From assembly GCF_001697225.1 (NCBI RefSeq), contig NZ_CP014671.1, positions 2,728,001 through 2,792,000 on the forward strand: DNA of 64,000 nucleotides. The letters run 5' to 3'. How positions within the stretch are numbered: position 1 is the first letter of the stretch; every line of letters begins with the position of its first letter. The notes below the pieces were generated by a model that saw nothing but the letters and a program-made list of their open reading frames with translations, had not been told where the DNA came from and made no database searches. Shown here in pieces: positions 1 through 64,000 of the stretch. The position numbers and the translations under genes were made by a program. This DNA comes from Immundisolibacter cernigliae (GTDB lineage: Bacteria > Pseudomonadota > Gammaproteobacteria > Immundisolibacterales > Immundisolibacteraceae).

Positions 1-482
1 ACAAGCCCGGCGAGGAAGCCATCCGCGACCTCAAGAAGGGTGACCTGGTCAACGCCGTGGTCATGCTGGTCGACCCCGAGCGCGAGCGCATCTCGCTGGG
101 CATGAAGCAGGTCGAGGGCGATGCCTGGACCGACTACGTGGAACAGAACCCGCGCGGCACCCGCGTCACCGCCAAGGTGACCCAGGTCGAGCCGAAGCTG
201 GTCCTGCTGGAGCTGGCGCCTGGCATCGAAGGCAGCATGAAGGGCTCCGATGCGTCGCAGGACAAGACCAAGGACGCCACCGAGGTGCTCAAGGTCGGCG
301 ATGAGGTCGAGGCCATGATCATCGCCATCGACAGCAAGACGCGCAGCATCCAGCTGTCCGTCCGGGCGCAGGAGCTCAAGGAAGAAGCCGCGGCGGTGGA
401 GGATTACCGTTCCACCAACGTCACCGGCACCACCAGCCTGGGCGATCTGCTCAAGGAACACCTGGGCGATCGGGGCAACTGA
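1..482 (+). CDS. rpsA: 30S ribosomal protein S1, C-terminal part (5' truncated by window)
   Basis: This is the 3' end of the gene for ribosomal protein S1, which helps mRNA bind the 30S subunit. The reading frame is open from base 3 to the TGA at 480-482. It covers the end of one S1 (OB-fold) repeat (DPERERISLGMKQ) and a complete last repeat (GTRVTAKVTQVEPK ... TRSIQLSVRAQE), followed by the acidic and polar tail typical of proteobacterial S1. A hairpin terminator follows at 590-618. In E. coli ihfB follows rpsA, but here the next gene is lapA. The family assignment is secure; the start lies outside the window. Confidence 0.95.
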   Translation, partial: KPGEEAIRDLKKGDLVNAVVMLVDPERERISLGMKQVEGDAWTDYVEQNPRGTRVTAKVTQVEPKLVLLELAPGIEGSMKGSDASQDKTKDATEVLKVGDEVEAMIIAIDSKTRSIQLSVRAQELKEEAAAVEDYRSTNVTGTTSLGDLLKEHLGDRGN

Positions 483-589
483 GCAGGCCGAACCGCGCCA
501 GTGGCGGCCCGCTGCCGCCGGTGCGATCGAATTCTCGGGCCGGCATGGGCGATGCGCAGACCCGGCGGTGCCGGTGCGGATTCACACGA

Positions 590-618
590 ACGGCGTGGCT
601 GCGGCCATGCCGTTTTTT
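590..618 (+). terminator. Rho-independent terminator after rpsA
   Basis: An inverted repeat (ACGGCGTGGC, 590-599, and GCCATGCCGT, 604-613, one mismatch) with a 4-nt loop is followed by six T. It lies 107 bp after the rpsA stop and ends 18 bp before the lapA start. This also argues against the upstream in-frame ATG at 568 as the lapA start. Confidence 0.8.
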
Positions 619-636
619 GTTTTCGGAGGTGGCCTG

Positions 637-930
637 ATGCGCACATTGCGACTACTGACCCTGCTCATGGTGTCGGTATTGGCCGGACTTTTCGCCAGCG
701 TCAACACCCAGCCGGTGAGCGTCAATTACCTCGTCGGCAGCGGCGAACTGCGCCTCGCCTATCTGCTGCTCGGCGTGGTCGGCATGGGCATGGCGATTGG
801 CTGGCTGGCGGCGCTGCCGCGGCGCTGGCAGCATGGCCGCGAACTGCGCCGGCTGCGCGCGCAGCAACGGCGCCTGGAAGCGGAGCTGGTGGCCCTGGCC
901 CCATCCGCCCCGGCGCCGCCGCAGCCGTGA
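637..930 (+). CDS. lapA: LapA-domain (DUF1049) inner-membrane protein
   Basis: A 97-residue membrane protein of the LapA family. In E. coli LapA and LapB together tune LpxC turnover and lipopolysaccharide assembly. There are two membrane segments (about residues 3-20 and 38-60) joined by a short [12 protein letters not shown] loop, then a basic, coiled C-terminal tail ([14 protein letters not shown]) ending in a Pro-rich stretch. The start is ATG 637 because a GGAGG lies about 8 bp upstream; the ATG at 568 falls before the terminator hairpin. It sits between rpsA and pyrF as in gammaproteobacteria, but neighbouring ihfB and lapB are missing. The call rests on size, topology and synteny. Confidence 0.82.
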
Positions 931-934
931 TCTG

Positions 935-1669
935 ATGATTTGGGACGAGCTTGCCTCGATGATCCATCCCGCGCCTACACCCCGCATCGTGGTTGCCGTC
1001 GACCGGCCCGATCTTGGCCAGGCGGTGGCGCTGGCGGACCGACTGGACCCCACGCTGTGCCGGCTCAAGGTCGGCATGGAGCTGTTCACGGCGGCCGGAC
1101 CGGCCGCTGTGGAGGCTTTGCAAAAGCGCGGCTTCGAGGTGTTCCTGGATCTGAAGTTCCACGACATTCCCAACACCGTGGCCGGTGCCTGCCGCAGCGC
1201 GGCGGCGCTGGGCGTGTGGATGATCAACGTCCATGCCGGCGGTGGCCCGCGCATGCTGGCAGCGGCGGCCGAGGCGGTCGGCGCGGCCAGCCATCGCCCG
1301 TTGCTGGTGGGCGTCACGGTACTGACCAGTCTTGATCAGGCCGAGCTGGCAGCCGTCGGCGTGGCAGCCAGTCCGGCTGAACAGGTGCTGCGTCTGGCCC
1401 GCTGCTGCGCCGATGCCGGTCTGGACGGCGTGGTCTGCTCGCCGCTCGAAATCGCCCCGCTGCGGGCGGCGCTGGGGTCGGATTTCAAGCTGGTCACTCC
1501 CGGCATCCGCGGGCCGGGTGATGCCGTCGACGATCAGCGGCGCACCCTGGCGCCGGCCGCAGCCCTGGCAGCCGGCGCGGACTATCTGGTCATTGGCCGG
1601 CCGATAACCGGGGCAGCGGATCCTCTGGCGGCCTTGCAGGCCATCACTGCCAGCCTCGACGGCGCCTGA
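935..1669 (+). CDS. pyrF: orotidine 5'-phosphate decarboxylase
   Basis: Decarboxylates OMP to UMP, the last step of de novo pyrimidine synthesis, in the cytosol. The 244-residue product has the family's hallmarks: IVVAVDRPD at the first strand, RLKVGMELF, the catalytic signature [13 protein letters not shown] (Asp-x-Lys-x2-Asp), [30 protein letters not shown] and the phosphate-binding [12 protein letters not shown] 935 is used; ATG 959 in the same frame is an alternative that removes eight residues. It begins 4 bp after lapA and ends 3 bp before the heptose kinase gene, so the three are probably cotranscribed. Confidence 0.96.
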
Positions 1670-1672
1670 ACG

Positions 1673-2638
1673 GTGCTCAGCGCCCTGTTGCCGGCTCATC
1701 TGGCGCGTCTGGCCGGCGTGCGCGTGCTGGTGGTCGGCGACGCCATGCTGGACCGCTACTGGTTCGGGGCGGTCGAGCGCATCTCGCCGGAAGCGCCTGT
1801 TCCCGTGGTGGCCGTGGGTGGCAGCGAGGAGCGCCTGGGCGGCGCCGCCAACGTGGCGCGCAACGTGGTGGCGCTGGGTGGTCAGGCGCGTCTGCTGGCG
1901 ATTACCGGTCAGGACGAGGCGGCAGCGCGCATCGACAGCCTGCTGGCGGACAGCACCATCGACGCCCGCCTGCTGCGCGATCCGGCGCTGCCGACCACGC
2001 TGAAGCTGCGCGTGCTGTCGCGCAGCCAGCAGCTGATCCGGCTCGATTTCGAGGCCCGTCCGAGCGCCGCGGCGCTGGCGGACTTGCAAGCGGCGTTTGC
2101 CGATGCCCTGGCGTGGGCGCAGGTGGTGGTGTTGTCGGACTACGGCAAGGGCACGCTCGCGGCGGCCGCCGAACTGATCGCGCTGGCACGCGGCCGTGGC
2201 CGGCCGGTGATCGTCGACCCCAAGGGCCACAACTACGCGCCTTACGCCGGCGCCAGCCTGCTGACGCCCAATCGCGGCGAGTTCGCCACCGTGGCCGGGC
2301 CCTGGCACAGTGAGGATGAGCTGCATGAGAAGGCCGCCGACTGGCTGGCCCGGCTGGGTATCGAACGGCTGCTGGTCACGCGCAGCGAGCAGGGCATGAC
2401 CCTGTTTCGCGCCCACGCCCCGGCCCTGCACGACCCGGCCCGGGCGCGCGAGGTGTTCGACGTATCCGGCGCCGGCGACACGGTGGTGGCGGCGCTGGCG
2501 CTGGCGCTGGCCGCGGAACTGGGCGATGCGGCGGCGGTGCATCTGGCCAATCTTGCCGCCGGCATCGTGGTCGGCAAGCTGGGCACCGCCACCGCCACGG
2601 CGCAGGAAGTGGCCGCCGAACTGGCCAAGGAGGACTGA
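1673..2638 (+). CDS. hldA: D-glycero-beta-D-manno-heptose-7-phosphate kinase (RfaE1 / HldA type)
   Basis: Phosphorylates heptose 7-phosphate at C1 during ADP-heptose synthesis for the LPS inner core. The 321-residue pfkB/ribokinase-fold protein shows VLVVGDAMLDRYWFG, the RISPEAPVPVV motif typical of RfaE, GGAANVARNV, DPKGHNY, LTPNRGEF and the catalytic DVSGAGDTVVA near the C-terminus. It lacks the C-terminal nucleotidyltransferase domain of the fused enterobacterial HldE, so adenylylation needs a separate RfaE2 encoded elsewhere. The start is GTG 1673, 3 bp after pyrF. hldD, a later step of the same pathway, follows 2 bp downstream. Confidence 0.93.
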   Translation: MLSALLPAHLARLAGVRVLVVGDAMLDRYWFGAVERISPEAPVPVVAVGGSEERLGGAANVARNVVALGGQARLLAITGQDEAAARIDSLLADSTIDARLLRDPALPTTLKLRVLSRSQQLIRLDFEARPSAAALADLQAAFADALAWAQVVVLSDYGKGTLAAAAELIALARGRGRPVIVDPKGHNYAPYAGASLLTPNRGEFATVAGPWHSEDELHEKAADWLARLGIERLLVTRSEQGMTLFRAHAPALHDPARAREVFDVSGAGDTVVAALALALAAELGDAAAVHLANLAAGIVVGKLGTATATAQEVAAELAKED

Positions 2639-2640
2639 AC

Positions 2641-3636
2641 GTGTATGTGGTAACCGGCGGCGCCGGCTTTGTCGGCAACAACCTGGTGCGGGCGCTCAAT
2701 GCCCGCGGCGCGACCGACATCCTGGTGGTGGACAACCTGGAGACCAACTCGGCCAAGTTCCGCAACCTGGTCGGTTGCGCTATCGCGGATTACGTGGACA
2801 AACGGGAATTCCTGCGCCTGATCGAGTCCGGGCGCGGGCTGCCAAAACTGGCGGCCGTGCTGCATCAGGGCGCCTGCTCCGACACCATGGAACTGGACGG
2901 CCGCTACATGATGGACAACAACTACGCCTACTCGAAGGCGCTGTTCGAACACTGCCAGACCGCCCGCGTGCCCTTGCTGTACGCCTCCTCGGCGGCCGTC
3001 TATGGCGCCAGCGAGGTCTTTGTCGAGCATCCGCAGCACGAGCGCCCGCTGAACGTCTACGGCTACTCCAAGCTGCTGTTCGACGATTACGTGCGCCGGC
3101 AGCTGCCGCGCCTGCAGGCGCCGGCGATCGGCTTTCGCTACTTCAACGTCTACGGCCCGGGCGAGGCGCACAAGGGTCGCATGGCCTCGGTGGCGCGGCA
3201 GTTCTTTCTGCAGTACTCGGAGCGCGCCTGCGTGCAGCTGTTTCGCGGCAGTGGCGGCTATGCCGACGGCGAGCAGCAGCGCGATTTCGTGGCGGTAGAG
3301 GACCTGGCGCGGGTGGTGCTGTATTTTCTGGATCGTCCGCAGGTCAGCGGTGTGTTCAATCTGGGCAGCGGCGCGGCGGCCAGCTTCAACCGCGTGGCGC
3401 AGGCGGTGATCAACACCTGCCGCGCCGCAGCCGGCGAGCCGGCGCTCGATCTGCCGGCGCTGGTCGACTCGGGCGCCGTGCGCTACATCGACTTCCCGCC
3501 GGGTCTTGCCGAGCGCTACCAGAACTACACCCAGGCCGACCTGACCGGCCTGCGCCGGGCAGGCTACGACGGCGCGTTCATGCCGGTGGAGCAGGGTGTC
3601 GCGGCCTACGTGCAAGACCTTCTGGCCGGCGCCTGA
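2641..3636 (+). CDS. hldD: ADP-L-glycero-D-manno-heptose 6-epimerase
   Basis: Epimerises ADP-D,D-heptose to ADP-L,D-heptose, the donor for LPS core assembly. The 331-residue extended SDR protein has the N-terminal NAD(P) glycine motif TGGAGFVGNN, the family stretch LHQGACSDTMELDG, an active-site serine region (YASSAAVYG) and YGYSK carrying the catalytic Tyr-x3-Lys. FRYFNVYGPGE and HKGRMASV match HldD closely. It starts with GTG right after the kinase gene, so both heptose enzymes are translated from one message. Confidence 0.96.
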   Translation: MYVVTGGAGFVGNNLVRALNARGATDILVVDNLETNSAKFRNLVGCAIADYVDKREFLRLIESGRGLPKLAAVLHQGACSDTMELDGRYMMDNNYAYSKALFEHCQTARVPLLYASSAAVYGASEVFVEHPQHERPLNVYGYSKLLFDDYVRRQLPRLQAPAIGFRYFNVYGPGEAHKGRMASVARQFFLQYSERACVQLFRGSGGYADGEQQRDFVAVEDLARVVLYFLDRPQVSGVFNLGSGAAASFNRVAQAVINTCRAAAGEPALDLPALVDSGAVRYIDFPPGLAERYQNYTQADLTGLRRAGYDGAFMPVEQGVAAYVQDLLAGA

Positions 3637-3658
3637 GACTGCCACCAGGAATGAAACC

Positions 3659-5014
3659 TTGAATCTGACCTTTCTTGGCGCTGCCGGCACCGTCACCGGC
3701 TCGAAATACCTGCTGGAAGTCGCCGGCCGGCGGCTGCTGATCGACTGCGGCCTGTTCCAGGGCTACAAGCAGCTGCGCCTGCAGAACTGGGCGCCGCTGC
3801 CGTTCGAGCCGGGCACGCTGGACGCGGTGCTGCTCAGCCACGCCCACATCGACCACAGCGGCTACCTGCCGCTGCTGGTCAAGAACGGCTACGGCGGGCG
3901 CGTCTGGTGCACGCCGGGCACGGCGGCGCTGTGCCACCTGCTGCTGCCCGACAGCGGCCACCTGCAGGAACAGGACGCCGAATACGCCAACCGCAAGGGC
4001 TTCTCCAAGCACCACCCGGCGCTGCCGCTGTACGACAAGCAGGACGCCATCGATGCCCTGCCGGCGCTGGAAGGCGTGGCCTTTGGCGAGTGGTTCGAGC
4101 CGTGCGCGGGCGTGCGAGTGCGGTTTCGGCCGGCCGGGCACATCCTGGGCGCCGCCAGTGTGGAAATCGAAACCGAGGGCCAGCGGCTGCTGTTCAGTGG
4201 CGACCTGGGGCGCAGCGGCGATCCGGTCATGTGCGATCCGCAGCCTGCGCCGCCGGTGGATTACCTGGTGGTCGAATCCACTTACGGCGATCGCCTGCAC
4301 CCGGACACCGACCCGGCGCAGGCGCTGGCCCATGTCATCAATCGCACCGCTGCGCGCGGCGGAATGGTGCTGATTCCGGCCTTTGCCGTCGGCCGCACGC
4401 AGGAGTTGCTGTTCTACATCCATCAACTGAAACAGCAGCAGGCGATTGCCGACCTGCCGGTGTTCCTGGACAGTCCGATGGCCATCGACGCCAGCGAGCT
4501 GCTGCAGCGCTTCGCCAGCGAACATCGGCTGAGCGCCAGTCAGGCCCGCGCGGTGTGCGCGACGGCGACCTACGTGCGCGAGCGCGAGGAATCGATGGCG
4601 CTGAACAGCCGCACGCACCCGATGATCATCATCTCCGCCAGCGGCATGGCCACCGGCGGGCGGGTGTTGCATCACCTGAAGGCCCGCGCCGGCAATCCGC
4701 GCAACACGATCCTGTTCGCCGGCTACCAGGCCGGCGGTACGCGCGGCGCGGCGCTGCTGGGCGGCGCGCGTGAAATCAAGATCCACGGCCGCTATGTGCC
4801 GGTGGCGGCCGAGGTGGCGAGCATCCAGAACCTGTCCGCCCATGCCGACTGGCAGGGCATTCTCGCCTGGCTGGGTCAGATACCGGCGCCGCAGCGGGTA
4901 TTCGTCACCCACGGCGAGCCGGCGGCGGCCGATGCGCTGCGCCTGCGCCTGCACGAGCGCCTGGGTTGGCAGGCCGAGGTGCCGACCCAGGGCGAGCGGG
5001 TGCGTTTGTGGTGA
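3659..5014 (+). CDS. beta-CASP metallo-beta-lactamase-fold RNA hydrolase (YSH1/COG1236 type)
   Basis: Probable metal-dependent ribonuclease of the beta-CASP group, related to CPSF73. The 451-residue protein has the zinc signature HAHIDHSG (H61, H63, D65, H66), further His and Asp ligands (AGHILGA, FSGDLGRSG), and the C-terminal SASGMATGGRVLHHL, LSAHADW and VFVTHGEP motifs. No upstream ATG fits. TTG 3659 is chosen because AGGA lies 8 bp upstream and translation from it gives the expected N-terminus (residues 2-10 NLTFLGAAG). The stop overlaps the GTG of the next gene. RNA as substrate is inferred from the family. Confidence 0.88.
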   Translation: MNLTFLGAAGTVTGSKYLLEVAGRRLLIDCGLFQGYKQLRLQNWAPLPFEPGTLDAVLLSHAHIDHSGYLPLLVKNGYGGRVWCTPGTAALCHLLLPDSGHLQEQDAEYANRKGFSKHHPALPLYDKQDAIDALPALEGVAFGEWFEPCAGVRVRFRPAGHILGAASVEIETEGQRLLFSGDLGRSGDPVMCDPQPAPPVDYLVVESTYGDRLHPDTDPAQALAHVINRTAARGGMVLIPAFAVGRTQELLFYIHQLKQQQAIADLPVFLDSPMAIDASELLQRFASEHRLSASQARAVCATATYVREREESMALNSRTHPMIIISASGMATGGRVLHHLKARAGNPRNTILFAGYQAGGTRGAALLGGAREIKIHGRYVPVAAEVASIQNLSAHADWQGILAWLGQIPAPQRVFVTHGEPAAADALRLRLHERLGWQAEVPTQGERVRLW

Positions 5015-5583
5015 ATGAACCGGCCTGGTCGCCGGGCCAGCCCCTGGCCGGCTGGTTGCGCCTGACCGGGCGCGGCGCGTGGCTGATCCGCGACGCGGCG
5101 GTGGAACACCCGGCGCTGCGCGCGCACCTGAACCGTCATTACCGGCGCGACGCGAGGGGCCGCTACTTCGTGCAAAACGGCGCCCAGGTTGTGTTCGTGG
5201 GCCTCGACTACGCGCCCTACGTCCTGCATGTCACGGCAGACGGGATGCTGGTCGCCCATACCGGCGAGCCGGCCGGCGCGGTGCTGGCAGCCTGTCTGGA
5301 CGAAACCGGCGTGCTCACGCTGCGGACTGCACTGGGCGCCGGCCGGGTCGACGAGGCGAGCCTGGAATACTTCGCCGACCGGGTGTGTCAGGCCGACGGG
5401 CGCGCCGCCGACGAGACGGCGCTGGCCGATCTGATGGCCGGCGGCTTGACTGCGCCGGCGCTGTTTCTGGACCTGCCCGAAGGCCGGCTGCCGCTGGAGC
5501 ACTGTCCGAGTGCGGCCTTGCCGGAACGCTTCGATTTCGTGCGCGACCCCGGTCAGCAATACGGCCAGACCGACTCCCCCTGA
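5011..5583 (+). CDS. uncharacterised protein between the beta-CASP gene and lolC
   Basis: A 190-residue soluble protein that I cannot assign. It starts at GTG 5011, overlapping the previous stop by 4 bp, and ends 3 bp before lolC, so translation is coupled on both sides. There is no signal peptide or membrane segment. The N-terminal half contains an aromatic-rich block (YRRDARGRYFVQNGAQVVFV, then LDYAPYVLHV), and the C-terminal half is acidic with an LFLDLPEGRLPLEHCP stretch. Codon use matches its neighbours, so it looks like a genuine gene. Its operon position gives no firm clue to function. Confidence 0.75.
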   Translation: MNEPAWSPGQPLAGWLRLTGRGAWLIRDAAVEHPALRAHLNRHYRRDARGRYFVQNGAQVVFVGLDYAPYVLHVTADGMLVAHTGEPAGAVLAACLDETGVLTLRTALGAGRVDEASLEYFADRVCQADGRAADETALADLMAGGLTAPALFLDLPEGRLPLEHCPSAALPERFDFVRDPGQQYGQTDSP

Positions 5584-5586
5584 ACC

Positions 5587-6823
5587 ATGTTCAAACCCTA
5601 CGAAGTCTTCATCGGCCTGCGCTACACGCGCGCCAAGCGGCGCAATCACTTCATTTCGTTCATCAGCCTGGTGTCGATGGCCGGCATCGGCCTGGGCGTG
5701 ATGGCGCTGATCACCGTCATCTCGGTCATGAACGGCTTCGAGGAGGAGCTGCGCTCGCGCATCCTGGGCATGGTGGCGCATGTCACGGTCAGCGGCGACC
5801 GTGGCGCGCTGCGCGACTGGCCGCAGGTGCAGCGGCTGGTGGCGGCCGAGCCCGGGGTGCTGGCCAGCGCGCCCTACGTCGAAACCGAGGCCATGATCTC
5901 GTTCGCCGGCAACGCCAACGGCGTGCTGCTGCGCGGCATCGACCCGGCGCAGGAGCCCACGGTCGCGGAACTGACGCTGAACACCACCGGCACCACCCTG
6001 TCCGCCCTGGCGCCGGGCGAGTTCGGCATCATCCTGGGGCGCGATCTGGGTCTCGCGCTGGGTGCCAAAGCGGGCGACAAGGTGACGGTGCTGATCCCGG
6101 AGGCCAGCGCCACGCCGGCCGGCGTGCTGCCGCGCATGAAGCGCTTCACCGTGCTCGGCACCTTCTCGGCCGGCATGTACGAGTACGACAGCGCGCTGGC
6201 GCTGGTGGCCATGCCGGATGCCCAGCGCCTGGTGCGCCTGGGCGATGCCGTCAGCGGCGTGCGCCTGCGCCTGGCGGACCTGATGCAGGCGCCGACCGTG
6301 GCGCAGCGGCTGGGGCAGCGTCTGCCGTACCTGGCGGTCGGCGACTGGACGCGCCAGCACGTCAATTTCTTTCGCGCCGTGCGCACCGAAAAGACCGTGA
6401 TGTTCATCATCCTGTCGCTGATCGTGGGCGTGGCGGCCTTCAACATCATCTCCACCCTGGTCATGATGGTGGCCGACAAGCGCGCCGACATCGCCATCCT
6501 GCGCACCATGGGCGCCACGCCGGGCAGCGTGATGGGCGTGTTCATCGTGCAGGGCGCGGTCATCGGCGTGGTCGGCACGCTGCTCGGCCTGCTCGGCGGG
6601 GTAGCGCTGGCGCTGAACATCGAAACCCTGGTGCCGTGGCTGGAGCGGGCGCTGCACGTCAGCCTGTGGCCGACCGATGTGTATTACATCTCCAGCCTGC
6701 CCTCGCGCCTGCAAGTAGGCGACGTGACGCGCATCACCGGCCTGGCGCTGGTGTTGTCGCTGCTGGCCACGCTGTATCCAGCCTGGCGGGCCTCCCGTAC
6801 CGACCCGGCCGAGGCGCTGCGCT

Positions 6824-6831
<8 letters not shown>
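5587..6831 (+). CDS. lolC: lipoprotein-releasing ABC transporter permease (LolC/LolE family)
   Basis: Inner-membrane permease that extracts mature lipoproteins and hands them to LolA. The 414-residue protein starts with the family N-terminus ([24 protein letters not shown]), has a first membrane helix near residues 22-47 ([24 protein letters not shown] split across the loop), a large periplasmic MacB-like domain, and three C-terminal helices around [33 protein letters not shown] and [14 protein letters not shown]. It ends in PAEALRYE. lolD overlaps its last 8 bp. No second permease gene is present in this locus, so it may work as a homodimer (LolF type) or pair with a distant LolE. Confidence 0.93.
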
Positions 6832-7513
<682 letters not shown>

Positions 7514-7659
7514 TGCGACCGGGGATGCTGCTCCCGCTTTGAGGTTCCGGGGGGCGACGCGGTTCTGGCCGCTAACCGAAAAATGGCTGTAGGCGTGCTG
7601 CGCAGTCCGGTTATCGTTGCCACGTGGCATGTTCGCCACGGCTCGGAGGAGATACAAAA

Positions 7660-8411
7660 ATGGCACGGTTCGATGGCAAGTCGGTGATCGTCACCGGCGG
7701 CGGTTCGGGGATTGGCGCGGCGACGGCGCGGGCCTTTGCCGCCCAGGGCGCGGCGGTGATGATCGGCGACATCAACGCCAAGGCTGGCGAGGCGGTGGCG
7801 GCGGACATCCGCGCCAGCGGCCGCAAGGCGGCCTTTGCGACGGTCGATACGACGCAGAAAGCCAGCGTCGAGGCACTGGTCGCGGCAGCCGTGGCGGCGC
7901 ATGGCAAGCTGGACGTGGTGTTCGCCAACGCCGGCGTATTCGATGGCTTTCTGCCGTTCACCCAGATCGACGAGGCGCTGTTCGATCGTGTCATCGGCGT
8001 CAACGTGAAGGGCTATTTCTTTACCTGTCAGGCGGCCTTCGAGGAGCTGAAGAAAACCGGCGGCAACATCGTGATGACGGCGTCCGTGGCCGGGCTTGCG
8101 TCCGGCGGTGGCGGGGCGGCATACACGGCCTCCAAGTACGCCACCATCGGGCTGATCAACCAGATCGGCGTCGAAGCCGCCGCCCACGGCGTGCGCGTAA
8201 ACGGCGTGGCGCCCGGCGGCGTGAAGACCGGCATGACGGAGCATCTGATCGCCGACCCGGCAGTGGCCGGCTTCATCAGTCAGGGCACGCCGCTGGCGCG
8301 CTGGGCGGAGCCCGACGAAATCGCCGACGCGGTGGTATTCCTGGCTTCCGATGAGGCGCGCTACATCACCGGCACGGTGCTGCGCGTGGACGGGGGATGC
8401 GCTCGAAGTAG
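7660..8411 (+). CDS. short-chain dehydrogenase/reductase, frameshifted at its last codons
   Basis: NAD(P)-dependent alcohol/ketone oxidoreductase of the classical SDR family, about 250 residues when repaired. It shows the cofactor motif TGGGSGIG, DINAKAG after the second strand (Asp favours NAD), the NAG motif (FANAGVF), the catalytic serine region MTASVAG and YTASK. GGAGGAG precedes ATG 7660. The frame has no stop after VLRVDGG and runs on to 9006 through the next gene. One extra G in the five-G run 8392-8396 would give the usual SDR ending VDGGMRSK and the TAG at 8409-8411. It lies just upstream of a Rieske oxygenase, consistent with a dehydrogenase acting on oxygenated products. The substrate is unknown. 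Confidence 0.85.
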
Positions 8412-8424
8412 CCGCAGGTCGGCG

Positions 8425-8455
8425 CCGCAGACGGGTTTTGCGGAGCCGTCTGCGG
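8425..8455 (+). terminator. strong hairpin after the SDR gene
   Basis: A perfect 10-bp inverted repeat (CCGCAGACGG, 8425-8434, and CCGTCTGCGG, 8446-8455) with an 11-nt loop lies 14 bp after the inferred SDR stop. The following TCTTG is only a weak T-tract, so it may be an attenuator or mRNA-end structure rather than a full terminator. Its position just beyond the repaired TAG supports 8411 as the true gene end. Confidence 0.5.
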
Positions 8456-8507
8456 TCTTGACGGCCATCAAGGGGCCGGGGCGACCAGCCTTTCTAATGA
8501 CTCCCGG

Positions 8508-8525
8508 CAACCGACCGTTCGGTTG
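8508..8525. promoter_or_regulatory. TetR-type operator palindrome upstream of Rieske oxygenase
   Basis: The 18-bp sequence CAACCGACCGTTCGGTTG is an inverted repeat with 7-bp arms (CAACCGA / TCGGTTG). Its ACCGACCG half resembles operators bound by many TetR-family repressors. It lies 47 bp before the ATG of the Rieske gene at 8573, a position suited to repression. No tetR gene is in the window, so the regulator would act in trans. Confidence 0.5.
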
Positions 8526-8572
8526 CACAAAGTTTCGGGCCGCGTGCGTGGCCCCACTCAGGAGGAGTCCGC

Positions 8573-9796
8573 ATGAACGCCCCGCAGTCGCCGGTCCGTT
8601 TTCCGTTCAGCCCGCGTCACGCCATGAAGTTCGGCACGCCGGTGCCGGACATGGGCAGCGGGCCGATCCCGGCCGAGTCGGTCACCTCGCCCGCGTATTT
8701 CGAGCGCGAGCGCGAGCAGATATTCAAGCAGGCCTGGCTGCAGGTCGGCCGGGTGGAGGAAATTCCCAATCCGGGCGACTACTTCACGCGCGAACTGCAC
8801 GTGTTCAAGAGCAACATCGTGGTGGTGCGCGGCAAGGACGGCGCGGTGCGCGCCTTTCACAACATGTGCACGCACCGCGGCATGGCGCTGGCGACCGAGT
8901 CGTGCGGCAACACGCGCGGCTTCACCTGCGAGTTCCACGGCTGGGGCTTTGGTCTGGACGGCAGCCTGCAGGCGGTGCCGGCGATCGAGTCCTTCCCCGA
9001 TTTTGACAAGTCCAAGCTCGGTCTGAAGGCGCTGGCCTGCGACACTTGGAACGGCTTCATCTTCGTGCACTGGAACCCACAGCCGGCGCAGACGCTGGCC
9101 GAGTTCATGGGGCAACTGGCCAAGGACATGGACGGTTTTCCGTTCGACAAGTGCCAGCACATTGCCCACTACACGGCGCGCGTGAAGGCCAACTGGAAGC
9201 TGTGCATCGACGCCTTCCAGGAGGCCTACCACGCCACCTACCTGCACCGGCACGCCATTCCCGGCGCCGGTGATCTTGAGCTGGCGCTGCCGACCTCGGT
9301 GCGCTTCTACGGGCCGCACCGCTCGGTGTCCTGCTGGCTCAAGACCGACATCCAGCCCACGCCGGCCGAGGCGATCGCCTACAAGCACGGCCACTTCGGC
9401 TTCGTCAAGGCGGACGAAGGGGACTCGCGCGGCCTGAACCCGTCGGGCGACGAGTCGTGGTGGTTCGACATCAACGTGTTCTTCCCGAACTTCTTCTGCG
9501 ATCTGGGCCGCGGCTGGTACTTCACCTACAACTTCTGGCCGGTGTCCGAGAACGACACCATCTGGAACATGAACATCTACCAGGTGCAGGCCGATACCGC
9601 CGGCGACCGGCTGGCGCAGGAGTTCACGCGCATCGTGCTGCGCGACACGGTGTACGAGGACATGAGCACCATGGAGTACTCGCAAAAGGCCTTCGATTCG
9701 GGCGTGATCACCGAGCAGACCATCGGCGACACCGAGATCGCCATGCGCCACCAGTACTGGGTGGCCGATGAGTGGGTCAACGGCCGCCGGCCCTGA
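8573..9796 (+). CDS. Rieske non-haem iron aromatic ring-hydroxylating oxygenase, alpha subunit
   Basis: Oxygenase that probably hydroxylates or demethylates an aromatic or alicyclic substrate with electrons from a reductase not seen nearby. The 407-residue protein has the Rieske [2Fe-2S] site CTHRG...CEFHG (C99, H101, C119, H122) and the mononuclear iron site DAFQEAYHATYLH (H220, H225, with E217/D213 nearby). AGGAGGAG precedes ATG 8573. No beta-subunit gene follows, so it may be an alpha-only (homotrimeric) oxygenase; a small unknown gene follows 30 bp later. It is distant in sequence from the three other alpha subunits in the window. The substrate cannot be deduced. Confidence 0.9.
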   Translation: MNAPQSPVRFPFSPRHAMKFGTPVPDMGSGPIPAESVTSPAYFEREREQIFKQAWLQVGRVEEIPNPGDYFTRELHVFKSNIVVVRGKDGAVRAFHNMCTHRGMALATESCGNTRGFTCEFHGWGFGLDGSLQAVPAIESFPDFDKSKLGLKALACDTWNGFIFVHWNPQPAQTLAEFMGQLAKDMDGFPFDKCQHIAHYTARVKANWKLCIDAFQEAYHATYLHRHAIPGAGDLELALPTSVRFYGPHRSVSCWLKTDIQPTPAEAIAYKHGHFGFVKADEGDSRGLNPSGDESWWFDINVFFPNFFCDLGRGWYFTYNFWPVSENDTIWNMNIYQVQADTAGDRLAQEFTRIVLRDTVYEDMSTMEYSQKAFDSGVITEQTIGDTEIAMRHQYWVADEWVNGRRP

Positions 9797-9826
9797 GCGG
9801 GCGTTCAACACCAGGAGACACATACC

Positions 9827-10174
9827 ATGAGTGCACGTCTACCCAATGCCTTCGCGGACCTCGAACCGCTGTGCGAGTACTGGCTGCACGACACCGAGGC
9901 GGCGCGCAACCGCGCCCGCATCAGTACCGACATGCCGCGCATTCGTGCCTTTTACGACGCCGTGATGCCGCGCTTCGACGCCATCATCCAGCACCTGAAC
10001 GGTTTTCCGCTGGGCGCTCTGCCGGCGGCCGAGGAAAACCTGCTGAACCTGGCGTTTTCGTTCGTGGAAGCCTCGGCGCCGGTGGAGCGTTTCAACTCGC
10101 CCATCGTCACCAAGACCTTTCCGCCCGAGCGCTTCATCATCCACGAGGATCTGGGCCGCAGCGGCGGCTGGTGA
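9827..10174 (+). CDS. small unknown protein in tandem with the Rieske oxygenase
   Basis: A 115-residue soluble protein starting at ATG 9827, preceded by CAGGAGA about 11 bp upstream. No signal peptide, cysteines or known metal motif are visible. It is predicted mostly helical in its first two thirds (DLEPLCEYWLHDTEAARNRARI, MPRIRAFYDAVMPRFDAIIQHL when read in parts) and ends in KTFPPERFIIHEDLGRSGGW. The 30-bp spacing from the oxygenase gene implies cotranscription. It could be an accessory protein for that oxygenase, but I do not recognise the family. Confidence 0.7.
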   Translation: MSARLPNAFADLEPLCEYWLHDTEAARNRARISTDMPRIRAFYDAVMPRFDAIIQHLNGFPLGALPAAEENLLNLAFSFVEASAPVERFNSPIVTKTFPPERFIIHEDLGRSGGW

Positions 10175-10179
10175 GCGTA

Positions 10180-10265
10180 TGTGGGAGCGGCGCCCCTGTG
10201 GGAGCGGCGCCCCCGCCGCGAATCTTTGAATCAGGGTTCGGCCCGAGGGCGGGCCTCCCACACAC
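10180..10265. repeat. palindromic GTGGGAG...CTCCCAC extragenic repeat, copy 1
   Basis: An intergenic element with outer arms TGTGGGAG and CTCCCACACA and GC-rich inner arms (GCGGCGCCCCCGCCGCGAAT; GGCCCGAGGGCGGGCC). Its core (10197-10265) is nearly the same as 14679-14745. The left arm is itself tandemly duplicated over 17 bp (10180-10196 and 10197-10213). It fills the gap between the convergent small unknown gene and mnmA. It resembles REP-type elements of other gammaproteobacteria and could fold into a long hairpin. Confidence 0.8.
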
Positions 10266-10305
10266 TGCAGCGATGTGCCGCAGGATGCGCCTTCCGGCCG
10301 TGTGT

Positions 10306-11457
10306 TCAGGTCAGCATTGGCTGCGGCGATGAACGGCCGATCACCGGCGCGGTGGTGTCGATCACCGCCCCGCCCAGACATTCGTTGCCCAGATAAAACA
10401 CCACCGACTGGCCGGGCGTCACCGCCCGCTGTGGGCGGGCGAAGCGCACCTCGCAACGGCCGTCGTCCAGAACCTCCACTTCGCAGGCCTCGGCCGTTTG
10501 CCGGTAGCGCGTCTTGGCGGTGCAGGAAAAGCGACTGGCCGGCGGGCTGCCGGCGATCCAGGTGGCCGCTTCGGACAGCAGGCCGTCGCTCTGCAGCAGC
10601 GGATGATCGTGTCCCTGCACGACCAGCAGCGTGTTGCGCGCCGCGTCCTTGCCGGCCACGTACCAGGGCGCATTGCCCGCGCCGTGCCCGCCGCCGATGC
10701 CAAGACCCTGCCGCTGGCCGAGCGTGTAGTGGGGCAGCCCGATGTGCCGGCCGACGATGTGGTCGTCCGGGTCCAGCATGTCGCCCGGCTCGGCCACCAG
10801 ATAGCGGCTCAGGAACTCGCGGAACGGCCGCTCGCCGATGAAGCAGATGCCGGTCGAGTCTTTCTTGCCTGCGACGGGCAGGCCGGCCTCGGCGGCCAGC
10901 GCGCGCACCTCGCGCTTGGTGAACCCGGCCAGCGGAAAGCCGGCCGGCGCCAGCTGCGCCTGCGTCAGGCTGTGCAGGAAATAGGTCTGATCCTTGTCGC
11001 GGTCGGCCGGGCACAGCAGATGTACCTGCTTTCCATCGCGGCGGAGCGCGGCGTAATGGCCGGTGGCGATGGCCTGCGCGCCCAGCGCCAGCGCATGCTG
11101 CTGGAACACGCCGAACTTGATCTGGCGGTTGCACAGGATGTCCGGATTCGGCGTGCGCCCGCGCCGGTACTCGGCCAGGAAATGCGCGAACACCTGCTCG
11201 CGGTATTCGGCAGCGAAGTTCACCACCTGCACCGGGATGTCGAGTGTGTGGCCGATGGCCTGCACGTCGGCGATGTCGGCCTCGGCCGGGCAGTCGCCGA
11301 AGCGGTCGTCGTCTTCCCAGTTCTTCATGAACAGGCCCAGCACCTCGTACCCGGCGCGCTTGAGCAGCAGCGCCGTGACGGCCGAATCCACGCCTCCGGA
11401 CAGACCGACCACCACCCGCGCCGGTGGTGGCAGCGGCAGGCCGAAGGGGGCGTCCAT
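10306..11457 (-). CDS. mnmA: tRNA-specific 2-thiouridylase MnmA
   Basis: Thiolates U34 of tRNA-Lys, -Glu and -Gln wobble positions, using sulfur relayed through the Tus proteins or IscS. The 383-residue protein has the PP-loop GLSGGVDSA, KNWEDDD, the catalytic cysteines in PNPDILCNRQIKFG (C109) and STGICFIGER (C205), ATGHYA, DKDQTYFLH and the C-terminal barrel (PHYTLGQRQGLGIGG). ATG at 11457-11455 is chosen because it overlaps the nudJ stop and is followed directly by the PP-loop domain. The nudJ-mnmA order matches E. coli. Confidence 0.96.
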   Translation of the reverse strand: MDAPFGLPLPPPARVVVGLSGGVDSAVTALLLKRAGYEVLGLFMKNWEDDDRFGDCPAEADIADVQAIGHTLDIPVQVVNFAAEYREQVFAHFLAEYRRGRTPNPDILCNRQIKFGVFQQHALALGAQAIATGHYAALRRDGKQVHLLCPADRDKDQTYFLHSLTQAQLAPAGFPLAGFTKREVRALAAEAGLPVAGKKDSTGICFIGERPFREFLSRYLVAEPGDMLDPDDHIVGRHIGLPHYTLGQRQGLGIGGGHGAGNAPWYVAGKDAARNTLLVVQGHDHPLLQSDGLLSEAATWIAGSPPASRFSCTAKTRYRQTAEACEVEVLDDGRCEVRFARPQRAVTPGQSVVFYLGNECLGGAVIDTTAPVIGRSSPQPMLT

Positions 11458-11900
11458 CAGGCGTGCGCGAGCAGCGACAGCGGGTGGCGGGCGCCGGCCA
11501 GGTAGTCGTCCAGGCAGCGCATGACCAGCTCGGTGCGGTGACGCTGGGCGCTGTCGGCCAGTTCCTGGCGGCTCAGCCACACGGCGCGTTCGATGCCGGT
11601 GTCGAGCAGCAGGTCCGGGTAGTGCTCCACGGGCCGGGCGCTGAAACAGACGCGCAGCGTCGTGATATCGCTGGTCGGTTCGATGCGCCGGTACAGGCCG
11701 ACCACCGATTCGGGCTCGACCTGCCAGCCGGTTTCCTCCAGCGTCTCGCGCCGGCAGGCATCGATCAGGCTCTCGCCGTGTTCGAGGTGGCCGGCCGGTT
11801 GATTCAGCACCAGCCGGCCCTCGGCCAGTTCCTCGACCAGCAGGAAGCGGCCGTCGTTCTCGACGATGGCGGCGACGGTGACGCGGGGTGTCCAGATCAT
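11457..11900 (-). CDS. nudJ: Nudix hydrolase, NudJ type
   Basis: Hydrolyses nucleoside di/triphosphates or related pyrophosphates (HMP-PP and others in E. coli NudJ). The 147-residue protein carries a full Nudix box (GHLEHGESLIDACRRETLEE, then TGW) at about residues 37-59, matching Gx5Ex7REUxEExGU. The N-terminus WTPRVTVAAIVENDGRFLLVEE is typical of NudJ. Its stop overlaps the mnmA start by 1 bp, so the two are translationally coupled. Substrate assignment rests on synteny with mnmA. Confidence 0.9.
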   Translation of the reverse strand: MIWTPRVTVAAIVENDGRFLLVEELAEGRLVLNQPAGHLEHGESLIDACRRETLEETGWQVEPESVVGLYRRIEPTSDITTLRVCFSARPVEHYPDLLLDTGIERAVWLSRQELADSAQRHRTELVMRCLDDYLAGARHPLSLLAHA

Positions 11901-11909
11901 GGGGGGATT

Positions 11910-12686
11910 TTACCGGGGGTGTGTGGGCGAGCCGAGCAGGGCGCGCACGACCGTCACCAGACCGGCGTCGCTGGCCTCGCGGGCCGACAGGAGCGGTCCG
12001 TTGAAGCCGGCTTGCCTGGCGTGATCGGCCAGGGCGGCGCTGAGCACGGCCAGCGGCAGGCTCTTGAGCTGCGCCGCCGCCGGTCCGGCCAGCGTCAGCA
12101 GGCCGTCGAGGCTGGCGCGACTGGTGGCGGTCAGCGCGGCGATGGCGTGTGTTTCCAGCCAGGCCTTGAGCTGCGCCGGATCACCTGCCGCGACGCGTCG
12201 GTAGCAGACCACCGACCGCACGTCGGCGCCGCGCGCGGCGAGCGTGTCCGCCAGCAACGTGCGCCCGCCCTGGCCGCGAAAGATCACCACCCGCCGGCCG
12301 GCCGCCTGATTCAACTCTGGCAGCGCCAGCAGGCCCTCGCTGTCGAAGCGTGCGTCGGGTGTCAGTGCATCGGCAAAGCCGGCGGCTGCGAGTGCCCGCG
12401 CGCTGGCCGGCCCGACCGCCGCCACCGGGCACCCGGACGGCAGGCCGCCGGCGGCGGCGATGACCGGCAGCGCGTGCTGCACGGCGTTGGCGCTGATGAA
12501 GATGGCCAGCTCGCAGGGCAGGGCGGCGCGCAGCGCCGCGACGGCAGCGGCGGGATCGGCAGCCTCGATCGCCAGCGTCGGCAAGTAAAGCGGCGTGAAG
12601 CCTGCGGCGCGTAGCGCGTCGCCGAGCGCTTGGGCCTGGCCGGCTGGCCGCGTGACCAGCACGCCCGGCCGATGCGTGTCAGCCAT
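11910..12686 (-). CDS. hemD: uroporphyrinogen-III synthase
   Basis: Cyclises hydroxymethylbilane with inversion of ring D to give uroporphyrinogen III, the precursor of haem, sirohaem and B12. The 258-residue protein has the two-domain HemD pattern: VLVTRPAGQAQ at the start, FISANAVQHALP, VAAVGPASARAL, the central FDSEGLLALPEL and IFRGQGGRTLLADTLAARGADV, then ALTATSRASLDGLL. ATG 12686 is used; it overlaps the end of hemC by 8 bp. The usual hemX/hemY genes do not follow; nudJ comes next after 9 bp. Confidence 0.92.
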   Translation of the reverse strand: MADTHRPGVLVTRPAGQAQALGDALRAAGFTPLYLPTLAIEAADPAAAVAALRAALPCELAIFISANAVQHALPVIAAAGGLPSGCPVAAVGPASARALAAAGFADALTPDARFDSEGLLALPELNQAAGRRVVIFRGQGGRTLLADTLAARGADVRSVVCYRRVAAGDPAQLKAWLETHAIAALTATSRASLDGLLTLAGPAAAQLKSLPLAVLSAALADHARQAGFNGPLLSAREASDAGLVTVVRALLGSPTHPR

Positions 12687-13596
12687 GGCCGGCCAGAATC
12701 TCACCGGCACCGCGTTCGAGCAGAACCTGCGCCAAGGCCAGGCCAAGCGCCTGCGGCTGGTCGGCCGGACCGCTCAGCGACTCGCGCAGGATCCGGCGCC
12801 CGTCCGGCGTGCCGACCAGGCCGCTCAGGTGGAGCCGGTCGCCGTCCAGCACGGCGTGCGCCGCCAGCGGCGTGTGGCAGCCGCCGCCGAGCCGGCCGGC
12901 AAAGGCCCGCTCGGCCTGCACGCGCAGCGCCGTGGCCGGCTCGTGCAGGGGCGCGATCAGTGCCAGGGTGGCGGCATCACCGGCGCGGCATTCAAGGCCC
13001 AGCACGCCCTGCGTCACGGCCGGCAGCATCACGCCGGTATCCAGACGTGCCGTGATGCGATCGGTCAGGCCCAGCCGGTCCAGACCCGCGGCAGCCAGCA
13101 GCAGCGCATCGCAGTCGCCCCGATCCAGCTTGGCCAGGCGCGTCTGCACGTTGCCGCGGGTCAGCACCAGCACCAGGTCGGGCCGTCTGGCCAGCAGCTG
13201 ACAGCCGCGGCGCAGGCTGGCGGTGCCGACTCGGGCGCCCAGCGGCAGCGCGTCGAGACTGCCTGCCTGCGGCGCGACCAGCGCATCGCGCGGATCGGCG
13301 GCGGCGCAGAACACCGGCAGCGCGAAGCCGGGCGGCAGCTCGGCCGGCACGTCCTTCATTGAATGCACCGCCAGGTCCGCTCGGCCTTCGATCAGGCCCT
13401 GTTCCAGTTCCTTGATGAACAGCCCCTTGCCGCCTTCGGCGCTGAGCGCGCGGTCCAGGATGCGGTCGCCCTCGGTGAGCATCTCGACCAGCTCCACGCG
13501 CAGGCCCGGATGCTGCCGCATGAGCAGGTCGGCGACGTGGTGGGCCTGCCACAGGGCGAGCGGGCTCTTGCGGGTGGCGATGCGCAGGGCGGTCAT
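12679..13596 (-). CDS. hemC: porphobilinogen deaminase (hydroxymethylbilane synthase)
   Basis: Polymerises four porphobilinogens into hydroxymethylbilane. The 305-residue enzyme begins LRIATRKSPLALWQA and shows GDRILDRAL, KGLFIKELE, the catalytic Asp in HSMKDVP (D82), GTASLRRGCQL, TRGNVQTRL and the dipyrromethane-binding cysteine in GGGCHTPLAA (C240). The start is ATG 13596, matching the family N-terminus; the upstream in-frame extension has no family similarity. It is the first gene of the minus-strand hemC-hemD-nudJ-mnmA run, divergent from psd. Confidence 0.96.
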   Translation of the reverse strand: MTALRIATRKSPLALWQAHHVADLLMRQHPGLRVELVEMLTEGDRILDRALSAEGGKGLFIKELEQGLIEGRADLAVHSMKDVPAELPPGFALPVFCAAADPRDALVAPQAGSLDALPLGARVGTASLRRGCQLLARRPDLVLVLTRGNVQTRLAKLDRGDCDALLLAAAGLDRLGLTDRITARLDTGVMLPAVTQGVLGLECRAGDAATLALIAPLHEPATALRVQAERAFAGRLGGGCHTPLAAHAVLDGDRLHLSGLVGTPDGRRILRESLSGPADQPQALGLALAQVLLERGAGEILAGHG

Positions 13597-13726
13597 GGCA
13601 GTGGGTCGGCGGGTGGTCTTGATGAGCGGGCGGACGGCCCGGCAGTCTAGCAAGTCGCCGCAGGCCAGCTGGCGCAGGCGCAGGCAGGACAGCACAATGC
13701 TCGGGCCCATCGCTGCGGTATCCCTC

Positions 13727-14620
13727 ATGTCCTGGCTTTCCGATCAGCTCGCCTGCCTGCCGTCGTGGCTGTTGCCGCATCACGCGGTCTCGCGGCTCGT
13801 GTACCATCTGGCCCGTGCGCGCCAGCCGTGGCTCAAGCAGCTGCTGATCGATGGCCTGATCCGCGCCTACAGGGTCGATCTTGCCGACGCGGCGCAGCCG
13901 GACCCGCGCGCCTATCCGGATTTCGTGAGTTTCTTCACCCGCGCACTGCGGGACGGCGCCCGCCCGCTGGCCGGTGACGAGCACACGCTGGTCAGCCCGG
14001 CGGACGGCACGGTTAGCGCCTGCGGCCATATCGATGGCGACCAGCTGTTGCAGGCCAAGGGCCGCACGTTCACCACGGCGGAGCTGCTGGGCGGCGATTT
14101 CGCGCTGGCAGGCGAATTCGCCGACGGCGAGTTCTGCACCGTGTATCTGGCGCCGCGCGACTATCACCGCGTGCACATGCCGCTGGCCGGCACCCTGCGC
14201 AGCATGACGCACGTGCCGGGGCGGCTGTTCTCGGTGCAGGGCGCGACCGCCCGCCGCATCGACCGCCTGTTTGCCCGCAACGAGCGCCTGGTGTGCGTGT
14301 TCGATACGGACTGTGGCCCGCTGGCGGTGGTGCTGGTCGGCGCCCTGCTGGTGTCGAGCATCAGCACCGTGTGGGCCGGGCAGATCAATCCCCACGGCGC
14401 GCGCCGGGGCCTGTGGCGCACGACCTATCCGGCATCGGGCGAGGGCAGTGTGTCGCTGCCGCGCGGAGCGGAACTTGGCCATTTCGCCATGGGCTCGACG
14501 GTGATCCTGCTCCTGCCGCCCGGCCCCTTTGCCTGGGACGGCGCCGTGCGCGAGGGCAGCGTGCTGCGCTGTGGGGCGGCACTGGGCGCGTGGCCGTCTG
14601 CTGAAGAGGCCGTGGCCTAG
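13727..14620 (+). CDS. psd: phosphatidylserine decarboxylase proenzyme
   Basis: Pyruvoyl enzyme of the inner membrane that makes phosphatidylethanolamine. The 297-residue precursor shows FVSFFTRALRDGARPL, the VSPADGTVSACG motif, LQAKGRTFT, PRDYHRVHMP (catalytic His), GRLFSVQG, FARNERLVCVFDT and, near the C-terminus, MGSTVILLLPPG. Self-cleavage occurs before the Ser of this motif (LGST in E. coli; MGST here) and creates the pyruvoyl group. ATG 13727 is preferred; ATG 13697 in frame would add ten residues. It is divergent from hemC. Confidence 0.95.
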   Translation: MSWLSDQLACLPSWLLPHHAVSRLVYHLARARQPWLKQLLIDGLIRAYRVDLADAAQPDPRAYPDFVSFFTRALRDGARPLAGDEHTLVSPADGTVSACGHIDGDQLLQAKGRTFTTAELLGGDFALAGEFADGEFCTVYLAPRDYHRVHMPLAGTLRSMTHVPGRLFSVQGATARRIDRLFARNERLVCVFDTDCGPLAVVLVGALLVSSISTVWAGQINPHGARRGLWRTTYPASGEGSVSLPRGAELGHFAMGSTVILLLPPGPFAWDGAVREGSVLRCGAALGAWPSAEEAVA

Positions 14621-14678
14621 GCTATGCTGCCGGGGCCTGTGGCTGGGCCAATGGTCGCCTTCGCATGGGATCGGCCCC

Positions 14679-14745
14679 TGTGGGAGCGGCGCCCCCGCCG
14701 CGAATCTTCGATCGAGCATTCGGCCCGGGGCGGGCCTCCCACACA
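14679..14745. repeat. palindromic GTGGGAG...CTCCCAC extragenic repeat, copy 2
   Basis: Second copy of the element at 10180-10265, close to identical in both arms and differing mainly in the central spacer. It fills part of the 305-bp gap between psd and the BASS transporter gene. A related half-site (GTGGGAGGGGACGATCGCGG and GCTGAAGCCGCTCCTGC) follows at about 14793-14832, so this gap may hold one and a half elements. The rest of the gap (14833-14925) holds only the GAGGAGG ribosome-binding site of the next gene. Confidence 0.8.
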
Positions 14746-14925
14746 GAGGTTTGAGTGGCTTCTGCCGCGAATATCTTTAGGGAGCCGGTTCGCTGTGGGA
14801 GGGGACGATCGCGGCTGAAGCCGCTCCTGCAAGCCGTTGATCGCGGCGCGCCCGGCAAGGCAAAAACGAAACCATGACCAGCGGCGGGCTACCCGGCCAC
14901 GCTGCGGCGCGACGAGGAGGTTGCG

Positions 14926-15822
14926 ATGAGCCAGATCCTGTTCCCGGCCGCCCTGGCCTTCATCATGTTCGGGCTTGGGATGGAACTGACGGTGGCCGAC
15001 TTCACGCGCCTGGCGCGCATGCCAAAGCCGGTCTTGGTCGGCCTGCTGGGGCACATGTTCATCCTGCCGCTGGTGGCGCTGGCCATGATCGGCCTGTTCC
15101 CGATGCCGGCGGCGTTCGCGATCGGGCTGCTGGTGGTGGCGGCCTGTCCCGGCGGGGCGGTGTCGAACCTGTGGACGCACCAGGCGCGCGGCGACGTGGC
15201 GCTGGCCGTCACGCTGACCGCCCTGTCGGCGGCGGTGGCGGTGGCGTGGGTGCCGGTGCTGCTGAATCTGTCGATGGAACACCTGATCGGCCAGAGCGCC
15301 GCCATCCGCCTGCCGGTGGGCCCAACGATGCTGCACATCGCCATGCTCACCGTGTTGCCGGTGGCGCTGGGCATGAGCGTGCGTCGCCTGGCGCCCGGCT
15401 TTGCGCAGCGCATGGACCGGCCGGTGCGGATTCTGTCGCTGCTGTTCCTGGCGCTGATCGTGGTGGCGATCCTGGTCCGCGGCCGCGGCGAGCTCGGGCA
15501 CCTGCTGGCCACGGCCGGCCCGCCGGTGCTGCTCTACAACTTCCTGGTCATGGCCATTGGCCTGCTGCTGGCCAGGCTGGCCCGCCTTACGCCCAAACAG
15601 GTCATCACCATCCCGATCGAGGTCGGTATCCAGAACGTCATCATGGCCGCCACGCTGGCCACCGCGCCGCAGTTCCTGAACCGGCCGGAAGCCGGCCTGG
15701 TGCCCAGCATCTACGGCTTCACCATGACCCTGATGGCGATCGTCTGGCTGCTGGTGATCCGCTTCGCGCCGGCCGTGCTCGGCCGGGAGCCGGTGGCCGA
15801 GCCACAAACGGCCCAGGCCTGA
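14926..15822 (+). CDS. bile acid:sodium symporter (BASS) family transporter
   Basis: Probable sodium-coupled transporter of an organic anion, in the inner membrane. The 298-residue protein has about nine to ten hydrophobic helices. The family marks are FGLGMELTVADF near the start, PLVALAMIGLFPMP, CPGGAVSNLWTHQARGDVALAVTLTALS (the sodium-binding crossover region) and IEVGIQNVIMAATLA (second crossover helix). GAGGAGG precedes ATG 14926. It faces the queuosine-precursor transporter gene tail to tail with a 21-bp gap. The substrate is unknown. Confidence 0.88.
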   Translation: MSQILFPAALAFIMFGLGMELTVADFTRLARMPKPVLVGLLGHMFILPLVALAMIGLFPMPAAFAIGLLVVAACPGGAVSNLWTHQARGDVALAVTLTALSAAVAVAWVPVLLNLSMEHLIGQSAAIRLPVGPTMLHIAMLTVLPVALGMSVRRLAPGFAQRMDRPVRILSLLFLALIVVAILVRGRGELGHLLATAGPPVLLYNFLVMAIGLLLARLARLTPKQVITIPIEVGIQNVIMAATLATAPQFLNRPEAGLVPSIYGFTMTLMAIVWLLVIRFAPAVLGREPVAEPQTAQA

Positions 15823-15843
15823 GGTCCGACGCCGGGCGCGCGT

Positions 15844-16536
15844 TCACACCTTCAGCGTGAACGGGTTGAAGTCGGTCTTGTCGTCGAAATAGTCTTCCTG
15901 CTCGGCGCGCTTGAGGGCGTTCACCACACGGTAAGTCACCGGCGTGGCGAGGATTTCCCAGCCGACCTTGATGCAGTAATTGGCGGCCATCACGCCCAGC
16001 AGAATGTGCGTCTCCCATACGCCGTAGAAGGCGAGGGGGTAGAACACCAGCGTGTCGGCGGCCTCGCCGACCATGGTCGAGCCGATGGTGCGCGTCCACA
16101 GATACCGCCCGCGGGTCAGTACCTTCATGCGCGCCAGGGTGAAGGAATTCAGGATCTCGCCGCACCAGTAGCCCACCAGCGAGGCCAGCGCGATGCGCCA
16201 GGTAGCCCCAAAGGCCGCCTCGATGACGGCCTGACCGGTCCAGCCGTCGGCCGGCGGCAGCGCCACCACCACTGCGCTCATCACGGCGGCGAAGGCCAGC
16301 GCGCCGAAGCCCGCCCACACCACGCGCCGCGAGCGGGCGTAGCCGTAGACCTCGGTCAGGATGTCGCCGAACAGGTAACTGAGCGGAAAGAACAGGTTGC
16401 CGGCGCTGAACGTGAGCCCGCCGACCGTGGTGACCTTGCTCACGCCGATCAGGTTGGCGCACAGCAGCACTGTCACGAAGGCCGCCATCACCAGGTCGAA
16501 ATAGCGGTAATTGCGCCGCGCTGCGGGGGCGGACAT
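15844..16536 (-). CDS. queuosine precursor transporter (YhhQ / VUT family)
   Basis: Inner-membrane transporter of preQ0/preQ1 or queuine for tRNA queuosine modification. The 230-residue protein has six or seven helices and the family motifs FDLVMAAFVTVLLCANLI, FPLSYLFGDILTEVYGY, WCGEILNSFTLARMKVLT, LWTRTIGSTMVGEAADTLVF and NYCIKVGWEILATP. The start is ATG 16536; the longer frame to 16590 adds residues unlike the family. No riboswitch was recognised in the 174-bp divergent gap to the acyltransferase gene. Confidence 0.9.
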   Translation of the reverse strand: MSAPAARRNYRYFDLVMAAFVTVLLCANLIGVSKVTTVGGLTFSAGNLFFPLSYLFGDILTEVYGYARSRRVVWAGFGALAFAAVMSAVVVALPPADGWTGQAVIEAAFGATWRIALASLVGYWCGEILNSFTLARMKVLTRGRYLWTRTIGSTMVGEAADTLVFYPLAFYGVWETHILLGVMAANYCIKVGWEILATPVTYRVVNALKRAEQEDYFDDKTDFNPFTLKV

Positions 16537-16710
16537 GGGCGGTCCTCGGGCGGGATTGTGACGGTTCAAAAACCGCCCGGATGCTAGCACGCAGCGTGCC
16601 GATGGCCGCGTGTCGTCGTTTTGTCACTGATCGGTCAACGGCCGGTCACGAGCAGGTTCCAGCATGCGCGCGCTTTCGATGTGAAAGCGCTCCCAGGACT
16701 ATCCGACGCC

Positions 16711-18486
16711 ATGTCCGAATCGGCCCTGTTGTTGCCTTGTCCACCGGGTTTTACCGGTCTTCTGACGCAGCCCCTGCTGGTCGCCGCCAATCGCCTCAGC
16801 GGCCTGTCGTGCCTGAATGGCCTGTATCAGCATGCCCGGCAAGGCACGACGGACGGCGATTTTCTGGGCAGCGCGCTGGCGACACTCGGCGTGCGCTGCG
16901 AGCTGGACCCGCAGCGCCTGGCGCAGGTGCCGGGCAGCGGTCCGTTGGTGGTGGTGGCGAATCATCCGTTTGGCGGGGTGGAGGGCATGGCCCTGGCGCA
17001 GGCTCTGCGCCAGCGGCGGCCGGACCTGCGCATCCTGGCCAATCACCTGTTGGGGCGGGTGCCGGAACTCGATCCGCTGATGATTCATGTCAATCCGTTT
17101 GCAGGCGCAAACGCGACGCGGCAGAACCACGCCCCGCTGCGCCAGGCGCTGGCGTGGCTAAAGGGCGGCGGCGCGTTGTTGGTGTTCCCGGCCGGTACGG
17201 TGTCGCATTTGCATCTGCGCTCCCGGGCGGTGACGGACCCGCCCTGGCAGCCGACCGTGGCCTGGCTGGCGCGGCGCAGCCGGGCAACGGTGTTGCCGGT
17301 GTTTGTTGCCGGCCGCAACAGCGTTGGCTTTCAGCTGGCCGGACTGGTGTCGCCGCATTTGCGCACGGCCTTGCTGGTGCGCGAGCTGTTGCGCAGCCGC
17401 CAGCGGAAGCTGCGTGTGCAGGTCGGCCGGTCGATCGGGGCGAATGAACTGGATGAGTTGGCGGACGACGCCGAACGCACCGCCTGGCTGCGGCTGAAGG
17501 TCTATGCGCTGGCGCGTCGGCCCGCCGCCAAGCATCGCCCGGTCCGCGCGATGGCGGTCTGCACCGGACCGCAGTCGCAGTCGTTGCCGGCCGAGGTCGC
17601 CGCCTTGCCGGCCGACGCCCGCCTGCTGAGCCAAGGAAATTTCGCGGTTTATCTGACCTGCGCCGCGCAAATCCCGGGCGTACTGCAGGAAATCGGCCGC
17701 CAGCGCGAGCTGAGCTTTCGGGCCGCCGGCGAGGGCAGCGGCAAGGCGCTCGATCTGGATGACTTCGATCAGCACTACCTGCACCTGTGGCTTTGGGACC
17801 ATGCGCAGGGGCGTCTTGCCGGCGCCTATCGTCTGGCGCCGATCGATCGCGTGCTGGCCGAGCGCGGCGAGCGCGGCCTGTACGTGGCCAGTCTCTTCCG
17901 CTTCCGGCGCGGCGCCTTGCAGGCCCTGGGGCCGGCGCTGGAGCTGGGCCGCTCGTTCGTGGCCTGCGACTACCAGCGCGATTTTCAGCCGCTGCTGCTG
18001 CTGTGGCAGGGCATCGGTCGTTATCTGGTGGCCAATCCGCAGTACACGAAGCTGCTAGGCCCGGTCAGCATCGCCCGCACCTACAGCGACCAGTCGCGCG
18101 GGCTGATGGCGCACTACCTGAGCCGTTACTGCGCCAGCTCGGAGCTGGCCGGCGCCGTGCGCGGCAACTATCGGCCGCGCCGGCCGGCCCTGCGGGGGCT
18201 GGGCGACGCCACCGTGGCGCGGCTGCTGCAGGACGTGGACGCGGTGGCAAACCTGGTGTCGGCCATCGAGGACGACGGCAAGGGTCTACCGGTGTTGCTG
18301 CGTCATTACCTGAAACTGAACGGCCAGGTGCTGGCCTGGAACGTCGATCGCGCCTTCGGCGACGTGCTGGATGCGCTGCTGCTGGTCGACCTGCGGCGCA
18401 GCGATCTGCGCCTGCTGCGTCGTTATATGGGCGCCGAGGGCGCGGTGCAGTTCCTGAGCCGGCACACCTTGCCCGCAGCGGCTTGA
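16711..18486 (+). CDS. olsF: bifunctional acyltransferase: PlsC-like N-terminus fused to OlsB/GNAT-like C-terminus (OlsF-like)
   Basis: A 591-residue fusion. Residues ~20-250 are a lysophospholipid acyltransferase domain with NHPFGGVEGMA (catalytic His block) and GGALLVFPAGTVS. Residues ~290-590 resemble the OlsB/haemolysin-type GNAT domain (LDDFDQHYLHLWLWDHAQGRLAGAYRL in parts, GRSFV, LWQGIGRYLVANPQYTKLLGPVSIA). In OlsF the C-terminal domain N-acylates ornithine and the N-terminal domain O-acylates the product, giving the phosphorus-free ornithine lipid. ATG 16711 is preferred over an in-frame TTG at 16621. No neighbouring gene shares the pathway. Formation of ornithine lipid is inferred from domain order. 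Confidence 0.75.
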   Translation: MSESALLLPCPPGFTGLLTQPLLVAANRLSGLSCLNGLYQHARQGTTDGDFLGSALATLGVRCELDPQRLAQVPGSGPLVVVANHPFGGVEGMALAQALRQRRPDLRILANHLLGRVPELDPLMIHVNPFAGANATRQNHAPLRQALAWLKGGGALLVFPAGTVSHLHLRSRAVTDPPWQPTVAWLARRSRATVLPVFVAGRNSVGFQLAGLVSPHLRTALLVRELLRSRQRKLRVQVGRSIGANELDELADDAERTAWLRLKVYALARRPAAKHRPVRAMAVCTGPQSQSLPAEVAALPADARLLSQGNFAVYLTCAAQIPGVLQEIGRQRELSFRAAGEGSGKALDLDDFDQHYLHLWLWDHAQGRLAGAYRLAPIDRVLAERGERGLYVASLFRFRRGALQALGPALELGRSFVACDYQRDFQPLLLLWQGIGRYLVANPQYTKLLGPVSIARTYSDQSRGLMAHYLSRYCASSELAGAVRGNYRPRRPALRGLGDATVARLLQDVDAVANLVSAIEDDGKGLPVLLRHYLKLNGQVLAWNVDRAFGDVLDALLLVDLRRSDLRLLRRYMGAEGAVQFLSRHTLPAAA

Positions 18487-18504
18487 ACGGGCGAGCCGCC
18501 CTGA

Positions 18505-18680
18505 AGGAAACGCTCAATAAATCCATATTGGATTTCTTGGCGCTCGCCACCTGGAAAGACCTTGGAGCGCAGCTTAGCTGCACGATGATCGCCCGGCACA
18601 GCCGGGTTTCCACTGTGTTCCGATGGCTCAAAAATCAGCAGCTTGCAGCCACTGATTTTGGCAGCGCATAACTGCGCTGC
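18505..18680 (+). repeat. dispersed structured repeat, copy A
   Basis: Positions 18505-18626 align over their whole length with the reverse complement of 38803-38926, with scattered mismatches. Shared blocks are GCTCAATRAATCCAT, TTGG...CTCGCCACCTGG, a GCGCAGCTT-GCTGC hairpin and the perfect hairpin CCCGGCACAGCCGGG. Copy A continues with an AAAATCAG...CTGATTTT inverted repeat (18630-18659) and a perfect 8-bp stem, GCAGCGCA-TAAC-TGCGCTGC (18661-18680). There is no transposase or coding sequence. It is probably a non-autonomous mobile element or a REP-like RNA-structured element. Confidence 0.7.
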
Positions 18681-19135
18681 GGGAAATGCTGCCTACTTCA
18701 GTATCTCCTCAACCGAAAACTGCACGCTGGCCACGGCGCATCGGCGTGGCGGTAGCCCTCGAGGCTGCGCGCGCGGCGCCGGATAGGCCGCATCGGCTCA
18801 CAGGCCCGCGACGAAAGGTTCGACTTCCGGTTCCAGCGCCTGGCGCGCAAGGCCACTTGCGGGCACCTGAGGCCATCGAGCCCAGACAGGGCCGGCGCGG
18901 TTGGCGTGCTACTGCGGGGGGCGCCCCATGTGGGCCGTTTCGGTTCGTCCAGCGCGGTGTCCGGTTGGGAGTGGCCGGGGTGTTCCAGGTAATCGGCCGC
19001 CAGATGCGCGGCGTCACGGTTGTCGCAGGCTACCCGCATCGAAAGATTGGGCCTCAAATCCGGCGTTTCGGCACTGTAAGGCGGCGGTCGGGACGGCGAT
19101 GGAATTGAACCTTTGGACAAGGTCATGCGCAGCAC
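18681..19135. other. intergenic stretch before lexA with no supported gene
   Basis: About 455 bp between the structured repeat and the lexA promoter. Short open frames exist on both strands, but none has a ribosome-binding site, a recognisable domain or length above about 150 codons. I see no gene here. The only oddity is a minus-strand peptide stretch (RVACDNRDAAHLAADYLEHP, near 18960-19030) that looks more gene-like than its surroundings and may be the remnant of a lost gene. Confidence 0.5.
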
Positions 19136-19164
19136 TTGTGGAAACATTCATTAGCACTATCTAA
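19136..19164 (+). promoter_or_regulatory. lexA promoter with self-operator (TTAG-N6-CTAA)
   Basis: A possible -35 TTGTGG (19136-19141) and -10 TATCTA (19158-19163) are 16 bp apart. The palindrome TTAGCACTATCTAA (19151-19164) overlaps the -10 and lies 37 bp before the lexA ATG. TTAG-N6-TACTA type sites are the reported LexA boxes of Xanthomonas/Xylella, whereas the E. coli CTGT-N8-ACAG box is absent. Autoregulation is inferred. Confidence 0.55.
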
Positions 19165-19201
19165 TAAGCCTTGTGCCATCGCCGCGGAAGGGGTTGTTCA
19201 A

Positions 19202-19795
19202 ATGAAACTGACTACACGACAAAAACAGGTTCTGGACTTCATCACCACAGCAGTGACCGAAGCCGGCATGCCGCCGACGCGGGTGGAAATCGCCCGCCAG
19301 TTCGGTTTTCGTTCCATCAATGCCGCCGAGCAGCACCTGCGGGCGCTGGCGCGCAAGGGCGCCATCGATCTGATGGCCGGCACCTCGCGCGGCATTCGCC
19401 TGAAGCTGTCGACCGGATTGCCGGTGGTCGGGCAGGTCGCGGCCGGCAGTCCGCTGCTGGCCGAGGAGAACCTGCAGGGCACGCGCGCACTCAGCGGCAC
19501 GCTGTTCAATCCGAAGGCCGATTATCTGCTGCGCGTGAGCGGACTTAGCATGCGCGACGCCGGCATTCTGGACGGCGACCTGCTGGCCGTGCATGCCACG
19601 CCCAAGGCCAACAACGGCGATCTGGTGGTGGCGCGCATCGATGGCGAGGTGACCGTCAAGCGCTTCCAGCGCAAGGGCGGCAAGGTCACGTTGCTGGCGG
19701 CGAATCCGGATTTCGCGCCGATCGAGATCGATCCGCGCAAGCACGAGTTCGCGATCGAAGGCCTGGGCGTGGGTCTGCTGCGCAATCTGGCTTGA
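19202..19795 (+). CDS. lexA: LexA repressor (SOS regulator, self-cleaving)
   Basis: Represses DNA-damage genes and cleaves itself when RecA is activated. The 197-residue protein has an N-terminal winged helix ([11 protein letters not shown] ... [20 protein letters not shown]), the Ala81-Gly82 cleavage site in [13 protein letters not shown], the catalytic Ser116 in [15 protein letters not shown] and Lys153 in EVTVKRF. ATG 19202 is chosen because it gives the usual LexA N-terminus. The recognition helix reads SINAAEQHL rather than the enterobacterial SPNAAEEHL, in line with a different operator. No recA follows, unlike in Xanthomonas; egtD lies convergent downstream. Confidence 0.95.
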
Positions 19796-19825
19796 CGGCG
19801 TTCCCGGCGGTCCGGGCAGCGCGTT

Positions 19826-20791
19826 TCAGCGGCGCCGCAAGTAGAGCACGCCGAACAGTTCGCCGGTATCGGCCCAGGTCTGCCGCGGCTCAAAACCGGC
19901 CTGCGTGGCCAGGTGCCGGAACTCGTCGGGTCGGTACTTGTACGAATTCTCGGTGTGGATGGATTCGCCGGCAGTGAACTCGAACGCCTGACCGGCCAGC
20001 CGCACGGTTTGCGCACGCAGGCTGTCCAGGTGCATTTCGATGCGTCCGGCAGCGGCGTTGTAGAAGGCGCGGTGGGCGAAGGCACTCAGATCGAAGTTGG
20101 TTCCCAGTTCCCGGTTGCAGCGGGCCAGCAGGTTCAGGTTGAAGGCGGCGGTGACGCCGGCGCTGTCGTTATAGGCGGCGTTCAGGATGGCCGGGTCTTT
20201 CTTCAGGTCCACGCCGATCAGCAGACCATCACCGGCGGTGAGCTGGTGTGCAACGTTTTTGAGGAATCGCAGCGCCTCCAGCGGCGCGAAGTTGCCGATG
20301 CTGGAGCCGGGGAAGAACGCCAGCCGGCGCTGCCCGCCGCGCGCCACCCGCGGCAGCGTGAACGGCCGCGTGTAGTCGGCGCACACCGCCATCAGGTGCA
20401 GCGCCGGATAGTCCTGCGCCAACGTGTGGCAGGCGCCCAGCATGTGCTGGCGCGAGATGTCGATCGGCATGTACACGTCCGGCGCCAGGGCATCGAGCAG
20501 CAAGCGCGTCTTCATGCTGCTGCCGCTGCCGTATTCCACCAGCACACCGCCGCGACCGGCGAGGTCGGCGATCTGGGGCGCCGCTTCGGTGAGGATGTCG
20601 ATCTCGGTGCGCGTCGGGTAGTACTCCGGCAGTTCGCAGATCCGGTCGAACAGGGCGGAGCCGACCGCGTCGTAAAAGAACTTGCACGGCAGGCTCTTGT
20701 GCGGCTTGGTCAGGCCTTCCAGCACGGCGGTGCGAAAGTCCTCCTGTTCCGGGGCGAGATCGTGCAGGCGCAGTTTGGCGAGTGTGTTCAT
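19826..20791 (-). CDS. egtD: L-histidine N-alpha-methyltransferase EgtD
   Basis: Trimethylates histidine to hercynine with SAM, the first step of ergothioneine synthesis. The 321-residue protein has the EgtD N-terminus (FRTAVLEGLTKPHKSLPCKFFYDAVGSALFDRICELPEYYPTR in parts), the SAM loop EYGSGSSMKTRLLLDAL, PIDIS, FFPGSSIGNF, LIGVDLKKD, YNDSAGVTAAFNLNLL and the C-terminal IHTENSYKY. Its ATG overlaps the repaired egtB stop (ATGA), so egtB and egtD form a coupled operon. egtA, egtC and egtE are not in the window. Confidence 0.96.
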   Translation of the reverse strand: MNTLAKLRLHDLAPEQEDFRTAVLEGLTKPHKSLPCKFFYDAVGSALFDRICELPEYYPTRTEIDILTEAAPQIADLAGRGGVLVEYGSGSSMKTRLLLDALAPDVYMPIDISRQHMLGACHTLAQDYPALHLMAVCADYTRPFTLPRVARGGQRRLAFFPGSSIGNFAPLEALRFLKNVAHQLTAGDGLLIGVDLKKDPAILNAAYNDSAGVTAAFNLNLLARCNRELGTNFDLSAFAHRAFYNAAAGRIEMHLDSLRAQTVRLAGQAFEFTAGESIHTENSYKYRPDEFRHLATQAGFEPRQTWADTGELFGVLYLRRR

Positions 20792-22082
20792 GGGTCATCT
20801 GCCAGGCGCAGGCCGGCGCAGGCCCAGCGCGCGTCAGGGGGAAGAAATTGCGGTAGGTGGCGCGCAGGTGATCGGCCGGTGTCAGGCAGCAACCGCCGCG
20901 CAGCACCATCTGGCCGGACATGAACTTGCCGTTGTACTCGCCGACCGCGCCCTCGGCCGGCCGGTAGCGCGGGTACGGCAGGTAGGCGCTGGCGGTCCAC
21001 TCCCAGACGTCGCCGAACATCTGCTTGAAGCCGGCGCGGGCCCCGGCCGGCTGGGCTTCGAGCCGGTCCTGGTCCAGAAAATTGCCGCCGGCCGGGGCGG
21101 CGATCGTTCGGGCGGCCGCCTCCCATTCGAACTCAGTCGGCAGGCGCCGGCCGGCGAAGCGGGCATAGGCGTCGGCTTCGTAAAAGCTCAGGTGACTGAC
21201 CGGCGTGGCCGGATCGAGGGCACGCATGCCGCCGAGTGTGAACACCTGCCAGCCGTCTTCGCACTTTTCCCAGTACAGCGGGGCCGTCCAGCCGCGCGCC
21301 TGCACCGCAGCCCAGCCGTCCGACAGCCACAGTTCGGGCGTTTGATAACCGCCCGCGGTGATGAAGTCCAGGTATTCGCCACAGGTGACCAGGCGATCGG
21401 CCAGCCGATACGGGGGCAGGAAAACGCGGTGGCGCGGTGTTTCGTTGTCGAAGGCAAACCCCGGTCCATCGTGTCCGATCTGCACCATGCCGCCGTCGCA
21501 TGACAGGAAGTTGACTGCGGCCGTGGTGTCCGCAGCGGTCTGCGGCAGATCCTCGCGATAGGCCGGCCGCAGCGGATTGGCGTGGAAGTTGTGCTTCACG
21601 TCCATCAGCAGCAGTTCCTGGTGTTGCTGCTCGTGGTTGAGGCCCAGTTCCAGCAGCGGCGCCAGGCGCGCCCAGCCCGCTGGGTCCAGCGTGTCCAGCA
21701 GGGCTGTCAGGTGCCGATCCACATGCGCCCGGTAGGCGAGCACTTCGTCGGTGGTGGGCCGGGCCAGCAGGCCGCGCCGCGCGCGCGCGTGAAATGGCCC
21801 GACCTGGTTGTAGTAGGAATTGAACAGATAGCCATAGCGGGGATGAAACGGGCGATAAGCCGGCAGGTTTGGCGCCAGGAGGAAGGTCTCGAAAAACCAG
21901 CTCGTATGCGCTAGGTGCCATTTGGGCGGGCTCACGTCCGGCATGGACTGGATCACCATGTCCTCGACGGTGAGCGGTGCGCACAGGGACTGCGTCAACC
22001 GGCGCACGGCCAGCAGACGATCGACCAGTTCGGCGGGTGCCGGGTGTGATGCAAAGGCGCTGGCGTGGGCGATGCTCGCCAT
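20788..22082 (-). CDS. egtB: ergothioneine biosynthesis sulfoxide synthase EgtB, frameshifted near its 3' end
   Basis: Non-haem iron enzyme that forms the C-S bond between hercynine and a thiol donor. It has an N-terminal DinB-like domain with the iron ligands WHLAHTSWFFE and LNHEQQHQELLLMD (HX3HXE), and a C-terminal FGE-sulfatase domain (GYQTPELW, RLPTEFEWEAAA, MFGDVWEWTASAY, VLRGGCCLTPADHLRATYRNFFP). After NFFP the frame departs from the family. One more C in the five-C run (plus-strand G 20837-20841) restores NFFPPDARWACAGLRLADDP and a TGA at 20790-20788 that overlaps egtD. Repaired length is 431 residues. It starts at ATG 22082. Confidence 0.92.
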
Positions 22083-22119
22083 GCGTGATTTCCCCTCGTG
22101 CAGCCGTTCATACTGGCCG

Positions 22120-22148
22120 TTGGTGGCACTTGGCGTTGGTGCTAGTAT
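22120..22148 (+). promoter_or_regulatory. sigma-70-like promoter for the dioxygenase operon
   Basis: TTGGTG (22120-22125) and TAGTAT (22143-22148) are separated by exactly 17 bp, on the plus strand, in the 275-bp divergent gap between egtB and the first Rieske alpha gene. The leader to the ATG at 22358 would be about 200 nt. No operator palindrome was recognised in the leader. Confidence 0.45.
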
Positions 22149-22357
22149 CCGGAAACCCGCTGACAGCGCAAATGCGCCGCGGCCGCGATGACATCCGGTG
22201 GCGCCGGATGGGGCCAGTGGCGGTTAAACTTGCGCGTGTTGAGCCCCGGCACGGATGCCGGCGCAGCGCCGTCGATGTTCCTCATTAAAACGGGTGGTCA
22301 GCGACGAGCACACTGGCGTCGCCGCACCGACAGCATTCAAAGCAGGGGATTGAGACG

Positions 22358-23713
22358 ATGAAGCCGAACGAGTTGACTGCGCCCGACATTGACCGGTTGG
22401 TCGTTGACCTGGCCGATCAGGGCGAATTTCATGTCCACCGCGACGTGTTCCGCGATCCGGCGGTGTTCGAGCTGGAGATGAAATACATCTTCGAGCGCAA
22501 CTGGGTGTTCGTGGGTCTGGACAGCCAGGCCCCGAACCCGAACGACTACTTCACCACCTGGGTCGGCCGCCAGCCGATCATCGTGGCGCGCGACAAGCAC
22601 GGCAAACTGGGCGCCTTCATCAACTCGTGCGCCCACAAGGGCGCACGCATTGCCCATCACCGTGACGGCAACGCCAAGCAGTGGGTGTGCTCGTACCACG
22701 GCTGGGCCTACGACACGGCCGGCGCGTGCATCTACATCAAGGACCAGGACGCCGGCTGCTACGCCGAGCCGTTCAACAAACTGGACCACGGCCTCAAGAA
22801 AGTGAAGTTCGGCCAGTACCGGGGCTTCCTGTTCGCCAGCCTGTCGGACGATGTGCCACCGCTCGATGAGCATCTGGGTGGGGCCAAAGAGCTTCTGGAC
22901 CTGGTCTGGGACCAGGGGCCGGACGGCATCGAGGCCATCCCCGGCGTGTCCAGCTACACCTACAACGCCAACTGGAAGATGCAGGTCGAGAACTGCATCG
23001 ATGCCTATCACCTGACCTCCTGCCACCCGAGCTTCATGAATATCGTCAGCCGCCGCAAGGCCGGCGAGAGCGACAACAAGCAGGTCAAGTCGATCGACTT
23101 CAACCTCATGTCGCAGGTCAAGGGCGGCGGCTACACCTTCCCGCGCGGTCACGCGGTAGGCTTTTTCGACAATCCGGTGCCTCAGGAACGCGGCCTGTAC
23201 CAGCATCACGATGAGCTGGTGGCCCGTGTCGGTGAGCAGAAGGCGCGCTGGATGTACGCCGGGCGCAACCTGACCATCTACCCCAACGTGCAATTCGCCG
23301 AGAACGCCTCGCTGCAGATGCGCGTCATCCGGCCGCTGTCGGTGGACAAGACCGAGATGACCATCTACTGCCTGGGCGCCAAGGGCGAGAGCGATGCCGC
23401 GCGCGAGATCCGCGTGCGCCAGTACGAGGACTTCTTCAACACCTCGGGCATGGCGACGCCGGACGATACGATTGCCTACGAGGACTGCCAGGTTGGTTTC
23501 AAGGCTAGCGTGCTGACCCAGATGCAGGGTTACGGGCGCGGCATGACCAACGTGGTGGCAGGTGCGGACGAGCGGGCGACGGAGGTCGGTTTCACGCCCG
23601 CCACCAGCTCGACCGGCCCCTTCGCCATGCAGGACGAGACCGTCATGTTCGGCGGCTACCGTGCCTGGAAGAAATTCATCAAGGACGGGCTGGCGGCCGA
23701 CGGCGTGGCCTGA
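22358..23713 (+). CDS. Rieske ring-hydroxylating dioxygenase alpha subunit, tandem paralogue 1
   Basis: Catalytic large subunit of a multicomponent aromatic ring dioxygenase. The 451-residue protein has the Rieske centre SCAHKGARIAHH...CSYHGW (C91, H93, C111, H114) and the mononuclear iron facial triad ENCIDAYHLTSCH (H218, H223; D215 bridges the two centres in this family). It is followed 44 bp later by a second alpha gene of exactly the same length. The first ~230 residues of the two are nearly identical, while residues ~240-300 and the last ~70 differ. They share the beta subunit gene at 25150. No ferredoxin or reductase gene is adjacent. Confidence 0.92.
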   Translation: MKPNELTAPDIDRLVVDLADQGEFHVHRDVFRDPAVFELEMKYIFERNWVFVGLDSQAPNPNDYFTTWVGRQPIIVARDKHGKLGAFINSCAHKGARIAHHRDGNAKQWVCSYHGWAYDTAGACIYIKDQDAGCYAEPFNKLDHGLKKVKFGQYRGFLFASLSDDVPPLDEHLGGAKELLDLVWDQGPDGIEAIPGVSSYTYNANWKMQVENCIDAYHLTSCHPSFMNIVSRRKAGESDNKQVKSIDFNLMSQVKGGGYTFPRGHAVGFFDNPVPQERGLYQHHDELVARVGEQKARWMYAGRNLTIYPNVQFAENASLQMRVIRPLSVDKTEMTIYCLGAKGESDAAREIRVRQYEDFFNTSGMATPDDTIAYEDCQVGFKASVLTQMQGYGRGMTNVVAGADERATEVGFTPATSSTGPFAMQDETVMFGGYRAWKKFIKDGLAADGVA

Positions 23714-23757
23714 TCCATCCGCCAGCCGAAACGACATCTGACCGGAGCCAGACACTC

Positions 23758-25113
23758 ATGAAGGCAAACGAACTCAAATTCAGCGACATCGACCGCCTGA
23801 TCGTCGACAACGTCGATCAACACGAATTCTGGGTCCATCGCGACCTGTACCGCGACCCGGCGGTGTTCGAGCTGGAGATGAAATACATCTTCGAGCGCAA
23901 CTGGGTGTTCGTGGGTCTGGAAAGCCAGGCGCCGAACCCGAACGACTACTTCACCACCTGGGTCGGCCGCCAGCCGATCATCGTGGCGCGCGACAAGCAC
24001 GGCAAACTGGGCGCCTTCATCAACTCGTGCGCCCACAAGGGCGCACGCATTGCCCATCACCGTGACGGCAACGCCAAGCAGTGGGTGTGTTCCTACCACG
24101 GCTGGGCCTACGACACGGCCGGCGCCTGCATCTACATCAAGGACCAGGACGCCGGCTGCTACGCCGAGCCGTTCAACAAGCTCGATCACGGTCTCAAGAA
24201 GGTCAAGTTCGACGCTTATCGGGGCTTTCTGTTCGCCAGCCTGTCGGACGACGTACCGAGCCTGGACGAGCACCTGGGCGATGCCAAGAAGATGCTGGAC
24301 CTGGTCTGGGACCAGGGTCCGGATGGCATCGAGGCCATCCCCGGCGTGTCCAGCTACACCTACAACGCCAACTGGAAGATGCAGGTCGAGAACTGCATCG
24401 ATGCCTATCACCTGACCTCCTGCCATCCGAGCTTCATGAACATCGTCAGCCGCCGAAAGGCTGGCGAAAGTCGCAACACGCAGGTCAAGTCGATCGACTT
24501 CAACGTCATGGACGTAGTCAAGGGCGGCACGGCCTGTTTCCCCCGCGGCCATGCCGTCATCTACGCCACCAATCCCCTCGAGAACGAGCGCGGCATGTTC
24601 GTGCACAGGGACGAGGCGGTCGCTCGCTGCGGCGAGACCAAGACCAAGTGGATGCTGGCCACGCGCAACCTGACCATCTACCCCAACGTGCAGTTTGCCG
24701 AGAACGCCTCGCTGCAGATGCGCGTCATCCGGCCGCTGTCGGTGGACAAGACCGAGATGACCATCTACTGCATTGGCGCCAAGGGCGAGAGCGACGCCGC
24801 GCGCGAGATCCGCATCCGCCAGTACGAGGACTTCTTCAACACCTCGGGCCTGGCGACGCCGGACGACACCATTGCCTACGAGGATTGTCAGTTCGGCTTC
24901 CAGGCCAGGAATCTGGAATGGCTGCAGGGCACCGCGCGCGGCATCACCGGCTACCACACCGGCCCCGACGAACTGTCGCAGGAAATCGGCATACGGCCGG
25001 ACAGCGGCTTCATGGGTGCCATGGGCGCGTGGGACGAGACCGTCTATTACGGCGGCTACCGGGCCTGGAAGCAGTTCATCAAGGACGGGCTGGAAGCCGA
25101 CGGCCTGCTGTGA
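23758..25113 (+). CDS. Rieske ring-hydroxylating dioxygenase alpha subunit, tandem paralogue 2
   Basis: Second alpha subunit, also 451 residues, offset 1400 bp from paralogue 1. It has the same Rieske (SCAHKG...CSYHGW) and mononuclear iron (DAYHLTSCH) motifs. Nucleotides 23932-24089 match 22532-22689 without a mismatch, so duplication or gene conversion is recent. The variable block (VVKGGTACFPRGHAVIYATN ... KWMLATR) replaces paralogue 1's QVKGGGYTFPRGHAVGFFDN ... RWMYAGR, and the C-terminal region also differs. These segments line the substrate pocket in structurally known relatives, so the pair may have split substrate ranges. Confidence 0.92.
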   Translation: MKANELKFSDIDRLIVDNVDQHEFWVHRDLYRDPAVFELEMKYIFERNWVFVGLESQAPNPNDYFTTWVGRQPIIVARDKHGKLGAFINSCAHKGARIAHHRDGNAKQWVCSYHGWAYDTAGACIYIKDQDAGCYAEPFNKLDHGLKKVKFDAYRGFLFASLSDDVPSLDEHLGDAKKMLDLVWDQGPDGIEAIPGVSSYTYNANWKMQVENCIDAYHLTSCHPSFMNIVSRRKAGESRNTQVKSIDFNVMDVVKGGTACFPRGHAVIYATNPLENERGMFVHRDEAVARCGETKTKWMLATRNLTIYPNVQFAENASLQMRVIRPLSVDKTEMTIYCIGAKGESDAAREIRIRQYEDFFNTSGLATPDDTIAYEDCQFGFQARNLEWLQGTARGITGYHTGPDELSQEIGIRPDSGFMGAMGAWDETVYYGGYRAWKQFIKDGLEADGLL

Positions 25114-25149
25114 CGCCGCGGCGCCATCAACAATTTCATTTGCAAGGGG

Positions 25150-25659
25150 ATGACCGTGACCGATTTAGTCAGGGCACTGGCCGAAGCCAGTCAGGTGCTG
25201 TATCGAGAAGCCATGTATGTCGACGCCCAGCGCTGGGACGAGTGGCTGGGCCTGTTCACCGATGACTGCGAGTACTGGCTGCCGGCCTGGAAGGGTGAGC
25301 ACGCGCTGACCGCCAACCCGAAGCGCGAGATCTCGCTGATCTACTACGGCACCCGGGCTGGCCTGGAGGACCGCGTCTGGCGCATCCGCTCCGGCCAGTC
25401 CATCGCCAGCACGCCGCTGCCGCGCACCACCCACGCCGTGCACAACATCCTGGTCGAGGACGTGACCGCCGACAGCATGACCGTGCTGTCCACCTGGACC
25501 GCGCACTGCTTTTTCCACAAGCTGAACGCCAGCGAAGTGTTTTTCGGCGATTACCGGCACAGCCTGCGCATGAGCGCCGATGGCTGGAAGATCGCCCGCA
25601 AGTACATCGTGCTCAAGAACGATTACGTGCCGACCATGCTCGACATCTACAACATCTGA
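25150..25659 (+). CDS. ring-hydroxylating dioxygenase beta subunit
   Basis: Small structural subunit of the alpha3beta3 oxygenase (NTF2-like / scytalone dehydratase fold). The 169-residue protein has the family pattern YREAMYVDAQRWDEWLGLFTDDCEYWLPAW in parts, EISLIYYGTRAGLEDRVWRI, a TPLPRTTHAVHNI stretch and the C-terminal KIARKYIVLKNDY. It starts at ATG 25150 with AGGGG just upstream, 36 bp after the second alpha gene, and probably serves both alpha subunits. The ThDP enzyme gene follows after 31 bp. Confidence 0.93.
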   Translation: MTVTDLVRALAEASQVLYREAMYVDAQRWDEWLGLFTDDCEYWLPAWKGEHALTANPKREISLIYYGTRAGLEDRVWRIRSGQSIASTPLPRTTHAVHNILVEDVTADSMTVLSTWTAHCFFHKLNASEVFFGDYRHSLRMSADGWKIARKYIVLKNDYVPTMLDIYNI

Positions 25660-25690
25660 CCGCCGACTCGATTCATCAGGAGCCATTGCA

Positions 25691-27454
25691 ATGTCCGTGA
25701 CCGCCAAATCCATCGCCCCGCAGCGCGACCAGTCGCCGCTGAACATGACCGCCTCCTACTGGCTGGAGGCCATGAACGAGATCGGCGTCGACTACCTGTT
25801 CTGCAACATGGGTACCGACCACGCGCCGATCATTGAAGCCATGGCGCAGTGGCGCCAGGCAGGCCGCAAATACCCGAAGGTGATCCTGTGCCCACACGAG
25901 AACACCGCGGTGCACATGGCGATCGGCTATTACCGCGTCACCGGCCGGGCGCAGGCCGTGCTGGTGCATGTGGACGCCGGTACCGCCAATTCCGCCATGG
26001 GCCTGCACAACGCGTTCCGTTCCCGCGTGCCGCTGGTGCTGATGGCCGGCACCGCGCCGGTCACCATCCGCGGCGAGCTGCTGGGCACCCGCGACACCTA
26101 CGTGCACTTCATCCAGGATCCCTACGACATGAAGGGGATCGTGCGCAATTACGTGAAGTGGGAGTACCAGCTGCCGACCGGCATCATCGTCAAGGAAGCC
26201 ATGCGCCGCGCCTTCAGCATGGCCGAGAGCGACCCGCCGGGGCCGGTCTACATGACCCTGCCGCGCGAAATCCTGGCCCAGACCTGGGAGCCGGAGCAGG
26301 TTGCCTCGTTCCCGGTCGATGCCTACGGCCCGCTGCGCTTCACCGGCGTCGACGACGCCCCGCTGACGCAGATCGCCGAACGCCTGCTGGCGGCCGACTA
26401 CCCGCTGCTGATCACCAGCTTTGCCGGGCGCAACATCAAGACCCCCGCGCTGCTGGACGAACTGGGTCAACTGGTCGGCATGGGCGTGATCGAGTCCTAC
26501 CCGCAGGTGCTGAACATCTCCAAGGCCTCGCCGGTGTTCCTGGGCAACCTGTCCGAGCCGCACCTGCCGAAGGTCGATTTCGGTCTGATGGTCGACACCG
26601 ACCTGCCGTGGATGCCCAAGGAGGCCAGCCCGAACCCGAACACCTTCTGGGCGCACATCGACATCGACCCGATCAAGAACGACATCCCGATGTGGGGCTT
26701 CCCTGGCCATCTGAAGGTGCAGGCGGACAGCTACCTGGCCCTGACGCGCCTGATCGAGATCGTCAAGGGCAAGCTCACCGATGCCCACCGCGCCCGCGCC
26801 AAGACGCGCCTGGAAGGTTTTGCCAAGCAGCGCCAGGAAGCGGTGGTCTACATCCAGAACCTGGCCAAGGACAAGGGCACGCCGGGCCTGATCAACCCCG
26901 CCTACCTGTGTGCGGAGCTGAACAAGGTGCTGCGCGAGGACGACATCCTGGTCTCCGAGGCGGTGATGAACGAGCCCTCAGTCGGCATGCAGGTGCTGCG
27001 CACCAAGCCCGGCACCGTACTGGGCCTGGGCGGCGGCGGCCTGGGCTACAGCCCCGGCGCGGCGCTGGGCGTCAAGCTGGCCAAGCCGGATGCGATGGTG
27101 CTGCACCTGTCCGGTGACGGCAGCTTCTACTTCGGCAACCCCAGTTCCACCTACGAGGTGGCGCGCGAGCACAATCTTCCGATCTTCACCGTGGTGTTCG
27201 AGAACGGCGGCTGGTCGGCGGTCAAGGAGTGCACCATCAAGGTCCACCCGGACGGCGTGTCGCGCGACACGGACGAGTTCCAGGCGCGCCTGAACCCGGC
27301 CTACCAGTTCCAGAAGGTCTGCGAAGCGGCCGGCGGCCACGGCGAGGACGTGATCAATCCGGAAGACCTGCCGGCAGCCATTGCCCGCTGCGTCAAGGCA
27401 GTGCGCGAAGAAGGCCGCTCGGCGCTGCTGGTGGCGCACGTCAAGCGCCTGTAG
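25691..27454 (+). CDS. thiamine diphosphate-dependent enzyme, acetolactate synthase-like
   Basis: A 587-residue ThDP enzyme of the acetolactate synthase/benzoylformate decarboxylase superfamily. The N-terminal PYR domain has the cofactor-activating Glu70 in CPHENTAVHMAIGYYR. A central domain follows, then a C-terminal PP domain with GLGGGGLGYSPGAALG and the Mg-ThDP motif starting GDGSFYFGNPSSTYEVAREH and ending VVFENGGW. It starts at ATG 25691, 31 bp after the beta subunit gene, and ends the operon. ilvB-type context (ilvN, ilvC) is absent, so it is probably not for branched-chain amino acids. Decarboxylation or carboligation of a 2-oxo acid from ring cleavage is a reasonable inference. Confidence 0.85.
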   Translation: MSVTAKSIAPQRDQSPLNMTASYWLEAMNEIGVDYLFCNMGTDHAPIIEAMAQWRQAGRKYPKVILCPHENTAVHMAIGYYRVTGRAQAVLVHVDAGTANSAMGLHNAFRSRVPLVLMAGTAPVTIRGELLGTRDTYVHFIQDPYDMKGIVRNYVKWEYQLPTGIIVKEAMRRAFSMAESDPPGPVYMTLPREILAQTWEPEQVASFPVDAYGPLRFTGVDDAPLTQIAERLLAADYPLLITSFAGRNIKTPALLDELGQLVGMGVIESYPQVLNISKASPVFLGNLSEPHLPKVDFGLMVDTDLPWMPKEASPNPNTFWAHIDIDPIKNDIPMWGFPGHLKVQADSYLALTRLIEIVKGKLTDAHRARAKTRLEGFAKQRQEAVVYIQNLAKDKGTPGLINPAYLCAELNKVLREDDILVSEAVMNEPSVGMQVLRTKPGTVLGLGGGGLGYSPGAALGVKLAKPDAMVLHLSGDGSFYFGNPSSTYEVAREHNLPIFTVVFENGGWSAVKECTIKVHPDGVSRDTDEFQARLNPAYQFQKVCEAAGGHGEDVINPEDLPAAIARCVKAVREEGRSALLVAHVKRL

Positions 27455-27475
27455 GCGGTCGCGGTTTGAAACAGG

Positions 27476-27509
27476 GCGCCGTCATTCGCGAGGATGGCGG
27501 CGCTTTTTT
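27476..27509 (+). terminator. Rho-independent terminator ending the dioxygenase operon
   Basis: A GC-rich stem (GCGCCGTCAT, 27476-27485, with ATGGCGGCGC, 27494-27503, one mismatch) is followed by six T. It lies 22 bp after the ThDP enzyme stop and before the convergent metB-like gene. Confidence 0.85.
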
Positions 27510-27547
27510 GTGGGTGCGTTTGCCTCATGCAGCGCCCGCGGTCCGCT

Positions 27548-28714
27548 TCAGTCCGGCAGCGCCTGCGCCATGTCGGCCACCAGATCCCGGCTGTCCTCGA
27601 TGCCGACCGACACGCGCACCAGGCCGGGGCCGATACCGGCGGCCGCCTGTGCCTCGGGGCTCATGGCCGCATGGCTCATGCTGGCCGGGTGTTCGATGAG
27701 GCTCTCGACGCCGCCCAGGGATTCGGCGAAGGCGTACAGCTTCAGGCGCTCGACCAGGCGGAACACGGCCTCCTCGCCGCCCTTGAGGTCGAAGCTGAGC
27801 ATGGCGCCGAAGCCGCGCTGCTGGCTTCTGGCCAGGGCGTGCTGCGGATGCGTGGGCAGGCCCGGGTAATAGACGTGTTCGACGCGCGGGTGCGCATCCA
27901 GGAACTGCGCCAACGCGGTGGCGTTCTTCTCGTGCGCCTGCATGCGCAGCGGCAGGGTCTTGACGCCGCGCAGCACCAGCCAGGCGTCGAACGGCGAGCA
28001 GGTGGTGCCAAGGGCATTGGCGGTGGCGGCGACTTTGGCAGCCATCTCCGGCGTGGCGGACACGATGGCGCCACCGACCACGTCGCTGTGGCCGTTCAGG
28101 TACTTGGTGGTCGAATGCACCACCAGATCGGCGCCCAGTTCCAGCGGTCGCTGCAGGTAAGGGCTCAGGAAGGTGTTGTCGGAGCAGCTGAGGATGCCGC
28201 GCTCGCGGGCCAGGGCACACACGGCGGCGATGTCGGTCAGGCGCAGCAGCGGGTTGCTGGGGGTCTCGATCCAGATCATGGCCGTGTCCGGCTCGATGGC
28301 AGCCGTGACGGCCTCCGGATCACCCATGTCGACCAGCGTGAAGCGCAGGCCGCGCGCCGGCAGCACGTTGGCGAACAGGCGGTAGGTGCCGCCGTAGATG
28401 TCGTTGCCGGCGATCACGTGCGCGCCGGCCGGCAACAGGTGCAGGGTGGTCGTGATGGCCGCCATGCCGGTGGCCACGGCGGTGGCACCGGCGCCGCCTT
28501 CCAGGCTCGCCAGGTTTTCTTCCAGCGCGTCGCGGGTGGGGTTTTTGGTGCGCGTGTAGTCGTAGCCGGAGGTCTGCCGCGGTCCCTCGAAATAGAACGT
28601 GGACGACGGGTAGATGGGCGTCACCACCGAGTTGTACAGCGGGTCCTTGTAGACGCCGCCGTGTACGCAGCGGGTGGCGAACTGGAGGGTTTCGAGCGGA
28701 ATGTGGCGCTTCAT
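27548..28714 (-). CDS. metB: PLP-dependent Cys/Met metabolism transsulfuration enzyme (cystathionine gamma-synthase-like)
   Basis: Joins O-acylhomoserine with cysteine to cystathionine, or acts as a related gamma-lyase. The 388-residue protein has SSTFYFEGPRQ, DYTRTKNPTRDALEENLASLEGG in parts, SDNTFLSPYLQRPL, the PLP lysine K204 in VVHSTTKYLNGHSD, and GVESLIEHPASMSH near the C-terminus. The LNGHSDVVGG and AESLGGVESLI blocks match the MetB/CGL group; gamma-synthase is preferred over gamma-lyase on overall resemblance to E. coli MetB. It is a single gene, convergent with the dioxygenase operon and divergent from the glucan operon. Confidence 0.85.
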   Translation of the reverse strand: MKRHIPLETLQFATRCVHGGVYKDPLYNSVVTPIYPSSTFYFEGPRQTSGYDYTRTKNPTRDALEENLASLEGGAGATAVATGMAAITTTLHLLPAGAHVIAGNDIYGGTYRLFANVLPARGLRFTLVDMGDPEAVTAAIEPDTAMIWIETPSNPLLRLTDIAAVCALARERGILSCSDNTFLSPYLQRPLELGADLVVHSTTKYLNGHSDVVGGAIVSATPEMAAKVAATANALGTTCSPFDAWLVLRGVKTLPLRMQAHEKNATALAQFLDAHPRVEHVYYPGLPTHPQHALARSQQRGFGAMLSFDLKGGEEAVFRLVERLKLYAFAESLGGVESLIEHPASMSHAAMSPEAQAAAGIGPGLVRVSVGIEDSRDLVADMAQALPD

Positions 28715-28957
28715 GACGGTCGGGCAGGCGTTTGAGGGCGCGACAGTCTAGCAAGCCCGCGCCCCGGCATCGGCCTCCGCCGACATGCAGCTGTGGAAAG
28801 GCGCTTGGCACAGCCATTTTTTTACTGCCGCCATGTGGCCGCGCCGTCTCCAAAGTAGAATTCCGCCCGCCTTGACGGCATCCCTCCCGCGCCGGTCGGT
28901 CCGTAAGTATCCGCACCGCGGTCAGTACCAGCCCGCCACCCTTTGGAGTAGCAACCG

Positions 28958-30535
28958 ATGCCGCTGCGCAGCACGCGTCGCGACTTGTTGAAATTCATGA
29001 GTGCCGGCGGCCTGCTGGCGCTGGCCGGTCTGTACCCGGCCCATGCGCTGGCCCGCGCAAGCCTGGGGCCAAAGCGCAAGTTCAGTATGGACACACTGCG
29101 CGAACAGGCCCGCCAACTGGCCGCCCGGCCGTATGTCGCGCCGACGATTCCGGATGCGCAGCTGCTGTACACGATCGACTTCGACGCCATCCAGAAAATT
29201 CGTTTCAAGCCCGAACAGGCCCTGTGGAACGAGCCGCCGTCAGCCTTCGGCGTGCAGCTGTTCCACCCGCACCGCTTCGCCCAGAAGCCGGTGCGCATCC
29301 ACCTGGTGGAGGGTGACGAGGCGCGCGAGGTGCCGTTCTCGACCGACCTGTTCGACTACGGCACGTCGGGACTGGCGAAAAAAATGGCCGGTCACGGCGG
29401 CTTTGCCGGTTTTCGGGTGATGGACCCGGCGCCGGCCAAGACCGACTGGCTGGCGTTCCAGGGCGCGTCCTATTTCCGCACCGGCGGCGTGCAGGGCCAG
29501 TACGGCCTGTCGGCGCGCGGCATCGCCATTGACACCGCCATGCCACAGCCGGAGGAGTTTCCGGACTTCACCGCGTTTTATCTGGAACGCCCGGTCGGGG
29601 ACCGCATCACGCTGTACGCCCTGCTCGACGGGCCCAGCCTGACCGGCGTGTATCGCTTCGTGTGCACGCGCGCCAAGCCGGTGTTGACCGAGGTCCACGC
29701 CGAGCTGTTTGCGCGCCAGGACATCGGCCGCCTGGGCGTGGCGCCGCTGACCAGCATGTTCTGGTACGGCGAGAACAACCGCCGGCGCAGCGCCGATTGG
29801 CGGCCGGAAATCCACGACTCCGACGGCCTGGCGCTGTGGACCGGGGCCGGCGAGCGGCTGTGGCGGGTGATCGAGAACCCGCCACTGGTGATGACCTCGT
29901 CGTTCGTGGATTTCAACCCGCGCGGTTTCGGCCTGTCGCAGCGGGACCGCAATTTCGAGAACTACCAGGACGATGGCGCCTTCTACGACCGCCGTCCCTC
30001 GGTGTGGGTGCAGCCGCTGGGCGACTGGGGCGAGGGCGCGGTGCAGCTGGTCGAAATCCCGACCGACGACGAGATCCACGACAACCTGGTCGCCTACTGG
30101 ACGCCCAAGGAGCCGGTGCGCGGTGGCAGCGCCTGGACCTTCGACTACCGCCTGTACTGGGGTGATGACGAGCCATTCATCCCCGAGGTCGGGCGCGTGC
30201 GCCACACCTGGCGCGGGCGCCACGGCATTCCCGGTATCGCCGCCCAGCAGGCGGCGCAGCAGGCCTCGGGGATGAAGTTCGTCATCGATTTCTCCGGCGG
30301 GCCGCTGGCGGCGCTCGAGCAGCGCTTCGACCTGACGCCCATGGTGACCGCCTCGCGCGGACGGGTGGACAACGCGCATGTGCTCAAGGTGGTCGGCACC
30401 GATCGCTGGCGGGCCTCGTTCGACCTGTACGTGGACGGCGCCGAACCGGTTGAACTGCGCTGCTACGTGCGCCTCGGTGACAAAACCCTGACCGAAACCT
30501 GGCTGTACCAATACATTGCGGCAACCTCATGCTGA
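28958..30535 (+). CDS. opgD: glucan biosynthesis protein OpgD (MdoD), Tat-exported
   Basis: Periplasmic protein that shapes osmoregulated periplasmic beta-1,2-glucans; E. coli OpgD is reported to be a GH186 beta-1,2-glucanase. The 525-residue protein has a Tat signal (STRRDLLKFMSAGGLLALAG) ending around ALARA. Family motifs follow: IRFKPEQALW, GGFAGFRV, ASYFRTGG, SMFWYGEN, PEIHDSDGL, GFGLSQRDRNFENYQD and GDWGEGAVQLVEIPT. The next gene starts 7 bp before its stop. It is the first of five tightly packed genes (opgD, opgG-like, opgG, unknown, opgH). Confidence 0.92.
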   Translation: MPLRSTRRDLLKFMSAGGLLALAGLYPAHALARASLGPKRKFSMDTLREQARQLAARPYVAPTIPDAQLLYTIDFDAIQKIRFKPEQALWNEPPSAFGVQLFHPHRFAQKPVRIHLVEGDEAREVPFSTDLFDYGTSGLAKKMAGHGGFAGFRVMDPAPAKTDWLAFQGASYFRTGGVQGQYGLSARGIAIDTAMPQPEEFPDFTAFYLERPVGDRITLYALLDGPSLTGVYRFVCTRAKPVLTEVHAELFARQDIGRLGVAPLTSMFWYGENNRRRSADWRPEIHDSDGLALWTGAGERLWRVIENPPLVMTSSFVDFNPRGFGLSQRDRNFENYQDDGAFYDRRPSVWVQPLGDWGEGAVQLVEIPTDDEIHDNLVAYWTPKEPVRGGSAWTFDYRLYWGDDEPFIPEVGRVRHTWRGRHGIPGIAAQQAAQQASGMKFVIDFSGGPLAALEQRFDLTPMVTASRGRVDNAHVLKVVGTDRWRASFDLYVDGAEPVELRCYVRLGDKTLTETWLYQYIAATSC

Positions 30536-32013
30536 ACTGGCGCAGCCTGGGTTTGCTGCTGGCCGCGTGGGCCGGCGCTGCCAGCGCAACCGGCAAGGAC
30601 TTTGATTTCGACGCCCTGAAAGCGCGCGCCCGGCAGCAGGCGGCGGCTGCGTACAGCCCTCCGCCGGAGGCCGACGGTGCCCTGGCGCAGATCGATCCCG
30701 CGCGCCGGGATGCGGCGCCGCTCAAGGCCCGCTACGCGCCGTGGTCGATGGCCTCGCGCTTCGTGCCGCTGCCGCTGGCGCCGCGCGCCGGCTGCGCGCT
30801 GACACTGTTCAATTCCATTCAGGCCAGCGGCATCGAGCGCTTCGACTACCGGCCGGAACTGTTCGACTGGCCGGCGGCCGGCCTGCCGGCGCCGGGGCCT
30901 GCCGCGACGGGTTTTTGCGGCTTTCGCCTGCTGTATCCGTCGGCTGGGGACGGCAAACGTGAGGACCTGGCGCGCTTCGAGGGCGATGCCTGGCAGCTGG
31001 TCGGCACCGGCGCGCTGTTCGGTGCGGCCGCACTCGCGGTCGGGGTGATCGACAACGACGGTCGGGCGCAGCCGGTGCCGTTTCGCGAGTTCTGGCTGGT
31101 GCGCCCGGCGGCCGGCGCCCGTCAGCTGCGGCTGTATGCGCTGGCCGATTCGCCGGCGTTGGCGGCTGCGTTCCAGATCGACCTGGTGCCGGGCGTTGCC
31201 AGTCGCGCCGACGTGCAAGTGGCGCTGTATCCGCGGGAAGGCGCCGGCAAACTGCTGCTGGCGCCGCTGGCCGGCAGTTTCGTGCAGGGGAAGCATCGAC
31301 CGGCGCGCGTGTTGCCGCTGCAGGCCGAGGTGCACAGCGTGGATGGACTGGCCATCCACACCGCCGCTGGCGGCTGGTTGTGGCGGCCGCTCGACAATCC
31401 ACCCGAGCGCAGCGCCTACAGCTTTCTGGTCAACACGCCGCGCGGGTTCGGCCTGTTGCAGCGTGATCGCGACGCCAGCCACTACGAGCCGGACGCGCCG
31501 CAGCCCCGCCAGCCGGATGTGTGGCTGGTGCCGGGCGGCGACTGGGGGGCCGGCCAGCTGCTCCTGCTCGAAGCGCCAGCCGGCAGCGCCGCTGTGCGCA
31601 ACGTGCAGGTCGGATTCGTGCCCGACCAGCAGCCGGCACCCGGCGCGGGGATGGAGCTCGGCTACGCCGTCCACTGGTCGACCGACGCGTCGCTGCCGCG
31701 TGCCGGCGGCTGGGTGATCGCCACCCGCAGCGGTGCCGGAGGGAACGATGGCAGCCGCCGCTATGCGGTGGATTTCGTCGGCCCGGCCCTGCAGGGGCTG
31801 CCGTCCGGCGCGGCGCCAGTGGCGGTCATCGACATCGGCCGCGGCGGCAGCCTGCAGCGCCAGCAAGTGGTGGCCAATCCGCATACGGGTGGCTGGCGTC
31901 TGCTGTTCGAGTTCAACCGTGAAACCGACGCCCCGCTGCAACTGCGCGCCTATTTGCAGCACGCCGACCAGCCTCTGACCGAAACCTGGGACTATGTCGA
32001 TCCGCCTCGCTGA
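30529..32013 (+). CDS. divergent OpgG/OpgD paralogue lacking several conserved motifs
   Basis: A 494-residue exported protein (Sec signal LGLLLAAWAGAASA) of the OpgG fold, recognisable by GFCGFRLLYP, FREFWLVRPAAGARQLRLYAL, PRGFGLLQRDRD and GDWGAGQLLLLEAP. It lacks the SMFWYGEN block found in its neighbours. The HDSDGL/HSSDGL motif is HSVDGL and the YQD motif is YEP. It overlaps opgD by 7 bp and opgG by 20 bp, so it is cotranscribed. It is probably not an active hydrolase of the GH186 type; a structural or partner role is inferred. Confidence 0.82.
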   Translation: MLNWRSLGLLLAAWAGAASATGKDFDFDALKARARQQAAAAYSPPPEADGALAQIDPARRDAAPLKARYAPWSMASRFVPLPLAPRAGCALTLFNSIQASGIERFDYRPELFDWPAAGLPAPGPAATGFCGFRLLYPSAGDGKREDLARFEGDAWQLVGTGALFGAAALAVGVIDNDGRAQPVPFREFWLVRPAAGARQLRLYALADSPALAAAFQIDLVPGVASRADVQVALYPREGAGKLLLAPLAGSFVQGKHRPARVLPLQAEVHSVDGLAIHTAAGGWLWRPLDNPPERSAYSFLVNTPRGFGLLQRDRDASHYEPDAPQPRQPDVWLVPGGDWGAGQLLLLEAPAGSAAVRNVQVGFVPDQQPAPGAGMELGYAVHWSTDASLPRAGGWVIATRSGAGGNDGSRRYAVDFVGPALQGLPSGAAPVAVIDIGRGGSLQRQQVVANPHTGGWRLLFEFNRETDAPLQLRAYLQHADQPLTETWDYVDPPR

Positions 32014-33523
32014 TTACCTGCGGCCATCGCGACGGCCCCGGCCGCCTGGGGCTTCTGCTGTGCCGGGGGCCGGTCGGCGCTGGCTGGTGGGCCTGGGCTG
32101 CTGGCTGCTGCTGGCGGCGGCGCAGGGCGCCGAGTTCGACTGGTCGCAGGTGGTGCAGAAAGCACGTGAGCGCGCCGCGGCGCCCTACCAGCCCATGCCG
32201 GCGCGCCTGCCCGACTGGCTGCTGCAGCTCGATTACCGCGCCTGGCAGGACATTCGCTTCGACCCGAACGCGGCCCTGTGGGCGGGTGAGGACCTGCCGT
32301 TCTCGGTCCGCTTCCATCATCCGGGCAGCATCTATCGCCAGCCGGTCGCGATCAGCCAGATCGAATCCGGGCAGGCCAAGCCGCTGGCTTTTGCGCCGGG
32401 GCAGTTCTTCTACGGGCCGGGGGTGGATCGCCAGCGGGTGCCGGGCGATCTGGGTTACGCCGGTTTCACCGTCTACGCGCGCAACAAGGACAGCTGGCAG
32501 CCGGTGCTGGAATTCCTGGGCGGCAGCTTCATGCGCGGCGGGGCGCCGCTGCTGCCCGGCGGCGTGCGGTCGCGGGCGCTGGCCATCGACACCGGCCTGC
32601 CCAGTGGCGAGGAGTTCCCGGTCTTTACCGATTTCTGGCTGGTGCGGCCCGCGGCGGGCGCCAAACGGTTGACCGTCTACGCCCTGCTCGACTCGCCGCG
32701 TGTCAGCGGTGCCTATCGGATCGAGCTGACGGCTGGCGCGCAGCTTGTCACGCAGATGGACAGCGAACTGTTTTTCCGCGATGCGGTCGGCCGGCTGGGC
32801 CTGGGCCCGCTGTCGAGCATGTTCTGGTATGGCGAAAACGGCCCGCTGGTGGACGACTACCGGCCGGAGGTGCACAGCTCCGACGGGCTGCTGGTACATG
32901 CCGGCAAGGAGCGTCTGTGGCGTCCGCTGGCCAATCCGCAGCGCCTGGGACAGCAGTCGCTGCCGGTGCCGCCGGCTGCGGTCTACGGCCTGCTGCAACG
33001 GGACCGGGATTTCGAGCATTACCAGGATCTGGACGCGGCCTTCGAAGCGCAGCCGGGCGTGGTGCTGGAACCCCAGAAGGGTTTCGGCGCCGGCCGGCTG
33101 GAGCTGCTGGAACTGCCGGTGCGCGACGGCTTGAACCAGAACGTGCTGGCCTATTTCGTGCCGCAGGCCAAGGTGCGGGCCGGCGATCACCTGTCGCTGC
33201 GCTACCGCCTGCGATGGGGTGATCGGGAGCCGGGTGAAGAAGCCGGCCGGGTGCTCGCCACGCGCATCGCCCGCCAGGACGGCGTCAGCACCCACCAGAT
33301 CGATTTTGCATCGCTTGGCGCCGGCAGCGTGCCGCCGAAGCCGCAAATCAGCGTTCAAGGCGGCAAGGGTGGCGAGCCCGTCGTGCAGGCGCTGGGCGAC
33401 GGCTGGCGGTTGACGCTGCCGGTAGAACACGACGACGGCGCGCCGCTGACGATCCGTGCCGGCCTGCTCTCGGACACCGGCAGGCGCAGCGAAACCTGGC
33501 TGCATCACTTCGGTGAGGATTGA
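31994..33523 (+). CDS. opgG: glucan biosynthesis protein OpgG (MdoG)
   Basis: Periplasmic protein needed for beta-1,2-glucan backbone formation or release. The 509-residue protein has a hydrophobic signal (WLVGLGCWLLLAAAQG) after a basic N-terminal extension. It then shows YRAWQDIRFDPNAALW, GYAGFTVY, GGSFMRGGA (in place of ASYFRTGG), EEFPVFTDFWLVRP, SMFWYGENGPL, EVHSSDGL, GLLQRDRDFEHYQD and LELLELPV. Its ATG lies 20 bp inside the previous gene. A shorter start would place the signal nearer the N-terminus. It ends 4 bp before the small unknown gene. Confidence 0.92.
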   Translation: MSIRLADYLRPSRRPRPPGASAVPGAGRRWLVGLGCWLLLAAAQGAEFDWSQVVQKARERAAAPYQPMPARLPDWLLQLDYRAWQDIRFDPNAALWAGEDLPFSVRFHHPGSIYRQPVAISQIESGQAKPLAFAPGQFFYGPGVDRQRVPGDLGYAGFTVYARNKDSWQPVLEFLGGSFMRGGAPLLPGGVRSRALAIDTGLPSGEEFPVFTDFWLVRPAAGAKRLTVYALLDSPRVSGAYRIELTAGAQLVTQMDSELFFRDAVGRLGLGPLSSMFWYGENGPLVDDYRPEVHSSDGLLVHAGKERLWRPLANPQRLGQQSLPVPPAAVYGLLQRDRDFEHYQDLDAAFEAQPGVVLEPQKGFGAGRLELLELPVRDGLNQNVLAYFVPQAKVRAGDHLSLRYRLRWGDREPGEEAGRVLATRIARQDGVSTHQIDFASLGAGSVPPKPQISVQGGKGGEPVVQALGDGWRLTLPVEHDDGAPLTIRAGLLSDTGRRSETWLHHFGED

Positions 33524-33527
33524 TTCG

Positions 33528-33935
33528 GTGGCCGATTCCGTCGCCGAAGCGCGCGCCTACCTGGCGCATTTGGGCATCACCGGTGAGCAGGCGCAGCGCC
33601 TGCTTGTGGGTCTTTCCGACGCCGACGGCCTGACCGTTGCCCAGCTGCAGGCGCGGCTGGCACAGGCCGTGTGCGGCGCCGATCAGGCACCTGACCTGGC
33701 CGATGCGGACTGCGCCTGGCTGCGCGGGGCTGTGCAGCGCGCCTATGGCCTGCCGGTGCCGGCGCCGCAGCGGGCGCTGATGCCGGCCCTGCTGCCCCTG
33801 CGCCGGCAGCACATGACGGCGCACGCCCTGCACCGCGGCTTCGTCCGGCAACTGCTGGGGATGTTCCTGTACCGGCCGGCAGCGCGGGTGCTGCGCCGCC
33901 TGCAACTGCTGAGCGGTCGTCAGGAGCGTCCATGA
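33528..33935 (+). CDS. small unknown protein between opgG and opgH
   Basis: A 135-residue Leu/Ala/Arg-rich soluble protein starting at GTG 33528 (GTG 33513 in frame is an alternative). The stop overlaps the opgH ATG (ATGA), so the two are translationally coupled. It contains HLGITGEQAQRLLVGLSDADGLT and a basic C-terminus (FVRQLLGMFLYRPAARVLRRLQLL) that could be an amphipathic, membrane-touching helix. It has no known domain that I recognise. Its position suggests a partner or regulator of the glucosyltransferase. Confidence 0.72.
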   Translation: MADSVAEARAYLAHLGITGEQAQRLLVGLSDADGLTVAQLQARLAQAVCGADQAPDLADADCAWLRGAVQRAYGLPVPAPQRALMPALLPLRRQHMTAHALHRGFVRQLLGMFLYRPAARVLRRLQLLSGRQERP

Positions 33936-35998
33936 GCCACGCCGATTTCGACAAGCCGCATGCCTTCGCCGCCACCTGGCGACGGATGCTGCTGCTGGGC
34001 CTGGTGCTGATCCCGGCCACCATCGCCAGCCAGTTCATGCGTGAGGTGCTTCCCTACGGTGGGCGCACCGGGCTGGAGCTGGCCATCATCATCGTGTTCG
34101 GCGTGCTGTTTGGCTGGATTTCGATCGGCCTGTGGACCTCCGCGATCGGTTTCGTCAGCCTGCTGCTGCGCCGCGACCGCTACAACCTGGTGCGCGCCAC
34201 CGGCGCCATGCGGCCGATCGATCCGGCCGCCCGCACGGCGGTGCTGTTGCCGGTGTTCGCCGAGGACATGCGGCGGGTCGGCGCCGGCCTGCGCGCGACC
34301 TACGAGTCCCTGGCTGCCACCGGTCAGATCGACCGCTTCGACTTTTTCATCCTCAGCGACACCCAGGACCCCGGCCGCTGGGTGGATGAGGAGGTCGCCT
34401 GGGCCACGCTGTGCCGGGAGATGGGCGCCAGCGGGCGGCTTTTTTACCGCAACCGGCAGGTCAACCTGAAGCGCAAGAGCGGCAACGTGGCCGATTTCGT
34501 GCGCCGCTGGGGCGCGCACTACCGCTACATGGTGGTGTTCGACGCCGACAGCGTGATGAGCGGCGAAGCGCTGGTGAAGCTGGTCAACATGATGGAATCG
34601 AGCCCGCGCGTGGGCCTGATCCAGACCCTGCCGCAACCGATGGGCCAGCACACGCTGTTCGCGCGCATGTTGCAGTTCACCGGCCACGCCTACGGGCCGA
34701 TCTTCGCCGCCGGCCTGCATTTCTGGCAGCTGGGCGATGGGCCGTTCTGGGGCCACAACGCCATCATCCGCGTCGAGGCCTTCCGCCAGAACTGCGGCCT
34801 GCCGCGCCTTCCGGGCCGCCCGCCGCTCGGTGGCGACATCCTCAGTCACGACTTTGTCGAATCGGCCCTGCTGCGCGGCGGCGGCTGGACCATCTGGCTG
34901 GCGCACGACCTGCCGGGCAGCTACGAGGAACTGCCGCCGACCCTGCTGGACGCCATGAAGCGCGACCGCCGCTGGTGCCAGGGCAATTTGCAGCACCTGC
35001 GTCTGCTGTTCGCCGAAGGCCTGTTCCCGGCCCACCGGGCGCTGTTCATCAACGGCATCATGTCCTACGTGTCGGCGCTGCTGTGGCTGGTGTTCCTGTT
35101 GCTGTCCAGCGGCCAGGCGGTGTGGCAGGCGCTCAAGCCCCCGGATTATTTCCCGACCGGTCCGGCGCTGTTCCCGCAGTGGCCGGTGTGGCAGCCGCAG
35201 TGGGCGCTGCTGCTGATCGTGGCCACGACGGTGATCCTGTTCGCGCCCAAGATCCTGGCGGTGTTGCTGATCATCGTGCAGCGGCGGGCCGGGCAGTTCG
35301 GCGGCGTGCTGCGGCTGCTGGCCAGTGCCATCACGGAAACCCTGATGTCGGCCCTGCTGGCGCCGGTGCAGGCGGTGTTCCACTCCAAGTTCGTGCTGTT
35401 CACGCTGCTCGGTCAGCAGGTGGGCTGGGGCGCCCAGTCGCGCGGCGATGCCAGCACCCGTTGGGCCGAGGCGCTGCGTTACCACGGTCTTGCAACGCTG
35501 TTTGCGGCCGTGTGGGGCCTTGGCGTGTTCTGGCTGAACCCGGCGTTCTTCTGGTGGCTGACGCCGGTGGTGGCGGCGCTGTTGCTGGCGATTCCGGTAT
35601 CGGTGCTCAGCAGTCGCAGCAGCGTCGGGCGCAGCGCGCGTGAGCGGGGCCTGTTCCTGACCCCGCCAGAGACGGCGCCCGCGCCGGTGCTGCAGGACTT
35701 CGCGCGGTATCTGGCGCAGGCCGAACGGGCGCCGGTTCGGCAGGGCGGGTTTGCCGCGGTGGTGGAAGACCCGGCGGTCAACGCCCTGCATGTGGTCATG
35801 CAGGGGCTGGCGCGGGGCGAGCGCCTGTCAGCGGCGATTCTCGCCCGGCGCCAGGAGTTGGTCGGGAAGGTGCTGCGCGCCGGCCCTGCGGCGCTCGCAG
35901 CGCGTGAGCAGAAGCTGCTGCTGCGCCAGCCGCGGCTGCTGCTCGATCTGCACCGGCGCTGGTGGGCGCAGGGCGCCCGGCCCTCGCCCGAGGCCTGA
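33932..35998 (+). CDS. opgH: glucans biosynthesis glucosyltransferase OpgH (MdoH)
   Basis: Inner-membrane GT2 glycosyltransferase that makes linear beta-1,2-glucan from UDP-glucose and exports it. The 688-residue protein has two N-terminal helices, a cytosolic GT domain with TAVLLPVFAED, FILSDTQDPGRW, KSGNVADF, the DxD motif VVFDADSVMSG, the catalytic region DILSHDFVESALLRGGGW and the acceptor motif RDRRWCQGNLQH, then about six C-terminal helices. It is shorter at the N-terminus than E. coli OpgH (847 residues), lacking the long cytosolic extension. It is last in the operon and convergent with the haemoglobin gene at 15 bp. Confidence 0.94.
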   Translation: MSHADFDKPHAFAATWRRMLLLGLVLIPATIASQFMREVLPYGGRTGLELAIIIVFGVLFGWISIGLWTSAIGFVSLLLRRDRYNLVRATGAMRPIDPAARTAVLLPVFAEDMRRVGAGLRATYESLAATGQIDRFDFFILSDTQDPGRWVDEEVAWATLCREMGASGRLFYRNRQVNLKRKSGNVADFVRRWGAHYRYMVVFDADSVMSGEALVKLVNMMESSPRVGLIQTLPQPMGQHTLFARMLQFTGHAYGPIFAAGLHFWQLGDGPFWGHNAIIRVEAFRQNCGLPRLPGRPPLGGDILSHDFVESALLRGGGWTIWLAHDLPGSYEELPPTLLDAMKRDRRWCQGNLQHLRLLFAEGLFPAHRALFINGIMSYVSALLWLVFLLLSSGQAVWQALKPPDYFPTGPALFPQWPVWQPQWALLLIVATTVILFAPKILAVLLIIVQRRAGQFGGVLRLLASAITETLMSALLAPVQAVFHSKFVLFTLLGQQVGWGAQSRGDASTRWAEALRYHGLATLFAAVWGLGVFWLNPAFFWWLTPVVAALLLAIPVSVLSSRSSVGRSARERGLFLTPPETAPAPVLQDFARYLAQAERAPVRQGGFAAVVEDPAVNALHVVMQGLARGERLSAAILARRQELVGKVLRAGPAALAAREQKLLLRQPRLLLDLHRRWWAQGARPSPEA

Positions 35999-36013
35999 GC
36001 CGCGGCGCCGTAA

Positions 36014-36391
36014 TCAGTCGTTGCGCAGCGCCTGCGCCACCCGCCCGAAGGCCGGCTCCAGCATCTGGCGGTATTTCTCGTCGATGCCGACGTCGATCAT
36101 GGCCTGGCGCATGCACTTCATCCACTGCTCGGCGGCCGCCTCGTCGATGTGAAACGGCTTGTGCGCCTTGGTGATGCACGGGCTGCCACGCTTCTGGATG
36201 AACAGCGGCGGCCCGCCCAGCCAACCGGACAGGTACTCGAACAGCGACTGCCGCACGGGGCCCAGATCATCCTTGTGCATCTTGCGGATGGTCGCCACAT
36301 CCGGATCGGTATCCAGCAGTTCGTAGAACCGGTCGACCAGCCTGCGGACCGTGGCCTCGCCGCCGATCCAGTCGTACATGGTGTCGCTCAC
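36014..36391 (-). CDS. group II truncated haemoglobin
   Basis: A 125-residue 2-on-2 globin that binds O2/NO and may protect against nitrosative or oxidative stress. It shows YDWIGGEATVRRLVDRFYELL (B helix), LFEYLSGWLGGPPLFIQKRG (group II E-F signature), the proximal His in KAHKPFHID and the G8 Trp in AAEQWMKCM. The GTG at 36391 gives the N-terminus VSDTMYDWIGG with GAGG upstream; ATG 36379 is the alternative. It is a single gene between convergent opgH and divergent yihY. Confidence 0.92.
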   Translation of the reverse strand: MSDTMYDWIGGEATVRRLVDRFYELLDTDPDVATIRKMHKDDLGPVRQSLFEYLSGWLGGPPLFIQKRGSPCITKAHKPFHIDEAAAEQWMKCMRQAMIDVGIDEKYRQMLEPAFGRVAQALRND

Positions 36392-36569
36392 GCCGTGAAC
36401 CTCGCGCGTCTGTGGGGGTGTCGGGCGGCGACTATGCCGCAGCGGCGGGCGCCCGAATTGACCGGCGTCAACCTCGCCGGTGCGGCGACGGGGCGCCGGC
36501 GGCACGCAAGCGGGCGCTTTTCAGGGCGTCGATTGGCCCGGCACCGCGCAAATCGGCTACGGTAGCCGC

Positions 36570-37793
36570 ATGACCACTACCAGCCCATCGCGGGTTCGGG
36601 CGCTGTTGGCCGGGCTGCGGTTCATTGGCCGGCGCCTGTCGCAGGAGCGCATCACCCAGACCGCCGCCAGTCTCACGTTCACGACGGTGATCTCGCTGGT
36701 GCCGCTGCTGGCGGTGATGCTGGCGGTGTTCACGGCCTTTCCGGCCTTCGACGAGTTGCGCGGGCGCCTGCAGGACTGGTTTGCGCAGGCTTTGCTGCCG
36801 CCCAACATTGCCGAGGCGGTGTTCGGCTATCTGAACCAGTTTGCGGAAAAAGCCGCCGGGCTCGGTGCCGCCGGCGTGATCGGCCTGCTGGTGACTGCCA
36901 CCCTGCTGCTGCTGACGGTGGACCGCTCGCTGAATCTGATCTGGCGCACGTCGCGCCCCCGGCCGTTCCTGCAGCGGGTGATGCTGTTCTGGGCCTGGCT
37001 GACGGCCGGACCGCTGCTGATGGCCTTCGCACTCGGCCAGCTGTCGCTGGCCGCTGCGCTGTCGTCCGGCTGGCTGGGCGCGATCCCCGGCGCCACCGCC
37101 CTGCTTGGCACGCTGGTGTCGTGGCTGGTCATGGGCGGGCTGCTGGCGGTCGTGTATCGGGTGGTTCCCAATACCGAGGTGCTGTGGCGCGATGCGCTGG
37201 CAGGCGGCGTACTGGCGGCGGTGGCCTTCAACCTCGCCAGCCGTCTGTTTGCCTGGTACATCGGCCGTCTGCCGACCTATGCCGCCGTGTACGGCACGTT
37301 CGCCACGCTGCCGCTGGCGCTGATCTGGATTTACTGGAGCTGGCTGGTGGTGCTCGGTGGCGCCATTGTGGCGGCCTGGCTGCCGGCACTGCGCAGCGGG
37401 GTGATGGCCCGGTCGGCGCCGGTGGGAGGCGATTTTCTGCTCGCCTTGCAGGTGCTGTGCCGCCTGGCGGCCACCCGCCAGCCGCCGTTGTGTGGCCTCG
37501 ATATGGCCACACTGGCGCGCGGCCTGGCCGCCGATCCGCAGCGCCTGGAGGGTGTGTTGCAGTCGCTGGAGGCCCTCGGCTGGGTGGGCCAGGTCAGGTC
37601 CGCACAACACCGACGGGTCCGTTGGGTGCTGTTGATCGATCCGCAGGTCGCGACGCTGCGACCCTTGGTCGATCATCTGCTCCTGGACCGCGAGGCGGCT
37701 GCACGCGCCGGCCTGCTGCCGGGCAGCCTGTTCAACGACGAGGTACTCGGTCGCCCGGTGCAGGACTGCCTGGGTAAGGATCTGCGCGGGTGA
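36570..37793 (+). CDS. YihY/virulence factor BrkB family inner-membrane protein (UPF0761)
   Basis: A 407-residue membrane protein of the YihY family, once mis-called RNase BN; its function is unsettled. It shows the N-terminal RITQTAASLTFTTVISLVPLLAVMLAVF region, SLNLIWRTSRPRPFLQRVMLFW, YRVVPNTEVLWRDALAGG and ATLPLALIWIYWSWLVVLGGA. A soluble ~120-residue C-terminal extension with winged-helix character (LDMATLARGLAADPQRLEGVLQSLEALGWVG in parts) follows. ATG 36570 gives the family N-terminus. It is separated from the convergent sulfotransferase gene by a bidirectional terminator. Confidence 0.88.
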   Translation: MTTTSPSRVRALLAGLRFIGRRLSQERITQTAASLTFTTVISLVPLLAVMLAVFTAFPAFDELRGRLQDWFAQALLPPNIAEAVFGYLNQFAEKAAGLGAAGVIGLLVTATLLLLTVDRSLNLIWRTSRPRPFLQRVMLFWAWLTAGPLLMAFALGQLSLAAALSSGWLGAIPGATALLGTLVSWLVMGGLLAVVYRVVPNTEVLWRDALAGGVLAAVAFNLASRLFAWYIGRLPTYAAVYGTFATLPLALIWIYWSWLVVLGGAIVAAWLPALRSGVMARSAPVGGDFLLALQVLCRLAATRQPPLCGLDMATLARGLAADPQRLEGVLQSLEALGWVGQVRSAQHRRVRWVLLIDPQVATLRPLVDHLLLDREAAARAGLLPGSLFNDEVLGRPVQDCLGKDLRG

Positions 37794-37811
37794 GTGTCCG
37801 CGGCGACGCGC

Positions 37812-37832
37812 AAAAGCCGCATGCGGCGTTTT
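37812..37832. terminator. bidirectional terminator between yihY and sulfotransferase
   Basis: The perfect palindrome GCCGCATGCGGC is flanked by AAAA on the left and GTTTT on the right, in the 40-bp gap between two convergent genes, so it can end transcription from both sides. Confidence 0.7.
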
Positions 37833-37833
37833 C

Positions 37834-38751
37834 TCACCGGGCATCGGCCCCGGTGCCCTGGGCCAGCCACTGCGCACACTCGGCGCCCAGCTCCAGCACC
37901 GCGCGCCGCTCGTAGGCGGCGGCCTGTTGCGGCGTCAGCAGTTCGCGCCAGCGCCCGGCCTGGCCGCTGTGCAGGAAGGACGCCGCCCCGCCCCGCCACA
38001 TCGCCCCGCCGGCCGGCACGGTCTGCTCGCCGTGGGCGCGCATGTAGTCGAACGAGCAATGTTCGACGGCGGCCGTCCATTGCGCGGGGCTCAGTGCGAT
38101 GCCCAGAAAATCGGCGATGCGCCGCATCTGGCCCTCCAGGTCGCGCTTCATGTCGGCGTAGTGCACGAACAGCAGGTTCGGCAGATGGCGGATTTGCCAC
38201 CACGAGCGCACGCTGGAAAAAAACGGCCAGAACGGCGCGCCGTCCTGCTCCAGCCAGGTGTCGAAGGCCTCGCCGGCGCTTGCGGCCGGCGGCGGCATGG
38301 GCGGACCGACGCGGCCCGGCGTGTCGTTCAGCATCCGGAACCAGCCCTCCGTGGCGCTGGCGTGGTGGTTGTAAAGACTCACCGCCACGTCACGTCCGTC
38401 GCGGCCGATGTAGAGGTACTTGGCGCGTGGCGAGTACACCAGCGCATCGACCGGCAGATGGGTCTTGATGAAGCGCCGGTGCGTCTGCGCCGCCAGCAGG
38501 GCGTGCTTGACGGCGGTCGGCGGCGCGCGCAGATCCAGCCACGGCGAGATGTCGTGCACCGGCACCTCTTCGGCGCCGCCGAACACCAGCTGGCCGACGA
38601 TCTGCTGCGTCCAGGTGGTGCCGGCCTTGGCATAGGTGGCGATGACGATGTCGTCGTCACGAAAGGCAAAGTCGTTCCAGGCCGTGGAATCGAAATGGTG
38701 GTTGTGCAGCTCACGGGTCTTCACCGGCCAGCCGTCGCGCGATTGGAGCAT
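37834..38751 (-). CDS. cytosolic-type sulfotransferase (PAPS-dependent)
   Basis: Transfers sulfate from PAPS to an alcohol, phenol or amine. The 305-residue protein has the 5'-phosphosulfate loop IATYAKAGTTWTQQIVGQL, the 3'-phosphate motif YIGRDGRDVAVSLYNH, a candidate catalytic His in FIKTHLPVD and the C-terminal motif region GAMWRGGAASFLHSGQAGRW in which GxxGxxK is not well kept (RW-R in place of the final Lys region). The start is ATG 38751. It is a single gene with no PAPS-synthesis genes nearby. The acceptor is unknown; a phenolic metabolite of the catabolic islands is a possibility. Confidence 0.87.
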   Translation of the reverse strand: MLQSRDGWPVKTRELHNHHFDSTAWNDFAFRDDDIVIATYAKAGTTWTQQIVGQLVFGGAEEVPVHDISPWLDLRAPPTAVKHALLAAQTHRRFIKTHLPVDALVYSPRAKYLYIGRDGRDVAVSLYNHHASATEGWFRMLNDTPGRVGPPMPPPAASAGEAFDTWLEQDGAPFWPFFSSVRSWWQIRHLPNLLFVHYADMKRDLEGQMRRIADFLGIALSPAQWTAAVEHCSFDYMRAHGEQTVPAGGAMWRGGAASFLHSGQAGRWRELLTPQQAAAYERRAVLELGAECAQWLAQGTGADAR

Positions 38752-38802
38752 GTCGGGATCCTATGTAGCGGATTGAAACGTTTCGGCCACGCCCTTCAAA
38801 CC

Positions 38803-38926
38803 ATCGGAAACCCCCAGGAGCCCGGCTGTGCCGGGCGACCATCGCGCGGCGAAGCTGCGCCTACCCGGTTTGTCCAGGTGGCGAACGTCCAGACATCCAG
38901 GATGGATTCATTGAGCGCTTCCCTCG
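38803..38926 (-). repeat. dispersed structured repeat, copy B
   Basis: The reverse complement matches 18505-18626 from GCGCTCAATGAATCCAT through the CCCGGCACAGCCGGG hairpin to TTTCCGATGG. The first hairpin reads GCGCAGCTTCGCCGCGC here, with compensating and non-compensating changes relative to copy A. It sits just upstream of the sulfotransferase gene (start 38751), read in the same direction as that gene. Confidence 0.7.
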
Positions 38927-39413
38927 GAATAATGCCCGGCATCACCCGGCAGGCGATCGCCTGCCTCCAGAAAAAAGGCCGACGCTGAGCGTCGGTGGAT
39001 CGGATGATGGCCATCGGCCACACTGGCCGGGAAGCCGGCGCACTTGCCCGGCGTGAGCATCTGCCCGCTGGCATCGCTCATCTGCCCCGGCCCACCCTCA
39101 TTGAGTGGCGGATCGGCCGCTTGCCGGTACGGTGGCCGGCTCGAGGGCCGGCGAACGGGGCAGTTGATTGGCAGCCGTCATAAGCGTGTGCGCCTTGGGT
39201 CGCGTAGCATTCCAGAGCGCTCGACCGACCGCTCGCGCCACGCCGGAGAACAGCGTTCATGGGCATGTTTCAGACTTGGGGCAGTCGACTGCCCATCGGG
39301 CCTGCACAGTCGTCACGTCGACCTGATCCGGCCGCTCTGGAGCGTGCTGGACGTGACGCCAACGAGCCGCGGCGCGGTTTGCCTGCCGCGCTTGCCCTGT
39401 GCATGACCGGGCG
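38927..39413. other. intergenic region without a supported gene
   Basis: About 490 bp between the dispersed repeat and the lipoprotein gene. All open frames are short, lack ribosome-binding sites and have no recognisable domains. I see no RNA gene or clear promoter. It may contain decayed sequence. Confidence 0.5.
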
Positions 39414-39806
39414 ATGCGTGGCGTGAAGGTGGGTTTGATCGCGCTGCCGCTGTTGATGGTGGCCTGCGCCCTGCAGGGCGCAGGGGCGGCACCGCCGACG
39501 GTTCAGAACCCGGCCAAGCCAGCCGCCGACATCCAACAGGCCGAGATGGAAGCCCGCGCCCGACACACGCGAGCCTTGCAGGACTGCGCGCGCACGCAGC
39601 AGCAGGCCACCTGTGTCCGCGATGCCGACGCGAAACTTTACGAGACGCTGCGCGATACGGCCGGCGAGCGCCAGCGCGGCGCCACCACACCTGCCCCGAC
39701 GGCGCAGGACGCGCAGCGGGTGCAGCGTCAGCGTCTGTTTCGCGAGCTTGAGCAGGCGGCGCCCAAGCCGCTGCCATCGCCAGGACCGGACCAGCCAGGT
39801 CGCTGA
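39414..39806 (+). CDS. putative exported protein or lipoprotein of unknown function
   Basis: A 130-residue protein starting at ATG 39414 (an in-frame GTG at 39399 would add five residues). The N-terminus has a basic start and hydrophobic core (VGLIALPLLMVACALQG), with a possible lipobox MVAC that departs from the usual LxAC. The mature part is hydrophilic, Gln/Ala/Arg-rich and predicted helical, with two cysteines (LQDCARTQQQATCVRD), perhaps a disulfide, and a Pro-rich tail. There is no recognised family and no operon partner. Confidence 0.6.
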   Translation: MRGVKVGLIALPLLMVACALQGAGAAPPTVQNPAKPAADIQQAEMEARARHTRALQDCARTQQQATCVRDADAKLYETLRDTAGERQRGATTPAPTAQDAQRVQRQRLFRELEQAAPKPLPSPGPDQPGR

Positions 39807-39883
39807 ACACGGCAAGGTCATTGGCCGCTGCGGCCCAATCCAGTCCGCCCAATCGCGCTGCCGGCGGCCGGTCGCGGGCCGGC

Positions 39884-40393
39884 TCAGGCCTCGCGGTGCC
39901 AGTGCACGCGCAGCGTGGTGTCGTCGTCGGCGTAGTGATAATCGAGGTCACCACGATAGGCGTGATGCACGGCCTCGCCCAGGCCGCGCGCCAGGTGGGC
40001 GTCGGTGGTGGTGATCAGCAGGCCGCCCTCGGTGTCCTCGCGGGCCATGATGCGCTGCAGCGGATGCTCCGCCGTCTGTCGCTGGGTGTGGTTGTCTATC
40101 AGGTGCCCGATCTCCTCGCGGTGCGCGGACAGAAACGCACCGCTCAGTGTCAGGTAGCCGGCCGGCACCCGGTCGCGTACACGCTGGCAGGCCGGGCACA
40201 GCACCTCGGCGGCATCGGCCGGCCGCGCCAGCCACTGCCAGTGCCCGCCGTGCCAGACCACGCCGCAGTCGCCGCAGACGCTGGGTTCGGACAGCTTCTG
40301 GCGCGCCAGGTAGGGGTCGTGCCCCTGCTGCAGGCCCGGCCGGTCGTGGTGGCCGTGGTGGGGGACGTCGGGGGTTTTGTGGGGTCCGGTCAT
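39884..40393 (-). CDS. BCAM0308-like zinc-ribbon protein
   Basis: A 169-residue soluble protein with two paired-cysteine knuckles, CGDCG (near residue 40) and CPAC (near residue 67), suggesting one structural zinc. The remainder is an alpha/beta domain with LIDNHTQRQTAEHPLQRIM and a C-terminal LITTTDAHLARGLGEAVHHAY. A His-rich N-terminus (VPHHGHHDRPG) is notable. The layout recalls the BCAM0308 family (ATPase-like or nucleic-acid-linked, not characterised). ATG 40393 is preferred over the upstream ATG at 40432. It is a single gene; its role is unknown. Confidence 0.65.
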   Translation of the reverse strand: MTGPHKTPDVPHHGHHDRPGLQQGHDPYLARQKLSEPSVCGDCGVVWHGGHWQWLARPADAAEVLCPACQRVRDRVPAGYLTLSGAFLSAHREEIGHLIDNHTQRQTAEHPLQRIMAREDTEGGLLITTTDAHLARGLGEAVHHAYRGDLDYHYADDDTTLRVHWHREA

Positions 40394-40507
40394 GACTCGC
40401 TCCGCGATGGTGGTGGGCGCCCGAGAGCGCACGCTTCACACCCTAGCGGTGGTCCCGGGTTGCTGCGTTGACCGTACTCAACCGGCCCGACGCGCGCTTC
40501 CATGAAC

Positions 40508-41466
40508 TTACTCGCGATCGCCGCGGGGTGCTGCATGAGCGGCCGCGCCCAACAGACCGACTCGCGGTTCGCCGATCACGTGCAGCGGCATCCGGCGCAG
40601 CAGCCCGGCCATGCGTCCCTTGGCGTGGAAGGCGTCCACAAACGCCGGGCTCGAGAACAGCGGCTGATTCTTCTGCACCACACCGCCGGTCAGGTAGAGG
40701 CCACCGAATGGCAGGCAGGTGAGCGCAAGGTTGCCGGCCACCGCACCGCACAGCCTGGCGAAAAGCTGCAGTGTTTCGCGTGCAATCGCATCGCCCGCGG
40801 CGGCAGCGGCGGCGATGGTCGGCGTGTCCAGCGCCGCGCCGCCCAGAAACGCGTGAATGAGCGCCAAGCCCGGACCTGCCGCCAGCCGCTCGAAGGACAC
40901 GCGGTCGATTCCAAGCTGCTGGCGGGCGAACTCACGCAGCCGCACCTGCTGTTCATCCAGCGGTGCGAAATCGACGTGTCCGCCCTCGCTCGGGAAGACC
41001 TGCGCACCGCTGCGGCCAGGCAGGACCAGCGCCATGCCAAGGCCGGTGCCGATACCCATGACCGCGCGCAGTGCGTCGGTCTGCGGCTGGCCCGCCTGCA
41101 CGGTCAGGACGTCGGTGGCCGAGAGCATGCCGATGCCGTGGCCGACGGCTGCCAGGTCGTTGATAAGGGTGACCTGCCCGATGCCAAGTGCCAGGGCGAG
41201 CTGGGTGCTGTCGAGCAACCACGGCAGGTTGGTGATGCGCGTCTGGGTTCCGCCGCCGGGCGCCGGTTGCACTGGACCGGCCACCGCGAAGCAGGCCGAC
41301 TCGGGGGCGGCGCGCCGGCCAGGAATTCGCGCACGATGTCGGCCAGATCGGGATAGGCGGCGCTGTCGAAGCGCGCCTCGGCCAGTGTTTCCAGCCGCCC
41401 GGCCTGCCAGCGCCCGCGCAGCAGAAGCGTCTTGGTGCCGCCGATGTCGCCCGCCAGCAGATCCAT
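40508..41466 (-). CDS. glk: glucokinase, frameshifted in its N-terminal quarter
   Basis: Phosphorylates glucose with ATP. It has the ROK/Glk N-terminal ATP loop LLAGDIGGTKTLLLRG (residues 3-18), YPDLADIVREFLAGAPP, then, in another frame, ESACFAVAGPVQ, ITNLPWLLD, LINDLAAVGHGI (catalytic Asp), GIGTGLGMALVL, SEGGHVDFAP and LYLTGGVVQKN. The break is at five C (plus-strand G 41303-41307). One more C joins the halves as APPPESACFAVAGP and gives 319 residues. It is last in the minus-strand run from the Rieske genes, 79 bp after the hydroxyisobutyrate-dehydrogenase-like gene. Confidence 0.88.
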
Positions 41467-41545
41467 GCGATTGCCTGTCCCGGTGTCCTGTCGCCAGCGC
41501 CAGTGTGCCACCGGCAACGGGGCCGATGGCCAGGGAATGAACCGC

Positions 41546-42430
41546 TCAGCCGGCCTCGAACACGCCCTGTTCGATCAGCTCGTACCAGGCCAGCAGGTCC
41601 TTGCGGCCATGACCCTTTTCCACCGCCTGCGCATACAGGCTCTGGATGCGGCTGCCAACCGGCAGGTGCACACCCACCCGCTCGGCCAGCTCGCGCACCA
41701 GGGTGATGTCCTTGCAGATCATGGTCAGACCGTCGGTGCTGTGGTCGAACGGTGCGCGGCCGTCGAACTTGGGCTTGACCAGCACCTCCATGACCCGCGT
41801 CGGCGCCAGGCAGGTGTCCATCACCTCCAGCAGGCGCTGCGGCTCGATGCCGACCGCCCGGCCCAGGGCGATCGACTCCATGACGCCCGACAGCGTGGAG
41901 ACCAGAATCAGGTTCTGGCACAGCTTGGCGGTCTGGCCGCTGCCGGCCGGTCCCAGGTGAAAGATGTGCTTGCCCATCAACGCCAGCAGCGGCTGCGCAC
42001 GTTCGAACAGGGCTGCCTCGCCGCCGACCATGATGCCGAGTGTCGCCGCTTGCGCCCCGGCTCCGGCGCCGCTCAGCGGCGCGTCCAGAAAGCCGATGTC
42101 GTGGCGTGCCGCGTCCTGCTCCAGCTCGCCGGCCAGCTGCGGGCTGATGGTGCTGCAATCGACGATGGCGCCGCCCGGCTGCAGGGTGCCCAGCAGGGCA
42201 TCCACCGTGGCGCGGACGACTTTCTGGCTCGGCAGGCAGGTGAACACGATCTGCGCGCCCTGCCCGACGACGGCCGCGTCGGCGCAGGCCGTGATGCCCT
42301 GTTCCACCGCCGCGGAAAGCGCCGAAGCCGACGGGTCGTAACCGAGCACCCGATACCCGGCACGCGCCAGATGGCCGGACATGGGCAGGCCCATGGTGCC
42401 CAGGCCGATGAAACCGAGCACCGGTTTCAT
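41546..42430 (-). CDS. NAD(P)-dependent 3-hydroxyisobutyrate dehydrogenase / tartronate semialdehyde reductase family protein
   Basis: A beta-hydroxyacid dehydrogenase of 294 residues. The Rossmann motif GFIGLGTMGLPMSGHLARAG opens the protein. DCSTISPQLAGELEQDAA (in parts) and FLDAPLSGAGAGAQAATLGIMVGG cover the substrate loop, and the catalytic Lys lies in GQTAKLCQNL. GRKDLLAWYELIEQ ends the protein. It follows the CMD gene by 4 bp in the operon with the Rieske subunits, which suggests reduction or oxidation of a small hydroxyacid from ring breakdown. The exact substrate cannot be told from sequence. Confidence 0.88.
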   Translation of the reverse strand: MKPVLGFIGLGTMGLPMSGHLARAGYRVLGYDPSASALSAAVEQGITACADAAVVGQGAQIVFTCLPSQKVVRATVDALLGTLQPGGAIVDCSTISPQLAGELEQDAARHDIGFLDAPLSGAGAGAQAATLGIMVGGEAALFERAQPLLALMGKHIFHLGPAGSGQTAKLCQNLILVSTLSGVMESIALGRAVGIEPQRLLEVMDTCLAPTRVMEVLVKPKFDGRAPFDHSTDGLTMICKDITLVRELAERVGVHLPVGSRIQSLYAQAVEKGHGRKDLLAWYELIEQGVFEAG

Positions 42431-42434
42431 GCCC

Positions 42435-42959
42435 TCAGCCCTTCTTGCCGGCCTTCGCCGGCTTGGCCTTGGCGGCAGGAGCGGCCTTGCTGGGCTTCGC
42501 CTTCACGGATTTGATTTTGCCGGCAGCGGGCTTGCCAGGGTCGCCCTTGGCAGCCGCCGCCTGGCGCGCCGCGGCGCTCTCGGCGAGCGCTTCCTTCATC
42601 GCGAAATAGGCGTTGGCAGCGGCCGGAAAGCCGGCATAGACGCCCACATGGCCGATGATCTCGACGATTTCCTGTTGCGACAGACCCACCTTCAGGCCGC
42701 TGCGGATGTGCACCTTCAGCTGCGGCAGGGCGTTGCCCATGGCGGCCAGGGCGGCGATGGTGGTGATCTCGCGGTCGCGCAGCGCCAGCTGCTTGGTGCG
42801 CGCGTAGGTGTCGCCAAAGGCATAGGCGACGGTGGCTTTGGCGTAGTCGGGCGCCAGCTCGTTCAGCACGCTGACGACGGCGTCGGCGGCGTCCTTGTCC
42901 TCGATGGCGTGCAGCATTTCGAGCGCCTTTTGCATGCGCGGATCGTTGGTCTTGGCCAT
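42435..42959 (-). CDS. carboxymuconolactone decarboxylase family protein with a basic, Lys/Ala/Pro-rich tail
   Basis: A 174-residue CMD-fold protein. Residues ~15-125 carry the CMD pattern (TKQLALRDREITTIAALAAMGN, LKVHIRSGLKVGLSQQEIVEII in parts, GVYAGFPAAANAY). The AhpD-type CxxC is absent, so peroxidase activity is unlikely. The last ~35 residues are a low-complexity histone-H1-like tail of Lys, Ala and Pro. It lies 20 bp after the dioxygenase beta gene and 4 bp before the dehydrogenase gene. A hydrolase, lactone decarboxylase or isomerase step in aromatic breakdown is inferred. Confidence 0.87.
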   Translation of the reverse strand: MAKTNDPRMQKALEMLHAIEDKDAADAVVSVLNELAPDYAKATVAYAFGDTYARTKQLALRDREITTIAALAAMGNALPQLKVHIRSGLKVGLSQQEIVEIIGHVGVYAGFPAAANAYFAMKEALAESAAARQAAAAKGDPGKPAAGKIKSVKAKPSKAAPAAKAKPAKAGKKG

Positions 42960-42979
42960 GGCTTCCCCTCCGGTTGTGG

Positions 42980-43474
42980 TCAGATCTGATTGAAATCGAT
43001 CGGCAAATCGAGATGGTCGTTCAGCAGCGTGATCTTCTTGCGCGCGATGCGCCAGCGCTCGCCGTCGCGCACCAGCGTGTGGTCGTAAAAACCGAACAGG
43101 TGCACGGTCTGGCGCCGGTGGTAGGTACTGGTCTGCCAATGGCTGCTGACCTGCAGCTGCGTGGCGTCCGGCGCCGTGACGTGCACGTTGCTGATGACGT
43201 GGCAGGTGCGCGGCAGGGGCGTGACGAAGGGCGTCAGGCCCGATTCGACCCGAAACACCCGGTCGCCGAGCGCCGCGCGGCCGGCAAGGTAGAAGAACGA
43301 CACGTATCGGTCCGGGTCGTCGCCCAGGGTCTCCTCATCCACCCAGGCCGGGCACCAGAACTCGCAGTCGTCGGTGAACATGTCCAGCCAGTCCTGCCAC
43401 TGCCAGCGGTCCAGGCAGTCGGCTTCGCGAAAGACCGCCGCGGCGGCGGCCATGTGCAGTTCGGGACTGACCAT
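42980..43474 (-). CDS. ring-hydroxylating dioxygenase beta subunit (island 3)
   Basis: Small NTF2-like subunit of a Rieske dioxygenase, 164 residues. Family features are READCLDRWQWQDWLDMFTD, DDCEFWCPAWVDEE, VSFFYLAGRAALGDRVFRVE, TPLPRTCHVISNVHV and RWRIARKKITLLND. Its ATG overlaps the alpha-gene stop by 1 bp (TGATG), showing translational coupling to the large subunit. It resembles the beta subunit at 25150 in layout, but the sequences are well diverged. Confidence 0.92.
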   Translation of the reverse strand: MVSPELHMAAAAAVFREADCLDRWQWQDWLDMFTDDCEFWCPAWVDEETLGDDPDRYVSFFYLAGRAALGDRVFRVESGLTPFVTPLPRTCHVISNVHVTAPDATQLQVSSHWQTSTYHRRQTVHLFGFYDHTLVRDGERWRIARKKITLLNDHLDLPIDFNQI

Positions 43475-44928
43475 CAGCGGGCCTCCCCGGCGGCCAGTTC
43501 GCGTCGCTGGCCGTCCTTCATCAGGCGCAGCCACTGCCGGTAGTTGGCGTGGAACAGCGTCTCGTCGGACATGTTCAGTGACCCTTCGCTGCTGGTTTCG
43601 GGTTCTATGCCCAGCTCGCGGGCATAGTCGTTGGCGCCGCGCACCATGCGCCCCAGGCCGCGGCCGTGGCCCTGCAGCCACTCGACCGCGCGTGCCTGCA
43701 TGCCCTCCTGGCAGTTTCGGTAGGCGCCGAAGTCGTCCGGCGTGCCGGTGGAGCTGATGTTGAAGAAGTCCTCGTACTGGCGCAGACGCTGGCGGCGCGC
43801 GGCAGGCGGCTCACCGACCGGCACCCAGCAGTAGATCTCCATTTCGGTCAGATCCGTGGCCAGCGGACGCAGCACGCGGAACTGGCCAATCACGGCGTTG
43901 TCGGTGCACTGCACGTTCGGAAAAATGGTCAGGTTGCGCCCGTATTGCAGCAGCCATTTGGCCCGCCCGGCCCCCAGGCGCGCGGCGATCTGCTCGCGCT
44001 GCGGCCACAGCGGGCGAAACTCCGGCGCCGGGTTTTCGGTGAAGAACAGCGCATGGCCGTTCTTGAGGCCAAAGCTGCCGGTTTTCAGGTTGATGCCGAA
44101 CATGGCCTCGATGTCCGGCCCCTTGTAGGCCGCCCCTGCACGCGCGATGCGCCTTTGCTGGCGCTGCTGGCAGACATCAAGCGCCTAGGCCGCCCCTGCA
44201 CGCGCGATGCGCCGGCGGGTGATCTCGATGAAGCCCTTGTGGGCGATGTTCAGGTGGTAGCCGTCCAGGCAGTTCTCGACCTGCATTTTCCAGTTGCCCG
44301 GAAAGGTATAGCTGGCGTTGCCGCGCACCAGTTCCATGCCATCCGGCGCCTGCTCGACCAGCAGGTCGATGAACACCCGCGCGTCGCCCAGGTGCTGCTC
44401 CAGCGGCACCACATCTGCATTCAGGCTGCCGAAAATCCAGCCGCGGTATTCGGCCAGTTTCGGCACGGCCTGCAAATCGTGACTGTGCGCCTCGAAGGCT
44501 GGCGTGTAGGCGGCGTCGGTGTGGTCCTTGATCGACACGCAGCGGCCATTCGTGTCGAAGGTCCAGCCGTGATAGGTGCAACTGTGGAACTTGCGGTTGC
44601 CGCTGCGATTCAGGCACACCAGCGAGCCCTTGTGCGTACAGGTGTTCAGGAAGGCTTTCAGCTCGCCAGCGGCATTGCGCGTGACCAGCACCGGCTGGCG
44701 GCCGATGTGAGTGCTGAAAAAATCATGCGGCTTGGGCAGCTGCGAAGCGTGGCACAGGAACACCCAGTTCGACTCGAAGATGTACTTCATCTCCAGCTCG
44801 AACAGGAACTCGTCGCGGAATATGTCGCGGTGGACGGCGAACTGGCCCTCGTCGATGCGATCGTCGATGTAACGATCGAAATCGACCGGGCCTGCGGCCG
44901 GCACGGGCCGTTCTACAGGTCGGTTCAT
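43474..44928 (-). pseudogene. Rieske dioxygenase alpha subunit interrupted by a 60-bp insertion with an amber stop
   Basis: The N-terminal part (ATG 44928 to TAG at 44187-44185) has the Rieske motif CTHKG...CTYHG (C97, H99, C117, H120) and the iron site ENCLDGYHLNIAH. The C-terminal part continues in the same frame to the stop at 43474. Between them, the 28 bp at 44186-44213 recur at 44126-44153, exactly 60 bp apart, around an unrelated 32-bp spacer. Removing 60 bp gives an uninterrupted 464-residue alpha subunit reading ARAGAAYKGPDIEAMFG across the junction. GAGGGGG precedes ATG 44928. Real disruption, readthrough or assembly error cannot be distinguished here. Confidence 0.88.
44126..44213. 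repeat. 28-bp direct repeat flanking a 32-bp spacer inside the Rieske alpha gene
   Basis: Positions 44126-44153 and 44186-44213 are identical. The 32 bp between (44154-44185) do not recur nearby. The total insertion is 60 bp, which keeps frame but brings a TAG on the minus strand. This is not a simple tandem duplication, since only 28 of the 60 bp are repeated. Confidence 0.95.
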
Positions 44929-45120
44929 TTCCCCCTCGGCTTGTGGTGCGCACCCGCGGCCGGTCGGCGTCGCCGGGAGCTGGTGCGTGCTTGAAACGGC
45001 GGCCATTATGAACGGCCGTTAGGGTTTGACGCCAGTACGTGCCGCCGCCTTGACGATCATCAATTCCGGGCCGGCACAAGCGCGAAGAATGGCCGCTTCA
45101 TCCCGAGGACGGAGACGACG
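44929..45120. promoter_or_regulatory. divergent control region between Rieske alpha and TenA/PqqC-like genes
   Basis: A 192-bp gap between divergent catabolic genes, so it must hold both promoters. The perfect 10-bp palindrome AACGGCCGTT lies at 45011-45020, followed by TTGACG at 45026-45031, a possible -35 for the plus-strand gene, although no convincing -10 follows. The palindrome is a candidate operator for a regulator not in the window. Confidence 0.35.
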
Positions 45121-45879
45121 ATGGACCAGGCCGTACACGCCCCCGATTACCTGCGTGACCTGAAAGCCGACTGGCTGGTCGAGCTGCGCGCCGAGGTCAT
45201 CGAACCGATTCGTGCCAGGGCGGTGGCGCACCCGTTCATCGCCCAGGTGGCCGCCGGCACCTTTCCGGTCCACAAGCTGCGCCGGTTCTTCGCCGACCTG
45301 TGCTGGACGGTGATCACTACCCCTGGCGTGGTGGCCAGTCTGGCCGCCCGCACGCCGCACTACGAGCACCCGATCAAGACCAAATTGCTGGAGAACGCCT
45401 ACACCGAGTGGAACCACGCCTTCGCGCTGTCGCAGACGGTCAATGCCCTGGGCGGTCCGGGTGACCGGATATTCAACGGCCCGGAAACGGCCTGGGAGGC
45501 GCTGCCCTATGCCTGGCACCTGCGCAACTGGCAGCTGCTGTACGCCTACAACCAGCCGTGGCTGGAAGGCATCGCGGCGTTCGCGGTCGGCATCGAGGCG
45601 CTGGTGCCCAGCATCATCCACCCGCTGTGGAAAGGCTGCGAGCAGCACTATGGCCTCGACGGCGAGGCGCTCGACTGGCTGGTCTGGCACGGCGGCGAGG
45701 TCGAGATGCAGCACGGCAACGACGGCCTGTTCATCCTGGAACAGAAGGTTCCGGCCGCGGACCGGGCGTTGCAGGCGCAGCTGCGCTCGGTGGTGCACAA
45801 GACCATGCTGGTGCTCGGCGAGCACTGGCTGGATTACTACTACCGGGCCGACGAAGCCCCGGCTGTCACCGCTGCCTGA
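45121..45879 (+). CDS. TenA/PqqC-like haem-oxygenase-fold protein (possible diiron enzyme)
   Basis: A 252-residue all-helical protein of the TenA/PqqC/CADD-like superfamily. Conserved acidic and His positions that could bind iron are LLENAYTEWNH, VGIEALVPSIIHPLW and WHGGEVEMQHGND, matching the E...H...E...H spacing of haem-oxygenase-like diiron oxidases. There is no pqq or thiamin operon nearby. It is divergent from the broken Rieske operon and 26 bp before the M29-like gene. The role is probably oxidative and linked to the same catabolic pathway (inference). Confidence 0.75.
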   Translation: MDQAVHAPDYLRDLKADWLVELRAEVIEPIRARAVAHPFIAQVAAGTFPVHKLRRFFADLCWTVITTPGVVASLAARTPHYEHPIKTKLLENAYTEWNHAFALSQTVNALGGPGDRIFNGPETAWEALPYAWHLRNWQLLYAYNQPWLEGIAAFAVGIEALVPSIIHPLWKGCEQHYGLDGEALDWLVWHGGEVEMQHGNDGLFILEQKVPAADRALQAQLRSVVHKTMLVLGEHWLDYYYRADEAPAVTAA

Positions 45880-45905
45880 CCCGCCGTGAGGAACCCGCCA
45901 TAGGC

Positions 45906-47015
45906 ATGATCAAGGAAATCGATTTTCGGACCACACCACGCCTGTGCAGCGAGGCGCAGGTGCGCGAGGGCGCGCGCAACCTGCTGGTGAACTGCTGCGA
46001 GGTCAAACGCGGCACTGAGTTGATGATCGTGAACGAAAACGGCCTGGTGGACCCGCCCGTGGCCGCCATCATCCAGGACGAGGCACGCAAGCTGGGCGCG
46101 CGGGTCCACGTGCTGTGGGCCGACGCCATCAGCGGTCCGGACGATGTACCGCGCACCCTGCTGGCCGCGGTGAGCCAGGCCGACGTGACGCTGCTGAATC
46201 ACCTGATGGCGGCGGTGCTGCGCCTGGTGCCGTTCGAGGGCCGGGGCCAGAAGGTGATGAATCCGCTGACCACCTGGGATCAGCTCGGCTCCGAGTACGC
46301 GCGCATCCCGTTTCAGGTCAGCGCCGAGATACTGAAAGCCCTGGCGCCGCAGCTGGCGGCGGCCGGTGACTACCAGGTCACCTGCCCGCTGGGCACCGAC
46401 CTGCGCGCGCCGCTGCATCCCAAACCGGCCGCGCCGGCGGCGGTCGACAGCTTCACGCTGCGCACCTTCCCGCTCAGCGTGACGGCGGTTTATTCGTGCC
46501 TTGAGGCGAGTGGCCGGCTGGCCATCCGCTGGGTGACGCCGTCCACCATCCGCGTCATGAAGGCCAGGGGCGTGATCCTGCCGGGCCCGGTGCTGGCGAC
46601 ACTGGAAAACGGCCGCATGGTGGACTTCGAGGGTGAGCCGGCTGCGGTGGACGCCCTGCGCCGGTACCTGGATACGGCCGGCGCCGAAATCCACAAGGAC
46701 GGCTACATCGTCAATTCCTGGCACATGGGCACGCATCCGGGGTGCTTCACGCACCTGCGTCCGCAGGACGATATGTTCGGCTGGATCCTGCACGCTCACG
46801 GCAACCCGCGCCTGGCGCACTTTCACGTCATCGGCCAGGCGCCGCCGGGCGAGGGCTCGATGCCGCTGCTGGACCCCACCGTGCGCTTCGGCGGCAGGAC
46901 ACTGTGGGAACACGGCCGCCTGCTGCTGGCGGATGATCCGGCGTTTCGGGCGCGTATCGCAGCCTGGGGCGATCCGGACCGGCTGTTGCAGGCCGATCCG
47001 AACGTGGGGGTCTGA
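45906..47015 (+). CDS. M29 aminopeptidase-T-like metalloprotein (possible NicX-type ring-cleavage enzyme)
   Basis: A 369-residue protein resembling the M29/thermophilic aminopeptidase fold, a family that also includes the extradiol-type dioxygenase NicX (2,5-dihydroxypyridine cleavage). Supporting stretches are ELMIVNENGLVDPPVAAIIQDEARKLGA in parts, CPLGTDLRAPLHP, a metal-site-like NSWHMGTHPGC and FHVIGQAP. ATG 45906 is the first start after the preceding stop. In a dioxygenase setting, ring cleavage or amide hydrolysis is more attractive than peptide processing, but the call is tentative. It is cotranscribed with the TenA-like gene. Confidence 0.65.
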   Translation: MIKEIDFRTTPRLCSEAQVREGARNLLVNCCEVKRGTELMIVNENGLVDPPVAAIIQDEARKLGARVHVLWADAISGPDDVPRTLLAAVSQADVTLLNHLMAAVLRLVPFEGRGQKVMNPLTTWDQLGSEYARIPFQVSAEILKALAPQLAAAGDYQVTCPLGTDLRAPLHPKPAAPAAVDSFTLRTFPLSVTAVYSCLEASGRLAIRWVTPSTIRVMKARGVILPGPVLATLENGRMVDFEGEPAAVDALRRYLDTAGAEIHKDGYIVNSWHMGTHPGCFTHLRPQDDMFGWILHAHGNPRLAHFHVIGQAPPGEGSMPLLDPTVRFGGRTLWEHGRLLLADDPAFRARIAAWGDPDRLLQADPNVGV

Positions 47016-47158
47016 GGGTGCGGTAGGAAGGTGACAGGCGCGTCCGTGGAAACGGCATCTGCGACTGTCCTTGCACCGCACTGAGTTCAGAGCCGAACCG
47101 CGGGTTCTCCAGGTCGAAGACGATGTATTCCGGTCGCCGCTTTTTGTGCCAGCCGGCC

Positions 47159-47188
47159 TACAATCAATAATGATTCGCGTTTATGATT
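47159..47188 (+). promoter_or_regulatory. candidate Fur-controlled promoter of the FTR1 gene
   Basis: A -10-like TACAAT (47159-47164) runs into an AT-rich imperfect palindrome (AATAATGATTCGCGTTTATG, about 47166-47185) resembling the Fur box GATAATGAT-x-ATCATTATC in its left half. It lies 40-70 bp before the iron permease ATG in otherwise GC-rich DNA. Iron repression is inferred. Confidence 0.4.
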
Positions 47189-47230
47189 GAGTCCGCGCTT
47201 TTGCGGCCTACACCTACGGTCTGACCTTCG

Positions 47231-49135
47231 ATGCAACGTTTTCTTGCCCTGATGCTGGCTTGCATGCTGTTGGCGCTGCCCGTGCGCGGAGCGCTGGCGC
47301 AGGATGAAACGGCCGGGCGCCTGGTGCACCTGCTCGATTACATCGGTGTCGATTACGGCGGCGCGGTTGTCGACGGCGCGGTGGTCAGCGAGGCCGAGTA
47401 CGCCGAGATGCAGGAATTTACCGCCAGCGTGGTGGAGCTGATGGGCGGCCTGCCGCAAAAGCCAGGCCATGACGAGCTTGCCGCGCAGGCCGCGGCCCTG
47501 CGCGGCGCCGTGGACGGCAAGGCGCCGGCCGCCGAGGTGGCCGGCCTGGCGGCGCAGCTCAAGACGCGCGTCGCTGCGCTGTACGAGTTGCGTCTTGCCC
47601 CGCAACGGGCGCCGGACGTCGCCGCGGCGGCGCAGCTCTATACCGAGCAATGTGCGGCCTGCCATGGCGCCCAGGGCCGCGGCGATGGCCCGGCCGGACA
47701 GGGTCTTGAGCCGCCGCCGAGCGATTTTCACGATCCGGTCCGTCAGGGTTCGCAGAGCCTGGCCATGCTCTACAACACCATCAGCTATGGCGTGAGCGGC
47801 ACCGCCATGAGCGGTTTCGGAACCTTGTCGGAACAGGATCGCTGGGCGCTGGCCTTCTACGTCGGCAGTCTGCGCTACGACGCCGAGACGCGCCACGCCG
47901 GCGAGGCCGCTTGGCGGGACGGGTGTTGCCGCGAGCAGTTCATGGACCTGTCCGCGGTGGCCGGCGCGGTGCCGGATCAGGTGGGCGCATCGCCGGCCGG
48001 CGAGGTGCTCGCGTATCTGCGCAGCGCGCCGCAGGCGCTGGGCAACAGTCGTGGCGAATCGCTGGCCCTGGCGCGGCGGCTGCTTGCGCAAAGCCTGACC
48101 AGCTATCGGGCCGGCGACGGGGCGGGCGCCTACCGGCAGGCCCTGGCCGCTTATCTGGACGGCTTCGAGCCGCTGGAGCAGGCCCTGCAGGCGGTCGATC
48201 CGGCGCTCAAGCTGGAAGTCGAAAAACGCATGCTGGCGTATCGGGAGCCGTTGCGCGCGAGCGGCTCACCGGCGGATGTCTGGCAGTTGCATGAGGATCT
48301 GCTGGCGACGCTGGACCGGGTCGAGACGGTGCTCGCGGCAGGCAATCTGGATGCCAAGCTGGCCTTTGCCAGCGCGTTTTTCATTTTGCTGCGCGAGGGG
48401 CTGGAGGCGGTGCTGGTGCTGGCGGCCATGTTCGCTTTCCTGGGCAAGGCTGGCCGGCACGAGGCGTATCGCTACCTGCATATCGGCTGGGCCGGGGCGC
48501 TGGCGGCCGGCGTTGCCACCTGGGCGGTGGCCGCCTACGTAATTTCTATCAGCGGCGCGGCACGGGAACTGAGCGAGGGCTTCATCGCCCTGCTGGCGGC
48601 CGGCATCCTGTTTTACATGGGCTTCTGGCTGCACGACAAGTCGCACGCCGATCGCTGGCAGGCCTACATCAATCAGCACCTTGGCTCCCTGGGCGGGCGA
48701 TCGTTGTGGCTGCTCGCATTCCTGGCCTTCATCGCGGTGTACCGGGAGGTGTTCGAGACCATCCTGTTCTTCCAGGCGCTGTGGTTGCAGACCACCCCGG
48801 CCGGCCAGAGCATGGTGCTGGCCGGGGCGGTGTCCGGCGCGCTGGTGCTGGCGGTGGTCAGCTGGGGCCTGCTGCGTCTTAGCACCCGTCTGCCGCTGGG
48901 GCTGTTCTTTGGCGTCAGTGCGTTTCTGATGTATGTGCTGGCGATCGTGTTCGTCGGCAAGGGCATCGTTGCCCTGCAGGAAGCCGGCACCTTGCCGATC
49001 AGCAGCGTCGCCTTCCCGCGCGTGGACCTGCTGGGTATTTACCCGACTGTGCAGAGTCTGGCGGCGCAGGCGGTGCTGATCATCGGCGCTGCCCTGCACT
49101 ACGGGCTGTCCTTGCGCCAGCGCCGCACGTCCTGA
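47231..49135 (+). CDS. FTR1-family iron permease with periplasmic cytochrome c domain
   Basis: Inner-membrane ferrous/ferric permease (EfeU/FTR1 type) fused to a cytochrome c. The 634-residue protein has a signal peptide (FLALMLACMLLALPVRGALA), a periplasmic helical region, and a haem c motif CAACH (C141-H145) with the distal Met probably in GTAMSGFG. Seven C-terminal helices carry the two iron motifs R388-EGLE and R505-EVFE. The fusion suggests that iron oxidation and uptake are coupled in one chain. The RegB/RegA genes follow after 90 bp. A Fur-like site lies upstream. Confidence 0.9.
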   Translation: MQRFLALMLACMLLALPVRGALAQDETAGRLVHLLDYIGVDYGGAVVDGAVVSEAEYAEMQEFTASVVELMGGLPQKPGHDELAAQAAALRGAVDGKAPAAEVAGLAAQLKTRVAALYELRLAPQRAPDVAAAAQLYTEQCAACHGAQGRGDGPAGQGLEPPPSDFHDPVRQGSQSLAMLYNTISYGVSGTAMSGFGTLSEQDRWALAFYVGSLRYDAETRHAGEAAWRDGCCREQFMDLSAVAGAVPDQVGASPAGEVLAYLRSAPQALGNSRGESLALARRLLAQSLTSYRAGDGAGAYRQALAAYLDGFEPLEQALQAVDPALKLEVEKRMLAYREPLRASGSPADVWQLHEDLLATLDRVETVLAAGNLDAKLAFASAFFILLREGLEAVLVLAAMFAFLGKAGRHEAYRYLHIGWAGALAAGVATWAVAAYVISISGAARELSEGFIALLAAGILFYMGFWLHDKSHADRWQAYINQHLGSLGGRSLWLLAFLAFIAVYREVFETILFFQALWLQTTPAGQSMVLAGAVSGALVLAVVSWGLLRLSTRLPLGLFFGVSAFLMYVLAIVFVGKGIVALQEAGTLPISSVAFPRVDLLGIYPTVQSLAAQAVLIIGAALHYGLSLRQRRTS

Positions 49136-49225
49136 ATGCCCCCTGCGACCCTGTGTCGCAGGGGGGCGGCGCGGCGGTGGATAGAATGGCCGGTCGGCAA
49201 CGCCCCCGGTCCCGCAGCAGCGCTC

Positions 49226-50464
49226 ATGTCCACTGTCTCATCCTCCAGCGCCCTGCTGCTGGTGCACCTGCGCAGCGTCGCGCTCGCCACGCAGGCGGCG
49301 GCCGTGCTGCTGGCGGCCGGCGGTCTTGGCATGCAGCTGCCGCTGGCGATGGACGGACTGATCCTGGGCGCGCTGGCCTTCATGAACACGCTGGCCTGGT
49401 GGTACGCCCGGCGGGGCGATGAACCCTCGGCCTGGGTGCTGACCGCCCAGCTGGCGCTCGATATCGTCGGCCTGACGGCCTTCCTCTACTTCAACGGCGG
49501 CTACGCCAACCCGTTCGCATCGCTGTTCCTGCTGCCGCTGGCGGTGGCTGCCACGGTGCTGCCGATGCGCCACACCGCCGGGCTGACGGCGCTGGTGGTG
49601 GCCGGCTACAGCCTGGTGATGTTCGCCTACCGGCCACTGCCGCATTACCACGGCAGTCTGGGGGACAGTTTCGACCTGCACCTGCTGGGCATGTGGCTGA
49701 GCCTGGTGGTGGCGGCGCTGGTGATCGCGACCTTCGTGGCGCGTCTGGCGGCGGCCCTGCGGGCGCGCGAGGCGCACCTGGCGCAGCTTCGCGAAGCCGC
49801 CCTGCGCAGCGAACAACTGGCCGCGCTGGGCGCGCTCGCCGCCGGCACAGCGCACGAACTCAGCACCCCGCTGTCGACCATGGCGGTGCTGGTCGGCGAG
49901 CTGCGGACCGGCGCGGGTGCGGACCAGCGCGCCGATCTGGACCTTCTGTCGCGGCAGATCGAGCGCTGCCGCGAGGTGCTGACGCGCAACCTCACCGTCA
50001 CCGGACAGGGGCGGGCGGAAGGAGGCGGACGACTGGGCCTCGAGATCTGGCTGCGCACGCTGGTGGACACCTGGCAGCAGACCCGGCCGCAGTCTCGCGT
50101 CCACCTGTCGTGCTTGGGCCCCGGCGAGCCGCCGCAGGTGGTTGTCGACGAAACCCTGCGTCAGGCACTGTGCAGTCTGCTCGACAACGCCGCCGATGCC
50201 AGCGCCGCGGTCGATCTGTGCGCGCGCTGGGACGGGCAGGCGGTGCTGTTGGAAGTCGCCGACCGCGGGGCGGGCATCCCGAGCGAACTGGCGCCACGCC
50301 TGGGACAGCCGTTCGTCACCGGCAAGCAGGGCGGTCTGGGCCTTGGCGTGTATCTGGCGCGCGCCGTGATCGAACGCCTGGGCGGTCGTCTGGTGATCGC
50401 ACCGCGGGATGGCGGCGGAACGCTGGCGCACGTGTCGCTGCCGCTGGCAGCTCTGGCGGCCTGA
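49226..50464 (+). CDS. regB: RegB/PrrB-type redox sensor histidine kinase
   Basis: Membrane redox sensor that phosphorylates RegA. The 412-residue protein has six N-terminal helices with the quinone-site motif GGYANPFASLFLLPLA between helices, the H-box AAGTAHELSTPLSTMAVL, the conserved Cys in RQIERCREVL (redox-active Cys in Rhodobacter RegB), and the ATPase N-box LCSLLDNAADAS and G-box GLGLGVYLARAVIE. ATG 49226 is chosen as the first start giving the family N-terminus. regA follows after 1 bp. RegBA systems control respiration, CO2 and nitrogen functions. Confidence 0.92.
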   Translation: MSTVSSSSALLLVHLRSVALATQAAAVLLAAGGLGMQLPLAMDGLILGALAFMNTLAWWYARRGDEPSAWVLTAQLALDIVGLTAFLYFNGGYANPFASLFLLPLAVAATVLPMRHTAGLTALVVAGYSLVMFAYRPLPHYHGSLGDSFDLHLLGMWLSLVVAALVIATFVARLAAALRAREAHLAQLREAALRSEQLAALGALAAGTAHELSTPLSTMAVLVGELRTGAGADQRADLDLLSRQIERCREVLTRNLTVTGQGRAEGGGRLGLEIWLRTLVDTWQQTRPQSRVHLSCLGPGEPPQVVVDETLRQALCSLLDNAADASAAVDLCARWDGQAVLLEVADRGAGIPSELAPRLGQPFVTGKQGGLGLGVYLARAVIERLGGRLVIAPRDGGGTLAHVSLPLAALAA

Positions 50465-50465
50465 G

Positions 50466-51050
50466 ATGAGGGACCACGCCGCGGCGCCGTCCGCGTTGCA
50501 GCCGACATCGCCGACTGCGGCCGAACTGCTGCTGGTCGACGACGATCCCGTGTTCGGCCGGGTGCTGGCAACGGCGCTGGGCCGGCGCGGCTTTCAGGTC
50601 ACGCTGGCCGCCAGCGTCGCACAAGCGCGCGAGCTGCTGCCGCAGCTGCGCGTCAGCCACGCCGTGCTCGACCTGCGCCTGCCGGACGGCAGCGGGCTGG
50701 AGCTGGTGCCCTTGCTGCGGGAGCGACTGCCGCAGGTGCGCATCGTGGTGCTCAGCGGCTACGCCAGCATCCCGACTGCCATCGACGCCATCAAGCTCGG
50801 CGCCACCTACTACCTGGCCAAGCCGGTGGACGCCGATGCCGTGGTGCGGGCATTCGATGCCGGTGATGCGGCCTTGCCGGCCATCTCGCCGCTACCGGCC
50901 GAGCCGCCTTCGGTGCGGCGCGTGGAGTGGGAACACCTCCAGCGCGTGCTCAAGGACTGCGACGGCAACGTGTCGGCTGCCGCGCGGGCGCTGCGCATGC
51001 ACCGGCGCACCCTGCAGCGCAAGCTGGGCAAGCGCAGCGGCAGCCTGTGA
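50466..51050 (+). CDS. regA: RegA/PrrA/ActR-type response regulator
   Basis: DNA-binding response regulator of the RegB sensor. The 194-residue protein has a receiver domain with the acidic pocket LLVDDDPVFGRV, the phospho-acceptor Asp in AVLDLRLPDGSG, LSGYASIPTAIDAIKLGA and the Lys in LAKPVDAD. A Pro-rich linker leads to a Fis-type helix-turn-helix (LKDCDGNVSAAARALRMHRR) that is highly typical of RegA. It is translationally coupled to regB with a 1-bp gap. Confidence 0.93.
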   Translation: MRDHAAAPSALQPTSPTAAELLLVDDDPVFGRVLATALGRRGFQVTLAASVAQARELLPQLRVSHAVLDLRLPDGSGLELVPLLRERLPQVRIVVLSGYASIPTAIDAIKLGATYYLAKPVDADAVVRAFDAGDAALPAISPLPAEPPSVRRVEWEHLQRVLKDCDGNVSAAARALRMHRRTLQRKLGKRSGSL

Positions 51051-51214
51051 TCGTGCGGCCGTGGACGGCCCGGCTGCGACGGTGTGGCGATGATGGCGAT
51101 CAAACGCCGCCGGTTGCATGGTCGTTGCGTAATTTCGTGAGTCGGTCACGGCTTCTGAAGTGCGCAACCGGCCCGCGGGGCGACAATCGCGCGGCGAGTC
51201 GCTCGCAACCGTCG

Positions 51215-51350
51215 CGCGCGGCGTATTTCGCCATGGAAATCGCGCTGGAAAGCGCCATCCCGCCTACGCCCGCGGCCTGGGCGTGCTGACCGGCGACACG
51301 GTGCGCGCCGCCGCCGCTCTGGAGCTGCCGCTGGTGGTGAGCCTGGGCTC
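51215..51350 (+). pseudogene. remnant of an alpha-glucan phosphorylase N-terminus
   Basis: Translation of 51220-51288 gives AAYFAMEIALESAIP, matching the conserved start of alpha-glucan phosphorylases (VAYFSMEIALE...IPTYSGGLGVLAGDT). After one missing base the next frame continues TYARGLGVLTGDTVRAAAAL and ELPLVVSL, again as in the family. Similarity stops near 51350, and nothing of the other ~700 residues remains. There is no start codon context. This is a gene relic rather than a functional ORF. Confidence 0.7.
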
Positions 51351-51638
51351 GCAGCGTGTCTGCGACGAATCCGAGTCCCGGCGTCTCGTTTCGTCGGCAG
51401 TTGATCCCGATCAAATGCGATCTGTTGTTGGCTGGACCTGTGCCCGGGACACAGGTTCTAAAGTGTGCGAAACCACGCCAAGACGGTCCGGTTGTCCATT
51501 CGGCAATGATTTTCGCTTCGCCGAGGTCACGCCGGCAGTTTCGGGGGCACGCGGTTTTCGTCATCGACGCAAGGTCTGGGATGAGGTGATGTATCCGGTC
51601 GGGTCGGCGCAATCCGCACCCGTGGTCACGTGGATGGG

Positions 51639-51663
51639 CAAGGCGGGTGCCGGTACCGCCTTG
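51639..51663. promoter_or_regulatory. 25-bp interrupted palindrome upstream of the EF-hand gene
   Basis: The arms CAAGGCGG (51639-51646) and CCGCCTTG (51656-51663) are perfect inverted repeats with a 9-nt centre, ending 49 bp before the EF-hand ATG. It is a candidate operator for a metal-responsive regulator given the copper ATPase downstream. A hairpin in the leader is the alternative. Confidence 0.4.
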
Positions 51664-51712
51664 ATAGCTTGGTAAATCGACGGGGCCAGCGGCCCCGCAG
51701 GAGTGATCTGCA

Positions 51713-52051
51713 ATGAACATACGACCTTTGGCATGGACCCTGACGGCTGCCCTGGCGTGCTCGGGCAGCGCCCTGGCGCAGGGCAAGATGGGGATGGGCA
51801 TGCACGGGATGATGATGGGCGAGGGCGACCAGAAGGTGAGCAAGGAGGAGTTCCTCAAGCACGCCGAGGCGCGCTTCGCCCGCATGGACGCCAACAAGGA
51901 CGGCGTGATTGACGCCACCGACCGCGCCGCCATGCGCAAGCGCATGCAGGACTGCATGGGCATGATGGACGGCGGCTGGATGGGTGATGGTGTGCAGGGT
52001 GGGGCCGCCGGCAGTGCGGGCCAGGACGAGGCGCAGCCTCCCAAGCCGTGA
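51713..52051 (+). CDS. exported Met-rich EF-hand protein
   Basis: A 112-residue periplasmic protein with signal peptide MNIRPLAWTLTAALACSGSA and cleavage after ALA. A Met-rich segment (KMGMGMHGMMMGEG) that could bind Cu(I) comes next. One canonical EF-hand loop, DANKDGVIDATD, with calcium ligands at positions 1, 3, 5 and 12 (Asp at 12 instead of Glu) follows, and then a second Met-rich stretch (CMGMMDGGWMGD). AGGAG precedes ATG 51713. It lies 229 bp upstream of a copper ATPase gene, so a copper-handling role is inferred. Confidence 0.8.
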   Translation: MNIRPLAWTLTAALACSGSALAQGKMGMGMHGMMMGEGDQKVSKEEFLKHAEARFARMDANKDGVIDATDRAAMRKRMQDCMGMMDGGWMGDGVQGGAAGSAGQDEAQPPKP

Positions 52052-52280
52052 TCGGGACGGGCCGCGCCTTCTGGCGCGGCCCTTTGCCGGCGCCAGCGAC
52101 GAGGAGGGGTTGCCCACGAACACGCTCGGGGTCCGAGCATTCGGTGGCGCGGTGGTGGTCAATTGTCTGGACGGCGCGACGGTTCTCGTCGCCGGGACAG
52201 TGCTCGCGTTCTTGTGCAAGCTCCCGGTGGGTGGCGCCCGGGACGGCCGCACGTAACGACTATTCGACACGGAGACCGAC

Positions 52281-54593
<2,313 letters not shown>

Positions 54594-54724
54594 GCAGCCG
54601 ATCGTGGCGTACGGTTTCCTGAACCGGATCATCGGCGGGTGGCGCCAGCTGCCGGCCTTCACCGCGCGGGTGCCGGCCGATGGCCGACGCTGCGCCATCC
54701 CCGGCAAGCGCGCCCGGTGGCCCG

Positions 54725-57640
54725 CTACAGGCGGATCGGCGTCAGGCCCAGACCGCCGGCCTTTTCCAATGCCGCCGGGCTGGTGACGACGGCCGTGCTG
54801 GCGCGCTCGGGCACCAGATAGGTCGCCGCCACCCGGCGCAAATCGTCCAGCGTGACGCCCAGCACGGCCTGCCGGTAGGCCTGGCGGGCCTCGGCGGTGC
54901 GGCCGAACAGGCCGGCATGAAAGGCCTTGCGCGCCTCGCCGGCCGGTGAGGCCGGGCGATCGATGGCGCCAATCACGCCCAGGATCGCTTCTTCCACCGC
55001 CTGCGGCGGGTGGTCCGCGTCGTGCAGCCAGGCCAGGGCACGCTCGAAGTCGGCCAGCGTCTCGGCCAGGCGCGGGTCGCGGTAGCTGTAGAAGCGAAAC
55101 GCCGCGCTGTCGGCGTCGAAGCCGGCCCCGCCGCCATAGGCGCCGCCCTTTTCGCGGATCGCGGTGTGCAGAAAGCCATTGCGCAGGTAGCCGCCCAGCA
55201 CCGTCAGGGCCGGCGCGTCCGGGTGGCTCCAGGCCACGGCAGGATAGGCGCGGGCGCAGAAATTGACCTGCGTGTTGGTGGTCCAGGCCTCGGCCACGCG
55301 GCCGCTGACCGGCGCCAGGGCCAGGGTCTGATCCGACCCGCTGGGCCTGGCGCCGGTGTCCTGCCACACCTGCGCCAGGCGCAGGGCGATGTCGGGGTGT
55401 TGTTCGTCCTCGGCCACGATGACGAACTGCACCGGTGCGGCAGCGATGCGCGCGCGCAGTTCGCCCAATCGGTCGCCCAGCGCCTTGAGCGCGGCCGGAT
55501 CGTTCAGGCTGTCGTCGAGCGCCTTGATGGCCTTGATGCCGGCCAGGCCCGACCACTGGTGGGCAAGCCGCGCCACCGGACTCATGCCGGCGCTGGCGGC
55601 GGCCATCGCCAGCGCGTGGCCGTTGCCGGTGACCGAGTTCTCGTCACTCATCCGGGCCTGGGCGATCAGCTCGCGCAGGCGGGCGAGTTCGTCGAAACGC
55701 GCCGTGTGCAGCGTCTCGTGCAGCAGCTTCGACAGCGCGCCGTGGTTGCGCACCAGTGCCTTGCCGGACACCACGAACAGGCCGCGGCTGGTCTGGCTGT
55801 CCGCCGCCAGTGCGCCGACGCTGGCGCTGGCGCTGATGCCGCCGGTCAGCGCCGCCTGCAGGGCCTGCGTTTGCGTGTAGTCGCGGCCGCCGGCGCCGAC
55901 TTCGCTGAGCGTTTCGGCCAGCAGCGGCAGCAGCTCGAGGGCCTCGTCGTCCAGCGGCGGCAGGTCGATGACGATCTGCTGGTAGACCAGGCCGTTGGTC
56001 GGTTGGTCGTACCAGGTGGCCGGCAGGCCGACCACCGGTTCGTGTACGGCGGGCGGAATCTTCAGCGCCGGGGCGACGTCCTTGCGGGTCACGCGCGGCA
56101 GGATGTCGGGGTCGTCCTGCTGTGCCTGGCGGGTTTCGAGCGCCTTGGCCTGGGCCACGATGCGCTCGCGCTGCGTGGCGGAGAGGCCTTCGCGAAGCGC
56201 CGCCAGGCGGGCCTTCTCGGCGGCCAGCTCGCGCTCGGCCTGAGTGGCGTCGGGCGTCATCGTCAGGCGCACGCGATGCGGGTTGTCCAGCAGCCAGCGG
56301 CGCACTTCGTTCTGCACGAAACCGGGCTCGGCGGCGGCGGCGCGCAGGCGCTCGAGTGCGGCGTCGATGCCCAGCGCCTGCACCGGATCGCCATGGTGCA
56401 CGGCCTGCGGCAGGGCGTTCATGATCAGTTGCAGGCCGTAGGGGTAGCGGTCGCCGCCGATCTCGCGCCTGCCAAGCTCGATCTGGTGCAGCATGGCCTC
56501 GACCTGCTCGGCCGGCACGCCGCTTTCGGCCACCTGCGCCAGCACGTCGAGCACCAGTTTTTCGACCGCCTCGGCGTGTTCCGGCTCCGAGCCCTCGACG
56601 CCGGCCGCGAACAGCAGTTCGCGCGCCGAATCGTCCAGGCCGCACAGCGGCGAGGGCGCGCTGCCAAGCTCGGTGGTCTCCAGCGCATTCATCAGCGGCG
56701 AGGATGAGTTGTCCAGCAGCAGGCGCGACAGCAGGTTAAGGCGCAGCACCTGGTCCAGGTCGGTCATGTCGCCCAGCAGCCAGCCGAGCACGATGTGCGT
56801 CTTGCGCGCGGTATCGCCGTCCTCGGCGGCGTAGGTTTCCTGCACCACGCGCGGGGCCGGGTAGCGCTGTTCGGGCGGCACGCGAAGGTCGATGTCCAGG
56901 CGCTCGAAATGGCGCAGCACGCGGTCTTCCATGATGGCCTGGTGCTCGGCGGCCGGGATGTCGCCGTAAGTGAAGAAGGTCGCGTTGCTGGGGTGGTAGT
57001 GCCGGGCGTGGAAGGCCTTGAGCTGTTCGTAGGTGAGGTCCGGGATGTGCTGCGGGTCGCCGCCGGAGTTGTGATGGTAGGTGGTGGTCGGGTAGACCTC
57101 GCGCGCCAGTGCCTGCCACAGTGCCGACACCGGTGCGCTCATGGCGCCCTTCATCTCGTTGAACACCACGCCCTTGAAGGTGAGCTCGGAGTCGGGATTG
57201 CCGGCCTCGGCGAATTCGAGCCGATGGCCTTCCTGGGCGAAATCGAGCGGATCGAGCGTCGGGAAGAAGGCCGCGTCCAGGTACACGTCCAGCAGGTTGA
57301 AGAAGTCCTTGCGGTTCTGACTGGCGAACGGGTAGGCGGTCCAGTCGCTGGCCGTCATGGCGTTCATGAAGGTGTTCAGCGAGCGGCGCAGCATCAGGAA
57401 GAACGGATCGCGCACCGGGTAGTGGCGGCTGCCGCACAGGGCAGTGTGTTCCAGGATATGGGCGACACCGGTCGAGTCCTGCGGCACGGTCAGGAAGGCC
57501 ACCAGGAAGGCGTTGTTGTCGTCGGCGGCGGCCAGGTGGATGTGCCGGGCGCCGGTGACGCGGTGGCGGTACTCCTCGACCGTGAGGCTCAGCGCCGACA
57601 CGCGCTCGCTGCGCACCAATTCGAAAGCGGGATGGGTCAT
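54725..57640 (-). CDS. M16C metalloprotease (presequence protease PreP family)
   Basis: A 971-residue zinc peptidase of the insulinase superfamily, PreP/cytosolic oligopeptidase branch. It has the inverted zinc motif in VAHILEHTALCGS (HxxEH) with the downstream Glu in FKGVVFNEMKGAM. SLNTFMNAMTASDWTAYPFAS, HHNSGGDP and a C-terminal GGAYGGGAGFD (substrate clamp Arg/Tyr region) are typical of the family. The start is ATG 57640. No signal peptide is visible, so it probably degrades peptides in the cytosol. It is a single gene, convergent with the copper ATPase gene. Confidence 0.92.
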   Translation of the reverse strand: MTHPAFELVRSERVSALSLTVEEYRHRVTGARHIHLAAADDNNAFLVAFLTVPQDSTGVAHILEHTALCGSRHYPVRDPFFLMLRRSLNTFMNAMTASDWTAYPFASQNRKDFFNLLDVYLDAAFFPTLDPLDFAQEGHRLEFAEAGNPDSELTFKGVVFNEMKGAMSAPVSALWQALAREVYPTTTYHHNSGGDPQHIPDLTYEQLKAFHARHYHPSNATFFTYGDIPAAEHQAIMEDRVLRHFERLDIDLRVPPEQRYPAPRVVQETYAAEDGDTARKTHIVLGWLLGDMTDLDQVLRLNLLSRLLLDNSSSPLMNALETTELGSAPSPLCGLDDSARELLFAAGVEGSEPEHAEAVEKLVLDVLAQVAESGVPAEQVEAMLHQIELGRREIGGDRYPYGLQLIMNALPQAVHHGDPVQALGIDAALERLRAAAAEPGFVQNEVRRWLLDNPHRVRLTMTPDATQAERELAAEKARLAALREGLSATQRERIVAQAKALETRQAQQDDPDILPRVTRKDVAPALKIPPAVHEPVVGLPATWYDQPTNGLVYQQIVIDLPPLDDEALELLPLLAETLSEVGAGGRDYTQTQALQAALTGGISASASVGALAADSQTSRGLFVVSGKALVRNHGALSKLLHETLHTARFDELARLRELIAQARMSDENSVTGNGHALAMAAASAGMSPVARLAHQWSGLAGIKAIKALDDSLNDPAALKALGDRLGELRARIAAAPVQFVIVAEDEQHPDIALRLAQVWQDTGARPSGSDQTLALAPVSGRVAEAWTTNTQVNFCARAYPAVAWSHPDAPALTVLGGYLRNGFLHTAIREKGGAYGGGAGFDADSAAFRFYSYRDPRLAETLADFERALAWLHDADHPPQAVEEAILGVIGAIDRPASPAGEARKAFHAGLFGRTAEARQAYRQAVLGVTLDDLRRVAATYLVPERASTAVVTSPAALEKAGGLGLTPIRL

Positions 57641-57799
57641 GCCGTGGCCGTTGTGTCGACGAATAAGGGATGAGGCCAGTTTAGCAGGGGGCTGTGAGGC
57701 AACCGGGCGGGCTGCCCAACGACGGCGATGAGCCGGCCCCCGGACATCGGCAGCAGGAGCGGGCCGCGCGACGACGGATGATCGACTGGCGTGCCGTGT

Positions 57800-57873
57800 T
57801 GGTGCCCCCACCGAGAATCGAACTCGGGTCTGACGCTTACAAGGCGTCTGCTAGACCTTCCAGCTATAGGGGC
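57800..57873 (-). tRNA. tRNA-Thr (anticodon UGU)
   Basis: Read on the minus strand from 57873 to 57800. The 7-bp acceptor stem is GCCCCTA with TGGGGGC (one G-U pair). The anticodon stem is GACGC/GCGTC around the loop CTTGTAA, giving anticodon TGT (threonine, ACA). The T arm is CCGAG-TTCGATT-CTCGG, and the 3' CCA is encoded. The D arm (GCT...AGC) is short but normal. It stands alone, downstream of the amtB terminator. Confidence 0.95.
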
Positions 57874-57998
57874 GTGTTGCCTCGGCGCATCGCTTCCCCG
57901 GGGCTTCGGCGGCGCGGGGCCGCGGCTTCATTCTGGGGACTGCAGCGGCGGAGCATTTTACACCGCGGCGTTTGGTCGACGAGGCAGGCGTCCGGCAA

Positions 57999-58036
57999 CA
58001 AAAAAAGGGCCGGGGAGGGTGCCCCCCGGCCCTTTT
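57999..58036 (-). terminator. Rho-independent terminator of glnK-amtB
   Basis: On the minus strand, a stem AAGGGCCGGGG/CCCCGGCCCTT with a short G/C-rich loop is followed by a run of seven T. It lies 17 bp after the amtB stop. Confidence 0.88.
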
Positions 58037-58052
58037 GGCACACCGAATGGCT

Positions 58053-59384
58053 TTAGAGGTTGTAGCCGCGTTCGTCGTGCAGGGCCAGATCGAGGCCTTC
58101 GTTCTCCTGCTCGGGTGTGGCGCGCAGGCCGATCACCAGGTCGATCACCTTCAGGATGATGAAGGTGGCGATGCCGCTGAAGCCGACCGTCACCAGCACG
58201 CCCTTGAGCTGAATCCACAGCTGTGCGGCCATGTCGAACTCGGTCTTGACACCGCCCAGGCTGGCCGCGGCGAACACGCCGGTCAGCAGCGCGCCGATGA
58301 TGCCGCCGACGCCATGCACGCCGAACACGTCGAGCGAGTCGTCGTAGCCGAAGGCGCGCTTCATCTTGGTGGCTGCCAGGAAGCACAGCACACCGGCCAC
58401 GACGCCGATCACCAGCGCGCCCATCGGGCCGACGAAGCCGGAGGCAGGGGTGATGGCAACCAGACCGGCGACCGCGCCCGACGCGATGCCCAGCACGCTC
58501 GGCTTGCCGTGGCTGATCCACTCGATGAACATCCAGCCGAGCGCCGCCGCTGCCGTGGCGATCTGCGTCACCGCCATGGCCATGCCGGCCGTACCGTTGG
58601 CGGCCACCGCGCTGCCGGCATTGAAGCCGAACCAGCCCACCCACAGCATGGAGGCGCCGATCAGCGTGTAGCCCAGGTTATGCGGCGGCATGGCGGTGGT
58701 CGGAAAGCCCTTGCGGGGGCCCAGCACCAGGCAGGCCACCAGACCGGCGATGCCGGCGTTGATGTGCACCACGGTACCGCCGGCGAAGTCCAGCACGCCC
58801 CAGTCCCACATCAGGCCGCCGTTGCCGCTCCACACCATGTGCGCGGTAGGCGTATAGACGATGGTGAACCACAGCGCCATGAACCACATCATGGCCGAGA
58901 ACTTCATGCGCTCGGCAAAGGCGCCGACGATGAGCGCCGGCGTGATGATGGCAAAGGTCATCTGGAAGCACATGAACACCGATTCCGGGATGGTCATGGT
59001 CAGGCTTTCGACGGTCAGGCCGCTCAGGAAGGCCTTGCTCAGCCCACCGACGAAGCTGTTCAGGTTGACCACCCCCTGCTCCATGCCGGTGGTATCGAAC
59101 GCCATGCTGTAGCCGTAAATCGTCCACAGCACCGTGATGAGCGCCGTGATAGCAAAACACTGCATCAACACCGACAACACGTTCTTGCTGCGCACCATGC
59201 CGGCGTAAAACAGGGCCAGGCCCGGGATGGTCATGAACAGCACCAGCGCGGTCGAGGTCAGCATCCAGGCGGTGTCGCCAGAATTCAGGACCGGGCCTGC
59301 TGCCTCTTCTGCCAGTGCCAGGCCGGGCAGGCACAGCCCGATCGTTGCCAGTGCGGCAAGCCCGCGTCGCATCAGGGTTTTCAT
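58053..59384 (-). CDS. amtB: ammonium transporter AmtB
   Basis: Inner-membrane ammonium channel, 443 residues, with a cleavable N-terminal signal (LAALATIGLCLPGLALAEE) before eleven helices. Family motifs are NSGDTAWMLTSTALVLFMTIPGLALFYAGMVRSKN in parts, WTIYGYSMAF, the His pair in VLDFAGGTVVHINAG and FGVHGVGGIIGALLTG, and GWFGFNAGS. The C-terminal cytosolic tail (ERGYNL-like end) contacts PII. It is the second gene of the glnK-amtB operon, 52 bp after glnK, and is terminated by the hairpin at 57999-58036. Confidence 0.96.
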   Translation of the reverse strand: MKTLMRRGLAALATIGLCLPGLALAEEAAGPVLNSGDTAWMLTSTALVLFMTIPGLALFYAGMVRSKNVLSVLMQCFAITALITVLWTIYGYSMAFDTTGMEQGVVNLNSFVGGLSKAFLSGLTVESLTMTIPESVFMCFQMTFAIITPALIVGAFAERMKFSAMMWFMALWFTIVYTPTAHMVWSGNGGLMWDWGVLDFAGGTVVHINAGIAGLVACLVLGPRKGFPTTAMPPHNLGYTLIGASMLWVGWFGFNAGSAVAANGTAGMAMAVTQIATAAAALGWMFIEWISHGKPSVLGIASGAVAGLVAITPASGFVGPMGALVIGVVAGVLCFLAATKMKRAFGYDDSLDVFGVHGVGGIIGALLTGVFAAASLGGVKTEFDMAAQLWIQLKGVLVTVGFSGIATFIILKVIDLVIGLRATPEQENEGLDLALHDERGYNL

Positions 59385-59436
59385 CGATAAGCTCCCTCAG
59401 TTAAGGATTCGTCGGCCACGAACCGGCGCGTCGGCG

Positions 59437-59844
<408 letters not shown>

Positions 59845-59921
59845 TCAAGCGCATCACCAGCCCCCGTTCAGGGAGGCGAGACGGTGCGGACTGAACCGGC
59901 ATGTACCAGTAGGGCCTGTTA

Positions 59922-59937
59922 AGCACGGCCTGTGCCA
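59922..59937 (-). promoter_or_regulatory. sigma-54 promoter of glnK-amtB
   Basis: On the minus strand TGGCAC-AGGCC-GTGCT (59937 to 59922) matches the RpoN consensus TGGCAC-N5-TTGCW at both the -24 GG and -12 GC, with the correct 5-nt spacer. It is 147 bp from the glnK ATG. Confidence 0.7.
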
Positions 59938-60014
59938 AAGTGGCGGTCGGGCATTGGGGTATAGTCGGAAACGAAGCGAGAATAGGGTTTGTACGACATC
60001 TCAAGGCGATCGTT

Positions 60015-60031
60015 TGCACCATATAAGTGCA
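60015..60031. promoter_or_regulatory. NtrC enhancer site upstream of the glnK promoter
   Basis: TGCACCATATAAGTGCA is a near match to the NtrC palindrome TGCACC-N5-GGTGCA (one change). It lies about 80-110 bp upstream of the sigma-54 site, the usual enhancer distance. It overlaps the region just before ubiK, so it may also affect that gene. Confidence 0.65.
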
Positions 60032-60104
60032 TTTGAATTGGACGTCTGACCTTAATCAGGGCGACTCCGTAGCGAGCGGTGCCGCCCCGTCCGGAGTGAT
60101 TGCG

Positions 60105-60332
60105 ATGACCAATCCCGTGCCACCTTCGCCGCTGCACTGGCTGCACGGCATCGCCAGCGAACTGGAGGGCCTTCGCACTGTGACGGTGCAACGCCTGAGC
60201 CAGCGACTGGGGTTGCCGAGTCGGGAGGAATTCGAGGTGCAGCGCGCGCTGCTGGAGGATGCCCGCGAACGCCTGACCCGGGTGCAGGCACAGGTCGAGG
60301 CCCTCGCCGCCCGTCTCGACGGCAATCCCTGA
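60105..60332 (+). CDS. ubiK: ubiquinone biosynthesis accessory factor UbiK (YqiC family)
   Basis: A 75-residue helical, coiled-coil protein that binds lipid and helps the Ubi complex in the last steps of ubiquinone synthesis. It shows the family pattern RLSQRLGLPSREEFEVQRALLEDARERLTRVQAQVEAL in parts, matching YqiC/UbiK. ATG 60105 is chosen because the preceding upstream ATG at 60027 adds a non-family stretch. comM starts 16 bp downstream. The 329-bp gap to glnK (59776-60104) holds the nitrogen-regulatory sites. Confidence 0.85.
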   Translation: MTNPVPPSPLHWLHGIASELEGLRTVTVQRLSQRLGLPSREEFEVQRALLEDARERLTRVQAQVEALAARLDGNP

Positions 60333-60348
60333 CCATCCGCGGGCGCCC

Positions 60349-61866
60349 ATGTCGCTGGCGATCCTGCGCAGCCGCGCCCAGTTCGGCATCGACGCGCCGC
60401 TGGTCACGATCGAGGCGCATCTGACTGGAGGCCTCCCGGCGCTGGCCATCGTCGGTCTGCCGGAAACCGCCGTGCGCGAGGCCAGGGACCGCGTGCGCAG
60501 CGCGCTGCTGAACAGCGGCTTCGAATTTCCAGCCCGGCGCGTCACCATCAACCTCGCCCCGGCCGACCTGCCCAAGGAAGGTGGACGCTTCGATCTGGGC
60601 ATCGCGCTGGCCATCCTGGTCGCCTCCGGCCAGCTCCCGACGGATTGTCTGGACGGCTACGAGTTCATCGGCGAACTGGGCCTGGGCGGCGAACTGCGTC
60701 CGGTGCGTGGCGTATTGCCGGTGGCCTTGCAGGCGCAGCGCGCCGGTGCGCGTCTGGTGCTGCCGCAGGCCAACGCGGCTGAAGCGGCGCTGGCGCCGGA
60801 TCTGACCGCCTACGGTGCCGAACACCTGCTGGCGGTGTGCGGCCACCTGACCGGCAACGCGCCGCTTGCGGCAGCGCAGCGGGCGGTACCGTTGGACGGC
60901 GCCTGCGTGCCCGATCTGGCCGACGTGCGCGGCCAGCCAGCTGCGCGCCGGGCGCTGGAAATCGCCGCCGCCGGCGGTCACAGCCTGCTGATGCTGGGCC
61001 CGCCGGGCGCCGGCAAGACCATGCTGGCCACGCGCCTGCCGGGCATCCTGCCGCCGCTGACCGAGCAGGAGGCGCTCGAGACGGCGGCGGTGCAGTCGAT
61101 CAGCGTCGGGGGTTTCGATGTCCGCCACTGGGGCCAGCGGCCGGTGCGCGCACCCCACCACACGGCCTCCGCCGCGGCACTGGCCGGCGGCGGCACCACG
61201 CCGCGGCCGGGCGAGATCTCGCTCGCCCATCACGGCGTGCTGTTTCTGGACGAGCTGCCGGAGTTCGACCGCCAGGTGCTGGAAGTGCTGCGCGAGCCGC
61301 TGGAGTCCGGGCACATCAGCATTGCCCGGGCGGCGCTGAAAGCCGAATTCCCGGCCCGTTTTCAGCTGGTGGCGGCCATGAATCCGTGCCCCTGCGGGTA
61401 TCTGGGCGATGCCGGCGGCCGCTGTCGCTGCACCCCGGAGCAGGTGCGCCGTTACCGCGGCCGCTTGTCCGGACCGCTGCTGGACCGCATCGACCTGCAC
61501 GTGGAGCTGCCGCCGGTCGCGCACGAGCTGCTGCTGGCGCAGGAGCACGCCGGCGCCGAGCCGTCGGCCGCGGTGCGCGAGCGCGTGCAAGCAGCGCAGC
61601 AGCGCCAGTTCGCCCGCAGTGGTTGCCTGAACGCGCGTCTGGACCCGGCCGGCCTGCGCCGGCATGCGCGGCTGACCGAGTCCCAGCAGCAGTTCCTGGC
61701 GCGCGCCATCGGCACCCTCGGGCTGTCCGCGCGGGCCACGCACCGGGTGCTGCGCATTGCCCGCACCTGTGCCGATCTTGCCGGCAGCGAGGCGCTCGAC
61801 ATGCCGCACCTGGCCGAGGCGCTGCAGTATCGCTTGCTCGATCGGCGGCCCCACAGTGCGTATTGA
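60349..61866 (+). CDS. comM: ComM / YifB family Mg chelatase-like AAA+ ATPase
   Basis: Hexameric helicase that drives branch migration during natural transformation. The 505-residue protein has an N-terminal Lon-protease-like domain (residues 1-165, LAIVGLPETAVREARDRVRSAL in parts), Walker A GPPGAGKTMLATRLPG, Walker B GVLFLDELPEF, the sensor region FQLVAAMNPCPCGYLGD with its zinc-like cysteine cluster, and a C-terminal LTESQQQFLARAIGTLGLSARATHRVLR in parts. It is preceded by ubiK, as in pseudomonads. Confidence 0.94.
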   Translation: MSLAILRSRAQFGIDAPLVTIEAHLTGGLPALAIVGLPETAVREARDRVRSALLNSGFEFPARRVTINLAPADLPKEGGRFDLGIALAILVASGQLPTDCLDGYEFIGELGLGGELRPVRGVLPVALQAQRAGARLVLPQANAAEAALAPDLTAYGAEHLLAVCGHLTGNAPLAAAQRAVPLDGACVPDLADVRGQPAARRALEIAAAGGHSLLMLGPPGAGKTMLATRLPGILPPLTEQEALETAAVQSISVGGFDVRHWGQRPVRAPHHTASAAALAGGGTTPRPGEISLAHHGVLFLDELPEFDRQVLEVLREPLESGHISIARAALKAEFPARFQLVAAMNPCPCGYLGDAGGRCRCTPEQVRRYRGRLSGPLLDRIDLHVELPPVAHELLLAQEHAGAEPSAAVRERVQAAQQRQFARSGCLNARLDPAGLRRHARLTESQQQFLARAIGTLGLSARATHRVLRIARTCADLAGSEALDMPHLAEALQYRLLDRRPHSAY

Positions 61867-61873
61867 TGGGTTG

Positions 61874-61901
61874 TTGACTTGCGTCCGACTGCGACTAGAA
61901 T
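61874..61901 (+). promoter_or_regulatory. sigma-70 promoter of trxA
   Basis: TTGACT (61874-61879) and TAGAAT (61896-61901) are separated by 16 bp, 98 bp before the trxA ATG and directly after the comM stop. The -35 is near consensus. Confidence 0.6.
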
Positions 61902-61998
61902 GCCAACCAGCCTTTGTTTCCCGTCGGCCCGGCGCAATGCCACCGCCCACGCAGGCCTGCCCTGCGTCCCTGCCACTGTCGATCCATAACCAGAGTCC

Positions 61999-62325
61999 AT
62001 GAGCGAACACGTCAAGCACATTTCTGACGACTCCTTCGAGCAGGATGTCCTGCAGGCGCCGGGGCCGGTACTGGTCGACTACTGGGCCGAGTGGTGTGGC
62101 CCGTGCAAGATGATCGCGCCGGTGCTCGACGAGGTCGGCAAGGAGTACGCCGGGCGCCTGACGGTGGCCAAGCTGAACGTGGACGAGAACCCCAAGACGC
62201 CGCCGCGCTACGGCATTCGCGGCATTCCGACCCTGATGCTGTTCAAGGACGGCAATGTGGAGGCCACCAAGGTCGGTGCCCTGTCGAAGTCGCAGCTTGC
62301 CGCGTGGCTGGACAGCAATCTCTGA
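61999..62325 (+). CDS. trxA: thioredoxin
   Basis: Cytosolic thiol-disulfide reductant of 108 residues. The active site is [13 protein letters not shown] with C33 and C36. The buried Asp (VLVDYWA), the cis-Pro in [12 protein letters not shown] and the C-terminal [12 protein letters not shown] follow the E. coli TrxA pattern. It is upstream of rho, as in E. coli, separated by a 264-bp leader. Confidence 0.97.
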
Positions 62326-62589
62326 TCCCGGCTTTTTCTCAAGTCGCCCATCGCTGGCGCCGATAGTTCGATTGGCACGAGCGGGCTCTCAATCTTCAGG
62401 CCAGCCGCTCAGCTGTAGACGATTCCCGATAAACGTTCTGAAGGTTCAGGGTGTCCGGTTGTTGCCGCGACATGCCAACAACAACAAGTTTTTCGCAGGT
62501 TTTCATTCCCGGTCCGTCCCCCGGACTGCCTCTCCAACTGCGCCGCCCCTTCGCTTTCGCGGTGCTCCTCGTCAAATCCGCAAACACAT

Positions 62590-63846
62590 ATGAATCTGAC
62601 CGCGCTGAAACTCACGCCGGTGGCCGAACTGGTGGCCATGGCCCAGGAATCGCGTCTGGAGGGTGCCTCCCGCCAGCGCAAGGAAGAAATCATCTTTGCC
62701 CTGCTCAAGGCCCACGCCCGCAAGGGCGAGGACATCTTCGGCGAAGGCGTGATGGAAATGCTGCCGGACGGCTACGGCTTCCTGCGCTCGAACACCAATT
62801 CCTACCTGGCGAGCCTGGACGACATCTACGTCTCGCCCAGTCAAATCCGCCGCTTCGGCCTGCGCACCGGCGACACCATCTCCGGCAAGATTCGCCCGCC
62901 CAAGGACGGCGAGCGCTACTTCGCGCTGCTCAAGATCGACGAGCTGAACTTCGAGCCGCTGGAAGCGGCCCGCAACAAGATTCTGTTCGAGAACCTGACG
63001 CCCCTGTTCGCCGACGAGCGCTTCACGCTCGAGCGCGGCAACGGCACCACCGAGGACATCACCCCGCGCATCATCGACATGGTGGCGCCGATCGGCAAAG
63101 GCCAGCGCGGCTTGATCGTGTCGCCGCCCAAGGCCGGCAAGACCATGATGTTGCAGTCGGTCGCCCACTCGCTGACCGCCAACCACCCCGAGATCTACCT
63201 CATGGTGCTGCTCATCGACGAGCGGCCGGAGGAAGTGACCGAAATGCGCCGCACGGTGCGCGGCGAGGTCATCGCCAGCACCTTCGACGAGGCCGCCACG
63301 CGCCACGTACAGGTGGCCGACATGGTGATCGAGAAGGCCAAGCGTCTGGTCGAGCACAAGCGCGACGTGGTGATCCTGCTCGATTCCATCACGCGCCTGG
63401 CGCGCGCCTACAACACCGTCATCCCGTCCTCGGGCAAGGTGCTGACCGGCGGTGTCGATGCCCACGCCCTGGACAAGCCGAAGAAATTCTTTGGCGCCGC
63501 CCGCAACATCGAGGAAGGCGGCAGCCTGACCATCATCGCCACCACGCTGGTCGAGACCGGCTCGCGCATGGATGACGTGATCTACGAGGAGTTCAAGGGC
63601 ACCGGCAACATGGAAATCCACCTCGAACGCAAGATTGCCGAGCGGCGCATCTTCCCGGCCATCAACATCAACCGCTCCGGCACCCGCCGCGAGGAGCTGC
63701 TGATGAAGCCGGACGAAGTGCAAAAGGTGTGGATCCTGCGCCGCCTGCTGGCCTCCATGGACGAGGTCGCAGCCATGGAATTCCTGCTCGAACGCCTCAA
63801 GAACACCAAGAGCAACGGCGAGTTCTTCGCCTCCATGAAGGCCTGA
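62590..63846 (+). CDS. rho: transcription termination factor Rho
   Basis: Hexameric RNA helicase that ends transcription at unstructured C-rich RNA. The 418-residue protein has the N-terminal three-helix region ([20 protein letters not shown]), the RNA-binding OB fold ([36 protein letters not shown] in parts), Walker [13 protein letters not shown], the Q-loop/R-loop regions [14 protein letters not shown] and [36 protein letters not shown] in parts. Length and sequence match E. coli Rho closely. The long leader (62326-62589) is in keeping with Rho autoregulation; I recognised no defined element in it. Confidence 0.97.
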
Positions 63847-63900
63847 TATCGGCCTGTTCCTTTTATTAATTTAATCCGCAACCCGCTGAGGACCCGTCCC

Positions 63901-64000
63901 GTGAACAAGCCCGTCCGCATCGCTGTCACCGGCTGCGCCGGCAATATCGGCTACGCACTGCTGTTCCGCATCGCCGCCGGCGACATGCTCGGCCCCGACC
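63901..64000 (+). CDS. mdh: malate dehydrogenase, 5' part (cut by window end)
   Basis: NAD-dependent malate/oxaloacetate oxidoreductase of the TCA cycle. The first 33 residues ([20 protein letters not shown] and [13 protein letters not shown]) match the N-terminus of the long-form bacterial Mdh with the Rossmann loop TGxAGxIGY. The start is GTG 63901, with GAGGAC about 9 bp upstream. It follows rho by 54 bp. The gene runs past the window end, so activity residues cannot be checked. Confidence 0.85.

Follow-up and report, generated by a model that had tools for sequence, protein, structure and literature searches.

A conserved unit in Immundisolibacteraceae joins two benzoate-type dioxygenase alpha subunits and one beta subunit to a probable 2-oxo acid decarboxylase

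In the hydrocarbon-degrading soil bacterium Immundisolibacter cernigliae, four genes at 22358–27454 of the window (the whole 64,000-nucleotide stretch of DNA that we analyzed) place two Rieske dioxygenase alpha subunits and one beta subunit directly ahead of a ThDP-dependent enzyme of the PRK08327 family, an arrangement that is kept in other Immundisolibacteraceae. We propose, with confidence and doubt about equally matched, that this unit is a catabolic operon in which a benzoate-type oxygenase, assembled from either alpha1 or alpha2 with the one beta subunit, is paired with a 2-oxo acid decarboxylase, such that an arylglyoxylate-type acid would be converted to an aldehyde, then to an aromatic carboxylate, and finally dihydroxylated.

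All four reading frames are open and lie on the forward strand. They encode alpha1 (22358–23713; 451 amino acids, benzoate/toluate type, Pfam PF00355 and PF00848), its tandem paralogue alpha2 (23758–25113; also 451 amino acids, Pfam Rieske and Ring_hydroxyl_A), the beta subunit (25150–25659, starting at either ATG 25150 or GTG 25156; Pfam PF00866, Ring_hydroxyl_B, 143.5 bits) and the ThDP-dependent enzyme (25691–27454; 587 amino acids, NF006203, Pfam TPP_enzyme_N and TPP_enzyme_C), in agreement with a preliminary description of this DNA. For the ThDP gene, ATG 25691 is the most likely start, to judge from the CAGGAG just 5′ of it, rather than the mechanically called 25580. Successive genes are separated by 44, 36 and 31 nucleotides, and the ThDP gene is followed directly, as the preliminary description had stated, by an intrinsic terminator (27474–27509, forward strand) with a 14-bp stem, a 4-nucleotide loop and a T6 tract (–25 kcal/mol, z –4.55, with 0 shuffles as stable). 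These short gaps and the strong terminator fit a single transcription unit. The single promoter-like site that had been placed upstream was not recovered, as a sigma-70 consensus scan of 20000–30000 returned 0 sites. The flanking genes have no evident role in the unit: those upstream are divergent and of the egtB/egtD (ergothioneine) type, and the one downstream is convergent and of the metB/metC type. Beyond the latter lie three consecutive opgG/mdoG-like paralogues (28958–33523, forward strand; named by eye), whose order is kept in Immundisolibacter STE_186.

The ThDP enzyme belongs to the PRK08327 family and is probably a 2-oxo acid decarboxylase. It scored 630 bits against the NF006203/PRK08327 model (cut-off 456), 132 bits against that of acetohydroxyacid synthase (AHAS; far below the cut-off of 538) and 128 bits against that of benzoylformate decarboxylase (BFD; PRK07092, below the cut-off of 493). 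In a HMMER alignment, its Glu72, His95 and Thr44 (residues counted from 25685) fall at the positions of the BFD catalytic residues Glu47, His70 and Ser26, respectively, and a fourth, His281, could not be aligned by sequence. Glu72 and His95 are invariant across the aligned PRK08327-type proteins, and AHAS has a Thr where His95 stands. Because the BFD active-site His replaces the AHAS Thr, the label 'acetolactate-synthase-like' used in the preliminary description is misleading. Together with the low AHAS score and the presence of the genome's own ilvB, ilvN and ilvC, this His rules out an AHAS identity; the three ilv genes sit together near 3.23 Mb, separate from the ThDP gene, which disposes of the alternative of an AHAS with an ilvN partner. 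The genome's other two ThDP-like genes are ilvB and one at 1.25 Mb whose homology is distant. Among proteins of solved structure, cyclohexane-1,2-dione hydrolase and BFD matched the enzyme at nearly equal E-values. AlphaFold2, given four sequences, yielded a model too poor for a fold search (pLDDT 48.5). To our knowledge no PRK08327 member has a measured activity, and the family carries no named function. A quick tree placed the enzyme in a 26-row clade (SH-aLRT 100) made up of Immundisolibacteraceae, the order of genome G191 (hereafter the G191 order) and G339; a dioxygenase gene lies nearby in 20 of the 26, and some of the remaining rows are cut by contig ends.

Both alpha subunits carry the CxH-x17-CxxH and DxxHxxxxH motifs within Rieske and catalytic domains, and with the beta subunit they qualify as a Rieske ring-hydroxylating dioxygenase of the alpha/beta kind. 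For alpha1 the best NCBIfam model was BenA (TIGR03229; 451 bits, below the cut-off of 781), and the beta subunit scored 159 bits against BenB (TIGR03232; below the cut-off of 226). The window's subunits are nearest to those of the benzoate/toluate 1,2-dioxygenases of benABCD and xylXYZL, with 42–43% identity to annotated BenA, but the alphas cluster, in an alpha tree, with those of Novosphingobium humi, PP1Y and EMRT-2 outside the BenA clade. The unit differs further from these operons in its two alphas, its ThDP gene and its lack of benC and benD, which sets it apart from a benzoate 1,2-dioxygenase operon. Likewise, no gene for an aldehyde dehydrogenase, a 2-hydroxy acid dehydrogenase, a reductase or a diol dehydrogenase was found within the unit. 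Elsewhere in the genome there are three BenC-like reductase matches (best 32% identity). The single 3,243,537-base contig of this genome holds about 70 Rieske alpha-type matches versus 14 ferredoxin-domain and 3 BenC-like matches, an extreme ratio of oxygenases to reductases that makes a shared reductase likely.

The two alphas are 82% identical (BLAST), and this identity is unevenly distributed. In both species that we examined, alpha1 and alpha2 are near-identical within either genome over much of the Rieske half; over codons 76–100 they are 100% identical within each genome but 88% identical between the species. Because identity in the Rieske half is higher within a genome than between species, the pattern indicates that gene conversion has homogenized this half in each genome, while two segments of the catalytic domain have stayed distinct. 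The first of these (alpha1 codons 251–300, 23108–23257, forward strand) is 56–59% identical in nucleotides to alpha2 and 89–96% to the orthologue, and the second (codons 376–425, 23483–23632, forward strand) is 55–60% identical to alpha2 and 87–88% to the orthologue. Taking both species together, these segments show 55–63% nucleotide identity between alpha1 and alpha2 versus 83–99% between orthologues, and over codons 231–300 dN is 0.000–0.006 between orthologues versus 0.34 between the paralogues. By analogy with naphthalene dioxygenase, the first distinct segment should overlap the substrate pocket. The mosaic amounts to a natural experiment, flagging stretches that might govern which substrates benzoate-type dioxygenases accept. 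A previous study counted 21 xylX copies in I. cernigliae, with pairwise identities of up to 81% (PMC9535955), and alpha1 and alpha2 are probably that closest pair; the sections of that paper that we drew on do not discuss the ThDP gene, the gene order or gene conversion.

Relatives that we found by protein matching belong to Immundisolibacter and other Immundisolibacteraceae, and the gene order sought in other genomes is found there. It is identical in the nearest species (G001), whose ThDP enzyme is 98% identical, and alpha-alpha-beta-ThDP is also kept in family member L037, in which a contig end cuts the ThDP gene; a third locus (L036) shows alpha-beta-ThDP, with the alpha gene cut by the contig start. 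The gene egtB still lies upstream of the unit in L037 and in STE_186 (L034). A lone chimeric alpha gene in STE_186 that looked like a single-copy version was rejected owing to a run of N inside the gene. Between I. cernigliae and the nearest species, dN/dS is 0.083 for alpha1, 0.089 for alpha2, 0.046 for beta and 0.085 for the ThDP gene, and all four genes are therefore under purifying selection. The order kept in other Immundisolibacteraceae and the low dN/dS take the arrangement beyond chance and, with the short gaps, uphold the earlier treatment of the genes as one unit. The unit does vary in size and is not always limited to four genes: in the sister genus (G003, G004 and G006) a PanE/ApbA-family gene lies directly 3′ of the ThDP gene. 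Immundisolibacter itself has only distant homologues of this gene (best 28%), located away from the unit.

A ThDP gene behind Rieske genes had been called unusual, but the pairing extends beyond this genome and recurs in several lineages. The closest ThDP relatives outside the family (50–53% identity) belong to the unrelated, alphaproteobacterial-type G191 order, in which they sit beside alpha and beta genes (for example L100, L154 and L156). Among 76 genomes of this order, 42 have a ThDP match and 45 an AndAc-like alpha, with both present in 37 and neither in 26 (Fisher p 1.6e-8, ignoring kinship), and an alpha gene lies 0.9–6.7 kb from 29 of the 43 ThDP genes. These loci usually have a beta gene and often genes for a PdxA-type protein and a TctC receptor; a small glyoxalase-superfamily gene occurs in eight of them. 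They differ from the window's unit in the AndAc-like alpha, the PdxA-type and TctC genes and, in most loci, the opposite strand. This combination of AndAc-like alpha/beta, PdxA-type, PRK08327 ThDP and TctC genes (for example L154, L156 and L165) is widely kept, and we found no description of it.

Clusters in Novosphingobium humi and PP1Y join a PRK08327 enzyme, more distant than those above, to a benzoate-type alpha/beta pair, and also contain genes for a PanE-type protein, an aldehyde dehydrogenase, a nitrilase-superfamily protein and an MFS transporter. Novosphingobium EMRT-2 has a comparable cluster (mdlC-alpha-beta, L074), in which a ThDP decarboxylase gene directly adjoins a related alpha/beta pair and a PanE-type gene lies in the vicinity. 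Here, however, the enzyme is a true BFD (768 bits, cut-off 493), it lies 5′ of a single alpha, and the cluster has its own regulator and transporters. The host genome also has a second ThDP gene near 2.30 Mb, oriented divergently to an adjoining further alpha/beta pair with about 90 nucleotides between the starts (together 7508–11144 of locus L075); its product is 30% identical to the window's enzyme and, at 391 bits, stays under the PRK08327 cut-off of 456. PRK08327 enzymes of other clades are mostly without a dioxygenase nearby. We found no described operon combining a dioxygenase with a PRK08327 enzyme or BFD in the open-access literature.

Dioxygenases of the same type are accompanied by two distinct ThDP lineages, a named BFD among them. 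This is our main reason for proposing 2-oxo acid decarboxylation, and the inclusion of D-mandelate dehydrogenases in the PanE family (PMC12350541) fits this proposal. The reading also draws on the conserved order, the purifying selection and the invariant BFD-like Glu and His, a combination absent from AHAS, as well as on the ThDP–alpha linkage in the G191 order and Novosphingobium and the PanE-type gene of the sister genus. Decarboxylation is thus the better supported half of the preliminary suggestion of decarboxylation or carboligation. From the gene content, gene order, catalytic residues and ThDP–Rieske linkage that we observed, we infer every chemical step of the following route. A PanE-type dehydrogenase, encoded outside the window's unit, could optionally convert a D-2-hydroxy acid to an arylglyoxylate-type 2-oxo acid, which the ThDP enzyme would decarboxylate to an aldehyde. 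Oxidation of this product to the aromatic carboxylate would fall to an aldehyde dehydrogenase acting in trans, and the alpha/beta oxygenase would dihydroxylate this acid next to the carboxyl group to give a cis-diol, with a reductase, likewise encoded outside the unit, supplying the electrons. Alpha1 and alpha2 would offer one electron-transfer scaffold with two different catalytic-domain segments and so a wider substrate range. The mandelate pathway (mandelate dehydrogenase, BFD and benzaldehyde dehydrogenase) feeding benzoate dioxygenase is a known parallel: in the window, too, a benzoate-type oxygenase is joined to a ThDP enzyme that has the Glu and His of BFD, and the Novosphingobium relatives add a PanE-type dehydrogenase and an aldehyde dehydrogenase, but the window's enzyme is PRK08327 rather than BFD, and its unit lacks the 2-hydroxy acid and aldehyde dehydrogenases. 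Several observations count against this reading: the BFD score of 128 against a cut-off of 493, the Thr at the BFD Ser26 position, the pathway partners missing from the unit, the mostly dioxygenase-free surroundings of other PRK08327 clades, and the PdxA-type and AndAc-like partners in the G191 order, which belong to different families from the window's.

The ThDP enzyme might instead act after the oxygenase, cleaving or rearranging an alpha-diketone, an alpha-hydroxyketone or a ring-fission 2-oxo acid, much as cyclohexane-1,2-dione hydrolase acts on its diketone. PAH degradation yields diketones and 2-oxo acids, the ThDP gene is placed 3′ of the oxygenase genes, and the near tie between this hydrolase and BFD points the same way; yet a true BFD occupies the equivalent place in EMRT-2, PanE-type genes accompany the ThDP gene, and the unit has no ring-fission gene, so that we regard such a role as unlikely, if still worth weighing. 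Quite improbable is an incidental adjacency, with the ThDP enzyme serving a separate pathway in a dioxygenase-rich genome: with about 70 alpha-type matches spread over 3.24 Mb, chance adjacency is non-negligible in this genome alone, but order and synteny are kept across the family, and there is independent linkage in another order and in Novosphingobium. More improbable still is a carboligase forming acyloin or acetolactate from an aldehyde and a 2-oxo acid, since, although carboligation is a common side activity of ThDP decarboxylases and the enzyme has distant AHAS similarity (132 bits), it falls far under the AHAS cut-off, has the BFD His in place of the AHAS Thr in a genome with its own ilvB-ilvN-ilvC, and would not be needed in a catabolic setting.

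Returning to the decarboxylase reading, we suggest tentatively, and with more doubt than conviction, that a dioxygenase-dedicated ThDP decarboxylase clade, combined with one beta and two alternative alphas that share a gene-converted electron-transfer half and differ in their catalytic segments, could funnel aromatic 2-oxo acids into degradation by an undescribed route, both in PAH degraders and in soil bacteria. The decarboxylase reading itself offers part of a ThDP family that is common but unnamed a function open to testing, and it predicts that side-chain shortening is coupled with ring dihydroxylation in a PAH degrader with dozens of mostly unassigned dioxygenases. Elsewhere in the window, another benzoate-type alpha gene (43474–44980, reverse strand) is broken by an in-frame insertion of about 60 nucleotides that is flanked by 28-nucleotide direct repeats and introduces a TAG stop, and the beta gene after it is intact.

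Follow-up and report, generated by a model that had tools for sequence, protein, structure and literature searches.

A NicX-related protein family with a putatively rebuilt metal site, linked to Rieske oxygenase genes in Immundisolibacteraceae and Rhodobacterales

The closest described system is NicX, the 2,5-dihydroxypyridine 5,6-dioxygenase (PDB 7cn3, 7cnt, and 7cup; PMC7910607). Its iron ligands, as given in that source, are H265, S302, H318, and D320. The last two form an HxD motif, which was found in 13 of 13 NicX-type proteins, 9 of 9 M29 proteins, and 5 of 5 intermediate M29-like proteins compared here. In the M29 aminopeptidases (PF02073), the other ligands of the dimetal site are two Glu, one His, and one Tyr. 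The protein compared with these systems is encoded at positions 45906–47015 (+) of the window, i.e., the whole 64,000-nucleotide stretch of the Immundisolibacter cernigliae genome (3.24 Mb, a single contig) that was analysed.

These coordinates, taken from the original prediction, were correct: the gene starts with an ATG at 45906, ends with a stop codon at 47013–47015, and encodes 369 amino acid residues. Two congeneric Immundisolibacter orthologues show 91% and 93% identity to the protein. The dN and dS values of these two pairs, calculated with NG86, were 0.043 and 0.278 for one and 0.051 and 0.286 for the other. Since the resulting dN/dS is approximately 0.16–0.18, the protein is constrained; in other words, the reading frame is a true gene under purifying selection. 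A search of the protein against Pfam and NCBIfam gave no model at E ≤ 0.1, and a single-sequence search of the PDB gave nothing meaningful. Weak matches to Rieske proteins in the latter search (E 0.15 and above) were regarded as chance.

Relatives of the protein form a family of 38 distinct members from Immundisolibacteraceae and Rhodobacterales. When a profile of 14 sequences, one of which was an intermediate protein (L010), was searched against the PDB, NicX (7cn3) was the sole sensible match with an E-value of 5.1e-5, and no peptidase was matched. This profile also matched lectins and designed proteins, at E 0.069 or higher; these matches were taken to be chance. The 38 members, now without L010, were aligned by HH-align with 13 NicX-type proteins at an E-value of 1.7e-13 (98.0%, 292 columns). 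The nearest profile match outside the family is the set of five intermediate M29-like proteins (L010, L091, L092, L047/L079, and L048/L080), which was aligned at an E-value of 1.8e-25 (99.7%, 312 columns); a PDB search with L010 itself found nothing. In contrast, HMM-HMM comparison of the family with nine M29 proteins, taken from 9 of 100 genomes, gave no direct link (E 0.035, probability 1.5%). The intermediate set matched the M29 proteins at an E-value of 6.4e-6. Thus the family appears, from these profiles, to be tied to M29 through the intermediate proteins and at the superfamily level alone.

The original prediction had called the protein M29-like and had placed it nearer to NicX than to the peptidases. 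The former holds in this remote sense of superfamily kinship, but not in a stricter one: PF02073 did not match the protein at E ≤ 0.1, and a search of the whole genome with this model at E ≤ 0.01 gave no match, whereas a control search detected it in 4 of 14 well-known genomes. The latter is borne out by the profile comparisons. The likeness to NicX extends over the full length of proteins of similar size, and the C-terminal hairpin of NicX is aligned with the family without gaps. NicX and the family also share a catabolic setting.

The family proper was found in 4 of 398, 19 of 195, and 7 of 144 genomes, the genome studied here being included in the sets of 398 and 144. Four of the eight matches in the 398-genome count (G174, G296, G501, and G520; 43–46 bits) were left out as members of the NicX set, and two of 21 matches in the 195-genome count (G670 and G700) and one in the 144-genome count (G127) as members of the intermediate set. 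Twelve matches, approximately 30% identical, were found on plasmids, all from Rhodobacterales genera and all annotated as hypothetical (12/12 records). No family relatives were found in a search of IMG/VR. In a FastTree tree of 65 sequences rooted on M29, the 38 members formed one clade (support of 0.979) outside NicX and the intermediates, in which the ten Immundisolibacteraceae members formed a nested clade. The intermediates were grouped with NicX with weak support. No description of such a NicX-related family came up in a literature search. On sequence grounds, the protein is therefore a member of an apparently undescribed family of the NicX/M29 superfamily: a new family of known fold.

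The family differs from all three comparison sets in the metal site. The aminopeptidase dimetal ligand set, which had been named beforehand as the finding that would count against ring chemistry, was looked for, and the HxD pair was absent from 38 of 38 members. Residue 316 is Glu in 32 and Asp in 6 members, and residue 318 is Ser in 28, Ala in 6, and Cys in 4. Because E/D316 and S/A/C318 stand in place of HxD throughout the family, neither the NicX nor the M29 ligand set is, as judged from the alignments, retained. H318 of NicX was aligned with E316 in nine of nine MAFFT runs and three of four hhalign runs (with H307 in the remaining one), and D320 with S318 in all nine and all four. H265 was aligned with H273 in three of nine MAFFT and four of four hhalign runs, and with S271 in the other six MAFFT runs. 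S302 was aligned with V308, H307, N300, I294, or a gap, depending on the method. Of the four residues that hold the iron in NicX, no more than one seems to be clearly kept: H265, perhaps as H273. Residues of NicX that recognize the substrate are not kept either: E177 corresponds to a gap (9/9 MAFFT) or to V180 or A178 (hhalign), and H189 to T187. A NicX-type site, as originally expected, is thus not supported.

Other polar residues have become fixed. H273, R302, H305, H307, and D323 are invariant in all 38 proteins. The stretch NSWHMGTHPGC, which had been read as a metal site in the original prediction, corresponds to residues 270–280 (46713–46745, +). It is the most conserved block of the family, with S271, W272, H273, G275, and P278 kept in 38 of 38 members, and H273 is a putative ligand; the metal-binding reading of this block stands to that extent, but the HxD pair of NicX and M29 has been given up. 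The second block, codons 302–318 (46809–46859, +), contains R302, H305, H307, P314, G315, E316, and S318, some of them candidate ligands, where NicX has S302 and the HxD motif. H273, H305, H307, and E316 might constitute the metal site. It should be mentioned that the register is uncertain from residue 293 to residue 316, and one HH alignment, made with the intermediate set, places H305-x-H307 near HxD. AlphaFold2 models were unusable (mean pLDDT of 41.8 for the protein alone and 39.3 with one relative added), so spatial clustering of the four residues is hypothetical. Cupin dioxygenases with a 3-His-1-carboxylate metal site exist; their ligands would be of the same types as those proposed for the family, and their fold is unrelated.

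The genes around the protein in the window agree with the aromatic catabolic setting that had been proposed. Upstream in the same direction (45121–45879, +) lies a gene for an iron enzyme of the haem-oxygenase-like kind, which matched PF14518 at 38.4 bits, the cut-off being 28.9. The stop codon of this gene is 26 bp before the start codon of the NicX-related gene; the two probably form one operon. Divergent from it are the genes of a Rieske oxygenase α subunit of the benzoate 1,2-dioxygenase type (43474–45006, −; Pfam/NCBIfam), which is interrupted; a Rieske β subunit (PF00866; 42980–43474, −), the called frame of which opens at 43681, with the ATG at 43474 as the probable start; a carboxymuconolactone-decarboxylase (CMD)-family protein (PF02627; 42435–43139, − as called, with the true start probably further in); and a 3-hydroxyisobutyrate-dehydrogenase (HIBADH)-like NAD(P) dehydrogenase (41546–42430, −; Pfam/NCBIfam). 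A 60-bp insertion, composed of a repeated 28-bp piece and 32 bp, brings a TAG into the α-subunit frame at 44187–44185 (−); the repeat-insertion region spans 44126–44213 (−). The gene is intact in two congeneric genomes (L003 and L072), and the interrupted copy may be a genuine pseudogene or result from an error of assembly. The haem-oxygenase-like protein is not an obligate partner, because its gene is deleted in L003, an Immundisolibacter MAG, where a remnant of the 3′-end precedes the NicX-related gene (7706–8001). No relatives of this protein were found on the plasmids searched. Elsewhere in the window, a tandem pair of Rieske α subunits precedes a TPP-dependent enzyme (22358–25113), and three MdoG (OpgG) proteins are encoded in tandem (28958–33523).

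The linkage to Rieske genes recurs in Rhodobacterales. Twenty-eight loci were compared: six plasmid loci, picked for spread from the 12 matches, 21 genomic loci (L051–L071; L067 is truncated where its contig ends), and a further locus at the end of a contig (L081). The plasmid records and genomes may in some cases share species. Genes were counted within 9 kb by tblastn at E ≤ 1e-5. Of the 28 loci, 22 had a Rieske α subunit near the family gene and 17 had an AhpD-like gene; a solute-binding protein of the amino-acid type was encoded in 16. A sarcosine-oxidase-like α subunit was matched in 13, including one match of 28% at the locus edge (L052). No Rieske gene was nearby in six loci, two of which are cut by a contig end. 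Together with the genes of the window, these counts uphold the earlier view that the neighbours favour ring chemistry. Orthologue-grade Rieske genes (>400 bits), sought in the 19 family-bearing genomes, amounted to 21 copies in 18 genomes, and 16 copies were at the family's own locus. Across the 195 genomes, 17 of the 19 that carry the family had a Rieske orthologue, versus 11 of the 176 that lack it (Fisher p 2.8e-15, kinship being ignored).

The Rieske partners themselves are not of one kind. Four Rhodobacterales Rieske proteins are 49–72% identical to one another and only 25–32% identical, over 62–154 residues, to that of the window; the one tested is of the VanA_C type (PF19112). Since the Immundisolibacter neighbour is of the benzoate-dioxygenase type and differs from the Rhodobacterales partners, the family is linked to Rieske oxygenases of two unlike kinds. 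Both settings also have CMD/AhpD-type genes.

A paralogue with 47% identity is encoded at 1096827–1097945 of the same genome. At seven Immundisolibacteraceae loci of this type (L013 and L073–L078), a solute-binding protein and a flavin reductase were present in 7/7, and no Rieske gene was found with the Rieske queries used. At L013 (5570–10042), the paralogue adjoins an NMT1/THI5-like solute-binding protein, a flavin reductase, an SRPBCC-like reading frame, and a BphC-type VOC protein.

Two unlike Rieske links, NicX ancestry, and the invariant His/Glu residues lead us to favour, tentatively and short of calling it probable, a metal-dependent enzyme that has a rebuilt metal site and would act after a Rieske oxygenase, opening or processing a ring or converting its first product. 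The protein would bind one catalytic metal, Fe(II) being the first choice, through H273, H305, H307, and E316, and this set would replace H265, S302, H318, and D320 of NicX. The enzyme would open or further convert the ring previously oxygenated by the partner Rieske oxygenase, and the same short pathway would also include the CMD/AhpD-family protein, besides a dehydrogenase or oxidase. The benzoate-dioxygenase-type neighbour seems to make an aromatic carboxylate, or the product of its oxygenation, the likelier substrate in Immundisolibacter. For the clusters of Rhodobacterales, homarine or another N-methylated ring compound may be considered a candidate. The sarcosine-oxidase-like complex of the marine clusters presumably resembles N-methylglutamate dehydrogenase in kind; the β subunit of one cluster, however, scored 514 bits, below the soxB cut-off of 529. 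As an idea, NicX-like cleavage of a hydroxylated N-methylpicolinate could yield an N-formyl-N-methylglutamate-type product. Mgd is described as taking part in homarine catabolism (PMC13390433), and a literature search gave no account of homarine-pathway genes beyond a paper cited there. Several points stand against ring opening or processing: the low pLDDT of the structural models, the uncertain register at residues 293–316, the loss of the NicX substrate residues, the occurrence of the family at loci without a Rieske gene (6/28 in Rhodobacterales, and the Immundisolibacteraceae paralogue type), and the interrupted partner α subunit in the present strain. A bolder form seems unlikely: the protein would found a family of oxygenases that cleave rings with the NicX/M29 fold and a 3-His-1-carboxylate site that arose after loss of HxD; the unlike Rieske-initiated pathways that recruited it would act on aromatic acids in Immundisolibacter and on N-methylated ring compounds in marine Rhodobacterales.

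The same conserved polar residues would suit many metal chemistries, and it is possible, but rather doubtful, that the protein uses this fold as a hydrolase, lyase, or decarboxylase that depends on a metal and acts, without O2, on a ring-opened or de-aromatised product and not on the ring. The superfamily includes the M29 hydrolases, the family keeps neither known ligand set, and the product of a VanA-type Rieske partner need not be ring-opened next. Against this, the family profile is nearer to NicX than to any peptidase; the Rieske and CMD context fits both a ring enzyme and such a hydrolase, lyase, or decarboxylase, and is not decisive. Strict membership in NicX or in M29 was rejected by the HxD test (0/38 members). 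A strict NicX-type dioxygenase would need a shifted register, H305-x-H307 holding the metal on the HxD strand in place of H318-x-D320. The position of HFH near VHLD in the alignment with the intermediate set and the pairing of H265 with H273 in part of the runs are consistent with it; the alignment of H318 and D320 with E316 and S318, the missing Asp, and the absent substrate residues make it improbable. Loss of the ancestral metal motif and the interrupted Rieske gene nearby could also point to a protein of this fold that is regulatory or no longer catalytic, but a His/Glu/Arg set invariant in 38 proteins and the low dN/dS make this more improbable still. An M29-type aminopeptidase shares the remote superfamily, and relatives of NicX are often annotated as leucyl aminopeptidase; with neither a PF02073 match nor a direct HMM-HMM link, no HxD, and catabolic neighbours, it is hardly credible.

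A family that has had no domain model could supply a step so far missing from Rieske-initiated catabolism in soil and marine bacteria. It would show that the metal site was exchanged inside one fold, among peptidases, NicX, and this NicX-related family. Because Rieske, sarcosine-oxidase-like, and transporter genes are linked to it, growth substrates can be tested directly.
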